NCBI RefSeq assembly: GCF_954871325.1
Contig: NC_088777.1
Span: forward strand, 51,584,002 to 51,648,001
Direction: 5' to 3'
DNA from: Gordionus sp. m RMFG-2023
Taxonomy: Eukaryota; Nematomorpha; Gordioida; Chordodea; Parachordodidae
DNA: 64,000 bases
Part shown: piece by piece, positions 1-64,000 of the stretch
Layout of the letters: every line of letters starts with the position of its first letter
Position numbering within the stretch: position 1 is the first letter of the stretch
Translations under genes and position numbers: made by a program
The notes under the pieces: model-generated
What the model was told of the DNA's origin: nothing
Database searches by the model: none
What the model saw: the letters and a program-made list of their open reading frames with translations, nothing else

Positions 1-10
1 GTATAATTAG

Positions 11-45
11 TCGCTAATTCACGCTAACTGTGAAAGCGGGATTAA
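11..45. repeat. Partial copy of a palindromic element
   Basis: The stretch carries TAATTCACGCTAACTGTGAA, close to one arm of the 18-bp-stem palindrome at 57331-57382 and to the degenerate copy near 62419-62480. It is cut by the start of the window or decayed, so only one arm is seen. Confidence 0.45.
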
Positions 46-747
46 GAGGAAAGTCAAGAGTGGTGTCAGTCACTACACCGGCTTCTATATTATACGGTTT
101 TTCAATTTTTTTATTGATTTATTATTGTATGTTAATACCAAAATAGCTCTTGAATTAGGACAACACTATTTTGGTTTGTTTTAAATGTTTTGGTGGCATT
201 TATTTTTTTTTCGTTTTTTGTTTCTTTTCTTTTATTTTGCTTTATTTTCTCTCATTTTTTTTAGGTTATTTCGCTTGTAACTCTATAGCCGGCTAAACAG
301 CCGACTGTGAAATAAGTCAAAATCAGAAACACGCCGTTAATTTTGTGTTTATCTATTTAGTACATCTAAATTTTTAATTAATATAATTTTAATCTTAGTT
401 TAAAATGATTTATTTATATATTTATGGCTAGTTTTTCTTTTCCCAAGTATAAGGCTTCCGACATCCGGTGTAATTTTCATTGGTTTTAAATTATGGTATA
501 TGGTAATGGCTAAAGTATTTAATTATAAAAACCTGTCATTCACTTTCGTAGTTAATGAGATATTCTTCAAATCCCCTGATGACGAAGTCAAGGATGTCAA
601 CAGCTGAATTCTCAAATCCAAAGGAAAAGGGGGAGACAGGTAATCCTTGCTTAAGTCTAATGATTTTGAATGCTACATATTTTTTATCAATAAAATTATA
701 ATATAATAATTCATCGAATATAATGAGGTAGACTAAATACTTGCGAT

Positions 748-1016
<269 letters not shown>

Positions 1017-1433
1017 ATACATACTGCACCCGATTAAAGTAAAATCGTATTTCTCGATTGACGTCTTCGGGGAAAAAATAAGCGATAATGATTAAAGTAT
1101 GCGTAATATATATTTTTCTAATAGTATTTAAAGTTTATACCCGTTTGTAACACGATTCGTTTAATCTGTATAGTTTATCCACTACGTCCCTATTCATCAC
1201 AAAATTGAAAGCCACCTCCGATAATTTATTGACCATGAAATGATGTTCTACCGCTTTCCTGTCCCAACAAACATAACTCGTGTCTCTCTGAGTCGCGAAT
1301 ATACTAACCTATAGAATGTGAAATTATGATCAGTATAATTTTTTATATATATATTTTTAAATTAGTTTTTTTTAGCAGACATCTAGGATTCTGGAAGTTC
1401 CCATTTCCGCCCGATCATTGCATTTAATTCCAA

Positions 1434-1715
<282 letters not shown>

Positions 1716-1965
1716 TTTTAAAAAAAGAATTCAATTTAACATTATTCACGCCTATTAATGCAAATATATTGTATAGACAAGTATAGATAACCTATTATTA
1801 TAAATGATTCGTCTTATGCATTAAATATTGTTGTATAATTACTAAAAAAAAAGATTTAATAATCCTAAATATTTACAAGCTTAATCGAATTAGGACAGAT
1901 TCATTCTAGAAACAAGGGAAGAAAAAAAGGGTTTAAAATAAAATGTATATTTTGTCATCTAGCAA

Positions 1966-1967
<2 letters not shown>

Positions 1968-2018
<51 letters not shown>

Positions 2019-2022
2019 AAAA

Positions 2023-2078
<56 letters not shown>

Positions 2079-2096
2079 AAAGAAAGAAGAAAGAAT
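1968..2096. repeat. (GAAA)n microsatellite
   Basis: About 130 bp of GAAA repeat with one GAAAA interruption. Its strand orientation is opposite to the two TTTC tracts upstream. Confidence 0.97.
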
Positions 2097-2099
2097 ATT

Positions 2100-5000
2100 A
2101 AAAAGATAGTAAGTAAAAATGTAAGAATCCTCATTTTTATTTATTAAACTCGTCGGGCAGCAAATGCCTCCTTAATCTTTTCAATTGTTTCAAATTGGAC
2201 TGAAAAAAATGGATTTCTATTATTTTTCCATTCAAAAATCGAAAATATATTTTACTTTAAGCTCACCACTCACATATTAAAAAAAAAAATATGTTGTATC
2301 TATATAAAATTTTTATAATAATTTTATAGGCTTGTATAAAATGTTTAATTATTACCCTTAGTTTAAACAAATATTATGAACAAATTTAAATTACCTTCGA
2401 ATAACAAAGGGTCAAATAATATACAATTTGTTAATATTACTTAGTTAAAATATCTAGATGATTTAGGGTTAGGGTTCAATCTAAATAATATTATCGTCTT
2501 CATTATATGACCTTCGTTGTAGAAGAGTTCAAATTTAAATATGTTTGTATATTATTGTACAACAATATCAATCTTTTTAAAAGATTAAAAATTTTTATCA
2601 ATTTTTTTAAATATTTTAATTATTCAAATAATCAAAATTATTTTATTTTCTCTCTAGGATGTTTTTCCATAGTATCTTATTACTCACAATGGCTTTTATA
2701 GGACTATCTCAAGGTATTATCATATAATTTTTGTTAAATATATATATTTTTTAAAAAAAAATTGGAACCATTATATTATTAAATATTTAAGATTTATTTA
2801 ATGCTTAGGGGGGAGTCATTAGCTTTTTAAGGAGATGCTGAAAATAATTCTTTTTTTTTGCCCTTATTATCTATATATATTTTTGGCCCAATTTTCCTAG
2901 GAATCTCGAATCGATTCTATGCCAATAGATTTTTTGTATCTTCTTAACTATAATATATTATAATAATTATGTATTTTACTCAAAATAAGTATCTACCACG
3001 TATTCATTATAATTCATATTCTCTACCCTTTTTTCAATAAATAGTTCTTAGATGACCCCCCATATCTAAAAAGCTTTTTAAATTTAGATATTCTTATCTA
3101 TAAAAATTTAGAAAAATATTTTATCCTTTGATTCTGAATATTTTTCTTTATTAGAATTAAAATGTGGACTAAATTTAAAAATGAACATATTAAATTAATT
3201 GGAAAATAGGTACGACTCTTTTGTATACAAAATCAGCTTATGGTATTCTAAATATTAAAAAAAAAACCTTAACGTATTATATGTATTAGATTTTGTTTCC
3301 TTTCAATGTTGTGATCGTTTAATATATTTAATTATTTAAAGATTACATAAATCTCTTTATTTATATAATTATAAATTATTTAAATAGTCTCCTTAAACGG
3401 TTCAATTTTTTTTTAAAATAGCTTAAACCCCAAGATATTAGCCAAAAAAAATATTATGAAAGCTTGGGGGTTTTTCTTATTAGGTGGCAACATAGGTTTG
3501 GACATCTATTAACGAAATCTAGAGGCTTTGTAAAACATTTTTCTTGGCTAAAATGTTGGAATTCGCTCGCGGATAAATAAAAATAATTTAAATGTTCCCA
3601 AGGAGAAATTATAATATCTATTTATAATAAAACCTTAAAATTTCGTTTATATAAAAATGCTATATTTTATATTAAAATATTGGCATAAAATTTTGTTTTA
3701 AATAGGTATACTAATTTTTTTTTAAAAACTTGCTGTTTAAAAATAAGGATTCATTTTTTGTAGTACATAAACCATCACAGCATAGAACCACCTTAGCATT
3801 CGAAACCCATGGTAATATTATTTTGTAAAATTTGCTCATTTTAAAAATTTCGTAAATCATAATATAAACTTCGCAAAATAAATGTTCACAATAATATCAA
3901 TTATTATGCTATGATTTTTTTCAAATTCGCCAATGGCGTGTCTCATCTCCTGGCATTAGATCTACCATGAATTTAAATATAGAAATGTGATTTTGCAGGG
4001 AATAAATTTATTAGCATTGTTCCCAGACTATTGTCTCGAGTTAGTAATTTACTAAAATATAAATTTCTTTAATTTTTTAAATATACTAATTAATAGATAT
4101 TCAACTTTCAATATTTTTCTTATTTATTAATCAAGAGGCTACTGGTGGTAAGAATATGTTACATATTGCTAATTTTAATTATATTTAATCATGTATTTTT
4201 TTTTTGAATTTAATTTTGATTTGTATAAGGTTGAGTTAATTTTTTTTTTATTATTATAATAAGTAATATTTAATAAAACAAAAAAAAATTATCAACGACT
4301 TCAATAAATTAGTTCCGCATTCTTAATTAAACTTATTAGATTAGAAGGAATAAATCTTAATAGTATATAATACTATAATTTTACGAATATAACAATTAAA
4401 ATTCTTTATATAATTCTGAAACAAACCCTATCTTTCTATAATTTTTTTAAAATCAAATTTAAAAATAAAAATAAATAATATTTTAAGATTTTGATAGTCA
4501 TTGGTTCAAAATAGGTCTCTCAAAATTAATAAATTTTTATATGATTCAAAATTTTTTAGTAATTTGAATAAAAAAGCTAATTATGATTCGAATATGAACA
4601 AAAAATAAAATAAAATTTTTTAACGAAATATATAAAATTTAAATTTAAAAAAAATTTTTGAATTAGTTATTAACATTCATTTCTTAGATTTTAAGGAATT
4701 GAGTTCATCTATAAATATTATCGACGGTCTGTTTACAAGTCAAAAAACACACATCTACTTCTTTCTGTCTCTCTCTAAATATTTATTCAGATCGCATGAA
4801 TCTCATGATCTATTAAGAAACAAACCAAATTTGTTCCTATTTAGGATCATCTTAGTTTAATCCCAAACGCACATGTTAATTATTATTTTGCAATAATTTC
4901 TGTAAAAATAACAAAATTGTGGTGACTGTAAAAAGCGTGATTGAAGGTTAGCGATTGGCAAATAGTTTGAAATAGATGATAATATATAAAAACTGTTGGC

Positions 5001-5880
5001 AAGCAGTAAGAAACTTTTAATAAGTTAGGGTTGGAAAGACTATGTAACCTATATAAATATAAGGTCGCTAAAAATAATAATCACCATATATATATATAAA
5101 TATGAATAAATAATAATTTTATTATTCACTTTCCAACATAATTATAAAAATTTGATAAGATTTTAAAAAAATATAAGTAAATAAATTTAAAATTAATTAT
5201 AATAAATTAAGAATAACGAAAATTCTTTTACCATCCACCTCCCCCTACCAAAAAAATAACTATATATATATATATATAATTTTTCTTTAAAATCAACATC
5301 TTCAAAAATATTCTCATTTATAATAAGTCTAAAATTACCCCACATATTATATCGTAATAATTCATCTAAATTTGAATAAGAAATATTTTTTGTCTAAAAG
5401 TGAATTACAATTTCAAGTTGATAATATAAGTTAAAAGGCAGTAACTTCACTAGGGGAGTTTAAAGGGGGGGGGGGTGGTTAGTAGCTGAATCCCTCTGAA
5501 AAGGTCACTTAAAAAATATTCGGTGGATCAATTTGAAAAAATATTTTGAGTCTCCTGAGATTGTAAAGTTGCTAGAGTGAATTGAAGGATTTTATTAAAT
5601 TAAAAAAAATTAGTTTTTTCATGATTTATTTTTATAATAAAATGATATAGGTTTAAATGTCAAGAGGATTTTATTATATATTTTAATTTGTAATTAGGTA
5701 TAAAAGGTACAAAAACGTCGTCACAAAGCCAAAGTATAATATATTTTTTCATTGCCATTTCTCTATTCTCTATTATATATTATTATTTGAATTGAAAAAA
5801 GGATTTAATATTAGTATAGGTGTCTCTCCTTTATTTTTTTGTAGATAAAGACTATTAAATTATTCCTTTATTAGTTTAGA
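2100..5880. other. AT-rich DNA without recognised genes
   Basis: No exon, RNA gene or transposon domain could be recognised. The stretch has homopolymer A/T runs, a G run near 5465-5474, and near 3480-3560 a fragment resembling the dispersed MITE-like sequence also seen at 45010-45175 and 61258-61430. Confidence 0.5.
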
Positions 5881-5889
5881 AATCATTTT

Positions 5890-6720
5890 TCAATGGCCCC
5901 TATCTGATTCATGGGATCTTCATCATAGGTCTTAAAGCTTTAAAACAATCTTCTATTCAAATGGTTACCCCAGTGCAGGTTTGTATTTGTTTCATCTTTT
6001 TTTAAGAGCAGCAATCACATGCATATCCGATGGTGCATTAATCGACGTATCTTTTACATCTAGCCACATATATTTTGATTTCTAGGTTGCCTCAACTACC
6101 TCCTCCGTTTCAACATATCTCCTATCTCTGATGGCCTCAATTACAAAATTTACACCCTATTCTTTTCCTGATGTCTCCCATTTCAACATCTATATAAATA
6201 TTTCCATTATTAATGTATATAGTGTTATCTTTATTTCGTACTCTGTGGTCAATATATTTTACTTATGATATCTTTCTAAGATTTTTATAATCATTCCTTA
6301 TAAAATTTCCAAATCTGCCTTTTATCAGTGTGCATATATCTCTATCATGTTTTAGGGAAATCGATATACATAATAATCTTAAACTTCTTTCGCGATAGGT
6401 TTCCTGTTAATATTCTCATAAACTTCAATGATCACTTCATACTCCTCCTAGAATATTTTTTAGCCTGGCATCCTTTTCAAAGTTTATTTATTCTATTACC
6501 ATGTTTTTTTCATATGTTTGCATGGATTAGTTGCCCGAGTATTATTTTTGACAATCCACTCATCTCAGTCCTGCGTATAATGTAAAATTAGTTCCACATC
6601 AATTGATTTTCGAGCTTACAAGATCGATAAAATCTATTTCTACCGATTTATGTGAGACAACAATATCTCCCACTCTTCTATTATTTTTTTTACAATTTAT
6701 AAAGTCGCCTAGTTTCTTTC
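5890..6720 (-). pseudogene. Degenerate coding-like stretch, family unknown
   Basis: This block is less AT-biased than its surroundings. Read on the minus strand it gives short codon-like runs (for example VIEAIRDRRYVETEEVVEA near 6100) broken by stops and frameshifts in every frame. That pattern suits a decayed transposon or retroelement frame. I recognise no diagnostic motif and cannot name the family. The + strand open frame of 85 codons inside it is low-complexity Phe/Ile/Leu and is not convincing. Confidence 0.3.
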
Positions 6721-7477
6721 TAAGAACTATTATATATCTACTTTAAAAAAATTTATCACAGGCAATGCTACAAACCTAAATCGGAAATATTCAAGTATAT
6801 CATCATAATACAAAAAAATAATCCACCTTAAATAATTTTATAGTAAGACCTTATAATTTGAATTAAATCAAGCATTCTTATTTTTAAGGAACATTTTAAA
6901 AATAAAAATAATAATTTGGAGATACGTTCCTTAGTTATCACGCGATAAAATAAAAATACACCTTAACCTTTTAAGATAACAATTGATATTTAATTTAAAC
7001 TAATTCATGGGATATCTTGCTTTACATGGTTCTGTTAAAAGGTAGTCAGGGAATAAGACAACATATATAAAAAAGTTATAGGGATATTTTATTTTTAATA
7101 ATATTAAAATTTTAAACTACTATATCTAACAAGTTTCACGTATATTATATATATATATGTTATAAAATTGATTGGTTCAATTTAACAATTCTTTTTTATT
7201 TTTACAAACATTTATTCAATAAGTTAATATAAAATAAATGATTAACAATCAATCATTTATCAATAGGATAATAATAATATTATAATGTAAAATAAATAAT
7301 TAGGATATTTTACGGTAAATAGAATATATTAACAGGGTTCCACAAAAATAATTTTATCATTCTTGTTTATGCTGAATGTCGCGTCTTGAAATTTATTTAG
7401 ATCAAAAATATATTATCTTTCATACCCTTGGACTGCGAAATTGAAAAAAAAAAATTCATTTAAAAATTTCATATTTA

Positions 7478-7520
7478 ATGATATATTTATTAAGTATTAT
7501 TTATGTTTTAATTTGTGGTG
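7478..7520 (+). CDS. Candidate signal-peptide exon, weak
   Basis: ATG opens MIYLLSIIYVLIC followed by Gly, a hydrophobic run of the right size for a signal peptide. It lies 1.1 kb upstream of the first micro-exon. A phase-1 exit is possible at G|gtggtt or at G|gttggc, which would suit the phase 1-1 micro-exons. The best-looking donor nearby, CAG|gtagaa at 7531, is phase 0 and would not fit. It is offered only as the best candidate first exon of the micro-exon gene; transcript data could easily place the start elsewhere. Confidence 0.2.
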
Positions 7521-7824
7521 GTTGGCGTCAGGTAGAAGGGAGGGGACATATTTTCGTCTTTTATGTTAAAAATAAGTATATACGATTAAAAAGTTTAGCG
7601 TTACAAAATAAAAATATCATTAAAAAAAAAAATTTTTTAAATTTGGTCGATCTAAGGATACCACATGTTTTTACTGTAAGAGGAAGCAGATCAAATTTAA
7701 TAACATTTTATGGGGAAAGGCTTGCTATGATCTGCTATAAGTCTATTTAATTAGATTTTTTAAAAAAATTTAAAATTTTGATACACGTTAGACCCTTAAG
7801 ATTTTACTGAACCTATACTCAAAC

Positions 7825-8006
7825 TAGCGTTGTTAATCGTCTCGATCTGAGCCGATTTTTAAAAACGGCTAACTCAAACATTATTGCCAGGAAAATATTG
7901 GCTAAGCTTCGACATTTCGCCAATAGATGTTCAATCCTATGTGTTAACTATCAGCAAAATCTTTAGGCTTGCATAGTATTTTTCTGGAGCCTTTTTAACA
8001 ACACTA
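7825..8006. mobile_element. hAT-type MITE, 182 bp, perfect 8-bp target duplication
   Basis: The ends are inverted repeats (TAGCGTTGTTAAT at the left, TTAACAACACTA at the right). The element is flanked on both sides by the identical 8-mer ACTCAAAC (7817-7824 and 8007-8014). An 8-bp duplication with short terminal repeats is the hAT superfamily signature. There is no coding capacity. The same family is at 55075-55244. Confidence 0.85.
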
Positions 8007-8608
8007 ACTCAAACCCTTTTTCTTGATAGTGTGACAGGGATTAAAGAATTTTTTTTTTTTATTTTCATTATTTAAAAATCAATTTTTTTTTTTTTAGTGG
8101 AATCATTTTTAATTTTATATTATATGTAAAAAAAAAAAAATTTTCTATATTCTCCCCCCCCCCCCCTAATAATTATTTTTTATATCATAGATAATATTAT
8201 ATTAATAATATATTATACATAATTTTTTTTAAGAATAACTATTATTTATATGGATTTCACCTTCGATAATTTAACAAAACATATAATGGTAATTATACAA
8301 AAGTATAGGTTTGATCGTAAAAATAAAGAGAAGAAATATTGGACTCCAAATTCGGAACCCTAATTTAGAGATTTTTCATGGAACCCCCCTCCCCATTTCC
8401 CCCACACACTCATTAGAAGTATTAACAGCCCTGTAAAAATATGTAAATATTTTTATATTATCACTTTAAAAATGAGAAGAACAGTTATAAACTGCCCTAT
8501 AATTATTATTTATCGAAACAATTATATATTCCTTTTTTAAAAAAAAAAATATCAAAATTCATATTATTATATTGTACTATAATTCAATACCTAAAATTTT
8601 TATTACAG

Positions 8609-8632
8609 TAAAGTTTCCAACAAGATATTTAG
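8609..8632 (+). CDS. Micro-exon 1 (24 nt)
   Basis: Acceptor TTATTACAG, donor GTATAC. Phase 1-1, encodes VKFPTRYLG (first and last residues split across junctions). Confidence 0.65.
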
Positions 8633-11600
8633 GTATACGATCATGTTTATTACATAAATTTAACATTAAAGAATATATCCTGGATATTATTATTATTAGA
8701 TCACAATGTGTTAATCATTATTTGTTGATAAAAAAAAATGATTTCAAAATCGTTTCTTGTGCTTGCTTGCTATAATTCATTTAGTTATTCTTGTAATTAT
8801 AAGATCAAAAAAATTACTTTCATTTTTAAATAATTTTATTTATAATGTTATTTCTAGTAAAAAATATATGCTTGAAATTTTATTACCAGATAACGCCACA
8901 AATACAAGAACCATAACCGAAAAACCTAAACATTCAGGTATATTATTATATGCATAAACTACAGGTTAATCCAAAATGCCTAAAGGGAGGGGATGCCAGC
9001 ATTATTCATAAGTCGTTATGGCTCGTAGCTCCCTAAGTTTGTAAATTATATCAGAGCTATGTTTGGACTTTCTTATTGCCATCTAATTGAGCTTTAAAAT
9101 AAAGTTTGGGGATTACCTTATATAGATCATCCATAATTTTCTACAGGCTCAATACCTGTGGGTAACAAGATACAAACAACTTACTTAAACCCTCTCAGGA
9201 AGTAAGAAAATATAAGAGGGGCCCCTGCTTGTTTTTAAAAAAATTTTTCGATTATGAGAGGACTAGAGAAAAGGCATGGTTCAAACTGTCTTTACAGGTA
9301 GGAAAGAACGTCATTCAAGCTGTTAACCACTCATTAAATCGAGCTTAGCTGTACTGTAGTTACATTCTAATTATTAGAACAATCCCACGTCTCTCTTTCG
9401 GACGTCCTAAGAATAAATAGCCTTATACCAAATCCACTGATAGACAGGATTCATTTTAATATAATATTACATTTTGGCCAATTACCAATTACTTATAATC
9501 TATAAAAATCCTAGGCTTCAAAAAGTAAACACTTTAGAGGCGATACAAAATAAATTTTTAAATATAATCATGGTTTCCTTTTTGGAAACAAAATTAACTA
9601 TTCTATAATTTTATTTTTGATATTCCCATAGTTTACAATTATTTTATATATTATATTTTAATTAAGATATTATTTTTTTATAAAAATACTTTAATAAAAT
9701 TAATTATATTCAAAAATAAGATATGTCTGAATAAATAAAAAAAATGCGCTACTAAAAATACATGCGCTTACTATCATCTACATAGTTATTCTTGTAATTA
9801 TTAGATTACACATTATTAATTATGAAATGTATAATACTTAAGATTTTATTACGGGCAACGCTACAACCACAACCCCAGCCAACACAACTGGAAAACCTAA
9901 CCATTCAGGTAAATCATGATATGCATAAATTAAAAGTTAATCCAAAATATTTTTTATAGTCGTAAGTCTGTATTTTAGTGTGCCTTCTTAAGTGTTAAAA
10001 ATTTACAGCAAGGTTACATTTGTATTTTCTAACATTTAGTTAAGTTAGTTAAAATTAGGGATTATTCTATGAAGGGAGGTCATCCGCAATTTTTCTGCTG
10101 GCTTCAGTATCTCTCTCCAGAGACAAGCAACTTACTCAAACGCCCACAGGAAGTAAGAAAATGTCTAATTAACAATCGCGCTACTTAGCACGATCAAATT
10201 ATTGTTATTATTAGATTCAAAAAAATAAATCGCCTAATTTAAAAAATTATTAGATTTATAATGAAATTTTAAAATTACAATTATTATAACCCGGAAATTT
10301 TATTATAGTATAAGTACGATATCGCATGGTAGCCTGATACTATCATAAAACTGATAAATTTTATGTTGTTCAATATAATATGATCTTAGATGAAGTAAAT
10401 TATAGATTCAGAATAAATGTAGGATCTATTTTCTGGAGATGATATACAAGTAAAACTTAGTAATAGGCGATGATTTAAATATCAACTCCTTTTTTGATTA
10501 TGTTTAGTTTTCATTTAAATCTTTTTCGTTATATTTTTTTTGTTTTTCATAGATTTCCCTAAAATATGTCATTGTGATAATTTCATGATGCAACTTATTA
10601 AAGATATAAAATCAAAGAATGGTTCAATTTTGAGCTTTAAATGGGAAGATGACAATAACACCAATTTTTTAACAAGTATATATTATAATTGTTTGTATTA
10701 ATAACCATTACCAAATCATAATTTTCAATAAAAATATTCAAGTGTATAAATTTCCAATAAGGAAAAATTTTATTATAAGAATTATTAGAATCATTTAAAT
10801 ATTAGTAACAAAATTACAATTATCACAATCTAGCCGGGAGTCAAAATATTTAGCTAAACATTTTTTATTTTATAAATAGAATTCTTCGCTCATATTTTAA
10901 ATATATAAAGGAATTTACATGCGTTTCTATATATTATTAAAATATACAAAATTAATTAATATTTTTCCGAGATATGGTCAAATAAATTTTATTAAATAAG
11001 GACAAAATATTCACCCAATTAGAATTATACCCAAAATATATATTATTGAAGAATTTTATAAAGTGTATAATTTCTTTCTTTTATTTATTTCTTTCTTTTT
11101 TTCTTTCTTTCTTTATTTATTTCTTATTAAAAATGTAAACCAATCTTCTTTTCTTGTATTTGTCTAAGTTTCTATTGTTCTCTGTATTAGTTTCTAATTT
11201 CCAAACTCTGGAATCCAAATCTTCATTAGTTAAATGGTAAAATGCGAGGATATCATCAGTAGGCTGTCTAAATGCTTTTCATTTGGATTGTTAATTTTAG
11301 AGGTTTGATATATTTTTTTAACAGTCTCTTGGACCAATGATTGATGACCAATAAATAGGGATTGAAATCAGTGACTGACAATTTCATAAACAAATAATTC
11401 TTATGATTACTAGAATCAATTGTCTAGTTAATCTATATTGGAGAAAACTCTACGCCCAGCTATTATTTTTTAAATAGATTAAATAGTCAAAATAGTTTGT
11501 ATTTTTTGAAATTTAATAAAGAAACAGGTTATTTAATTTTGGATGAATATTTTGCTTTCATTTAATAACATTTAATGTATCATGTTCTCAGACATTATAT

Positions 11601-14600
11601 TAATTAATTTTTGAATTACTTTCATATTATCTATAACTAAGATACTTTAGATATAAATAACAAATAAACCATAAAACGCGACTAAAATTTAGGGGAAAAA
11701 ATATTTAAGTGTTATATAGCGGGTAAACATGTCTTGAGCTAATTATTTTTTTACTCCTAGTAGTAATATTATTAAATGATTAAATAACCGAATGCTTTAT
11801 TTACAGTAAAGATAAATGTTTCTATCGGAAAACCTCAAAATTTAGGTATATCATGATGATTTATTGATAATTATAAACTAAATAAAATTAAATATATTTA
11901 AAGTAGTTTATTCACCAACTACCTATTATATTCTCGTTTTTATTAAATCAAAAAATTGTCTACTCTTAAAAAAAAAATCTTGATTTATAATGTAATCCCA
12001 TCCAACCCCAAGTTATTTATGTGAAGCCTTTCAAGCAGATTTTATATATGATAATAGTTTTATTTTAAAAAATTTTTAGTCTTATATTTTATTTTGTATT
12101 TATAAAATTCCATACGCTATAATAATTTGCTGTTACATTTTTTTTATATTTACCTATAATAATTCATTATTTTAAGAATAGTTTAATAAATATGATAAGT
12201 GGAATAATAAATGCACGAAAATAAATAATGATAAAATGAGAGATAATCAACTAGAGAATCCTTCTATACCTCGAATTTTCAGTCTATACGACTACAATTT
12301 CTAAGAAGCTTTAAATGTAAGTGATAATAATGTTGCTTGCAAGGTATAGTTCATGAAGGGAATACTTTGGCTGCTTAAATTGAGAAATAAAAATTCCATT
12401 CCAGAGGATAGATACTCTGACATTTTTATCTTCTTTAAACGCGTTATTTCCAGGGAACTTGCTCTGGTTTCTGTTTTCTTTGTTCCTTCTTTGATGTCTT
12501 ACTTAACCTTATAACTTTTTAACTGTCGTTTATTTTGTATTTTGTTTATCGATCATTTAAGCAACTAAAGTTAAAATAGGCATTGCGCGAAAATAAATGA
12601 TATTCATGTATGGCAAATAATTATATAAACTACAGAATCGCTATAAGATCCCAAAATATTAGTAAAATCAACATACCTTTAATCCCAACTCCTGGTATTA
12701 TTATTCTGTTTATGGGAAAAATATCGAAACTTGGAAATGTTTGACAGTCTTAAACTAATCTTTAAAATGGTTATTTTAGTACGATGCTATTCCTGTAAAG
12801 CTAAATCAAAAATGTTAATTTTCAAAAACAATTGATTTATAATGTAATCATTAATCACGATATATTAATTAATTACAAAATATAATAATGAAAATATTAG
12901 GAAACCCCCCATGCCCTCAACCTCAGCACCCAGGTATATTATTATAATATTTCTTTTATTTATTTGATAATCTAAACTCAAATAGTCCGTGCAATGCTTT
13001 TATAAAAATGTGCCATTCTTGGTTGCTAAAACAAGAAAATGCTGATTCTAAAATAATTTCATTAATGTAATCACCATATAAATTTACAAATAATAAAATA
13101 TAACAAAGAAAATAGTAAGAAACCACTACACTACTCTCTCACCTTTAAGTTTCAGCGTAAAGGAATAGCATATCGATAATAAATGAAAATTATTTGGGCT
13201 ATTAAATAAAATAAATTCGAAAAGAAAATAGTTAATGATAATCGAATGCAAATATTATTGTCCGATGCTCTATTATGTAATTATGATATACTAATTAGCA
13301 AATAATTTGATACAAAATAGTATGACGAAAGGGGAAAATGGCTTATCCGGGTACACTTAGAAACGGGTCACTAAAAGGAAAAGGTAAACACTACTTACTA
13401 TCTTTCAATCTCAACGCCCACATAATAAATGTTAAATTTTTAAAAAATATTTGATAGGTTAAAAACTAAAATTGAAAACTTTATTAACATATTATTATTT
13501 TATTTAAAAAAACGGGTAAATTCTATGATAAAGTAATTAATATATAGAATAAAATTTAATAAAAAAAATACTAAATTACTTTAAAAACATAAAATATATG
13601 AAAGCCTTATTGTTTGTAAGATCAAAAAGAAATTTTAAATAGTTTATTAATAAATAAATAAAGATAAATAACTAATTTTAATAATCATTGCACTCCCTCA
13701 ACCTCCAGTTTATTGATAAATTCCAAATGGGTCTAGAATAATTTAGTAGTCGACAACATTATTCTAAAAAAAAATTTTTTTTTTAAAACAACGTTATTGT
13801 ATTAGACAATTAGTTTTGTACTAAGTATTTCCTTATATATTGGGATATGTTCTATTTTCAGTGGTTAGTAGAGATCTCAGTAGTGTAGTTAACTTGCTCT
13901 ATTTGAGCAGATTTTTTTAAAAAGGCCTGATGATTTTGCTCAATTTATGAAATGTTATATGCATTCCCCTGATATTTCCATAAGTTTCAATATAATGCTT
14001 TTAACCCCATAGTCTCAATCAAATCGAAGTTATATTTTTTTTTTGAAAATATGTTACTTTTATTTTCGCAGTGAAAAAGTTTAGAAAATGATTGTGTAGG
14101 AATATTTTAAAATGATATTTAAGTAATAACGCCAAGGAAAATTTGAAATGGATATTAATTCATATAATAAATTTAGTAGCGTATTTTTTTCTGCTGTTAA
14201 TGTGATAATTAAATATAATAAAATTTAAGCAACCACCCCTCCATCTCCAAGTATTTAATTGTATTTTATTGATAAATAATTAGGTTTAAGATTATTTTAA
14301 AGGCTCTAAACAAATCAATCAAAAAAAAAATCTTATGGTCAAAATATTGTGGCAGATCAAAAATTGTTGATTTTAAAATAATTTTAGATATAGCAAATAA
14401 TACACTCCCTCAACCTCAACACTCAGGTATATTATATTATATGATAGATAAAAATAAATGTTGATTTTGAAAATTGAATAGTAATATAATAAAAATAAAT
14501 TAATTAGCAAATTATATAACTAGAATTGTAGTAAATACTCCATCAACCTCACTCACATTATCTTTTTTGATAATTCTTTTAAAATTGAAGTTTTTAACTA

Positions 14601-17600
14601 AATAAATTTTCATAAAAATGCTATTTAGATGCTAATCATGTTATCGTTGTATCATAAATAATTACATTTATAATCTTAAAATCAACATCCATATTTATTA
14701 ATAAATTCAAAAATTTGATTAAAATTATTTGGAATTCTTAAATTAAATTATTTTGATAAGAAATTATTCAATATAGTCATGCAATTTGATTTTTGCACGT
14801 TGCTACTATATTTATTGCTGCATCAAAGAGATTTATATTTTTTAAATAATTGGAATATTATATTAATAAGCTATAGATTAAATGTAATAATGAAAATTTA
14901 AGTAACATCACAGCCTAAATGCCCAAGTATAGTATCATGTTTATTTATATTCAAAACTTATTTGAATTTTTTTTTCTCTTTAGCTTTCACCATTTCTGGT
15001 GGTAAGCTCCTTTAACATCTCTCTCCACTTTATGTTATTCATATAATCGCTTTTATCTAATTTATACTTCTTTATATTGGCTCTAACTTTATGGCCCCAT
15101 TGAAGTTTTGGCCTCTTTTACGTTTGCCCATCACTTCCAAACTCTCAACCTTATTTCCTATGTAGTTCATAAGCTTTCTCATTGTGTGCCCATACCACCT
15201 AAGTCTGTTTACCATTAACTTAGTCTTAATGGGCACTACCTTTAAACTACTTAGTATTCTTGTACCGCGCACTTTATCCTTTCTTGTTACCCCAGCAATC
15301 ATCCTCAGTATTCTCATCTCCATAGTTTGTAGACTTCTCTTTTCTAATTCTTTGGTTGACCATGTTTCCGAACTATATAGAATAGTTGGTTGTACTATGG
15401 AACTGTAAATTTTTCCCTTTAATTAATAGCACTCCAGATAAAGATCTCCACTTTAACCACCCTTGATTAATCTTACTCTTTATCTCTCTTTCTATTGTGC
15501 CGTTTTGTATAGTGGAGCCCAAATATTTGCAGCTTTCAATTTCCGATATCTGCCATTCATTTATATTAATACTCTCTGTTTCATCTCCTCCTATCACCAT
15601 ATACTCCGTCTTTTCTCTATTTACTTTTATCCTACTCACTAATCTTTCTTTCATTTCATCCTTAGATTCAGCAAGTATCACAATATCATCTGCAAATATC
15701 ATATTCCACGGGACTGTTTGAGGTATAGACTGTGCTAATACATCTATGTAATGAAGAGAAGTGAGCTGAGAGCCGACCCTTGATGAACTCCTTCGGCTAT
15801 CGTGAAGCCTGCTGAAGTACCTGTTGTGCTACCGACCATTGTTGGCCCATATACATATCCTGTATTATTCTTATATATTTTTCGGGAACATTTTTGTGGC
15901 GTAGCGCCCACCAGATAAGTTTTCTTGGAATTCTATCAAAGGCTTTTTCTAGATCGAGAAAGACATGTGTAGCCTTTTGTTCTTTTCCCTGTATTTTTCA
16001 CTCATTTGCCTAATTGCGTGGATAGCATCGGTTGTTGATCTTCCAGGCATAAAGCCAAGAGTCTCTCCTATTTTGATTATATCTCTTAATCATTTTTTCT
16101 ATTTTTTTTCGTATAGTTTTAGACAGTGTGACATTAGTTTTGAACCCCTGTAATTTTGACAATTGTGTGGATCCCCTTTATTTTTGAAGATAGGAACTAG
16201 ATAGCTCTGCCTCCATTTTTGGGGGACCTCTTCATTTCCAAGTATTTTATTGTACAGATTTGTGAGGAGAGGTCCATCATCTCTTAGTGCTTTAAGGTTT
16301 TCTATTGGAATATCGTCTGGACCCCTAGCTTTGTTGTTTTTCATATGCTTGAGGCATGTGATTATTTCTTGTTCTGTTATAGGTTGTACAAGGTTTTGAC
16401 ATGGTGAGTGTTCGTCTAGATGTAGTATGTGGAGATTAAAGTTGAGAAGCTCTTGAAAAAATTCTTTCCATCTATTCATTATTTCTTTTTCCTTCATCAT
16501 CAATTTCCCATCTTTATTTTTGATTACTTTCAGAGCTCCGTTTATATCCCTAGAGTTCTTTTCTCGCTGTTTGGCTAATCTGTATATTTTATTTTGCCCT
16601 CCTTTGGTATGTAGATCTTCGTACATGTCATCGTATGCCATAGATTTGGTTCTAGCCACCGCTTTTGTAGCTAATCTCTTGGATTTTTTGTATCTTGTCT
16701 TGTCATCTGCGTTTTTGGATTTGTACCATATTTTATATAGGGCCTTTTTCTTCTTTATAGTAATTTTTACTTCTTCATTCCACCACCATAGTTCTTTGTA
16801 TGATTTGTTGCCTCCCCTTGTCAAGCCTAGTGTCGATTTGGCAGTGTCTATTAATCTGGATGAAAGGTTTGCCCACATTTTTTCACTGACTTGTGAGGTA
16901 TTTATTGTTTCAATGTTTGCATTGATTGCAAAGGCATCTGTCATTGTTTTTAATTTGCCCCATTTGATGCATGGTTCCAGTTTTATCTTATTTTGAGTGG
17001 ATTTATTTGAGATGCGTAAATCCATGCCTAGTAACTTGTGTTGTGCGGCGATATCTTTTCCTGGGATGACTTTGCAGTCTATTACATCTTTTAATCTTCT
17101 GCGAGAGATTAGAATGTAATCTATCTGTGTTTTCCTTGTACCACTTTCGTATGTTATTAAATGACTGTCTTTTTTCCTATAGTAAGTGTTGATTAAGGCA
17201 AGGTCAAAGTTTCATTCTTTTTCTTTCTAAAGCAAAAAATTCACAAAAGTTTTTCATTCTATCAAATAATTTTGGACATTGGCGAAAATTTCAGTACGTG
17301 CTCTCCTTCATCATTTCTTTCTCCATATCCAAAACCACCATGATGCCTTTTGTAGCTATCTCTTGCTTTCCCCACATGCGCATTTAAGTCACCACCAATT
17401 ATGACTAGGTCATCCTTAGGAATTTCCAATACAGCTTCATCAAGGATAGCTCTAAAGTCATCTTTCTCTGTATCCTTGCAACCCGTTTGAGGAGCATATA
17501 CTGAAAGGATGTGCAGTATTGATTGACCAATGCAGAGTTTTATCTTCATTAGTCTATCAGAGATCCTGTTGACTTCTACTACTTAGGAGTTTAGATCTTG

Positions 17601-20600
17601 ACTGAGGATGATGCCGACACCGTTCCTATTGATAACAATTCCATTATAGTAAAATTTATACCCATCTCCAATCTTCAAAGTCTTCTGTCCTTTCCATTTC
17701 GTCTCTTGTATGCACGCTATATCAATTTTTCACTTGTTCAACATTGATTCCAATTCTCTCGTCTTACCTTTAAACGTCCCAATATTCAAACTTGCTAATT
17801 TTGTCTTCTTTGCTTTGACCATGAAGGTCTACACCCTGCGCGTCGCTTGGAGGGAACCTTCTAGCTTTCATATTTATATTTCCATTTTTTTCCTTCATTT
17901 TGTTTATTGGACAGGTATCCTTAGCACCCGGCTGTCCAGGCCTGTCGGTGACCTGGGTATCATCTCTAAGCTCCGAAATTCACCATATTATATGGTTTTA
18001 CACATCAGTCAGTGGCGTAGCTAGGAATTTTCCTTAGAGGGGGTCCATACATATAAAATCTGGTTTCGCCCCCCAGACCCCCTTTAACGGGCCTTCGGCC
18101 CTATTGCCCGGCCTTCGGCCGAGTTTATCTTACAAATCATAACCATATCTTCGATAATATATAATAAATATATTTTTTAAATGCATCAATAATATGTTAT
18201 TATAGTTTAGTAGATTATTCTTAATGACTTTATAATAATTCTATCAAGAATAATTTCTATAGTAATATAATATCCTTCCACAAACATCAAAACCAGAAAA
18301 ATATAATTCATATAAAATCACTTTTAAGTCTTTTGAACGTATAATCTCAAAAAAAATTTTGTTCTGGGAGGGGTCCAAATCCGAAAACCACTCCCGTAGT
18401 TACGCCACTGACATCAGTCATCGAAGACCTGCGTTTTTGTTCGCTCATCTGTTTCCAAACATACATCTAACCCATTAGGCCACCTCGGCGATTCAAAACA
18501 TATTTGAAATAGTCTTAAATAATGTTTTGTCCCAAATATCAAAAAATAAATTTGTACACTCGAAACTATAATAAAAAATAAATAAATCCGCTATTTTAAA
18601 TCAATAAATAAAAACATGTCCAAAATATAATTCCAGAAAATTTCAGAAATTTGCGAAGGATTAAAAACTTTTCTAGTCTTAAAAAAGATTTTATACATAC
18701 CCCAAACAAAATAAATTTAAATATAAAACTATTCAAATTTGTCAATAAGATGTTATTTTAAAAATATTGACTGTTATGTAATTCTAAATATGATGTCAAG
18801 TTAATATTTTATATGGCAAATTAACATAATAACGAAATTTAATTAACCACTCCAATCTGGCCGCATCTCCATTTTTTAAATAAAATTAATTTTTTTGAAG
18901 ATTATTTTGTTCATTAACATAATAAATCTAAAAAAAAACTGCAAACAATGTTTTGTTGATAATGCTACTTTTGATATTGATAAATCAAAAATTATTAATA
19001 ATTTAGACAACAATATTATAGTGAAAATAGTATAAAAAATATTTATTCACTAAACCTTAACCCTCGAGACATATTTTTGTATATAGATAATTCTAAACTT
19101 TTCAAAAATTATTTGGGAGTGGTTAAATCAATTTAAAAAAAAAAATACTAATCAAAATACTTAATTATTCAATGCACCATACTATTACAAGATCAAAAAA
19201 TGGAGATTTTTAAAATGATGTCGATATATTATTTAGCAATAAAATATAATAACAAAATTATAGTAACTTCAATCCTTCAATCTCCATATTTTTTTTCGTA
19301 ATGTTTATAGAAAATTAAATTTTTTTTTAAAGATATGTTATGTAATTACTAATTCTGATATTGATAGATCAAAAAAATTTAATTAGATAATAATATATTA
19401 GTGAAAATAGTAATGAACCATAGATTCGCTTAAACCACCTAAGCGAAATTTAGTTTAATGATAATTCGAAACTTATTTAAATTATTTGGAAAAATTAATT
19501 ATTAATTATACTTATCTTTTATCTATAATGTGATATTATTGTTGCACTATACTATTGCAAGATCAAAAATTGATGATTGTTTACATTCATTATATCATGT
19601 CGATAATTATTTAACAATATAATATAAAAAAATTGTAGTAACCTCTAGCCCTCAATCTTCAGGTTCTTTTCTTAATGCTTAATGTTTATAGAAAATTAAT
19701 TTTTTTTAAGATATGTTATTGTTGTAATACTACTACTTGATATTGGTAGATCAAAAAATATTAGATAATAATATATTAGGGAAAATAGTAATAAAATCAT
19801 ATATTCAATTAAACTACGAGGCATTGTTTTTTTTTTATAATTCATAAAAGAAATTTATCAAAAAGCTCAATATTATTATTGCAATATACTATTGCAAGAA
19901 TATTAAAAGGTGTATTGTTAAATTATTTAATATATGATGTCAAATATATAATCTAGAAATATAATATATTAATGAAATTGTAGCAACCACTTCAGTTCCT
20001 CAATCCTCTGGTATATTTTATTTGTTTTGCGTTATTATTGCAATACTTTTGATATTGGTAGATCAAAAAATATTAGATAATAGGAAAATAGTAATAAAAT
20101 CATATATTCAATTAAACTACGAGGCATTGTTTTTTTTATAATTCATAAAATAAATTTATCAAAAAGCTCAATATTATTATTGCAATATACTATTGCAAGA
20201 ATATTAAAAGGTGTATTGTTAAATTATTTAATATATTATGCCAAATATATAATGTAGAAATATAATATATTAATGAAATTGTAGCAACCACTTCAGTTCC
20301 TCAATCCTCTGGTATATTTTATTTGTTTTGCGTTATTATTGCAATACTTTTGATATTGATAGATCAAAAATTTAGATAATAATATAATAGGAAAAATTGT
20401 AATAAATCATAAATTCACCTAATCTTAACAGCCGAAGCAAATTTTGTTTATTGATAAATCGAAGCTTGTTTAAAATTATTTGAGAGTCGTTAAACTAATT
20501 TAAAAAGTAACTTATTAAAATGCTCAACATTATTGTTGGTTGTACTCTACTATTGCAAAATATTATAATGCATATTGTTAAATTATTTTATATGTGATTA

Positions 20601-23600
20601 CGATTTATTATTTAGTAATATAATATGATAAAATTGTAGTAACTTCATGCCCTCAATCAGGTTATTTATTAATGTTTATTGAAAATTTTGTTTAAGATAC
20701 GTCATTGTTGCACTATGTTACTTTTTATATTGATAGAACCTATAAATAATTAATTAGATAAATAAATAATAGGGAAAATAGATATAAACCATATATTCAC
20801 TATTTTGAATTCGATACTTGTTTAAAATGATTTAGGAGTGTTTAAATTTAATTTAAAAAGAAACTTATCAAAATGCTCAATATTATTGTCGCACTATACT
20901 ATTGCAAAATATTATAATGAGTGTTGTTAAATTATTTAATATATGATGCCGATATATTATTGTGCAATATAATGTAATAACAAAATTATAGTAACTTCAT
21001 GCCCTCATTCAGGTTGTTATTAATGTTTACTGAAAATGAAATTTGTCTAAGATGAGTTATTATTATAATGCTATTGTGTTATTGATATATCAAAAAATAT
21101 TAATTAATTATTAATTAATAGGATAATATTATAATAGGGAAATTAGTAATAGACCATATTATCACATAACCGTGACCATCGAGGCATATTTAGTTTATTA
21201 TTGATTCGAATTGTTTAAAATTGTGTTGCAGTGGTTAATTATTTTTTTTTTAACTTGTCAGTATGTTATATCATTGCTAATGCAAGATCAAAAAATTGTG
21301 GTTAAATTGCTTAATATATTATGTCGATATAATATTTAGAAATACAATATATTAATGAAATTGTAGCAACGACCTCAGCCCCTCAATCTCCAAGTATATT
21401 ATTATGATTAATACATTTGTTAAAGATATGTCATTATTGCATTATGCAACTTTTGATATTGATAGAACAAAAAAATAAAAATTATTTAGATAATAATATA
21501 ATAGGGAAAATAGTAGCAAACCATATATTCACTTAATCAAAACAACCGAGGCATATTTTGTTTATTGATAATCTGAAATTTGTTTAGAATTATTTGAGAG
21601 TGGTTAAATTATTTATTTAAAAAGTAACTTATCAAAATGATCAATGTTATATTTGTACTATACTATTGCAAGATCAAAAAATGTGTATTGTTAAATTATA
21701 TAATATATAACATGTCGATATATTATTTGGAAATATAATATATTAATGAAATTGTAGCAACGACCTCAGCAGTCATTCAATCTCCAGGTATATTATTATG
21801 TATTGCTACTTTTGATATTGATATATCAAAAAATATTAATTAATTAGATAATAATTTTATACAGAAATTAGTTTCAAACCATATATTCACTTAAACTAAA
21901 CCGCCGAAGCACATTTTGTTTATAATTTGAAACTTGTTTAATTTGGGAATAGTTAACTTAATTGAATTAGTTATTTATCAGAAGACTAAATATAATATTA
22001 AAGTTTCACTAAACTATTGCAAGATATAATGTGTATTATTAAATTATTTAATATATAATGGCAATATATTTATTAATATAATATATTAACAAAATTATAG
22101 TAACTTCATGCCCTCAATCAGGTTTTTTTTTATTATGTTTATTGAAAATTAAATTTGTTTAAGATAAGTTATTATTTTAATATTACTTTTGATATTTATA
22201 GATCAAAAATAATTAATTAATTTAATAATAATATAAAAAGGAAAATAATAATAAATCATATATTCAATCCAAAGCATATTTTGTTTATTGATAATTTGAA
22301 AGTGTTTAAATTAATTTAAAGAGAAGCTAATCAAAATGTTCAATGCAAAACATTAAACTATTGCAAGATATTATAATGTGTATTGTTAAATTATTAAATA
22401 TATGATGCCGATATATTATAATATAATAACAAAATTGTAGTAACTTCATGCCCTCATTCTCAAGGTTTTTAAAAAAATGTTTACTAAAAATTAAATTTGT
22501 TTAAGATATGTTATAATTGCACATGATAGATCAAAAGATATAAATTAATTAGATATTAATATAATAGGGAAAATTTTCGTTTAATCTTAATCGAGGCATA
22601 TTTTGTTCATTGATAATTGAAAAATTGTTTAAAATTATTTTATAAAGAAACTTGTCAGTGTTAAATATCATTGTTTCACTATATTATTGCAGGATCAAAA
22701 AATTGTTTATTGTTAAATTGTTTAATATATGATGTCGATAAATTATTTAGAAATATAATATATTATTGATATTGTAGCAACGACCTCAGTCCCTCAATCT
22801 TCAAGTATAATATTATACTTAATACATTTGTTTAAGATATGTTATTCTAGCACTAAGCTATTTGTGATATTGATAGAATAAAAATAAATAAATCAATTAG
22901 ATAATAATATAATAGAGAAAATAGTAATAAATATATATTCACTTAATCAAAACAACCGAGGCATATTTTGTTTATTCATATTTCGAAACTTGTTTAAAAT
23001 TATTTTGTAATGGTTAAATTATTTTATAAAGAAACTTGTCAGTGTTAAATATCATTGTTTCACTATATTATTGCAGGATCAAAAAATTGTTCATTGTTAA
23101 ATTGTTTAATATATGATGTCGATAAATTATTTAGAAATATAATATATTATTGAAATTGTAGCAACGACCTCAGTACCTCAATCTCCAAGTATAATATTAT
23201 ACTTAATACATCTGTTTAAGATATGTTATTCTTGCGCTAAGCTACTAGTGATATTGATAGAATAAAAATAAATAAATCAATTAGATAATAATATAATAGA
23301 GAAAATAGTAATAAACCATATATTTACTTAATCAAAACAACCGAGGCATATTTTGTTTATTGATATTTCGAAACTTGTTTAAATGGAATGGTTAAATTAT
23401 TTTATAAAGAAACTTGTCAGAGTTAAATATCATTGTTTCACTATATTATTGCAGGATCAAAAAATTGTTTAATATATGATGTCGATAAATTATTTAGAAA
23501 TATAATATATTATTGAAATTGTAGCAACGACCTCAGTCCCTCAATCTCCAAGTATAATAATATACTTAATACATCTGTTTAAGATATGTTATTCTTGCGC

Positions 23601-26600
23601 TAAGCTACTTGTGATATTGATATAATAAAAATAAATAAATCAATTAGATAATAATATAATAGAGAAAATAGTAATAAACCATATATTCACTTAATCAAAA
23701 CAACCGAGGCATATTTTATTTATTGATATTTCGTAACTTGTTTAAAATTATATGGGAGTGGTTAAATTAATTTAAAAAGAAACTAATCAAAATGTTCGCA
23801 ACTATACTATTGCAAGATATTATAATGTGATTAATATATGATTGCGATTTATTATATAGCAATATATTATAATAAAATTTTAGTAACTTCAATCCCTCAA
23901 TCTCCAGGTTTTTTCTATGATTATTAAAAATTAAATTTATTTATGATATATTATTATTGGGCAATGCTACTTTTGATATTGATAGATTAAAAAAATTTAA
24001 ATAATTAGAAAATAATATAATAGGGAAAATAGTAATAGAGCATATTATCACAAATCTTAACCATCGAGCCATATTTTGTTTATTGATAATACAAAACTTG
24101 TTTAAAATTATTTGGGAGTGGTAAAATTATTTAAAAGAAATATCAAGATTATTTTTATTATTGTTGTACTACACTATTGCAGGATCAAAAAAAATGTGTG
24201 TTGTTAAATTATATATTATGTGATGTCGTTATATTATTTAGAAATATAATATATTATTGAAATTGTAGCAACGACCTCAGCCCCTCAATCTCCATGTATA
24301 TCATTATGTTAATTTAAAATTACATTTAAGTTATGTTATTGTTGAGCAATGCTACTTTTTTATTGATAAATCCAAAAATAATATAATAGGGAAAATAGCA
24401 ATAAACAATATATCCATTTAACCTCGACCATCGAGGCATATTTTGCATATTGATAATTCAAAACAATTTTTATTTGGAAGTGGTTAAATTATTTAAAAAG
24501 AAACTTATCTAAATGATCAATATTATATTTATATTATACTTGTTGCATCAAAAAATGCGTATTGTTAAATTATATAATATATAACATGTCGATAAATTTT
24601 TTGGAAATATAATAACCTTTATCAAACACCAACCAACCCCTACAACCTTTATGCCCATTCTTTCCTTTCATATTTAAAATCCTTATCTTTACAACATCAT
24701 TATTCTCTATAGCTTACTCTCTGTCACATCCCCATTCATTACACAATTATTCACATCCTCTCCTTATCCACATAATGGTACACTGTCCAGCATGCTCTAA
24801 AAACATAAAAATCACCAAACCCGGTCTCTTCACCAAACATAAAACTAATGGCATCGTTTGTCCTGAGTCCGGGAAGCGTCCTTCCCCTCCCTTCCTAAAT
24901 CCCCTTTCCATTTTTTCTACTCACAGCCATTCTTCCACTTCATCTAACAATGCCCACACAACAACTACATCAGACACATTTATTACTCTCCAAGCTACCA
25001 CCCATGGCGACATAATCAACTTCCTAAAATCTGACAAACCTCCCATTATCTCTAGAATTCCTAAAGGCTCCAGAGTACAAGTAGCCAAAGCCCCCTCCAC
25101 ATGCTCAATCATTATTAAATAACTTTCTCTCTCGATCATTGGCTCAAGCTCTTCACATTTTCCTTCACGATTCTCCAACGTCCCAATCCAGAGATTAAGA
25201 AATCTTTAACCCAACAAATCAAAGAGGCAACCTTACATCCCCTCACCCTCACAACCACAACATCTTCTCATGAACCCAAAAAACTCTCCAGATTACAATT
25301 AAAGGTAAAGTTAATTACCAACAAAATTAACAACTTAAACATCAAATCCGCTCTTCCCTTAGTAGCATCTGATGATTCATTTGCCACTAGCAACGAAGAA
25401 AGTTTCAACAAACTCAAACTTAAGCACCCCTCCGGAGTTGATTTCATACCTCCACCTCCTCCCAATATTTTTCCCTCTAATTTCACCCCCGCCGAGGTGC
25501 GTTAATCTATTCTATCTTCCCATCACGACTCTTCTCCCGGTTGCGATGGGCTTCGTCCCATCTTCCTCCAGGATCTCACATCCCCTCTCATAGTCAGCCA
25601 AGTCCCAATTTTACAAAATTTAGCAACATTTTGTGACAAAATAGCAGACCACTCTTTTTCGGTGCTAAACTAATAGCACTCGAAAAACCCAATAAGGATA
25701 TCTGCCCAATAGCAATCGGAACCGTATTTCACCGTCTTGTCGTTAAACGAATATCTTCCAAAATTAAGGACAACGCGGCCTTCATATTAGCACCTCGCCA
25801 ACTAGAAATCGGCATCCAAGGTTGGCTGCGAAAAAGCCACACACGCTACTTGTATTGATCTCCAAACCAACCCAAGTAACGAAATCCTCGTTAAAATTGA
25901 TTGCTCTAAGGCCTTCAACTCCATTCGCTGCTCTCACTTTCTCCAGCAAAAGTACCACTTATTCCCCACCTTTTCTCAATTCTACCATTCCTGCTATTCC
26001 AAGCCATCTCATCTCCAATTAAACAACTATTTACTTTCATCATCTGAAGGGATTCAACAAGGCGATCCTTTGGGATCGATACATTTCTGCATTGGAATTA
26101 ATGAAATGGTCAAAAATCCAACTCAATCTCCCACTGCATACTTGGTACATCGATGACGGTTTTGCGATCCCCCTAACGAGATTGCTAAGGCACTCACCAT
26201 CATAAAACACATTCCCATGCTATCGGTCTCTCACTCAACGAACAAAAAACTGAGATCTGCCCATTTCATTGATCTCCTATTCAATCACAACTTTCACACA
26301 ACAGAACTCTCATCCATCTCGGCTCTCCAGTCGGTGGCCTGGAATCCATCAATCACTTCTTCACTAACGCATCATCCAGCTTATTTCATTTCAAAAACAT
26401 CTCTAAGTTTCTCACTACTCATCAAGTTTTTTTTCTCTTCAAAAACTTTTATTACATTCTTAAAATTCTCTATGCCCTTCAATCCACTTCAATTTTTAAA
26501 TTCCCCGACTCATTAAAATCTTTTAAAATCTCCGTCAAATTTCTCGCCGAAGAGATCCTTAATCTCCGCTTTAACCATAATTCATGGTTCACTTCCATGC

Positions 26601-29401
26601 AAGCTCGGGGGTATCGGCTTACACTCACCTCTAACTTTTCCATCAGTGGTTTCCTAGCCTTTCGTCTTTCATCTGACTCACCAATTAGTTAACTTTTCCT
26701 GACCCCTTATTAGCTGAAGCCCAGGTTGTCCCAAATGCTCCACGACCCTCCTCATGTTCACAGAGAGACTGGGATATTCCACTCAACGAAGGCTCCGTCG
26801 CTTACCTAAAATCGGGCCTATACGACGACGATCTGATAGTTTTTCGCCTATTGAACCAAGGATCTGGTTACGAGTTTCTGGAAACCATACCCTCCAACAA
26901 TCTCGATTTGTTGCTCTCCGCTGACGAGCTAAGATTTACTATTGGACTACGGCTCAATTGCGAAATTGTTCTTCCGTACCAATGCAAACATTGCGAAACC
27001 AGTGTCGACAGCAAGAGTAGACACTGTCTCTATTGTCGCGGCCGTTTTTCACGGCACACCAAATGCAATGACATCATTTTACGCGCCCTCAAATCAGGAG
27101 GCATTCTTCTAGACTAGAACCAACCGGAATTTTTTGAACCGATGGAAAACGTCCTGATGGAATGTCCTTGATCCCCTGGTCAAGGGGTCAACTACTGGTT
27201 TGGGACTTCACCTGCATTGACACAAATGCACCATCTAACCATACCGTCGATGCCCTCGTCCTCGTAGAATCCTGGAAAACCATAATGTACAGTTCCTTAG
27301 ACCCCTCTTTCTTATTCATACCTATCGCCTGCTCCATTCTCACCACCTTCGGTAGCAAAGCCCAACGTTTTTTCAAAGAATTAGGCAAACGGATCCGTGA
27401 AAAAACCGATCAGCCTAAGGAATCCCTCTTCTTACGCCAAAAACTTGCTACCGCCACCATTCGCTCTAACTATCTAAGCTTCATCTTTTCCATTGAATAA
27501 CCTCCCATTCTCCAAGCTTCCTTTTTTTTTTATACTCCATCCTTTCTCGTAAATTCTATTTCTATATTTTTCACCTTTATTTATTTTACCTTTTTAAAAA
27601 ATTAATTATTTACTACTACATTTTGACAACATATCATATCAGTAAATATTCAAATAAAGTAACCCATGACCGAAAAAAAATATATATTAATGAAATTGTA
27701 GCAACGACCTCAGAGGTCACTCAATCTCCAGGTATATTATTATGTTTATTTATAATTACATTTGTTTAAGATATGTTATTATAACCCAATGCTACTTTTG
27801 ATATTGATATATCAATAAATATTAATTAATTAGATAATAATATTATAAAAAAATTAGTATTAAACCATATATTCATTTAACTTAAACCACTGAGGCATAT
27901 TTTGTTGATAATTCGAAACTTGCTTAAAATTATTAATGAATGGTTAAATTAATCTAAAATGATACTAATCAAAAGGATCAATCAATATTAAAGTTGCACT
28001 ATACTATTATTGCTTGCAAGATCAAAAAATGTTGATTGTTAAATTATTTAGATGTCGATATATTATTTAGCAATATAATATAATAACAAAATTGTAGTAA
28101 CTCCAATCTCTCAAATCTAGGGATTTTTTTAATTATTGAAAATTAAATTTGTTTAAGATATATTATTGTTGCTGGAAAATCAAAAAATATTGATTAATTA
28201 TATGTTATAATATAATATGGAAAATAATAATAAACCATAACCTAAATTATTTAAAATATTTTGGGAGTAGTTAAATTATTTTAAAAGAAACTTTTCAAAA
28301 TGATCAATAATATTGTTGTACTATACCATTGCAAGATCAAAAAAAAGTGTATTGTCAAATTATTTAATGTCCTTGCATGTTTTTAGAAATAATTTATTAA
28401 TATTGTAGTAACGACCCCAGTCTCTCAACCTCCAGGTATATTATTACGTTTATTGAAAAATTACATTTGTTTAAGATATGTAATTTTTCCATTACTTTTG
28501 ATATTGATCAAAAAAATATTAATCAATTAGATATTAATTTAATAGGGAAAATAGTAGTTAAACAATATACTCCCTCAACCTCAATCGTATTTTTTATATA
28601 AAATATTTAGTATTTAAATTAATATAAAAAATTAACCTTTCTAAATGCATGTGCACAATACTATTGTAAGATTAAAAAATATAAATAATTCAATATATGA
28701 TGTCAATATAGGATACTCGTCAGATTTTAAAACTAGCAAATATGCTAACCTACCAGATGAATATAAATTTATATCAGTTGCAGCCAGGCGCTTACCCTAA
28801 ATAGAATGCTTGGCAGAAACATAGGATTAAATCCAGTGGTACGAAAAATGACGTTTACTTACACCAGCGCTTAGAAATTTCGATTATAAAATCTAATTTC
28901 ATAGGCTTCATGAGTTCCTTTCCGGAGTAGCTTGATGATTTTGATCTTTTCCTCCTTCCCTTCATTGTTTAATCTTCTCTATTTCTCTCAAATTATTATA
29001 CACATATAATCTTTTTTGAATACTAATTTCTGTATTATAAATTTTGACTTCATATATTTTATGAAGTTTAAAATTTTTACCTTTAACATAATTCTAAATA
29101 ATAAGTATTGTCGTTTCAATGCTTTAATCATTCAGAATCTCCTTTAATTTATTATTATTATAAACATGTATAAATACATAATACACCTACACCCTCATAG
29201 TCTTAAAACTTTAAATTCATAATTATTAGACTAATCAAAAAAGTTTATACATTGTTATTTTTGCAAAGATACTACTTTTGTTTGTACAAATAAATGTTGA
29301 TCTTTAAATAATATTCAATACATTATGTCTATATATTATTTAGCAATATATAATTTAATAACAAAATTTAGCAACCACTTCACTCCCTCCTCAATCTTCA
29401 A
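8609..29401 (+). CDS. Micro-exon array gene, Thr/Ser/Pro/Gln-rich product
   Basis: Twenty-four exons of 21, 24, 27, 30, 33, 39 or 48 nt can be read on the + strand. Each is preceded by an AG acceptor (often ATTGTAG) and followed by a GT donor (mostly GTATAT, GTATAA or GTTTTT). All lengths are multiples of three and all enter and leave in phase 1, so any subset can be skipped without breaking the frame. Spliced together they total 663 nt with no stop. The typical unit reads TTSAPQSPG. Exons from 19639 onward lie in a tandem repeat of about 300-400 bp, so exon and intron were amplified together. Decayed units with lost splice sites lie between good ones. I recognise no protein family; the composition suggests a secreted, possibly O-glycosylated mucin-like region. 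The 5' exon is uncertain (7478?), and the 3' exons may be those at 40422-41597. Transcription is inferred, not shown. Confidence 0.75.
8890..8937 (+). CDS. Micro-exon 2 (48 nt), the longest
   Basis: Acceptor TTATTACCAG, donor GTATAT. Phase 1-1, encodes [17 protein letters not shown]. The ATNT motif recurs in the exons of both secreted paralogues downstream. A decayed homologue is at 9855-9908. Confidence 0.7.
9855..9908 (+). pseudogene. Decayed micro-exon, acceptor AG lost
   Basis: Homologous to micro-exon 2 and still 54 nt in frame ([19 protein letters not shown]), with a good GTAAAT donor. The acceptor that reads ACCAG in micro-exon 2 reads ACGG here, so the AG is gone. It is probably skipped. 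Confidence 0.6.
10123..10152 (+). CDS. Possible extra micro-exon (30 nt)
   Basis: A pyrimidine-rich acceptor (CTCTCTCCAGAG) precedes 30 nt encoding [10 protein letters not shown], followed by the strong donor GTAAGA. Phase 1-1. The sequence family differs from the others, and a related stretch near 9170-9215 does not keep the frame, so confidence is lower. Confidence 0.35.
11060..11125. repeat. Imperfect TTTC/TTTA microsatellite
   Basis: A short degenerate tetranucleotide tract of TTTC and TTTA units. Confidence 0.8.
11807..11845 (+). CDS. Micro-exon 3 (39 nt)
   Basis: Acceptor TTATTTACAG, donor GTATAT. Phase 1-1, encodes [14 protein letters not shown]. It shares the GKP segment with the 9855 relic. 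Confidence 0.65.
12901..12933 (+). CDS. Micro-exon 4 (33 nt)
   Basis: Acceptor AATATTAG, donor GTATAT. Phase 1-1, encodes [12 protein letters not shown]. Rich in Pro, with one Cys. Confidence 0.65.
13120..13149 (+). pseudogene. Decayed micro-exon
   Basis: Resembles the family (acceptor AATAGTAAG, then a Thr/Thr/Leu/Ser-type reading), but no GT follows at a phase-preserving position. Confidence 0.4.
13687..13708 (+). pseudogene. Decayed micro-exon
   Basis: CACTCCCTCAACCTCCAG matches the core of micro-exons 6 and 23. The acceptor AG is missing and the donor reads CAGTTTATT. Confidence 0.45.
14230..14250 (+). CDS. Micro-exon 5 (21 nt)
   Basis: Acceptor AATTTAAG, donor GTATTT. Phase 1-1, encodes ATTPPSP plus a split codon. 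It ends in A rather than the usual G. Confidence 0.6.
14394..14426 (+). CDS. Micro-exon 6 (33 nt)
   Basis: Acceptor AGATATAG, donor GTATAT. Phase 1-1, encodes [12 protein letters not shown]. Confidence 0.68.
14532..14561 (+). pseudogene. Decayed micro-exon, donor lost
   Basis: A good acceptor (AATTGTAG) and a family-like Asn/Thr/Pro/Ser/Thr reading, but no GT donor follows. Confidence 0.45.
14903..14926 (+). CDS. Micro-exon 7 (24 nt)
   Basis: Acceptor AATTTAAG, donor GTATAG. Phase 1-1, encodes VTSQPKCP plus a split codon. It is the last micro-exon before the RTE insertion. Confidence 0.58.
15072..15702 (-). pseudogene. RTE reverse transcriptase, palm to C-terminus, broken
   Basis: The catalytic motif [11 protein letters not shown] begins this part, followed by the KTEYM and CKYLGS segments typical of RTE-clade and related LINEs. 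The frame then breaks near 15373-15420. The C-terminal piece (15072-15323) has the family's [13 protein letters not shown] region and a basic GKRKRGQ run. In the family this domain copies the element's RNA at the nicked target. The break and later stops mean no activity. Confidence 0.88.
16099..17025 (-). pseudogene. RTE linker and N-terminal reverse transcriptase
   Basis: An open stretch of 308 codons. The N-terminal two-thirds is the Lys-rich linker between endonuclease and RT. The end holds RT motifs, including [16 protein letters not shown] and [18 protein letters not shown], the start of the fingers domain. The frame is lost just after QNYRG. Fragments of the rest (fingers/palm, FMPGRST equivalents) can be read in other frames down to about 15720. 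Confidence 0.88.
17262..17822 (-). pseudogene. RTE APE-type endonuclease domain, broken
   Basis: From the ATG at 17822 the minus strand reads [20 protein letters not shown], then [20 protein letters not shown] and GGDLNAHVG. These are the metal-binding Glu and the Asp/Asn motifs of the exonuclease-endonuclease-phosphatase fold that LINEs use to nick target DNA. In-frame stops lie near residues 31 and 74. The frame degrades after HVLKFSPM. Confidence 0.88.
18010..18410. mobile_element. hAT-type MITE nested in the RTE leader
   Basis: A 401-bp element with terminal inverted repeats CAGTGGCGTAGCTAGG and CAGTGGCGTAACTACGG (right end, reversed). The exact 8-bp target duplication ACATCAGT is at 18002-18009 and 18411-18418. 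It has no coding capacity. It is younger than the RTE copy it interrupts. Confidence 0.93.
18845..18871 (+). pseudogene. Decayed micro-exon
   Basis: ACCACTCCAATCTGGCCGCA followed by TCTCCA aligns with the family, but neither the AG acceptor nor the GT donor survives. Confidence 0.4.
19264..19290 (+). pseudogene. Decayed micro-exon, donor lost
   Basis: Acceptor AAATTATAG is intact and the exon body matches micro-exon 20, but the end reads TCCATATTTT with no GT at the donor position. Confidence 0.5.
19639..19662 (+). CDS. Micro-exon 8 (24 nt)
   Basis: Acceptor AATTGTAG, donor GTTCTT. Phase 1-1, encodes VTSSPQSSG. Confidence 0.65.
19984..20010 (+). CDS. Micro-exon 9 (27 nt)
   Basis: Acceptor ATTGTAG, donor GTATAT. 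Phase 1-1, encodes [10 protein letters not shown]. Confidence 0.7.
20285..20311 (+). CDS. Micro-exon 10 (27 nt)
   Basis: Identical to micro-exon 9, with the same acceptor and donor; a product of the 301-bp duplication. Confidence 0.7.
20640..20660 (+). CDS. Micro-exon 11 (21 nt)
   Basis: Acceptor AATTGTAG, donor GTTATT. Phase 1-1, encodes VTSCPQSG. Two codons shorter than the 27-nt form, and it contains a Cys. Confidence 0.65.
20992..21012 (+). CDS. Micro-exon 12 (21 nt)
   Basis: Acceptor AATTATAG, donor GTTGTT. Phase 1-1, encodes VTSCPHSG. Confidence 0.63.
21367..21393 (+). CDS. Micro-exon 13 (27 nt)
   Basis: Acceptor ATTGTAG, donor GTATAT. Phase 1-1, encodes ATTSAPQSP plus a split codon. 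Confidence 0.7.
21758..21787 (+). CDS. Micro-exon 14 (30 nt)
   Basis: Acceptor ATTGTAG, donor GTATAT. Phase 1-1, encodes [11 protein letters not shown]. It has one codon more than micro-exon 13, so the length change kept the frame. Confidence 0.7.
22101..22121 (+). CDS. Micro-exon 15 (21 nt)
   Basis: Acceptor AATTATAG, donor GTTTTT. Same sequence as micro-exon 11, VTSCPQSG. Confidence 0.63.
22441..22464 (+). CDS. Micro-exon 16 (24 nt)
   Basis: Acceptor AATTGTAG, donor GTTTTT. Phase 1-1, encodes VTSCPHSQ plus a split codon. Confidence 0.65.
22778..22804 (+). CDS. Micro-exon 17 (27 nt)
   Basis: Acceptor ATTGTAG, donor GTATAA. Encodes ATTSVPQSS plus a split codon. Confidence 0.68.
23162..23188 (+). 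CDS. Micro-exon 18 (27 nt)
   Basis: Acceptor ATTGTAG, donor GTATAA. Encodes ATTSVPQSP plus a split codon. Confidence 0.68.
23525..23551 (+). CDS. Micro-exon 19 (27 nt)
   Basis: Acceptor ATTGTAG, donor GTATAA. Encodes ATTSVPQSP plus a split codon. Nearly identical to micro-exon 18 and its flanks. Confidence 0.68.
23884..23907 (+). CDS. Micro-exon 20 (24 nt)
   Basis: Acceptor TTTTAG, donor GTTTTT. Encodes VTSIPQSPG. Confidence 0.65.
24269..24295 (+). CDS. Micro-exon 21 (27 nt)
   Basis: Acceptor ATTGTAG, donor GTATAT. Encodes ATTSAPQSP plus a split codon. The last exonic base is T rather than G or A, which weakens the donor and would give Ser or Leu at the next junction. Confidence 0.6.
24775..25122 (+). 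pseudogene. Retrotransposon N-terminal part with Cys/His finger
   Basis: The ATG opens [13 protein letters not shown], with CPAC, then [15 protein letters not shown]. The Cys-x2-Cys...His...Cys spacing suggests a nucleic-acid-binding finger, as found at the N-terminus of many LINEs with restriction-like endonucleases. A Ser/Thr-rich linker follows, and the frame stops at 25122. The continuation to the RT lies in other frames. Confidence 0.7.
25268..26240 (+). pseudogene. Retrotransposon reverse transcriptase, broken
   Basis: Read across several frames: [13 protein letters not shown] and [16 protein letters not shown] (fingers), [20 protein letters not shown] (motif 2 region), [10 protein letters not shown] (motif A with the catalytic Asp), [15 protein letters not shown] (motif B) and WYIDDGF (motif C, catalytic YIDD at 26146-26157). 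Catalytic residues are present, but the frame changes at least four times. It is a dead copy. Confidence 0.85.
26851..27500 (+). pseudogene. Retrotransposon Cys/His motif and endonuclease-like region
   Basis: 26851-27117 reads [19 protein letters not shown], then [20 protein letters not shown], a Cys/His motif followed by the RHxxxND segment seen downstream of RT in this group. 27162-27500 reads [20 protein letters not shown], preceded by DGKRPDG behind a stop. The RPD and D residues would be catalytic in a PD-(D/E)XK fold. The endonuclease assignment is inferred from family knowledge. Confidence 0.75.
27702..27731 (+). CDS. Micro-exon 22 (30 nt)
   Basis: Acceptor ATTGTAG, donor GTATAT. Encodes [11 protein letters not shown]. 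First exon after the inserted retrotransposon. Confidence 0.7.
28098..28121 (+). pseudogene. Decayed micro-exon, donor lost
   Basis: Acceptor ATTGTAG is intact, but the end reads CTAGGGATTTT with no GT. Confidence 0.5.
28409..28435 (+). CDS. Micro-exon 23 (27 nt)
   Basis: Acceptor ATTGTAG, donor GTATAT. Encodes [10 protein letters not shown]. Confidence 0.68.
28558..28586 (+). pseudogene. Decayed micro-exon, frame lost
   Basis: AG acceptor and GTATTT donor flank 29 nt, which breaks the multiple-of-three rule kept by every intact unit. Confidence 0.4.
28720..29010 (-). other. Coding-like minus-strand stretch, unidentified
   Basis: The minus strand reads [20 protein letters not shown] and then a stop. 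A strong GTAAGT donor-like site follows. The stretch is less AT-rich than its flanks. It could be a retroelement scrap or an isolated exon; no family was recognised. Confidence 0.25.
29372..29401 (+). CDS. Micro-exon 24 (30 nt)
   Basis: Acceptor AATTTAG, donor GTATAT. Encodes [10 protein letters not shown] plus a split codon. Last intact unit seen. Confidence 0.65.
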
Positions 29402-29621
29402 GTATATTATTTTGTTTAAATTTATTATGTTACCTTAAACGAAATCAATTTTTAAAAAAAATCCTTTTAATTATAGTTCAAACAATGTTATTGTTGTACA
29501 ATAGTTATACTCTTAGTTTTTTGATAGATCAAAAAAATGTTTATTTTAAAAAATAATTCCATTTATAATGTAATAACCTCACCATGTATTTGTTAGATAA
29601 TAATATAATACCGTATAGTAG

Positions 29622-29650
29622 TAAACACTGCATTCCCTCAACAACCCCCT
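29622..29650 (+). pseudogene. Decayed micro-exon
   Basis: A TAG acceptor and GTGCAT flank 29 nt with the family core CATTCCCTCAACAACCCCCT. The frame is not preserved. Confidence 0.35.
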
Positions 29651-30471
29651 GTGCATTAGTATTAAATCTAAATATTTCTCGTATCGATTTCAACTCAACC
29701 CCAAGTCGGTGCAACAAATATATAAAAATCTAAGAATCAAATCCCCTCATTACATTAAGCAACGGCTTAATGGGAGTAAAAATTAACTATTTATTTTGCT
29801 CATATGAACACAAAAAATTATGCTCAAAATTCTTTGCCATAAAAAGACCCGGTAAATAATTTAACCACAATTAGAAATTTAATCAAACAATGAGTTGTCT
29901 TTTAATGAATATGGTTGGGACACCTTTAAATTCTTAATATCAAATTTATCACCACTAATGAAAAGTTAAAAACCTTTAAAGAATCCCTAAATTCAAATAT
30001 TTTTTTAATAAATTATATAAGGCATTCCATAGACTCCTGTGTATTACATATATAGAGCCGTATAAATAAAAAAGGTGATAATCTTTTGATACAAGAATTA
30101 AGGCCGGAAAACCTATATCAAAATGTAATCTCATCCCTAAATCATCAAGGGTTACTTAAAACGCCTGTTTTTTAAGCGAGAGCAAATTGCAATTTAATTG
30201 CGGAAAGAACTCCAATTACAGTTCTTTATAACAGAATTATTGTATATCGTTTTTTCGATAGATTTACCTTTCACCCCTTAACCCTGATATTTTATATCAG
30301 ATAAAAGGGTCCAATTAGAATCATCATTTAACTAAAATGTGGAGATGTTAATGAAATGAAATAGCCAAATGATTATTAGCTGCAGAAGGTTAAAGAAACA
30401 CATAATTTTAAAAAAATATCGTAAATACTGTGTATAAAAAAATATAATCATCTTACATTTAAAGAAATTAT
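29651..30471. other. AT-rich DNA, nothing recognised
   Basis: No exon, RNA or transposon motif could be supported. Confidence 0.4.
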
Positions 30472-31763
30472 CAAGTTGTGAAAAGATACTTTTTAAATGG
30501 ATCTAGATACCGATACATAGTCTAAAAAGTTATCTAGATCCAGATACAAATAAATAGTCTAAAAAGTTATTTTAATACTTTTTTAAAATGTATCTAGATA
30601 CAGATACAATTTTTATTATATACTCTTATATAAGCTTTACACTCTGTTGTGAAAATGAAAAAATTTATCGACTCGAAATCACTTATTAAAATATAAACAA
30701 TGATTTTTAGATTTTAATATAATATGTGATTATAAATAATTATTAGATTTCAGTAATAAAATATTTTGGTCATTAAGGCATCCTCGTTTATCTGTAAAGA
30801 CATTTTTAGCTAAACTAAAAAGTCTTTCTACCAGGGCGCTTAAAGAGTTTGTGATGTTATATTTTATGAATAACAATTTTATACCAGGATATTCTTTAGA
30901 AAATACTAAAATCTCGACCATTCGTTTTTGAAAAATTATTTAAAATTTGTTGAGTATCAAAATTTAAATCATTATTATCAATCATATCTGCTGCTGTGGG
31001 GTACCGAAGAAAATCTAATATTAACATTTGTAATTTGTTTGCAATCAGTTGAAGACCTTGATAATTCATCAACTATACTTTGTATTAATTGTTTTTTTCA
31101 TTAACAGTGTTTAATTTCTTCTCTTAAAATTTAAAATTACAATTGTAAACATTTATTTAGTATCTATACCCTTAAATGTTTTACAATGTTACAAGTTGAG
31201 GTAATGCTAACGGAAATTTTCGTATTTTTTGGTAGATATGGCAAGCATTATACTATCAGAGTTTTGTTTTCTTTATTTTGAGATATTATTTTAAAATATG
31301 CTCTATAAAGGCCATGGAAAAAGAATGTCTGATCTTGTTGATGCTTCATTGATTATTACTTCATCCTCTTAATCACTACTAATATTAAGCTAAAATAAAT
31401 TTTTAAAATTAGTTAAATAAAATAAAATTAGCCAATTCCATTGAAAATAAAAATAGCAGATTCCTTGAGTTACATTGTAATATCAAAATTTGTATGGGTC
31501 ATTGATAAACTCGGACATATTTTTTTATATATAAGTTTTAATATTATATATATATAATTTTTTATTATAGTAGTCTTTATATTTTTATTAATAATATAAA
31601 AAACCTTAAATAAAAGGTATATCAAAGGGTATCTTAAAAAGTATCTAAAAGCAGATATAGATACCTCTAAAATAATATCTAGATACAGATACAGGATATT
31701 TAATCAAAAATATATCTAGATACAGATGCCACATATTTATATCTAGATACTCTAACAACTCTG
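30472..31763 (-). mobile_element. hAT transposon, internally deleted
   Basis: The ends are imperfect inverted repeats (CAAGTTGTGAAAAGATAC at the left; CAGAGTTGTTAGAGTATC reversed at the right). Both sides carry many copies of the subterminal motif TATCTAGATACAGATAC in opposite orientation. The inside reads on the minus strand as a zBED-like piece (STCNIVKHLR, about 31130-31310) and then the C-terminal dimerisation domain. At about 1.3 kb it is far shorter than an autonomous hAT element, so the middle of the transposase has been deleted. The flanking 8-mers match only 6 of 8. Confidence 0.85.
30730..30921 (-). pseudogene. hAT transposase C-terminal dimerisation domain
   Basis: 63 codons containing SALVERLFSLAKNVFTDKRG followed by L and then NILLLKSN. 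This is the conserved ERxFS...KR..L......L.FLxxN signature of the hAT family dimerisation domain. It is preceded by decayed transposase sequence. Only the end of the protein is open. Confidence 0.85.
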
Positions 31764-31839
31764 GTAATGATAGTCAAGAGCCATCATCAGGGCATCAACG
31801 GCTTCTTGTGAGAACTCGTTCTTTACACTAAAATGAGTT
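31764..31839 (-). CDS. Possible host exon abutting the hAT element
   Basis: After a good acceptor (TCTAATTCTCAG) the minus strand reads THFSVK, then NEFSQEAVDALMMALDYH, with normal coding composition. The frame runs directly into the hAT terminal repeat. It could be an exon interrupted by the insertion. It is out of phase with the Popeye exon at 32425, so it is not the next exon of that gene in any simple way. Family unknown. Confidence 0.3.
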
Positions 31840-32424
31840 CTGAGAATTAGAGACTCGAACGATCGTAAACAAAATTTAGTATTTTCATGGCTTAAGATAA
31901 AAGATAAAAATTATAACAAAAAATCGTCGTATTAATTTGTATATATTCATATTTACAAAAATATTTCTACAAAGGTGTCTAACTTTTTGTTTTATTTTTA
32001 AAAAAAAATATTGCCACCTCCAACCCCCCCTCCCCCTGCTTCAGCAAGAAATTCCTGGTTCCCTGGACATATGGTGAAATTTAAAAAAATAATATCTAAT
32101 GATGAAAGTCCTCATTGCACATCAGGCAACTTTACTCTTAATACAGTTAATTATACTCCTTTAAGCTTAGTTTATTTAATTTATTACAACAATTTAGTTG
32201 AATTTAAAATTCTTATTTGCTACCAATTGGCATTAGATCTTTTTAAAATTCCTCTCTTTTCTTCTCAATTCCATGTTGAATAATCTCAAAGGGGAGCATT
32301 AGAAATTCGTATAAAATCAAAAATACAGCGAAACTGTAGGATTTTATTTTAATATTCGGTTAAAACCGAAATCTCTATTATGAAATCACACTAAAAATTT
32401 CCTTAAAAATTATGGTCGGCTAAC

Positions 32425-32536
32425 CTGAAATTTGTCATCGCCGCATCTTTTAACCGATTGGTATTCCGCGGAATCTAGAAATTCGCAAGGATAGATATGA
32501 TACAAAAGCTTATTATCTTGATCGAACGCTGTCGCT
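32425..32536 (-). CDS. Popeye-domain protein, third visible exon
   Basis: Acceptor AATAAG, donor GTTAGC. The 112 nt complete a split Arg and encode LLYHIYPCEFLDSAEYQSVK and then CGDDKFQ. This matches the LHxIxPxxFLDSPE segment of Popeye-domain proteins (membrane cAMP-binding proteins). Its phase fits the exon at 32813. The next expected exon, with the rest of the cAMP-binding fold, was not found; an hAT element lies 0.7 kb downstream. Confidence 0.85.
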
Positions 32537-32812
32537 CTTATTTTTGACATAAAATATTTGATTTAAGAAAAAAAATTTTTTTTTAAAAAATGTCAGTTTC
32601 CCAGTAAAATAATGACACGAAATGACGATCAAATCCATTCGACAACAAATACAATTTACTTCTTTTTTTTTACAAAAGACAAAGCGTTTTATTAATCAAT
32701 AAATAATTTCGCTTTTAGCATTCGTGCCGGCATAAAAAACAAGAGTTAACATCGTAAGAAGCGGATGCGGAATATTTTTGGCCACGGGGATTTAAGGATT
32801 AAACGGAATTAC

Positions 32813-32943
32813 CTTCCGGTTAGTAATATGGATAGCTTATCGTTAACGGTGAAATTTCTCAGGGCATAGGTTTCGCCGGGTTTCAACTGTTTTGTGTAAC
32901 AGCTGTGAGGATTTCCGAACTTTTGAAACCACGTTACATCGAC
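32813..32943 (-). CDS. Popeye-domain protein, second visible exon
   Basis: Acceptor ATTAAG, donor GTAATT. The 131 nt encode VDVTWFQKFGNPHSC, then LKPGETYALRNFTVNDKLSI and LLTG. The L..G..YA......DKLSILL.G pattern is the start of the Popeye cyclic-nucleotide-binding region. The intron separating it from the upstream exon is only 45 bp (32944-32988). Confidence 0.9.
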
Positions 32944-32988
32944 CTTAATTTATATAGATATAATAAGAAATTAAATTTTAAGCCATAC

Positions 32989-33170
32989 TTGCAAAGGTCG
33001 AAGTTTGGTGTCGTAAAATGAGCAGAGTCCCTTACCCAACTTGAGAGGTCCCGCTTTATAAAAAGCATATAACATCTGGGAAAGATTTATGAGCACAAAT
33101 ACGAAATTCCAAGCAAAGAGGTGAGAAGAACATATGATGTTCCAGGACCAATAACAGTATATCAAATAAC
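32989..33170 (-). CDS. Popeye-domain protein, transmembrane exon
   Basis: Acceptor TTTCCTTCAACCTAG, donor GTATGG. The 182 nt encode YLIYCYWSWNIICSSHLF, then AWNFVFVLINLSQMLYAFYK and GPLKLGKG...LRPLQ. This is the last membrane helix and the (A)WN.VF..iN..Q..Y..Y signature of Popeye proteins, which bind cAMP and work in muscle and heart physiology in animals. Entry is phase 1, exit phase 0, and the three exons join without a stop. N-terminal exons should lie further up on the minus strand (beyond 33170) but were not found; decayed gypsy sequence begins about 200-500 bp away. The ATG-led longer open frame reaching 33246 simply reads into the intron. Confidence 0.9.
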
Positions 33171-33379
33171 CTAGGTTGAAGGAAACAAATAATATAATAT
33201 AAGGCAAAAATTTTATTATTTTAATAGATATCAAATATATTACCATCAGCTAAATAAATCATAAAAAATATATATGGATAGTTTTAACTTTAAATGGTGG
33301 GAAATTTAGTCTTAAATAATGTTGATTTAGCGGGTAAAAGAAAAATTGACGGTCTTATTCACTGTTAAATTTTATATAT

Positions 33380-34200
33380 GCACACCGTATATGGTGACCA
33401 TTGGTTAGATGTTAAAGGGCAAAACCTGAGTTAACGGTAAGAGTGGACCATGGACACGGGCCCTGAGGTAATAATGAACGCTAATGATGTAACTCTTTCG
33501 GATTACCATGGATAGTAGCGTTCAATTTAGGAATGCCTCATCAAGTTACGATTAAACAGGTGCGGAATTCGGTTAAGGATGTTTTGGACTAATATAAAAC
33601 ATCGAATTTTGCTATTGAGAAAGAAAAATGTCGAGTAGCAGTAGATTCTAGCATTGGTTAGTAAACATCAAGAAATTTTCGATGATAAGATGGGACATAT
33701 AAGTGATTTTGCCATGCGAATAAATTTTAAAGGATAGCCCGTAGGGTATTATTTCCGCTTCGCAAAGCAACTGATATTGGATTAGACCTTACTAGTGGCT
33801 GCGGAAATTATAGAAAAGATTGAGTCAAATATAATCCGGGTACATTCGTCAACGCCAACCGTAAATGCGCGCAAAAACAAATGGCGACTATCCATGAGCT
33901 GATTTCAAAGTAACGTTTAATCCGTGTTTAATGCATGACCATCATGTTATTCCTTTATACGATTTGTTAGAGAAAATTTAAGGTGGTGATAAATTGACAG
34001 AGATAGATCTGAAGGACGCGTACTTACAGATGGAAGTAAAATCGGAATTTCAGGAGTTTCTAAAGATAGCTACTCGAGCGGGTATTTCGTTATCGACGAA
34101 TGCCTTTTGGATTGGCAAATGCCAACTATTATATTCCAGAGATATGTGGATGAGTTGTTAAAAGATTGGCAAATGACCGGTGCCTGCTTAGATGAATTAG
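33380..34200 (+). pseudogene. Ty3/gypsy reverse transcriptase remnant
   Basis: In shifting frames the + strand reads a primer-grip-like DFKVTFNPCLMHDHHVIPL, then LTEIDLKDAYLQMEVKSEFQ and FLKIATRAG, the start of the gypsy RT (motif A IDLKDAYLQ). The YxDD region is missing or unrecognisable. Several stops. No LTR was identified. Confidence 0.75.
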
Positions 34201-34329
34201 AAAACTATAAGAATATCATAGATTTGATTATATATTCATTTATTTTTTAATTTATCAATTTTAGAATGTTCTCCAAACATTTTTAAGTTAAATTTTCTCA
34301 ATAAACCTCTTTGGTAAACGATTTCTTGA

Positions 34330-35210
34330 TGAACTACGTAATATAGTATTTGTAAACTGCTTCATTTACTGGCACAGCTACCTCGGTAATATCCGATGAA
34401 CTTTCATGAGTCGGAATAATTGAACAATCTCTTGGCTGATCTGCATGTTCCCGCAATATTCTCTCGGGAGTTTTGACTACATATGAATACAACCCTGTCA
34501 GTTCTTTAATCACCTCCAAACTTTGGTATTCTCCATTGTTTATCCAAATAGGTTGCGATCTCCAATTCTCTCATCATGATTTTTTCATTTACCTTTTAAA
34601 TCTCATGTTATACAATTGTCTGCCATCCATAATATTGGCAGGAGATTTCCCTGCTGAGCTATGCTCCCAAGTCGATAGGTTTGTTAAAACTTGCGTCATA
34701 GCATCTACTGGGTTAGAAATTGACTCTCTCGATGCTTAATATATAAAAATTCGTATTGTACGTTCAGCTAATGCGTTAGTTTTTGGATAAGGTGTCGAAA
34801 GTATATGGCGTATGTTATTTAAATCACAGTACAGACAAAATTGTCCAGATAAGAATTGTGGTCTAGCTAGTGTCTGACATAATACATTTGGTTATCCAAA
34901 CCAAGTAAACCATTTTTTAAAATCGTTTTATCATAGCATCAGCAGTGGTAGTCTGCATTAGATCAACTTCTAGCCATTTGGAGTAAGAATCTACACCAAT
35001 TAGCCAATACCGTGAATCTACTTGTTTGTTAAAATCAATATAAATAAGCTTTCAAGATTCCTTACTTCAAGCCCAAGAATACAGAGGTACTTCTTGAATT
35101 TCGGGTCTATTCTTCTGGCATCCACAGCATATTTTGATAATTTTCTTTATCGATATCACTTCTGGGTATGAATAATATAATCTAAAAATCGATTTTCATT
35201 ACATTTTCTC
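34330..35210 (-). pseudogene. Ty3/gypsy integrase remnant
   Basis: The minus strand reads KIIKICCGCQKNRPEIQEVP (second half of the HHCC finger), then IDFNKQVDSRYWLIGVDSYS and KWLEVDLMQTTTADAMI, the first catalytic Asp and core of a retroviral-type integrase. Stops and frameshifts follow. The open piece at 34334-34519 is from its distal part. It is on the opposite strand to the RT remnant just upstream, so the two come from different insertions or a rearranged one. Confidence 0.75.
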
Positions 35211-35819
35211 CAGGACGTCCTCGATGAATTGTTTCAAGCACTGCATTCCTTAATTTTAAGTGGATATAACTAGTAAAGGTGAATGGTCCAGTCCTATCGG
35301 TCTTAGACCGGGAGACTGATATTTTTTGATGACTGTGGTTCTGACCGGTATTTTATTAATATTTAAGTTTGATTCTCATTATTCATTTAATATTATTTAT
35401 TTTTTTACCAAATTTTATCTTATATTATTTTAGAGGTGTTATTTTAGTTTTTGTGAATTCTTGGTTCATTTTTATTTTGCAATATGAAAACCATAAGATT
35501 TTTTTCAGAAGCATTTTACTTATAGTCCCAATAAACAAGAATTAAATTAGGTAAAAACGAAAATATTTAAAAAAAAATAAAAAGACCATTCCTGGACTGG
35601 CCTTTTTATCTAGGACCATGGTCTGGATAGATCTTATTTTAAAAGACCATGGTCCAGTCCGAGTGCATTGGTCTGATAAGAACCAAAGACTAGACCGTGA
35701 CGTTCCCTAGGTTATAATTCTTCACATCGATTCAATCAAAATTTTGCCAACTTTGCTGAATATGCTGTTGTCTTTTTTTAAAATTAAATCTTGCTTAGAC
35801 TTTTTTCTGACAAATACAT

Positions 35820-36260
35820 TTCATCCAAATTTATAGACATATTGAGAATCTTGATTCTTTTCATGTCCAATATCGGAATCCTTGATATTGTAAAACCAGT
35901 TTCAGGAGCAGATTTTCAATAATTTTAGGAATTTAGTAGTTTGTTAATATTGCCTGCCAATCTAATCACCTAAATTCCAAATATTGAGGTCAAGAATAAC
36001 CTTTTATTTTGATAATTCTATTGATACCTATGCAAAAGAGAGCAGGTCCTAAGGAGTCATTTTACTGGATCCCTTATTGAGATTTAATAATATAATCTTG
36101 ATTGAAATGGTTCAGGTGCATATCTATTCAATATGAAGTAAGATTTTGAGGAAAACGTTTTTTTATTGGATCCAGGTTTCTCTCATTAAGGTTTTCAAGT
36201 CTCATTGTCTGAGACCTCAATATCTCACCCATCATTCACCTTAATGTTTTGTAATTTTCA
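35820..36260 (-). pseudogene. Fragment of the same LINE family as 24615-27680
   Basis: The minus strand reads SLGPALFCIGINRIIK, preceded by a LLNLNKG segment. It aligns with [17 protein letters not shown] and [12 protein letters not shown] of the element at 24615-27680. It is heavily decayed. Confidence 0.6.
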
Positions 36261-36619
36261 TGCATAAAAAATCTTTCAAGATAAAATTAAATTTTTAAAA
36301 AAAATGGATTATTTGTTTTAACTAATCTTCAAATGCTCTAAATTTAGGTTTACAATTATATATCATTATGCTTTATCAGTAAGATATAATGATATGAAAT
36401 TTATTTAAAATATATTTTAGAAGTAAGCATGATGAATAAGATTTAAAAAAATGGCAAACATTTTAATATTTATATTAATTAGAATTTTATTTTAAAAAAT
36501 ATAGTAAAAACACAAATGCAAAATTTAGATAAATACAATTTTAAATATTAATAATTTGCAATTAATATTACCAAACATAAAAAATGCCCTCATGACAGTC
36601 ATAACCTTAGGCGTTGAAA

Positions 36620-36850
36620 ATTGTAAGAGATAACCTAGACAAAATAATGTATTTGCTATTTGGTATAGAAAATGTTGCTGGTCCATCATTTTTTTTATAT
36701 GAAAACAGCTGTCTTTATAAGATAAGTCATTTAATCGAAAGATTTATAAAAGAATTTGTAAATCTCAACAATAAAAATTTAAATTGTTATCATAAGCATC
36801 AACTAAAGCTAAACATCCCCAATTATTTTCAAAACTGTTTCTATAATTTG
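36620..36850 (+). other. Open stretch of unknown nature
   Basis: About 80 codons are open from 36614, including FGIENVAGPSFFLYENSCLY. No splice context or family was recognised, and it ends where a G-run repeat begins. It is probably chance or transposon debris. Confidence 0.2.
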
Positions 36851-36851
36851 G

Positions 36852-36965
36852 TCATGTCTACATAAGAAAAGGGATGGGGGGGGGGGGGGGTAGGAACAGT
36901 TTGCATCCTTCGGGGTAGTAAGTAGGCGCCTAGAGGGTTGGGATAAATTTATAAGGGGGTTATCA
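36852..36965. repeat. Truncated copy of G-run MITE
   Basis: Begins CATGTCTACATAAG, then a run of 14 or more G, then GTAGGAACAGTTTGCATCCT, which matches 39883-39930. The right terminal repeat is absent. Confidence 0.6.
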
Positions 36966-37569
36966 ATAATATTGGATAAATATATGCTGTAAAAATTATT
37001 ACATTTATCATAGACCTATTAAATACAATGATATTGCTGATCATCAAATTTATATATTACAAACTATCATAAACATTATTCCTAATAAAACATTCGGCAA
37101 TCCTTTTAAATATAATTTAAAAAGGTTAAACATTCAACAAACTCATATTCATGTCAAATAATATGCTATAATAATATATTCATGTAAATGAGGGTGGGGG
37201 GGGGAGGGGGTTGTAATTGAATTCATGATCTAAAAATAACTTTTACATTCACAAAATTTTGATAGTTAGAAATAGAGCTAAGATAATTTCTTTTTAAAAT
37301 TTACGAAAGGAGTTTATAATTAAAAAGGTGTAATTAATAGGATTTAGTCAAGTCTATATTCAGAAAGTTTCAGTGGAGAGGGGCAAAAGCTTATTTGGAG
37401 GATAAAATTTTTTAAATATTTTAATGGCCACTAGACACATATTTGAAGATTAATTTAGGAACATAAGTTTCTTTGAGATGGGAAATAGCATCTCATTCTT
37501 GTGACCTTTCTATAGGACTGGATGATGAAAACAATAGTTAAAATTTCTGAAAAAACAAATTGTATAGAG

Positions 37570-38460
37570 GGCACTGAGTTTTAATTTGGTGACGTAATTC
37601 TTTTCAGCCGCCAAAATGTCCTTGATACGTAATAAATCGGTTTCTCCTGGCCAGTAAGAAATCCTGCAGCAGCTACTAGACATCTCCTAGCGTGTTACAA
37701 GAAATCACGACAGGAATATCGACTGAATAAGAAATTATTGTATCCTCTTTTGATAATAATATTTTAACGTTATTAAATATTTTATTTTCCAGATCTGACC
37801 AAAACCAATTAACATTACTCATTAGTAAGTGTATAGTCGCGCAAATAGAATGTAAATTTATATAAGACTCATGGTTCACCATGCAAAGAAATGAATATAA
37901 TTCTATTACATTTAACGTTGTTTTACAATTTTTCATAGCAATAATTTTATGTTCTATAGAGTAAATTTTGAATTAGTCAAAAACTTGATGGCCTAAATAA
38001 GTAACTGACTTTTCTCCAATTTTAATTTTATTGGTAGTAATTTTCAGTCCAGCCTTATCAAATCTTCTTAATACTTCTTCTAAATTAACTGTATGATCAA
38101 AATTATTCTTGTCCGCAATTATTACGTTGTCTAAAAATATACTAACCATCGGAATTCATTTAATGGGTTTTTCATAGCGTTGAAATATTATCCTAACACT
38201 AGTCAACCCAAAAGGATTCTTAGGTATAGCTAACTGACAGGAGTCAAAATTACTAAAAGGTCCTTACATTTTGGACTAACTCCGAATCATAAAAATGCAT
38301 CATTTATATCTATGAAAATATCTTACCACCCGTGATCCTATTTGTCAGGTCGTCGTTAGTTGGTAGCAAATCGTTATCTATTGCTAAATATTTGTTGATT
38401 GTTCGAATATCTCTGCATATCCGCACGAGACCTTATTTCTTTAAGATATTAACCATTGTT
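37570..38460 (-). pseudogene. Ty3/gypsy reverse transcriptase and RNase H remnant
   Basis: The minus strand reads FLDNVIIADKNNFDHTVNLE and EVLRRFDKAGLKITTNKIKI (motif C region, with FLDN where the family has Y/FxDD), then an open piece at 37936-37676, ELYSFLCMVNHESYINL (RT thumb/connection). TGQEKPIYYVSRTFWRLKRI follows, the start of RNase H. Upstream, NPFGLTSVRIIFQR corresponds to LPFGLxxAPxxFQR. The order is right for gypsy, but stops abound and the second Asp of the catalytic pair is lost. Confidence 0.82.
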
Positions 38461-38479
38461 ATTGAAGGACTAATTATGT

Positions 38480-38770
38480 TACATGTTGTGAGATACTTAT
38501 AATTATGAATCTATTTCATCGTAAAAATCCATTTTTCTCACATTTATAGGGGGCATATTTATTTACTGCATAGTTATATTGTTCTAAAACCTACTTATTT
38601 GAGAAAGCTATCATTATATTTGGTAATCATTAAATCACTATATCCTAAATAGTGCTATTCATCAGAAGAAATAATTTTTCTAGTCCTACTGTCCTGGGTA
38701 TTCCAAATCTCATTAGAAAATTCGAAAGTTAAAGTGTTGCAGTATTCTAGTGTTTATTTATTCAAACAAG
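38480..38770 (-). pseudogene. Gypsy region upstream of RT, decayed
   Basis: This is the 5' continuation of the same element by position. Its nucleotide sequence recurs at 46020-46470 (for example AAACCTACTTATTT and CAGAAG..ATAATTTT..TAGT), which marks it as part of a repeated element. Confidence 0.5.
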
Positions 38771-39882
38771 TTTTAATTACAATGTGTTCTATCTTTTTTG
38801 CTACTATTAATGTGCATTTATAATCAAAATAAAAGTCGTCCCATTTTCATTAAAATAAATTAGTGTCAAAACCATATGTCGATTTAACGGAATCTATCCT
38901 ACGGCATAAGATATAAAACACTTTTAACTTACTAAATAATTTAGCAAAATAGTATTACAAATATTGTCTCCTAAAATTCCTTAACATGAAATATAATACT
39001 TGAATTTCTAAGCACTCGTAATTGAGGGAATTTTCTTATTAACTTAATATGAAAGGGTCTTAAGTTTACCGCTCAAAGTAATAAATTATATTTTAATTGT
39101 TATTACACTATGATATAGGGGCTTGAAAATGCAAATTAAACCTATTTAGCATGGCATTACAAACTATATATATGTATTCAGCATATGGATGACATTAAAT
39201 TCGCAGCAATTATGAAATATCATTTCTAAAAAATAATTAAACCTTACTATATACAAAATAATCAATGTCATTGATACTCTTAAAGATTTCTAACATGCTT
39301 GCATATATTTTGTATTATGTAAATGGGGTAATTAGTGATTGATTGTGGTACTTATTTTGGTGAGGGGGGTAAAGAGATGACTTAAAGCGGAGACCTAAAG
39401 AATTCGGAATCTTATCACCAGCCCGGATTTTTAAAAAAAATCTAAGCCTCACCTAATTTTATAAAAATTAATTATTATTTTACGCCTGGGGGAATTATTA
39501 AAATCTCGGTTGTTGTGAATAATTATGAATGTATTCATCAGTACATTGTTTTAAAGAGAAAATTTTGGGGGATATAAGCAATGAATATAAATGATTTTAA
39601 ATTTTGAACCTCTAAACCCCGGTCTTAAAACTTTTGCTTACAAAAATATTAGATTTTGATTTGTCATTTATAATATACTATATGCGTAATAATAATCTAG
39701 TGTTGTTAAACTGCCTATCTTTAGTAAACTATAAACTATAGCGTAGTTATATTTTTATCCAGATACATCCTAAATAATCTTCAAGTTGAGGCTCAACTTA
39801 GAAGCTAAATTTAATTTTTTAGTTCTAAAAGCTCGACTAAAACACAATAGAGATGGTCAAAGTTAGATAATTTAACAAAACA

Positions 39883-40105
39883 CAGTGTCTACATGAGCGG
39901 AGGGGGGGGTAGGAACAGTTTGCATCCTAATATCTATAAAGGGGTAGGTAGGTGGTAGAGGGTAGGCATTTTGGGGGGTAGGCTTATAATCTAGAAAATT
40001 TTCCATTATATTTTTAAATTATCTATGGATAACATTTTGGTATTTTTAGGGGGGTAGATATATATTTTTGATGGGGGTTTACATCCAGTTGTCATGTAGA
40101 CTCTG
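39883..40105. mobile_element. hAT-type MITE with G runs, 223 bp
   Basis: Terminal inverted repeats CAGTGTCTACATGA and CAGAGTCTACATGA (right end, reversed). The flanking 8-mers ACAAAACA and ACAACACA match 7 of 8. The inside is full of G runs (GGAGGGGGGGGTAGG and others). It appears inserted in the right end of an older TAGTGTTGTTAA-type MITE that starts near 39698. Confidence 0.75.
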
Positions 40106-40421
40106 ACAACACATAATCAAGATTGATTCGTACATATTAATTAAAACTAATCGGATCATGATTAGAATTTTAGCAATATACTGGTAATAACTTTCACACT
40201 TTTGTTATAAGCACAAAATCACGTGGCTAGAAGCGGTTCACATTAAATTTAGCGGTTGGGTTTAGGTTAGGATAGAAAATCTTTTAACGGTTTAGGCTTG
40301 ATCAAAAAAAATTACCCGGGTAATACATGTTTTAAGGTTCGATCTGGACCCATTATTAAATTTGAAATTTTAATTATTATTTTATTTTTGTAAAAAAATT
40401 TTTTTAAAAATATATTTCAAG

Positions 40422-40493
40422 ATTCCCAGTGCGCTTGCCTTGCTACAAACACGTGCTCGAAAAATAAGCTCACCTATGTTTATTCACAAAAGG
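40422..40493 (+). CDS. Secreted-family paralogue 1, first conserved exon (72 nt)
   Basis: Acceptor TATTTCAAG, donor GTTTAA. Phase 1-1, encodes DSQCACLATNTCSKNKLTYV and YSQKG. The exon has three Cys. It aligns over its whole length with 50736-50807. No signal-peptide exon is apparent in the few hundred bases upstream, where paralogue 2 has one, although the intron sequence just upstream is homologous. Confidence 0.75.
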
Positions 40494-40957
40494 GTTTAAA
40501 TAAAAATCATTCAATATTATTCTAGTAAGATGTGACAGGTTATAATATCAATGAGGATTTAGATATTCACAATTTTAGAATATTTTTCGAAGGCTATTTT
40601 TATATGAATTTAAGGTAAAATATATTCCAGCTTGTATAGAGTATGCGCATTGTGAATTTGTTACAATTTTGCCCCGAACTTCCTTAAAATTTATTTTATA
40701 CGATTCATATTAAATAAGCGCGTTTCGAAATTAAGGGAAGAACTTTGTTAAAAAATTCTTTCTTTCGATATTTCAAAATAAAGATTACCCCGTTGACATA
40801 TCTTCAAAATATATTTAGTAAAATGAGATATTTAACTAAATTTTAGCTGTTGTAACACGGCATATTCTACGAGGTAGATTTAAATCCCTAATACGGAACA
40901 TTGTGTGTCTTAAATAGAGCTGCATATATATTTATTACTTTATTCATTATAATACAG

Positions 40958-41080
40958 TAATTCCTTCGGAACTTGAAGTCCGAAGATGTTTTACGAGACC
41001 AACTGTAGGAGATATAAGCTGCAGTGCCACCTATTTCGTTAATCAGGATCAACCTAATAAACCAGATTTATTTAGCGTAG
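40958..41080 (+). CDS. Secreted-family paralogue 1, second conserved exon (123 nt)
   Basis: Acceptor AATACAG, donor GTAAGG. Phase 1-1, encodes VIPSELEVRRCFTRPTVG, then CSATYFVNQDQPNKPDLFSV. Very close to 51459-51578. The repeat of Cys...Tyr-(Val/Phe)-(Tyr/Val)-x-Gln between this exon and the previous one suggests an internal duplication. Confidence 0.85.
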
Positions 41081-41148
41081 GTAAGGAATACAAAAATAGA
41101 ATTAACTTTATCGAGATACAAAACTTTGTAACTATTATTCATTTTTAG

Positions 41149-41330
41149 CTATCAGACTAATTGATTCTGAAGGTACAGTCCTTAGCACTATTCAATTACC
41201 CATGGGTGGTACTATAACAGTCGATGGAGTTCAAATTACAAGTACTCGTGTTAACAGAGGGCCTTTCAAAGGAGATCAAGTCGTATTTCCAACTTCATTA
41301 AGTACGATTGGCAACCAGGCTTGCCTAGTG
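41149..41330 (+). CDS. Secreted-family paralogue 1, third conserved exon (182 nt)
   Basis: Acceptor ATTTTTAG, donor GTAATT. Phase 1 in, phase 0 out. Encodes AIRLIDSEGTVLSTIQLP, then TVDGVQITSTRVNRGPFKGD and QVVFPTSLSTIGNQACLV. It aligns with 51670-51854 with one codon fewer. Confidence 0.88.
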
Positions 41331-41531
41331 GTAATTTAATTTTCGAACATTCTTGATATTTAGTTTGCATTTATATCTGTTATTTTTTTTAAACAGATAT
41401 GTTGAGTAAATTTTTATTGGAATACATTGAGAAGTAACTAAATTAGAAGCGATATTTTTCGATAACAAAATGTATTTATTTTATAAATTGTTTTAAAATT
41501 TGTTATGTTCATTAATCATAAAAAAAAACAG

Positions 41532-41597
41532 CTGACTAAACTTACAAACGCAATAAAGGGAGCTAAAGTCAATTACGAAATAGCATACGGGAACTAA
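41532..41597 (+). CDS. Secreted-family paralogue 1, terminal exon (66 nt)
   Basis: Acceptor AAAAACAG. Encodes LTKLTNAIKGAKVNYEIAYG, Asn and a stop. Aligns with 52476-52547. Together with the three preceding exons it gives about 147 residues with no stop, so the copy is intact at least from 40422 on. Confidence 0.85.
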   Translation: MTKLTNAIKGAKVNYEIAYGN

Positions 41598-42435
41598 ATA
41601 AATTAAATTTTTCTACTAATCACCTGGGTTTCATTTTATCTCAATTCTTATCCAATCACTTCAAAAATATGATTTTTTCTTATTCGTAATAATAATTATC
41701 TAAATATATATATTTTTTTAAATTATATTTAAATTCATTTAACACACGTGATTGTTTAAAAAAAAATATATATATATATATCATTGGCGTATTTTGTTAT
41801 ACCACTCCTAGTTCGGTCATTAGTTGCACTATTTCTCCCCGATATAGTGATGCTAAATCACCAAACCTTGACCAACTCGAATGTGTGGCGTGGTCAAGAT
41901 TATCCCTTAAAAAATCGACTTAAACGTCTAAGTTTAGGCTCAACTTAATGATAAAGACTATTTTTTATTTATTTTAGAATAACAATGTGGCTAAGCCGTT
42001 GTTTCTAGAGCTGGCCAAAGTTAGGCCGTTTAACATACACTTTCCCCGAATTTGTAAATGAATGTTATTTAAACAACATACATAATTGGTCCACTCCCTA
42101 ATTTTAGTGATGTATCATGGGACACGTATTACATTTGTTAACATTTCCATATCTTTTTGACAAATATGCTAGCGAATTTCATCTAATTAGGGAACGGAGA
42201 ATTTATAAAAGATAAAATAATAATATGCCACGGGAACATTAATTTGAAAAATTATAATATTTGTAATAATCTAATTTATATTTTCAAATTTTTTTAAAAC
42301 AATTATAAATAATTTTTTTTAATATTTAATTCTTTATCTGGGATTATATATATATACTTATTTTATCGTTACAAAAATTTTAAAGGGTTTTTTTTAATAT
42401 AATGGAAAAATAAACATTTAATGGTGAATTATGTG

Positions 42436-42614
<179 letters not shown>

Positions 42615-43599
42615 TAGTTATATAAATTTTGAAAATTAAGATGGTATATTTACTAAATTAAAAAAACATGATGTTTTTTATTTAAAAACCCTTGTTTGGA
42701 CCTTAAAATTTTTTAAAAAAAATTACAAAATAAAAAAATGTTTATTTTAAGTCAATTTTTATTTTTTAAATTAATATTTATTCATTTCAAAATTGATAAA
42801 TCGTTTAAAATGTTTAATTCAAAAAAATTTTTTCGCATTTTACTTAAAAAAAAAAATTTATTCTAAATCTTGTATAATAAAGAACCATTTAAAAAGGCAC
42901 ATGATTAGGGCCAAAAATACAAGAAATGTTTTTTTAAAAAAATAATAAAAAACAAAAGTTTTATTACAAGGATGTTTTAGAAATCCCAATATTCGTATAA
43001 ATCCTTTAATCTTCATTTTTTTTTATACGAGCTGGTGGCACTATGTAAATGAACAATAAAAGAGTGAGTTAAAAATTAGATGGATTGTAATCTAATAAAG
43101 GGGAAATTGCCATTCTCAAGGCAATATATTTTCCATTGGTTAAAATATTTAATACCTAATTTCAATAATATTCACTAATGTAGTTTCTATATAAAAAAAA
43201 ACAATAAGAAATATTAATTGTTTTTTTATTTTGTTTCTTTCAAGGATATAATAGTCTTGATCTTTATTGCGAAAATATAAGGAATATTTAAATACATGCC
43301 CTTAATTTCTAAGAATGCCCAAATTTAATATATTGTTCCCTATTGAACCAAGAGTGAGTTAAAATTAAGTTGAAATATAGCTAATTTAGGCACTATAATA
43401 TAAATACCTATTCCACTTCTCAAAGAAAAAAAAATAATAGTTTTCAATCATTATTAATATTCGAATAAAACACCGATTTTTTTTAATGGTCCTTCTAATA
43501 CAATTTTCAATGATATTTCCCTGTATTGTAGTTTTTATCAAAATAATTAAACAATAATTTTTATTATGAAAATTGATTTAAGGGTTATATCATGTAAAA

Positions 43600-43812
43600 A
43601 TGAGGAATTTTTAAACTAGGAGTCTATAAAGTCCGACTCGGGCCGCTAAGAATTATCGCTAAAGTTATCCGGTCGGGTTGGCTAAATTTTCTGGCAGGGT
43701 TGTTTTAAAAAAATATGCTCGACTCGGTCCGTCATTTTTTTATTCGATTCAGAACCGGCCCGGCCTAATAAAGTGTTATAGAAAGTCCGCCACGATCCGT
43801 CAGCCGTCACAT
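43600..43812. repeat. Dispersed repeat, copy A, GC-rich core
   Basis: A block of about 210 bp with AGTCTATAAAGTCCGACTCG, CCGGTCGGGTTGGCTAAATT, CAGAACCGGCCCGGCCTAAT. It aligns with 44448-44650. The nature of the element is unknown; it has GC-rich subterminal-like motifs in an AT-rich setting. Confidence 0.75.
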
Positions 43813-43924
43813 TTTAATATACAATTGAATTGTTTTCCCCCAAAAAATGATTAAGAGACTTTCTCTCCTCTCCGTTTCAATGGTTTGGTAAAAGCAGCTC
43901 TTTAGTCATAAAGCTTCAGTTGGA

Positions 43925-44060
43925 GGGAAGGGGGGGGGGTAATAGGAACCTACGTTTCTTTGGGAGCGAAAAGAATAGCACCTCATTCTTGTGGCCTCTC
44001 TATCTAAATAACTGGGGGGTGAAGGAAGGAAATTTTTGCTAAAAAACCGATATTTTATAA
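43925..44060. repeat. G-run repeat
   Basis: A G tract followed by ATAGGAACCTACGTTTCTTT and ACCTCATTCTTGTGGCCTCT. The second part recurs near 37455-37515. Confidence 0.5.
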
Positions 44061-44447
44061 AGGGTGGAGTAAAATGGTAGGGGGGGATAATTAAATTTAA
44101 TTATAAAAATTATTCCAGGAGTCATTTAAGAATATCTTAGGTTTTTTTCATAAACTTATATTAAAGACTAGTGATTAGCTTAGTTAAAAAGACTGGATTT
44201 GTGCCTATATTTTTTTAAAAAAACGGGTTATTCAATATTTTTATCCAGAAAAATTGTAACGAACTCCTGAATATATTTCTTATAGATGACATGACACAGT
44301 TTGGAAATATATTAGAAACTAAATGTCAAGCCTGAGAGCAATATTTTTCTGGCTAAAATCTTGAGTTAGCCTTTTTTTTATGAATCGGCTCAAATCGAGT
44401 TATTTAACAACACTACTAACATGTATAACATACCCTATGTCATGTAA

Positions 44448-44650
44448 AAATAAGGAATATTTAAACTAAGAGTCTACAAAGTCCGAACCCAGGTGGCTAA
44501 TATCGCTAAAGTTAACCGGTCGGGTTCGCTAAATTTTCTGGTAGGGTTGTCTTAAAACTTATGCTAGGTTCGGTCAGTCATTTTTTATTCGGTTTAGAAC
44601 CGGCCCGGCCTAATAAAGTTTTATGAAAAGTGCGCTCCGACCCGTCACTG
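44448..44650. repeat. Dispersed repeat, copy B
   Basis: Direct copy of the block at 43600-43812, at about 80 percent identity by eye. Confidence 0.75.
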
Positions 44651-45351
44651 ATTAATGCACAAAAATATTCTTAAGAATTTTTGCATATATATCAATGACA
44701 TATATTAATACCTAGACCGACGATTCATTCATTAAAAATGTATCTCCAAGCGTCGGTAAATGCCAATCAGCTGGACTCGCCATTTTGGTAACCCTTATGA
44801 TAATTATTCTCTGTTAAAAACTACTATATATTTTTATAATTTTTTTTTTTTTAAATTAAAACTATGTCATTGATATATATATAATATATATAAATTTCCA
44901 AAATATTAAATTAAAAAATATATGGTGTATCTAATAAATGGTAACAAAAATGTATATTTTAAGAAGGAGCTTACACCACCCATCCAATCTCATTTCAGAG
45001 GTAGTGCTACTTAGTAATGATGCTAAATGGATCAATTTGAGCCGATTTTTTAAAGGACACCTAACCCAATATATTATCCAGAAAAGTATTACCGGAAGTT
45101 GGATGATCTTGCTCATAAATGTCATAAAGGGTTTGGACATCTATTAGCGGAATTTAAAAGGTCTAAGCAATTTTTTTCGGTTTTTGACAATGGGCAAAAA
45201 ATTAATATTTTTTTAATCTTGTTTTTATTTTTATATATATATTGGGTTATATAAATAAGTTATTATTCACTTCTAACTCAAGAATTTTGAAAATTTCGAG
45301 TGGACCACTCCAATTCTAGACCCACGATATTTTATTTTTTACAAAATAAGA

Positions 45352-45479
<128 letters not shown>

Positions 45480-46019
45480 AACTTTTCAAATAGAAATTAA
45501 GTTTTTGGCACGATAAAAATTTTCTTATAATAATATAATCGATAATTTTAAAATTGAGATGAAAAATATACGAAATTATATTTTTTTTCAAGGTATATAG
45601 TATATTTACATAGATTGCAATTATATTACGTTTTTAATTTACTAAAATTTGGGTTTATTTTATTAATTTGCAAATTTATTCAAAAATCATATATATACAA
45701 ATCCAAATTTTTTTTTTATTAATTGGCATGTGCCCTAAAAATAATAGGGGGTTTTTTTTAATGGTTTACTAAAATTAAATGATTTTTTTTAAACAAAATT
45801 TAAAATAAAATCTAGATATTTCATTAGGATATATATATTTTCTGTTTTCTTAGCCAGATTACAGGATCGGTAAGGTCATTGAACAGATAAATACTCTTCA
45901 TCCCGGACCGGGCCGAATTCTAAGCCCATTATTAGCTGTAAAAATTAAAAATAAATAAAATATATTTTTAAAAAATCCTACAAATGGTACCTCTACAAGA
46001 CTCTGATAAAAACAGTTAG

Positions 46020-46470
46020 AGAGCTAAATTATTTTATTGGCTGATATATTATTTTCGGCTACATAGAATTCTTTGTTGAAGGATTAATTCTTATTTTTTT
46101 TAACATTTTTGAAGGGTTAAACCGATTATGTTGTCTCTATGGGTTATATGTAGTTATAACTAAATATCGGTGGTTCCATTTTGATGACCCGTTCGTCTAA
46201 CTATTTATACGGACTATATTTACTGTATAAAGCTGGAAAATTGTTCCAGAAACCTACTTATTTTTGAAGGAAATATTTTATTCATAATCATTTGAACATA
46301 TGATACGCTATTAGATAGTATATACTCTTCAACAGAAGCTATAATTTTCTTAGTGCTAGAGCTCTTCTGGATCCTTCCATTATCATTTCAATATTTTATT
46401 AGAAAAACGCACAAATAAGCATTTACAGCACTAATGTTTTTTTTTAACAAGTCTTAATTTATAGTGTGAT
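46020..46470 (-). pseudogene. Second copy of the gypsy upstream region
   Basis: Nucleotide similarity to 38480-38770, with no open frame left. It indicates at least two gypsy-derived insertions of one family in the window. Confidence 0.5.
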
Positions 46471-46616
46471 TATTTTTTTTTAAAAACATGAATGTCTTGG
46501 TCAGAACCATTATCTATTAAGGTAAGTTGCAATAATTTTTCTGAACTAAAAATAAACTCAATAAATTTCTGTTTTCGGTGTTTATTTTGGTGTGAGAATT
46601 ATTTGTAATATTATAT

Positions 46617-46787
46617 CAGAGTTGTTAAAAGATACTTTTTAATTGGATTTAGATACAGATACATCGTCTAAAATAGTATCTAGATACAGATATTTTAATC
46701 AAAAATCTATCTAGATACAGATACCACATTTTTAGTAACTAGATACAGGATCTAGATACTTGTATCGAGATTCCTTTAACAACCCTG
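46617..46787. mobile_element. Short hAT-derived MITE, 171 bp
   Basis: Ends CAGAGTTGTTAAAAGATAC and (reversed) CAGGGTTGTTAAAGGAATC, with the same TATCTAGATACAGATA subterminal motifs as the hAT element at 30472-31763. It is a deletion derivative of that family. The flanking 8-mers do not match. Confidence 0.75.
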
Positions 46788-47075
46788 ATAAATAAACATA
46801 TGTGGTATGGGGATTCGGAATCTCTTAATTTTAAATCCCTTTACCGAAGGTCGATTTAAAAAATTTTTAAAATGTAAATTTAACCGGAAAATTTTATTTC
46901 AGCATGTATCAGAGTACCCAAACTGTAGATTTCAAAGCAATTTTGCCATGAAAACCTTAGAACTACTTCTAATTTATATTAATTTTTTATATGGATTTTT
47001 CAATAAAAATTTGAATAGAAAAAATATGCTAAAAATGTCCATGGCTGAAATTGGCTGAAATATTAAGCCAACAGA

Positions 47076-47852
47076 TAAATATATAATGAACGAGAAGTGA
47101 GAAAAATCATATGATGATCGGTTAGTAGTCAAATAGAACGAATAAATCTTGAGTAGAATATTGAAATGATTAAAGAAGAAGAGGAATCAAAAAGGAAATC
47201 ACGTGATAACAGATAGAAAAATATTTATATTCAGAATAAAGATGGATTCATCAATTTTTACCTTTTCCGTTAAATAAAGAGGGAGATAAGGAAAGGGGGG
47301 GGGTGTTATCCGTTAATATTCACTTATTTAAAAAATTGTTTATATTTGGCTCGAATAAAAAGGAAATTTACATTTAATTTACAATTTACCAGACGTGGGT
47401 TGTGCTTAGGTCTGTATAGGCAAAGGGTACCATAAGAATTATGCTAAATTTAAATCGGTAGAAGAAGTAGATTTTATGATTGCACACATATGGCACTATC
47501 GATTTAATTTCAGGATCATCCTTACACCGGAAGAAAATTAAAAGTGTCATTTATAAAGTGGGACCAAGGAGTGAATTATTTAATTTTTTTTTTTTTGAAA
47601 TATAGAAGTGAAAAATTCATTTATCATGATAAAATTGAAACGGTTTTTCATCGATTCATATTTTTTTCCAAATGTCAGCCACAAACCAATCCAAATCTGA
47701 TTCTATCGAATTCGGGTTGAAGTGACACGGACCTAGCTTTAAAGGTTATTTCGGACCGTACAAATCACCTTTTTTAATTTATTGTGTTTTCTTGATGCTT
47801 CTAAGGAAAAATATTTTCAAGAAATATAAAAAAAATTATTTGTTATCGTTTT
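47076..47852 (+). repeat. Foldback element, left arm
   Basis: The left arm of a large inverted repeat begins ATATAATGAACGAGAAGTGA and runs inward about 780 bp. It matches the reverse complement of 48126-48890 throughout, including ATCATATGATGATCGGTTAG and TACCAGACGTGGGTTG landmarks. Divergence is substantial, with indels. The short + strand open frame at 46807-47058 lies outside it and is not convincing. Confidence 0.85.
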
Positions 47853-48125
47853 TATTTTTGCTTATAACTTCCCCCCCCCCCCTTAAATTCGGCTACTATA
47901 CGGATTGAAGTATTAACTGGCACTAACGAAGCACTTAAAAAAAATGATATATAATTCATCAATGCTTCGAATCGTTTGGCCAACTTCAAGGAGCTATGCC
48001 AACTATACATTTTAAAAAAACAAACTAAAATTGGATATTCTAATTCGAAAAAAAATACTGTTCATTTTAGGTTGAACAACATTAAGTATGAAAATTAAGT
48101 CGAAAAAAAAAATCACAGGCGTTTT
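47853..48125. other. Foldback element, unique loop
   Basis: About 270 bp between the arms, starting with a C run of 12 (47871-47882). No coding content was recognised. Confidence 0.6.
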
Positions 48126-48890
48126 ATAAGGATGATAAATAATTTTTTATATATATACTTGGAAAATATATTTTCATTAAAAGCACCAGGAAAACACAAT
48201 AATTAAAAAAGGGGGATTTGAGGTCCGATCCTGTCAAGTGCGGTTTAAAATAACCTTTAAAGCTATGGTCTCCGGTCCGCGTCTTATCAAACCCGAATTC
48301 GACAGAATCAAAATTTGAATCGGGTTTTAGCTGACCTTCGAAAAAATGTGTATCAATGAATAACCGTTCCATTTTATCATGATAAATGAATTTCCGGAAA
48401 TAGATTCATAAAATGTATCTGTTTTTTTCTTTAGTGAGCAATCAAGCTAGAAGATACTAGATTCTTTTTTCTTAAATTTTTTTTACCATAATTAACTTGG
48501 AACCTTTTGCCTAACATACTTAAACTCAACCCACGACTGGTAAATTGAAATTAAATGTAAATTTCCTTTTTTATTCGAGCCACATATATACAATTTTTAA
48601 ATAAGGGAATATTTAAGGATAATCCTCCCCCCCCCTGGGTCACCCTCCCTCTTTATTTAGTTTTAAAAAAAGCAAGATATCCTTATCTATTTATTTAACG
48701 AAAAAAAAAATTGATGAATAATCATCTTTATTCTGATTATAATTATTCTTCATTCTGTTATCACGTGATTTCGTTTTTCTTCTTCTTCTCATCATTCCAA
48801 TATTCCCCCTACCCCTCAAAATTTATTCGTTCTAATTGACTACTAACCGATGATCATATGATTTTTCTCACTTCTCGTTCATTATATCTT
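48126..48890 (-). repeat. Foldback element, right arm
   Basis: Reverse complement of the left arm, ending CACTTCTCGTTCATTATATC. Transcribed, the pair would form a hairpin of roughly 770 bp. The minus-strand frame at 48124-48372 is a by-product of the arm. Confidence 0.85.
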
Positions 48891-48949
48891 TTTTTTTAAA
48901 TTTAAAAATCATCTTTGGCGTATTTATTTCTGCCAATTATTGGTTATAT

Positions 48950-49130
48950 TAATAAACACAAAATCAAACATTATATTTATTGAATAAATAAAAATAAAAA
49001 AAAAAAAATTTAAAAAAAACGAAATATATAAATAATAAAACAAAAATAAAATAAAAAAATATTTAAAAAAAAACGAAATAATTAAATAATAAAAATAAAA
49101 TACAAATTAAATTATCACATGAAAAATAAA
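48950..49130. repeat. A-rich low-complexity repeat
   Basis: Imperfect repeats of AAATAAAAATAAA and AAACGAAATA units. Confidence 0.8.
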
Positions 49131-49344
49131 ATGAACCGAACAAATTTATTTATAGAGTTTATAAACTTCACAATTATTGTCACACGCACTTTAAAAATAG
49201 AATGAAATAATATTATTAAATAGTGTTGTTAAAAAGCCCGATTAGCCAAAATAATCTTGTGCATGAGCCTAAAGCCGCATTCATAGTGGATCCCATCCAA
49301 CACGATTTAACAGCCGATCCATTTTTAAAATCTGTTTATGAGAT

Positions 49345-49398
49345 CCTCTTCTCTTCTCTTCTCTTCTCTTCTCTTCTCTTCTCTTCTCTTTTCTCTTC
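49345..49398. repeat. (CTCTT)n microsatellite
   Basis: A pentanucleotide tract, ten units, distinct from the TTTC tracts. Confidence 0.95.
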
Positions 49399-49534
49399 CA
49401 CTTGTCTAATCCTTTTAGGATAAATAGCAAATTTTTTAAATTTTTTTTTAGATAGATAATAAATTTGAATAATAATTTTTTCTTTAAAACTAAATAGGAA
49501 CTGGTGGGGATAAAATAACCTATTTAGTTTACAT

Positions 49535-49795
49535 CAGGGACCTGCTCAGGTAGGCCCGGCCCGGATTTTTTTTTTAAAAATTTTTCCGGCCCGGCACGGG
49601 TTTTATATTTTCAGGCCCGGCCCGGATTTTTAAAAATAAATATATTATATTTATTTATGATTTTTATGGCTAAATAATGGCGATTTTTAAATATTTAGTT
49701 TTTAATATATTTTCAGACCCGACCCAACCCAGCCGGCCCGGGTATATTTAAAAAAAAAACTAAAATACAGCGAGGCCCGTGGGGTTCTGGCCTGG
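49535..49795. repeat. Block with repeated GGCCCGGCCCGG motifs
   Basis: At least four GGCCCGG-type motifs separated by A/T runs. Such clustered GC motifs are typical of the subterminal parts of some DNA transposons, but no terminal repeats were found. Confidence 0.5.
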
Positions 49796-50148
49796 TTAAA
49801 TAGAGAAGTTAACACAAAAAAAAATATATTGGGAATATTTCTAATATTATTTTCTCAGAAAATGACTCTCATTTTGTTTTTTTTTGCTTTGACGCATTTA
49901 AATTTGGAACTTAAAATTTATTGTGCAAATAGTAAATATTTCTCGTTATTTTGTAATATTTATTTAGCTTGTTCAATTAGTTATTTTTTTTTCTTATCAT
50001 ATAATATAATATATATAATATTCCCAAAAATTAACATTTCACCTCTTTTTTTAACACCCCAAAAAATAAAACTTTTAATTTTATTTTAACAAATTGTAAC
50101 TTTATAAAAAAAATTTTTTTTATCAAAGAAATTAAATAAAATTAAAAT

Positions 50149-50206
50149 ATGTTGAACTACATAACATTAGCAATCTTATTCTCTATTGGCTTATTCAACT
50201 ATTCAG
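50149..50206 (+). CDS. Paralogue 2 exon 1, signal peptide
   Basis: The ATG start with a hydrophobic core LAILFSIGLF ends ...NYS plus one base at a GTATTT donor (phase 1). The ending TATTCAG|GTAT resembles the 3' ends of many micro-exons. Confidence 0.8.
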
Positions 50207-52547
50207 GTATTTCTAATTAATATATAATTATGATAATTGGAATAAAAACACTCACGTTTGCAATATATTTTGTAAAGAATTTCGTAATTTATGACAGACT
50301 TATAGTACTCTTAATTTTGGTTAAAGGAGGGTGATAACTTTCCCAAAATCCTACCTTTTACTTCATCGTAGAGTGGTGGGGGGGGGAGGGTTATTTAGCT
50401 ATTATTAGAGATTTAAAAAGTTCAATGTGAGCTGTGTCTAGAATAGGATCACCATCTCCTCGATGAAGTGTAAAAACAACCTAAAGGGATTAAATACCTT
50501 GTTCCAACTAGATAGCCAGATAATAATATCAAATTATTTTTTGTGGAAAGCCTTGTCAGAATATGTTCCTCGGGAGATTGGAGGAAATGAAAGATCCATT
50601 TTGGGAGATAGTCTATTGGAGGTTGGATTTAGGTTTGATAAAAAAAATACCGGGTAATATGCAGGTTGGTGTGAATCGCTATTAAATTTATGCAATTTTA
50701 ATTAATTTTTTTTTTAAAAAAATATTTTTTTTAAGATGCTCAGTGCGTCTGCGTAGCCACGAACACGTGTACAGTAACCAATAAAACCTATGTTTATGCA
50801 CAAAATGGTTTAAACAAAAAATTACTCAATATATTTTATAAGATGTGTGACAGGTTACGATATCGATAAGGATTCAGAATTTTTCTTCAATTTTTATTTC
50901 ATTTAATTGAAAGTCGATTTTTAAAATGTAGGGAAAGAATCTAATTTTAAGTGAAATACATTCCAACGTGTATAGAATATCCACACTGTGAATTTCAGAC
51001 AATTTTGCCCCTGAATTTTCTTAGCATTTATATGCTCAAATATGGGCGCTTCGAAGTTTAGGGGAAGATCTTATTTAAAATTCATTTTGGTCGGTTTTAT
51101 TTCAGCAAAAAAAATATACACTATGGGTTCCGAAAAAAGCAACTCAGGTATTTACCGGAAATATAAATTTTCTAGTTTGATAAAATATTAATTTTCTAAG
51201 AAAAAAAAGCAAGTAACTGCAGTGAGGAGTAAGATACATGGAATATAATATGTATTAGAATTGATTAAGGAGAAGAGATAGGTTAGGGTTGACATATGTT
51301 CAAATGATTATTTTAGTACAATTGAAAAAATTTAAATAAATTAGGTTGGAATGGCAATTTTCTTAAGGCGCATCTAAATCCTTAAAATGGACAACTATGT
51401 GACTTTAAAAAATATCTAGCATATATATATATTTACTTTATTCGTTATATTACAAAAGCTCCTTCGGAACTTGAAGTCCGAAGATGTTTTACGAGACCAG
51501 CTGTAGGAGATAGAAGCTGCAGTGCCACCTATTTCGTTAATCAGGGTCTACCTAATAAACCAGATTTCTTTAGTGTAGGTAAGCAAAGGAATACAAAAAT
51601 AGAATATTAACTTTATCGAGAATACAAAACTTTGTAATCTATTGTTCATACATTTTTTTTTAATTTTAGCTATCAAACTAAGTGATATTGCTACAAATAC
51701 AATGATTAGCACTACTCAATTACCCACCAATGGTAATATAAACGTTGATGGAGTTCAAATAACAAGTACCCGTGTTAACAGAGGCCCTTTCAAAGGAGAT
51801 CAAGTTGTATTTCCTGGATCATTGACTACGAACGGCAACCAGGCTTGCTTAGTGGTAATTTAAAATATTATACTATACCATCATCTCCCATTCTTGATAT
51901 TTTAAGTTGTATGAGTTGTTATTTTAAAACGATATTTTTTTTTTGTAAACATTTAAAAGGTAAGATAATAAATCTAACTCTATAGGCCATAAAGCGTTGC
52001 CAGAATTTAGCTATGGGGCTGGCAAAGGTTTTTTTACTCTATAATTTTAGAGGTCTTCAAGTCCACTCGTTGTAGACCTTTGGCTATGCTAAATTTTTAC
52101 AACAAAATAATTATGGGGTTTATTTTATGTTTTTTTAATTAACAAAAGTTTTTTTTTTCCAAAAAAATTTTGAATTTATAGTAATTTAATAACCAAAAAA
52201 TGATAACAAACTTTTAACTTCCAAATTCCTGTATTTAGTGACTTATTATATACGCATTTTTTGGTGGATGTGTAGGAGGGAAGGGGGAATTATGTTCGAT
52301 TAAAATGACATTTACAAGATCAAATCATTCATCCCCCGACTACGTCTGTGCTAGATGTAATTTTTTATTTTTTTACACAATTAAAAAATAAATTGACTCC
52401 ATATTGAATAAATGAAAAATTAATAATTTACTATTTAAAAAAAAAAATGGTTATGTTCATTTAATCACGAAACAGCTGACAAAACTTGCAACAAACACCA
52501 AATCCGGAGCCAAAGTCAATTACTCAATCCTTTCCGCCATCTATTAA
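50149..52547 (+). CDS. Secreted cysteine-containing protein, paralogue 2, complete
   Basis: Six exons (50149-50206, 50736-50807, 51106-51147, 51459-51578, 51670-51854, 52476-52547) join to 549 nt, that is 182 codons plus stop. Exon 1 is a signal peptide (MLNYITLAILFSIGLFNYS). Exons 2-4 enter and leave in phase 1; exon 5 leaves in phase 0. The mature protein has six Cys (three in exon 2, two in exon 4, one in exon 5) and no other membrane segment, so it should be secreted. Every exon but the signal peptide and the 42-nt micro-exon aligns with 40422-41597, about 10 kb upstream, so this is a tandem duplicate. I recognise no domain family, and the role is unknown. Introns are 91 to 621 bp. Confidence 0.85.
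50736..50807 (+). CDS. Paralogue 2 exon 2 (72 nt)
   Basis: Acceptor TTTTTTAAG, donor GTTTAA. Phase 1-1, encodes DAQCVCVATNTCTVTNKTYV and YAQNG. Same length and Cys spacing as 40422-40493. Confidence 0.8.
51106..51147 (+). CDS. Paralogue 2 exon 3, micro-exon (42 nt)
   Basis: Acceptor TTTATTTCAG, donor GTATTT. Phase 1-1, encodes AKKIYTMGSEKSNSG. The equivalent place in paralogue 1 (around 40760-40800) has no such exon with both splice sites, so it was gained here or lost there. Same phase and 3' end style (AACTCAG|GTAT) as the array micro-exons. Confidence 0.7.
51459..51578 (+). CDS. Paralogue 2 exon 4 (120 nt)
   Basis: Acceptor TTACAAAAG, donor GTAAGC. Phase 1-1, encodes APSELEVRRCFTRPAVGDRS, then CSATYFVNQGLPNKPDFFSV. 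One codon shorter than its paralogue. Confidence 0.85.
51670..51854 (+). CDS. Paralogue 2 exon 5 (185 nt)
   Basis: Acceptor TAATTTTAG, donor GTAATT. Encodes AIKLSDIATNTMISTTQLP, then NVDGVQITSTRVNRGPFKGD and QVVFPGSLTTNGNQACLV. It is the most conserved exon of the pair at the DGVQITSTRVNRGPFKGD block. The open frame upstream to 51642 is intron read-through. Confidence 0.88.
52476..52547 (+). CDS. Paralogue 2 exon 6, terminal (72 nt)
   Basis: Acceptor CGAAACAG. Encodes LTKLATNTKSGAKVNYSIL, SAIY and a stop. A third ATNT motif of this protein is here. Confidence 0.85.
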   Translation: MTKLATNTKSGAKVNYSILSAIY

Positions 52548-52559
52548 AAAAAATTTCCC

Positions 52560-54860
52560 ATTTATATATCATATGTTTCATGTAATCGCTTTTGGGGTTT
52601 CATTTTAGCTCTCTTTTTATTTTATATTTGATCACGTATAAAAAAACATATGATTTTAACATTTGTAATTATTATTAATTAATATCCAAATTTTAATATT
52701 TTTTTATTATTTTATATTTCAAAATTCGCATTTTCCCTCTTAAATATCATCTATCCGCTTTGCTTAATAAAATATATAACTTGGTGATTGTTTTTTTTTA
52801 AAATAAATATATTATTAGCGTTTTTTTTCGCGTTATACGCGTCTGCCTCGTTTCATAGTAAACGCGTTATTTAACGCAGCGTATAATGACAGCTGATTTA
52901 GTTTTTATAAAATTAAATTTAAGATAAAGTTAAAAATAGGGATAGGGTAAACTGGGGTTAGTCGAACCAACTTTTGCAAAATTGGCTATACCTCCTGTAC
53001 TTTTTTAGATAATATAAAAAATATGTGATAAGATACCTATAACGATATATCTATAAAATAAAATATTTTAAGAATAAAATCTTTTTATTTAAAAAATTTT
53101 TATTTTTTATAAAAGTGAAAAATTTTGTACGAGACCCAATAGCGAGTTGAGGAATACCACTTCAAGGGGCTTCCTAAGCCATAGGTATTTTTAGGGCCAT
53201 AATAAATTGAAATGCATTATAATTTATTAATAATGATACGTATAGAATAGTTTTATATTATTCAAAATATCATAATATTTATAAATCGAAGCTAATTATA
53301 TATATAAAATTTGAAACTTAATTTGGGGTCAATCTAATAAACGTTTTGGACATTAAAAAAAAAGAAGGATCTTAAGGAGTGATCCATGATTTCCTACAAT
53401 GAATCCTAAATGCCAATCATAAAACAGCCAAGAAATTGCCTTTTCAAGAATTTAAAAATTTTTTCCATTATTGACTGCCATAATTGACGTGAATGGTTTT
53501 AGCAAAGCCACGCTAGCTATAAATTGACAAATCGTGATATCTAAATATGACGAATAATCATAAAACTTTCCCAAATTATAGAAGAATGTTTAAAACTTAG
53601 CTATAAAATTTGAATTTACATACGAATGAATATATATTTAAATAAAAATTTTAAAATTCTGTCATGTAAAAATCTTTCGAAATTCATTTCTTATAATAAA
53701 ATTTTTTAATAATTAATTATTTCAAAGATTTTTTTTGTTTAGAGATGTAAACTAACAATAACTATACTAGGATAAAATTTTAACCTTCTGGTTGTATTTA
53801 ATATTAAAATGAGATTAAGTGGTTTGCCAAGCCCCGGGGTTTACCTAACCCCAGTCTCCCCCCTAATCATTTTATACAATATTTAAGAAAAGTCGCATGC
53901 CCCCTTTTTTTATATCGAATTTGCTATTTTTGTTTAAATAAAAATGTTGTGAGGTAAAGGACCAAGGGTACCGGTTCAGACCGCCCGACATCGTTAAAAA
54001 AAAGAATCCTTCGCTAAAATAGAAGGCTATATAGAAAGAAATGTAGAACGCAAACAAACGATTTACTTTTAAGTAATACATTTTTACATTTGGTTAGTTA
54101 TACGCTAAAAGTAGTATGCTATCATCAGGGACATGGAACAAAATTTTGGGTAAATTTATGGAGCGGGAACGGAACGCGTATTCCGGAACTTTCCAGACAA
54201 ATATAAATAAATAAACTATGCATATATTAAGTTCTTTTATAATTTTTTATTTAGCCGATGGTACAGTATATTAATTAAGCTCGAAAGAGTATCATGGAGC
54301 TAACAAAAATTTAATCATTTCGTATTTCGAAAAGAAATTGAAATCATTATCTTTAAACGATCATTAGAATCTTGTGAAGAGAATTATTAATTTTTCTTTC
54401 GAAATTTTTTTTAAGAAACAGTTGAATTTCTATCCTCACCAGCAAAAAAAAAAGTGTGGGGGGTCTAGATATAACGTAAAATTTGCTTTATAGAAGTGAA
54501 ATAGAAACGCATTTAATAGTAAATGATACTGACAGATCAGAAATTATTTCACGGAAAAATGTGCTTAAAAAAGTTTGGTTGTGATCTGAGAGTAATTTTA
54601 TCCCTTACATTCACGCTAGGCGAAAAAATATAACCCATTTTTTGGGGGGTTAACTTTTTGCATGATAATACAAAATCTAACCCACCCTAAAGCTTTTTTT
54701 TAAAAAGATTTTTGATATGAAATAAACAATTAGTTATATTATACTCCAACTTTTTTAAAAAAAAATCTTGAATAAATATGATCCATATTTTTTTTTTACC
54801 GCACATGAAAAAAATTAAATAAGTATTTAATTTTATTTAATTTTAACTTTTTTATCTTTC
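52560..54860. other. AT-rich DNA, no gene recognised
   Basis: No supported exon. 52820-52885 is a CpG-rich patch with interlocking short inverted repeats (CGCGTTATACGCG, AACGCGTTATTTAACGC). Around 54885-54960 a TATTTAG acceptor is followed on the + strand by VLASLLGHQDFTDVKIMVKT and a stop, which could be an isolated exon but has no partner. Confidence 0.4.
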
Positions 54861-55074
54861 TAAATTATTTAGGTGTTGGCTTCTCTTCTCGGGCACCAAG
54901 ATTTCACAGATGTTAAAATTATGGTGAAAACATCCATTGAATTTATTAACAAATATCTTTAAAATTATATAGAGTACGACGACTATTAGATTTAGAGAAT
55001 ATAGAGATGGGAAATCGTGAGAATATACAAATTAAATTATTTTTTGAACAAGGTTAGCAAATAAACATTCTAAC

Positions 55075-55244
55075 TAGTGTTGTTATGTTGTCGCATACCA
55101 TTAGCCAATTCCTATAAGGCTTAGCCAAGCTTTTAACCTAAAAAGACATAAACATCTAAGTTCAACCTAAACTTAAATATTGTAAACTAAATCTTTAGGG
55201 TAAAAACTTGACAGAGTTATTGGTAAGGTGATTGAACAACACTA
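55075..55244. mobile_element. hAT-type MITE, 170 bp, same family as 7825-8006
   Basis: Ends TAGTGTTGTTATG and GAACAACACTA. The flanking 8-mers ATTCTAAC (55067-55074) and ATTCTAGC (55245-55252) match 7 of 8. Its right part overlaps the end of a possible last exon of the SPPL3-like gene. Confidence 0.82.
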
Positions 55245-55414
55245 ATTCTAGCACACATTTTATGATTCCACTTTAAGTTACGCAGAACAAGAATGCCAAG
55301 TTCTTCTAGGAAAACACCGCTCACAAAATGATATTCTAAATTTTTTGGAAGAGGATCTAACATCCGAATCCTTCCATGATAAATAAATTCTTTGGGTTCC
55401 GGCAACCGGCACAC
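55217..55414 (-). CDS. Possible last exon of the SPPL3-like gene
   Basis: Acceptor CTACCATTAG, phase 0 as required by the exon at 56937. Reads VCRLPEPKEFIYHGRIRMLD and onwards to a stop at 55217. In family members the last exon begins GDLRRMWSEPF and is short; only a loose RLPEPKEF/RMWSEPF resemblance is seen here. The last nine or so codons lie inside a MITE, so the C-terminus would be transposon-derived. An alternative last exon further down is quite possible. Confidence 0.3.
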   Translation of the reverse strand: MCRLPEPKEFIYHGRIRMLDPLPKNLEYHFVSGVFLEELGILVLRNLKWNHKMCARISVVQSPYQ

Positions 55415-55607
55415 CTAATGGTAGGGTTGACGTGGAATTTAAGGAGATCATCTTTATGTCAGGAAAAATAAAATAGGGTTTGTATTTATAATCAGTCTTC
55501 CCTTCAATAAATATTTTTAAAAAAATATGCCAATATAAATCTGTAGCGAATAATTTATTTTTAAATTAATTTAGCTTTTGCTAAAAACAAAAATTTAAAA
55601 ATTCATG

Positions 55608-55725
55608 TCGGTGCGCCGATAGGCCTCCTAAGTTGTCGGCGGTTAAAAAGTGGCGCGCCGCTTGCCGCCGTGCCCATTTTTAAATCTCGCGTTGGCCGCC
55701 GAGATTTTAGCCATTGCGCATGTCT
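55608..55725. other. GC-rich island of unknown nature
   Basis: Rich in GCCG, GGCG and CGCGCC words (GGCGCGCCGCTTGCCGCCG) in an otherwise AT-rich region. No open frame persists. It could be the GC-rich end of a DNA transposon. Confidence 0.4.
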
Positions 55726-56936
55726 AATATAACCCAGTTGATCCCCTTTTCGGCTATAGGATCCTTATTCAAATCTTAATCAATTTACTCAAAATCGATA
55801 TGTTTATTTTTTTCGAAATGTATAAATGCTTTCAAAATGAAGAATAATATAAAATTATAATGATATATTAATAGAATTTTAATAAATAATTTGGAGATTT
55901 CTTAACAAAAAAAAAATAAATGTGTTTTAAAATAATAATATATCATACAATTATTATTGTATTATAAACGACGATATTCATGATTCGTTTGCTATTTTAA
56001 AATAAAAATATATATAATAATATAATTCATTTTTTGTAAAAAGTGCTATTATAAAATTTATTTTATTATGACTACTAACACTAATTAAAATTATATTTTT
56101 TTAAAAAAATAATACAATATTTGATTTCAGATTTTATCTCTTTAAGAGATTCTTAAAAAAAAATAAAATAAGGATATAAATTTCCAAGTAAAATTTATGA
56201 TATCTAAAGTAGAATAATTGATTGAAACGTAAGAAGAGACGGGGAGGGAAATACCAATATTTTTTTATTTTTTTTTAAACGATCACTTACAAACAATAAG
56301 TAGTGGGAAAATTTTTAAAAATATATATATTTTATGATGGACTAAATTTTTCATTATTTTAAGGAAACAAATGGTTCGTTCCACATTCGTCTGAGATCGC
56401 CCTAGTGTAAAAAATTTAAATTTGCGTTAAAAAAAATAATATGAATCTATGATAAAGGGAGCAGGATATCAAGGGAGTTTCCAGTTAAAATATTTATTAA
56501 ATTAAAAATATTAAAATCGAATTTATGTCGTATTCGATTTGCTGTTGGAGTTGGGTCGATTTTTTTTTAAAAAAAAGACACGATTATTCTGCCAAAATAT
56601 TATGGCGAAATCCTAGAGATTTTTGTTCAGTATTGGCATCTATTGGCCAAATCCAGAGGTTTACATTAAGATTATGTTGGCTAAAACCTTAAATCGACTT
56701 CTTTTTTTTTAACTGGCAGAAAGTTGGGAATATCTATTAGTGAAATCTTGAGAATTATGCTTAGATCATATTTTATCAAGAACGCTTTATAAAAAAAATC
56801 CGGTAAATCTAGCCACCTAACAACGCCATGTTCAAACGGCATAAAATAGTATTTTATAGAAGTATTTAAAGTCAAGTTGCCCGTTTTTGGTGGAGTTTAT
56901 ATAATGCTAATATTTATATTAATTTCTCGTGATTAC

Positions 56937-57046
56937 TTTAAAGTAGGCCATGATGAGTATGGGAATTATCGTGAAAGGAACCAAGTACAAGAGCGCGGGT
57001 TGAGGTGCTTTAAAAATTTCGGAAGATAACGTAGCTATCATTAACC
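56937..57046 (-). CDS. SPPL3: SPPL3-like exon with PAL motif
   Basis: Acceptor TCGCCCATAG, donor GTAATC. The 110 nt encode [15 protein letters not shown], then [20 protein letters not shown] and [11 protein letters not shown] is the PAL motif that shapes the active site. The frame continues three residues to a stop in the intron, but the family needs another exon here. Confidence 0.92.
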
Positions 57047-60000
57047 CTATGGGCGAAGTGTGTTTTTTTAAATGAGAAATTAAATTGTCATAAATAATAA
57101 AAAGTATCAGAGTTATATCGGTATCTGGATACATTTTAAAAAGTATATATTAAAAAAACTATCTGACTAAAATAGACTCAATTTACGGGTGCGTTTGGAG
57201 CAATCGAGGCGTGAAATTCAAATTTCTACAAGATCGAGCCGCCATCTTTATTTACAAAGAAAAATCCCGAGTCTATTTGTCTTTGGAATCGGATAAAAAC
57301 GCAGCCCACACCCTAGCCAAGGCATAACTCCGCATTCACAGTTGGCGCGAATTGCCGCGAATTAGCGCCAACTGTGAATGCGTGAGTAAAGGGAGGAGTA
57401 ACGTGCAAATTACATACGGGTGGTAATTATCATTAGAGTGGAATACAACTGTAAATTTTGTTTTTGTAAACTAAATAATTAATTTTAGGTGCCTAAGCCA
57501 ATATTTATTAATTTCCTTATCCGCCCGTGACAGGGGGGTTAACCGAACTTGCACGTCAAGGTCGGCATAGTATATATGTAGTACTATAAATCTTAATTAT
57601 TACAATAATGGACAAAATTGAAAATCAAAGATTTGCGTTAATTACAAGTTGTCCTTTAATTAAATGTTTTTTATATTTAAAAAAACAAACCTATGAAATA
57701 TCCTATCATCGAGCACTGAAAATAGCTCAATTTTTTTCTGGTCGGTTTGTGATCTAAAGGCAGATTGTCGTTTTTTTGAGAATCAAATCGGAGCAAGAAG
57801 CATAGTAATAGCCCGGGCATCACCTTTCGTATATAATCGCATAAACGTACATAAATAGTGGCGAACAAATTGAACGTTTCAAAACGCGAATAATGCATTC
57901 GTTCAAATTGGACAGCATTTCCATTTTGGATTTTTAAAATTATTTATTAAAAAAAACAAAATATTTTGCGTTTTTTTTTTGAAAACGTTTTCAAATTTTT
58001 GGTGTTGATATCATGGATACAACATCTTCTAAAAATTAAATTATATTTTTAGCTCATGGAAATATGATATTACAAAAAGATTTCCTAATTAAATATAGGG
58101 GCAAGCCTTTTTAATTTTGTTTAGAATTTAGACGTTTGATATTTTAAAAAAAATTAACGGTTCAAAACGCTATGTTGAAACGTTCAATTTGTGTGCACCA
58201 TAATAAACGCGAGTGAAAGAAACTTCACCTTAACATGATACGAACGGGATGTTCAAATTTTCACGTAAGAATTAACATTCCATTTTTTGAAGAAAAAAAG
58301 AGTATATTTGTTATATGTACAATTAAATCGATGACCATGGGGGGTAATGATACACAACGCCGTCGATAATGATACGATGACATACTAAACGACTAAATAT
58401 TTAGCAAAAAAATAAAAGGTATATTATACCCATTTCGAGGGGGCGCTACTTTTTAATTGCGAGATAGCTTTACGCTTACTTGGACACTTTTACATTATAC
58501 ATATAATATTTAAAATATGATAGCGTCAACGCCTACAATATTTAATATATGATATAAACATATAATATTAAATTATCGTATAGCGTCAACGCGTATAGTA
58601 TTTAATATATGTAGCGTCAACGCGTATAGTATTTAATATATGTAGCGTCAACGCGTATAGTATTTAATATATGTAGCGTCAACGCGTATAATAATTAATA
58701 TATGTAGCGTCAACGCGTATAATAATTAATATATGTAGCGTCAACGCGTATAGTATTTAATATATGTAGCGTCAACGCGTATAGTATTTAATATATGTAG
58801 CGTCAACGCGTATAGTATTTAATATATGTAGCGTCAACGCATATAGTATTTAATATATGTAGCGTCAACGCTTATAGTATTTAATATATGTAGCGTCAAC
58901 GCGTATAGTATTTAATATATGTAGCGTCAACGCGTATAGTATTTAATATATGTAGCGTCAACGCGTATAGTATTTAATATATGTAACGTCAACGCGTATA
59001 GTATTTAATATATGTAGCGTCAACGCGTATAATAATTAATATATGTAGCGTCAACGCGTATAATAATTAATATATGTAGCGTCAACGCGTATAGTATTTA
59101 ATATATGTAGCGTCAACGCGTATAGTATTTAATATATGTAGCGTCAACGCGTATAATAATTAATATATGTAGCGTCAACGCGTATAATAATTAATATATG
59201 TAGCGTCAACGCGTATAGTATTTAATATATGTAGCGTCAACGCGTATAGTATTTAATATATGTAGCGTCAACGCGTATAATAATTAATATAATATGTTAG
59301 CGGCAAATGTATTATTTTCTTCAACTTTAAAATGAACGCGTTATTTAAATTTCGATTCTACCGGAAAATGTACTTCAGCTGTTAAGAATACCTTACCTAA
59401 CCTACGAATTATTGTAAAGATTGATAAAAAAAAATTGTTTTTGGCGTATAAAGATAATTGACGGGGTGTTTATCAAATATTTTATGGAAAAAAAACGCAT
59501 TAAAAAAATATATATTACCCTAAAAAACTTAAAAATCGATTTTTGGTTTCGTGGTAAATTAATTTGATAATAAATTAAATATTTATAAAATGAATTGAAA
59601 GTATTAAATTTATTTACTATATCTCCGAGTCCCAACATCGAAAAATGACCAGAATTTTTTGAACTAATACGAGTTTTATATAAAAATATTTTTAAAAAAA
59701 GGAATTATAAATATAATAAAATCTCATAATATGAATTAAAGACATCGTTCCATCCATTCTCCGACATAGGAATGATTAAAATTTCCATTTTATTTTGCAA
59801 TATTTCTGATGTAATTTGAATATTAAAAGGTTGTTTTATGGAAATAGAATAAGAACCGAAAATTGAGTCAACATTTATAATCCAATTTTTTAAATTTTAA
59901 TCCCTAAAATGAGAAAGAAGTATGGTGAGGGGGCTGACTTGATTACAAAAAAAATAGGATGGCTAAAAAGTTGTAAATACGTAGACGAGTCCCTTAATGG

Positions 60001-63000
60001 AACAATGTAATTTGAAGGGAGACTCAAAGAGAGAGCATTGCTAAAATGAGGGAGAATCATGGTTAAGCAAGTTGAGAAATTACGTAGATGACCCCTCCCC
60101 CAATGAGAAGATATGATTGTAGAAGACTGACGGAGGGGAACTAAATCTAAGGGATGATTTGGCGAATGACAGAAGGAATCCAGAATTAAAGGATCAGAAA
60201 AAAAAAATAACTAACCATACGCTCTCAATTGGATAAAAAAAAAGCAATTTTTCGTAAAATTTAGATGACACTTTCAGACGACGATTGGTTTAAAATTTTA
60301 GTTTTTATAAAAATAAGCCAATCGCGTAATGGGACAAGCAATATAATATAATAATAATAAATTGGCTTCGATAAACAATAATTCGAAACCTAGGGAAAAA
60401 GAGTTTAACGGGAAGCGATAATTTCGGTACCATGCCGTTATGATTAGCGTCACTGGGGTGCTGAGAATTAGACCCCTCAAAATGGTGATTACGGAATAAG
60501 AGAAACGCCGGGTTATCCGCCGATCGGGTAGCCACGTGAAGCATCACGTTGCTTTTGAAGAGGCGTGCCGAAAAGAATACCTAAAAATAAAAAAACATTT
60601 ATATATACTATATGTAAATGGGATATAATAGAATCTTGAATAATCTACAGAATATTTAAATTTTTTTTTTGAAGGTTGTTATTTTACCGGAAATGAATTA
60701 TACTACAACACGAGGAATGTAAAGTCTCCTACTATTTAAACTTCGAATTAAAATCAAATCAATTTAAACTAAAATCGATTAGAAATTCAACCATAAAATT
60801 GTTTCTCCAAAATGAGTCTTTAAAATATAAAATGTCAGCTATAAAACGATTTAATTGTTAATAATTCCAGAATAACCCTCCTATGACATATATATATTAA
60901 AATTAATAAAGATTTGTAAAATAAGAATAAGAGATAAGAAACGAGAAAATAGAGAAGAAAAAAAAGAAAAGAAAAAGGAATACGAGAGAAGAAAGGATTG
61001 GAAGAGAAGAAGTGATAATGATAAAAAAAATCTTGCCCAAAATATATCGTAAATCAAAAGTCCGAACAAGAGAAGGATCGAAACCTTAAGGCTGGGTAAT
61101 TTGACGTAGGATATAAAGGATACGCAAAGGCCAAGACCCAAGGCTAACATAACGGATGGCGGAGGGGTTAGAAAAAATAAATAAATGGTATATATATAAG
61201 ATATAATCTTGTTGGAAATTTAAAATGACAAATGCGTTATAAAATTTTGTGTGGCCGGTCTAAAAACGGCAAATTCAATATTCAACCCAGCAAAGTACTA
61301 CGCAGGTCTTAACGATTTTAGTTATAGAGTGGCACAAGAGGTTTTGGGCATCTATCAGCAAAATCTAGAGGTTTGTGCGATATTTTTCTGGCTAAAATAT
61401 CGAATTAGGCGTAAAAGTCAGTTAAATAGAGCTGTCAAAAATAATGATTATTATGCCAACCCGAGATCAACCGTTAAATTTTCGGCAGAAATCATCGCTA
61501 CATTATGGATTCATCTCAGTATCTAAATTTAATTTGGGGAAAATTGTTGATAGGAAGGTGTTAGTCCTATATCTTTAACCAACTAACTTATGATTCAATT
61601 AAAGGCTTGATTTAAAATTTCTAACTTAGTAACTAGGTTTAATAAGGATCCCTGAAATGATTATAAGATTACCTCCTTACAACCCCCCCCCCCATAACAA
61701 TTCATATGTAAAATAAATCTAACCGTTCATTAACAACCAATGGCCCGTCTTGATCCACATAAATACGAGAAACAAGGAAATAAGGAAAGCCATAACGTGA
61801 GTAACCGTAAAATTATCTAAGGCTTTAAAAGGCAATCTATAAAAATAATAAATACGTTATGGAAAAATTGTTATTTTTAGAGATTTTTTCGGTAGTTCTT
61901 ATTGGTGATATGTCAATCATGTTTGTATAGAATATACAATCGAGATTCCATAATTCGATATTGTGCATTCGATTAATCGGACCTTACGATATGGTTTCAT
62001 AAAATAAATAAAAAATATTTTAGGTGCTAAATATATAACTTTTTAAGCGGCAGCGTTACGGATACGGAATTGAGGAAAAATTTGCAACAGGGAAGCAGTA
62101 GAAACGCGAAGGCCAAACAGGCTATACCTTTTTATTTATTTTTTAAAAATTTATCATTTTTATTAAATCTCGCTCCACGCTATACGTAGCGTAGTGACAA
62201 ATCGCTCCGTAGGCGATGCGGCCCGAAAACGACTTCAAGGGCTTTTGCCAAAAAAAAATCTAGCTGGCACCTTAGAACCCCAGCTGATTTTTCTTGTTGG
62301 TCACGTGCCGAGAACGAGAGAGACAGGTCGATTTGGCATCACCAAAGCCAAGAAATATTAAATTATAGAATCGACCTTTCAATAAATTTTCCAATGCTAA
62401 CTAGACTGCCTAAGTTGCCTCACATTCACAGTTATTGTATTCTTCCGCCGCGAATTTCGCGCTAACTATGAATGAGGGGGTTAATGGAATCATCCCTAAT
62501 GCCTGTTACATGAAATCGAAAAATCTCATCCCAAATTTTTCTTCCATTACTGCCATTTTGTAAAGATAGGTGGGGCGCGGTTTCGTAATTAACCCAATTA
62601 TAAGTCCAATAGAAATATAGCGAGAGACAAATCAGCTGATTATGACTACTTTCAGGTTTAAAGAAAACTTAAAAATAGTAATAAGTGGGGTCACTATTCT
62701 AGCTGCCACCCACACCCCCACCTCCCGAAAAATGGAGTATTTGAATTAAATTTCAAAAAAAAATCTATTGCGCGTTTGTAATGTTCTAATTCCCAAGACA
62801 AAAACATGCACAGCTGTTCCATTCTGCAAAAGCTTGTTAGTTCCACATTATTATAAACTAAATTTTACCGATTTTAAAAAACATATAAACTAATCGATTA
62901 TAGTCAACTTATTTTTATCATCTACCTTCTCCATTCTTTTCTCTCTCTCTCTCTCTTGCTATCTATATTTCTTCGTTTCTTTTATTTATCTATTTCTCGC

Positions 63001-63474
63001 AACATTCTCCGTGAATTCATAGCGGCTGATCGATTTTTTTAAAAACCTGTTTGATCAATTTTTTATTTATTAATATTAATTTTTATCTTCAATTCAATTC
63101 ATAAATAATAATAATTTAAAGAAATAATGATTTTAATAAAGAAAAAATGATTTTAAAAAAAACTGTCAACTGTTAAGTATAAATCGCGCCATTTTGAATT
63201 CAGGGTAAAAGTGCAAACACATTTTCCACCACCATGTTAAAAAATGGAGTAATATTACTAGTTCGAGAATGATTTCAAGAACTAATATTTATTCAATTTC
63301 GGAATTGAAATTTTTTGTTTTTTAAAAAAATATAAATTTAACATATTTGTTTACAGGCCGTGGAGATTGTCATGGCTACCTGCATAGAATCGAAAAAGTA
63401 GAACATGAGCAATAACGTAACGGAGGCGCCTAGCGGCAATAACAGGGCTTGGGTGGAGTTCAGCATTTGAAAAT
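56937..63474 (-). CDS. SPPL3: SPPL3-like intramembrane aspartyl protease, N-terminus outside window
   Basis: Eight exons on the minus strand join in phase with no stop. They cover the protein from the segment before transmembrane helix 3 to the PAL motif. Family hallmarks are all present: YD (LLIYDIFW, exon 61037-61143), GxGD as GLGD (exon 59618-59663) and [10 protein letters not shown] (exon 56937-57046). In animals SPPL3 is a Golgi membrane protease that cleaves type II membrane proteins, notably glycosyltransferases, and so releases them. The sequences [10 protein letters not shown] and [20 protein letters not shown] resemble insect members. The helix-4 loop ([17 protein letters not shown]) is unusually divergent. 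The 5' exons with the first two helices should lie beyond 64000. The 3' end is uncertain (see 55217-55414). Introns contain a satellite, MITE scraps and a palindrome. Confidence 0.93.
57331..57382. repeat. Perfect palindrome, 18-bp arms with 16-nt loop
   Basis: CGCATTCACAGTTGGCGC and its exact reverse complement flank GAATTGCCGCGAATTA. Related sequence is found at 11-45 and 62419-62480, so this is a small dispersed element. It lies in an SPPL3-like intron. Confidence 0.85.
57691..57823 (-). CDS. SPPL3: SPPL3-like exon after GxGD
   Basis: Acceptor TATACGAAAG, donor GTTTGT. The 133 nt encode [16 protein letters not shown], a hydrophilic loop ([15 protein letters not shown]), then [22 protein letters not shown] directly follows GLGDI in the family. 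Phase 0 in, phase 1 out. Confidence 0.93.
58521..59292. repeat. 31-bp satellite in an SPPL3-like intron, about 24 units
   Basis: The regular part (58611-59292) holds 22 units of exactly 31 bp, each GTAGCGTCAACGCGTAT plus a variable tail, preceded by two degenerate units. Two tail variants occur, AGTATTTAATATAT (A) and AATAATTAATATAT (B). They come in pairs: A A B B, then nine A-type, B B A A B B A A B. Variation within A is single-base. Each unit has a near-palindrome GCGTcaACGC. Confidence 0.97.
59618..59663 (-). CDS. SPPL3: SPPL3-like exon with catalytic GLGD (46 nt)
   Basis: Acceptor CGTATTAG, donor GTAAAT. It encodes [15 protein letters not shown] (first Ser split over the junction, AG|T). 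GLGD holds the second catalytic Asp. Phase 2 in, phase 0 out, both matching neighbours. At 46 nt it is itself a micro-exon-sized exon, and an open frame reading through the donor is intronic. Confidence 0.92.
59880..60200. repeat. Imperfect direct repeat in intron
   Basis: Two diverged copies of about 130 bp, each with CTAAAATGAG, ATGGT and TACGTAGA landmarks (from about 59906 and 60040). No coding content was seen. Confidence 0.5.
60390..60580 (-). CDS. SPPL3: SPPL3-like exon (lumenal loop)
   Basis: Acceptor TATTTTTAG, donor GTTTCG. The 191 nt encode [20 protein letters not shown], then [38 protein letters not shown] and KLFFP. SNVM.VAT..ADNP and P.LSLP.KL.FP are family landmarks. Phase 0 in, phase 2 out. 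The acceptor partners a GC donor upstream (61036-61035). Confidence 0.94.
60935..61020. repeat. Purine-rich low-complexity tract
   Basis: A run of AAGA/GAGAA words on the + strand (polypyrimidine on the minus strand) within an SPPL3-like intron. An open frame through it is not coding. Confidence 0.75.
61037..61143 (-). CDS. SPPL3: SPPL3-like exon with catalytic YD
   Basis: Acceptor CATCCGTTATGTTAG with a TTCTAAC branch-like site upstream; the 107 nt encode [18 protein letters not shown], then [20 protein letters not shown] holds the first catalytic Asp. The donor is GCAAGA, not GT: the next residue of the family (V of FWVFFSA) starts exactly at the next acceptor, so a GC-AG intron is required. 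Reading on past it gives a low-complexity tail. Confidence 0.93.
61724..61836 (-). CDS. SPPL3: SPPL3-like exon (helix 5)
   Basis: Acceptor TTATTTTTATAG, donor GTTAGA. The 113 nt encode [18 protein letters not shown], then [19 protein letters not shown]. The TGHWLLM(D/N)A segment is a strong family signature. Phase 2 in, phase 1 out. Confidence 0.92.
62040..62121 (-). CDS. SPPL3: SPPL3-like exon (helix 4)
   Basis: Acceptor AAAGGTATAG, donor GTTATA. The 82 nt encode [16 protein letters not shown], then [20 protein letters not shown] is the family motif. The loop after it is unlike the usual CQYxxRPC sequence. Phase 1 in, phase 2 out. Confidence 0.88.
62419..62480. repeat. Degenerate copy of the palindromic element
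   Basis: ATTCACAGTTATTGTATT on one side and GCTAACTATGAAT on the other flank CCGCCGCGAATTTCGC. Same layout as 57331-57382, with a decayed stem. Confidence 0.6.
63355..63474 (-). CDS. SPPL3: SPPL3-like exon (helix 3), first visible
   Basis: Acceptor TTATTTTTTATCAG, donor GTAAAC. The 120 nt encode [20 protein letters not shown] and [38 protein letters not shown] is diagnostic of SPPL3. Entry needs one base from an upstream exon outside the window. Phase 1 out (T), completing Ser with CC of the next exon. Confidence 0.93.
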
Positions 63475-64000
63475 CTGATAAAAAATAAAATATCAATAAC
63501 GCATCCTTTTTATTTTTTAAACTCTAAAACGTATCTAAAATTACGAATCGATTCCTAAAGTATCGCAACAAAAAAAAGATCGATACAATCGCCATTTATA
63601 ATTAACCGACTATTTGATCAGTGAAGGTGAAAAGGTTGGGTGACACTCTTTCAAAAAAAGGTTTTTGTCAGCTATGTGGAGTTCGATTTTAAATACCGGA
63701 TGGGATAGATTCTTTTCCATCGGCCAGGCTACTCTTTACTCCCCCAGGAAATTCCTGAATATTTTTACTACCAATAATTATCCAATACCATTTGTTTTAG
63801 TTTTTTTTATTTTATTCAAATCAATTAATTTTCCCTTTTTAAAATGTAGGGAAAAAATATTAAAAAAAATGAATAACAAATCCACGTTTCTCATTTACAT
63901 TATGGAGACATATATAAAATATATATCTACAAATTGCGAAATTGATTTCTGTATTGTCCACGGTTTATGATCAATAAAAACGACAATTTTTCTTTACCGA
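63475..64000. other. Probable SPPL3-like intron, nothing else recognised
   Basis: No N-terminal exon of the protease was found before the window end. The 101-codon + strand frame at 63665-63970 has no splice context or family match. Confidence 0.45.

Follow-up and report, generated by a model that had tools for sequence, protein, structure and literature searches.

Schistosome micro-exon genes (MEGs) encode secreted proteins and are described as having a signal-peptide exon, long introns, and coding exons that are mostly very short and mostly a multiple of three nucleotides (3n) in length, with a few exceptions (PMC10526429, excerpts). The bicycle and megacycle genes of aphids have many small internal exons, almost all of which, in bicycle genes, begin at codon position 2; they are secreted and fast evolving, and the megacycle genes are internally duplicated (PMC9168663, excerpts), while the bicycle proteins are reported to adopt a saposin-like fold (PMC13041983, excerpts). 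Effector genes of the grape phylloxera form tandem families with high dN/dS, in which exon duplications give motif repeats (PMC7376646, excerpts). A literature search for micro-exon genes in hairworms, covering titles and abstract openings and few subscription papers, gave nothing among the matches listed.

Judged from its DNA, the gene described here, gene A, resembles both the schistosome MEGs and the aphid bicycle genes, and is filed in neither group. Like MEGs, it has very short 3n coding exons and long introns, and its first exon may encode a signal peptide; unlike theirs, its exons are mostly 21 to 48 nt, form one tandem array of near-copies, encode Thr/Ser/Pro/Gln peptides, and are joined to longer Cys exons, in another phylum and with no MEG motif read. 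Like bicycle and megacycle genes, it evolves fast, is internally duplicated, and has small internal exons beginning at codon position 2, but its repeat unit is one exon of 7 to 11 codons rather than a domain, and the animal group differs. Gene A also has a tandem gene family and duplicated exons, as the phylloxera effectors do, whereas most genes of that phylloxera cluster are intronless and gene A is intron-rich.

Gene A occupies positions 2659-41597 on the plus strand of the window, the whole 64,000-nucleotide stretch analyzed, with the micro-exon array as its middle part. We interpret it, with a probability of roughly 0.8, as one nematomorph protein-coding gene comprising a signal-peptide exon, about 27 micro-exons of phase 1-1, and a Cys-containing C-terminal part, its array having arisen by tandem exon-plus-intron duplication. 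Genomic comparisons document a structure common to gene A and a whole-gene paralogue, a constrained reading frame, the birth and death of units, and related micro-exons in other family members. The model has 33 exons and 1386 coding nt, spanning 38.9 kb; 27 of the 33 exons are 21 to 48 nt long and 3n, the introns range from 68 to 11020 nt, and codon position 2 is the start of all 31 internal exons. The original prediction had placed the feature at 8609..29401; the gene extends beyond that range on both sides, and a 123-nt exon inside it (10553-10675) had been overlooked. The exons outside the array proper are as follows, with lengths in the co-linear paralogue P3 where available.

2659..2713 (+): exon 1, signal-peptide-like, with a hydrophobic start judged by eye; MFFHSILLLTMAFIGLSQ / G, donor phase 1; one 6-nt in-frame indel relative to P3
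5698..5733 (+): micro-exon m2, 36 nt; alternative 5707-5733, 27 nt, via a second AG; 36 nt in P3 with the acceptor at a different place
6762..6794 (+): micro-exon m3, 33 nt; P3 counterpart not aligned
8609..8632 (+): micro-exon m4, 24 nt; 24 nt in P3
8890..8937 (+): micro-exon m5, 48 nt; 45 nt in P3
10553..10675 (+): exon C0, 123 nt, Cys-containing; 138 nt in P3
11807..11845 (+): micro-exon m7, 39 nt; 39 nt in P3
40422..40493 (+): exon CxC, 72 nt, Cys-containing, DSQCACLATNTCSKNK...; 69 nt in P3, 72 nt in gene B
40958..41080 (+): exon RC, 123 nt, Cys-containing, ...RRCFTRPTVGDISCSATYF...
41149..41330 (+): exon IRL, 182 nt, Cys-containing; phase 1 in, 0 out
41532..41597 (+): last exon, stop-bearing, LTKLTNAIKGAKVNYEIAYGN and stop

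Sequence reading and a script identified 25 candidate micro-exons within 8609-29401, each with AG before and GT after, one more than the 24 originally counted; their lengths (21, 24, 27, 30, 33, 39, and 48 nt) were the very set predicted, and all 25 are 3n and phase 1-1, as had been claimed. Three of them are m4, m5, and m7; the other 22, at 12901-29401, make up the array proper.

12901..12933 (+): array micro-exon, 33 nt
13116..13148 (+): array micro-exon, 33 nt, donor ambiguous
14230..14250 (+): array micro-exon, 21 nt, ATTPPSP
14394..14426 (+): array micro-exon, 33 nt
14903..14926 (+): array micro-exon, 24 nt, VTSQPKCP
19639..19662 (+): array micro-exon, 24 nt, VTSSPQSS
19984..20010 (+): array micro-exon, 27 nt, ATTSVPQSS
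20285..20311 (+): array micro-exon, 27 nt, ATTSVPQSS; recent duplicate of 19984
20640..20660 (+): array micro-exon, 21 nt, VTSCPQS
20992..21012 (+): array micro-exon, 21 nt, VTSCPHS
21367..21393 (+): array micro-exon, 27 nt, ATTSAPQSP
21758..21787 (+): array micro-exon, 30 nt
22101..22121 (+): array micro-exon, 21 nt, VTSCPQS
22441..22464 (+): array micro-exon, 24 nt, VTSCPHSQ
22778..22804 (+): array micro-exon, 27 nt, ATTSVPQSS
23162..23188 (+): array micro-exon, 27 nt, ATTSVPQSP
23525..23551 (+): array micro-exon, 27 nt, ATTSVPQSP
23884..23907 (+): array micro-exon, 24 nt, VTSIPQSP
24269..24295 (+): array micro-exon, 27 nt, ATTSAPQSP
27702..27731 (+): array micro-exon, 30 nt
28409..28435 (+): array micro-exon, 27 nt, VTTPVSQPP; matches the array-type unit of P3
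29372..29401 (+): array micro-exon, 30 nt
12663..12694 (+): exon-like unit, not 3n, with AG and GT, 32 nt, phase-1 stop; probably dead
28555 (or 28558)..28586 (+): exon-like unit, not 3n, with AG and GT, 32 or 29 nt
29619 (or 29622)..29658 (+): exon-like unit, not 3n, with AG and GT, 40 or 37 nt

The candidates were chosen as having both splice sites, and the last three units, which are not 3n, were excluded from the 22. Counting them, 3n lengths are found in 22 of the 25 array units that keep both sites, so the original statement that no intact unit breaks the multiple-of-three rule goes too far: it fits the candidates and not these three. For units of the main type the proportion is 19 of 19, with lengths of 27 nt in eight, 21 in four, 24 in four, and 30 in three; a splice site has been lost in four further main-type units and in about 18 half-units (by eye). 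Read in phase 1, none of the 22 array exons contains a stop, compared with nine in phase 0 and three in phase 2, and eight other internal exons (IRL left out) gave 0, 7, and 4, respectively. The claim that no unit creates a stop is thus borne out for the array, and for m4, m5, and m7, with the excluded unit at 12663-12694 as the exception. Intron lengths vary freely, as had been noted, from 143 to 4712 nt inside the array with insertions counted. The peptides encoded by the micro-exons are Thr/Ser/Pro-rich, again as predicted (S 22%, P 19%, and T 18% of 195 residues).

The commonest repeat, by reading, is about 300 to 380 bases and consists of one live exon and one dead half-unit, the latter often having a GC donor instead of GT and containing stops. 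Intron divergence between nearest neighbors among the array units ranges from 1% to 35%, which argues for duplication that has been long-running and in places recent; 19984/20285 and 22778/23162/23525 are recent duplicates. The array would thus have grown as an exon-plus-intron unit duplicated in tandem, units being born through duplication and dying when they lose a splice site. Since the donor of exon 1 is phase 1 and every kept unit is 3n and 1-1, any number of units would leave the frame intact; gain, loss, or skipping of a unit would alter only the length of the Thr/Ser/Pro-rich part that separates the signal peptide from the C-terminal Cys exons. We infer splicing of these exons, secretion of the protein, and, as the original prediction did in proposing isoforms made by exon skipping, inclusion that varies between transcripts. 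The predicted product is a secreted protein with a variable-length, Thr/Ser/Pro-rich, perhaps O-glycosylated stretch ahead of a Cys-bonded domain, the length of the stretch being set by array size and perhaps also by exon inclusion. Introns of the array contain retroelement-like open frames at 15072-17211 (-) and 24616-27500 (+), of which the latter lies immediately before exon 27702; these stretches (~15.0-18.0 kb on the minus strand and 24.6-27.6 kb on the plus strand) were named by resemblance, and the two frames scanned against Pfam gave no match above the cut-off. At 9879-9908 there is an m5-like unit in which CGG replaces the acceptor CAG; an internal AG would give an in-frame 30-nt exon.

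When array copies are aligned with one another, 65 of 78 gaps within exons are 3n, compared with 91 of 368 in the flanking introns, the direction expected by the original prediction from an exon-versus-intron comparison of 3n indels. These counts come from 120 dependent pairs among 16 of the 19 main-type units (14230, 14903, and 29372 were left out), with exon ends aligned in 80 of the 120, and by our reading represent some six independent length changes; the 13 exon gaps that are not 3n are attributed to alignment. The copies diverge by 0.26 in exons and 0.30 in introns.

P3 is a co-linear whole-gene paralogue at C3:51542988-51553749, on contig C3, and its last exon lies 33 kb upstream of the first exon of gene A. 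BLASTN blocks between P3 and window positions 2308-42441 fall in the same order, with gaps, and 11 exons are common to both genes, with an open frame, AG, and GT in each. Because P3 shares order, exons, and frame, we take positions 2659-41597 to be one gene, on the strength of this alignment. Downstream of C0, the live micro-exons of P3 number two, m7 and an array-type one, and a third unit has lost its donor; gene A has m7 and the array at the place where P3 has its two live units.

The nonzero differences in exon length between gene A and P3 are 6, 3, 15, 3, and 9 nt, all 3n in net terms, compared with 52 of 208 gaps in introns. Within exons the alignment contains five gaps (3, 6, 12, 15, and 23 nt), four of them 3n, together with a 4-nt gap edging m5; we take the 23-nt gap, which is in the last exon, and the m5-edge gap for alignment faults, since exon lengths agree modulo three (the last exon is 66 nt in both). 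If exons gained indels as fast as introns do, about 14.1 frame-shifting ones should fall within the 768 aligned exon bases; the net lengths show none. Likewise, both genes have AG or GT at 20 splice dinucleotides. Rough neutral sums of 7e-7 for the indels and 3e-6 for the splice dinucleotides are too favorable, because the exons were chosen as open and flanked by AG and GT and because the m2 acceptors differ. Substitutions amount to 22.3% in exons and 27.1% in introns. Over 250 codons Ka/Ks comes to 0.99 (the signal peptide and micro-exons give 1.08, the longer exons 0.96). Taken together, the 3n net lengths and a Ka/Ks of about 1 argue, at the level of the alignment, that reading frame and splice sites are maintained, whereas the letters themselves change by drift or under positive pressure. 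Selection on the encoded peptide, as originally proposed, accordingly holds up for the frame, as the exon gaps indicate, and not for the letters, which are free.

The genome searched comprises 287.06 Mb, with five large contigs of 93.7, 64.4, 54.6, 34.6, and 31.8 Mb and an N50 of 64.4 Mb. One compact paralogue, gene B, lies in the window itself.

50149..52547 (+): gene B, compact paralogue; exons 50149-50206 (signal-peptide-like), 50736-50807, 51106-51147, 51459-51578, 51670-51854, and 52476-52547

Its order is signal peptide, CxC, a 42-nt micro-exon (51106-51147), RC, IRL, and last exon; Ka/Ks is 0.45 between genes A and B over 160 codons and 0.71 between P3 and gene B. P1 and P2 (C3:51.52-51.54 Mb) have the same exon order, and no micro-exons were seen in them by reading; a micro-exon between their signal peptide and CxC was considered and dropped, candidate lengths being not 3n (by eye). 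In a further compact paralogue, P6 (C3:47.07 Mb), a PQ-rich stretch runs directly into the CxC exon (by reading).

Besides gene A, exon C0 has 10 copies, namely, P3, eight at C3:6.04-6.62 Mb, and one at C1:51.63 Mb, with no internal stops; m7 has 10 copies in all, eight of them at C3:6.04-6.62 Mb, and window positions 8500-9000, which contain m5, gave nine matches at C3:6.03-6.58 Mb. Four of the loci near 6 Mb on C3 were read. L053 and L055 each have four micro-exons ahead of C0 (33, 33, 30, and 33 nt), all 3n and phase 1, and L058, upstream of L053, has one more of 24 nt; no such micro-exon was found in the 1.5 kb before C0 at L054 and L057. Aligned with five units of the window, the family micro-exons have common ends and length differences that are multiples of 3. 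Between L053 and L055 the divergence is 2.4% in exons and 2.7% in introns; exons show no gaps, introns 17, of which 13 are not 3n. At least 186 places on C3 and C5 match DNA of the L053 array; many of the matches listed are on C5, where long arrays of related micro-exon units lie at 5.54, 6.93, 7.15-7.19, and 8.0 Mb, and 500 bases of one of these arrays hold three units of 33, 31, and 33 nt. The C0, RC, and IRL exons had no match on C5. A genome-wide dispersed repeat was considered as the source of the units and dropped for the form of the unit found in the window: unit DNA from 21230-21810 gave 23 matches, 20 in the window, two in P3, and one, of 60 bases, at C3:6.44 Mb.

Outside this family, the IRL exons of five members and the RC exon of gene B had no convincing relative in Pfam; PDB profile searches with the IRL and RC exons gave no match or weak ones only (E 0.2 and above), and a single exon (IRL) had none in a protein database whose coverage of such animals is uncertain. 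These results for the exons searched agree with the earlier description of an unrelated or highly diverged gene. As to the Cys-Tyr-Cys motifs of aphid bicycle genes, no Tyr lies between Cys pairs inside single exons of gene A, although such an arrangement across exons is possible.

The gene could be real and its array mostly unused, a tandem repeat in one long intron that amplified relics of a few exons and is spliced out. Exon and intron divergence between copies is indeed almost equal (0.26 versus 0.30), about 22 dead units (by eye) stand beside the live ones, three units that are not 3n retain both splice sites, and C5 carries similar arrays without C0, RC, or IRL matches, one of the three units read there being 31 nt. 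Such an unused repeat would nevertheless leave unexplained why 19 of 19 main-type units with both sites are 3n in four different lengths, why none of the 22 kept units has a phase-1 stop, and why 3n gaps are so much more frequent in exons (65 of 78) than in introns (91 of 368). We consider it unlikely, and give it what weight it has because the related unit of L053 has so many matches in C3 and C5. A different alternative accepts the gene and its splicing and makes the product structural or adhesive, as in cuticle, gland secretion, or egg string, with micro-exons that tune the length of a mucin-like linker and have no role toward the host. Thr/Ser/Pro-rich composition is suitable for O-glycosylated linkers, which fits this proposal, and no observation here links gene A to parasitism. 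Genes at the host interface often evolve fast and form tandem families, which tells weakly against it. The grape phylloxera effectors are an example (PMC7376646, excerpts). A structural product is a serious possibility, held at well under even odds; a role in the contact between the parasite and its arthropod host is a guess, and about as likely.

Descent from a known micro-exon family is much harder to sustain. The published structural classifier for bicycle genes (coefficients from PMC9168663, excerpts; threshold 0.72) scores gene A at p = 1.0, in keeping with the codon-position-2 start of its internal exons, and gives P3 0.006, gene B 0.001, and gene A reduced to one array unit 0.004. Since these members of the same family score low, the score of gene A rests on its array and not on descent; a structure-only classifier trained on bicycle genes that accepts gene A and rejects two paralogues indicates that exon phase and size by themselves are weak evidence of homology. 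The inverted repeats of a mitochondrial insert, described below, make the genome very probably neither aphid, phylloxeran, nor scale insect, and a diverged bicycle gene is highly improbable. Homology to schistosome MEGs, to which the signal-peptide-like exon, symmetrical micro-exons, and long introns would point, is scarcely credible: the hydrophobic and aromatic motif that follows the MEG signal peptide in the excerpts of PMC10526429 is absent from the translated m2 to m5 (by reading), and the phylum is different.

Returning to a nematomorph gene with a duplicated micro-exon array, we tentatively extend it, at somewhat less than even odds, to a superfamily that hairworms would have evolved independently of flatworms and aphids. 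Its phase-1 micro-exons might number in the hundreds, in tandem arrays spread over two or more chromosomes, and would serve at the arthropod-host interface as a secreted module that is combinatorial or tunable in length. If this is right, micro-exon genes gain a further origin in another parasite phylum, and micro-exon architecture is a recurrent solution rather than a schistosome or aphid oddity. The locus displays what may be stages in the making of such a gene, from compact (B, P1, P2, and P6) through intermediate (P3) to expanded (gene A), with live exons beside dead ones, and gene A supplies a concrete exon list to compare with hairworm RNA.

The identity of the animal was approached through nuclear mitochondrial inserts. 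One of them, L048, contains, next to the best COX1-like piece, perfect inverted repeats of 100 and 38 nt inside a nad1-like frame, which we take to be nad1, and of 47 nt after cox2; the inverted-repeat positions are 957-1253 and 4033-4143. Long inverted repeats in mitochondrial coding genes are described as exclusive to Nematomorpha (PMC10380579, excerpts), and we consider it very probable that the genome is that of a nematomorph. COX1-like nuclear pieces are read by the invertebrate mitochondrial code; the genome holds at least 48, and copies lie near both micro-exon gene clusters, at C3:51567734-51569042 and C3:6.107-6.123 Mb. An insect origin (grape phylloxera) was dropped on the COX1 pieces and the inverted repeats of the mitochondrial insert. 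A search for insect odorant receptors gave no matches, a weak result because the control likewise gave none, and the telomere repeat TTAGG had no matches, which is uninformative. The salivary-gland setting of the original prediction is a misfit, as the genome looks like that of a horsehair worm.

No RNA genes were found. Elsewhere in the window, long TTTC/AAGA tracts flank gene A on both sides (747-1016, 1434-1718, 1967-2095, 42436-42614, and 45352-45479), and such tracts also occur within P3 and ahead of P1. Positions 58502-59291 hold 25.5 copies of a 31-base tandem repeat with 93% matches. On the minus strand at 60433-61219 lie exons of a signal peptide peptidase-like gene; the exon near 60433 was assigned by reading only, and 60881-61219 matched Pfam Peptidase_A22B with an E value of 1.5e-8.
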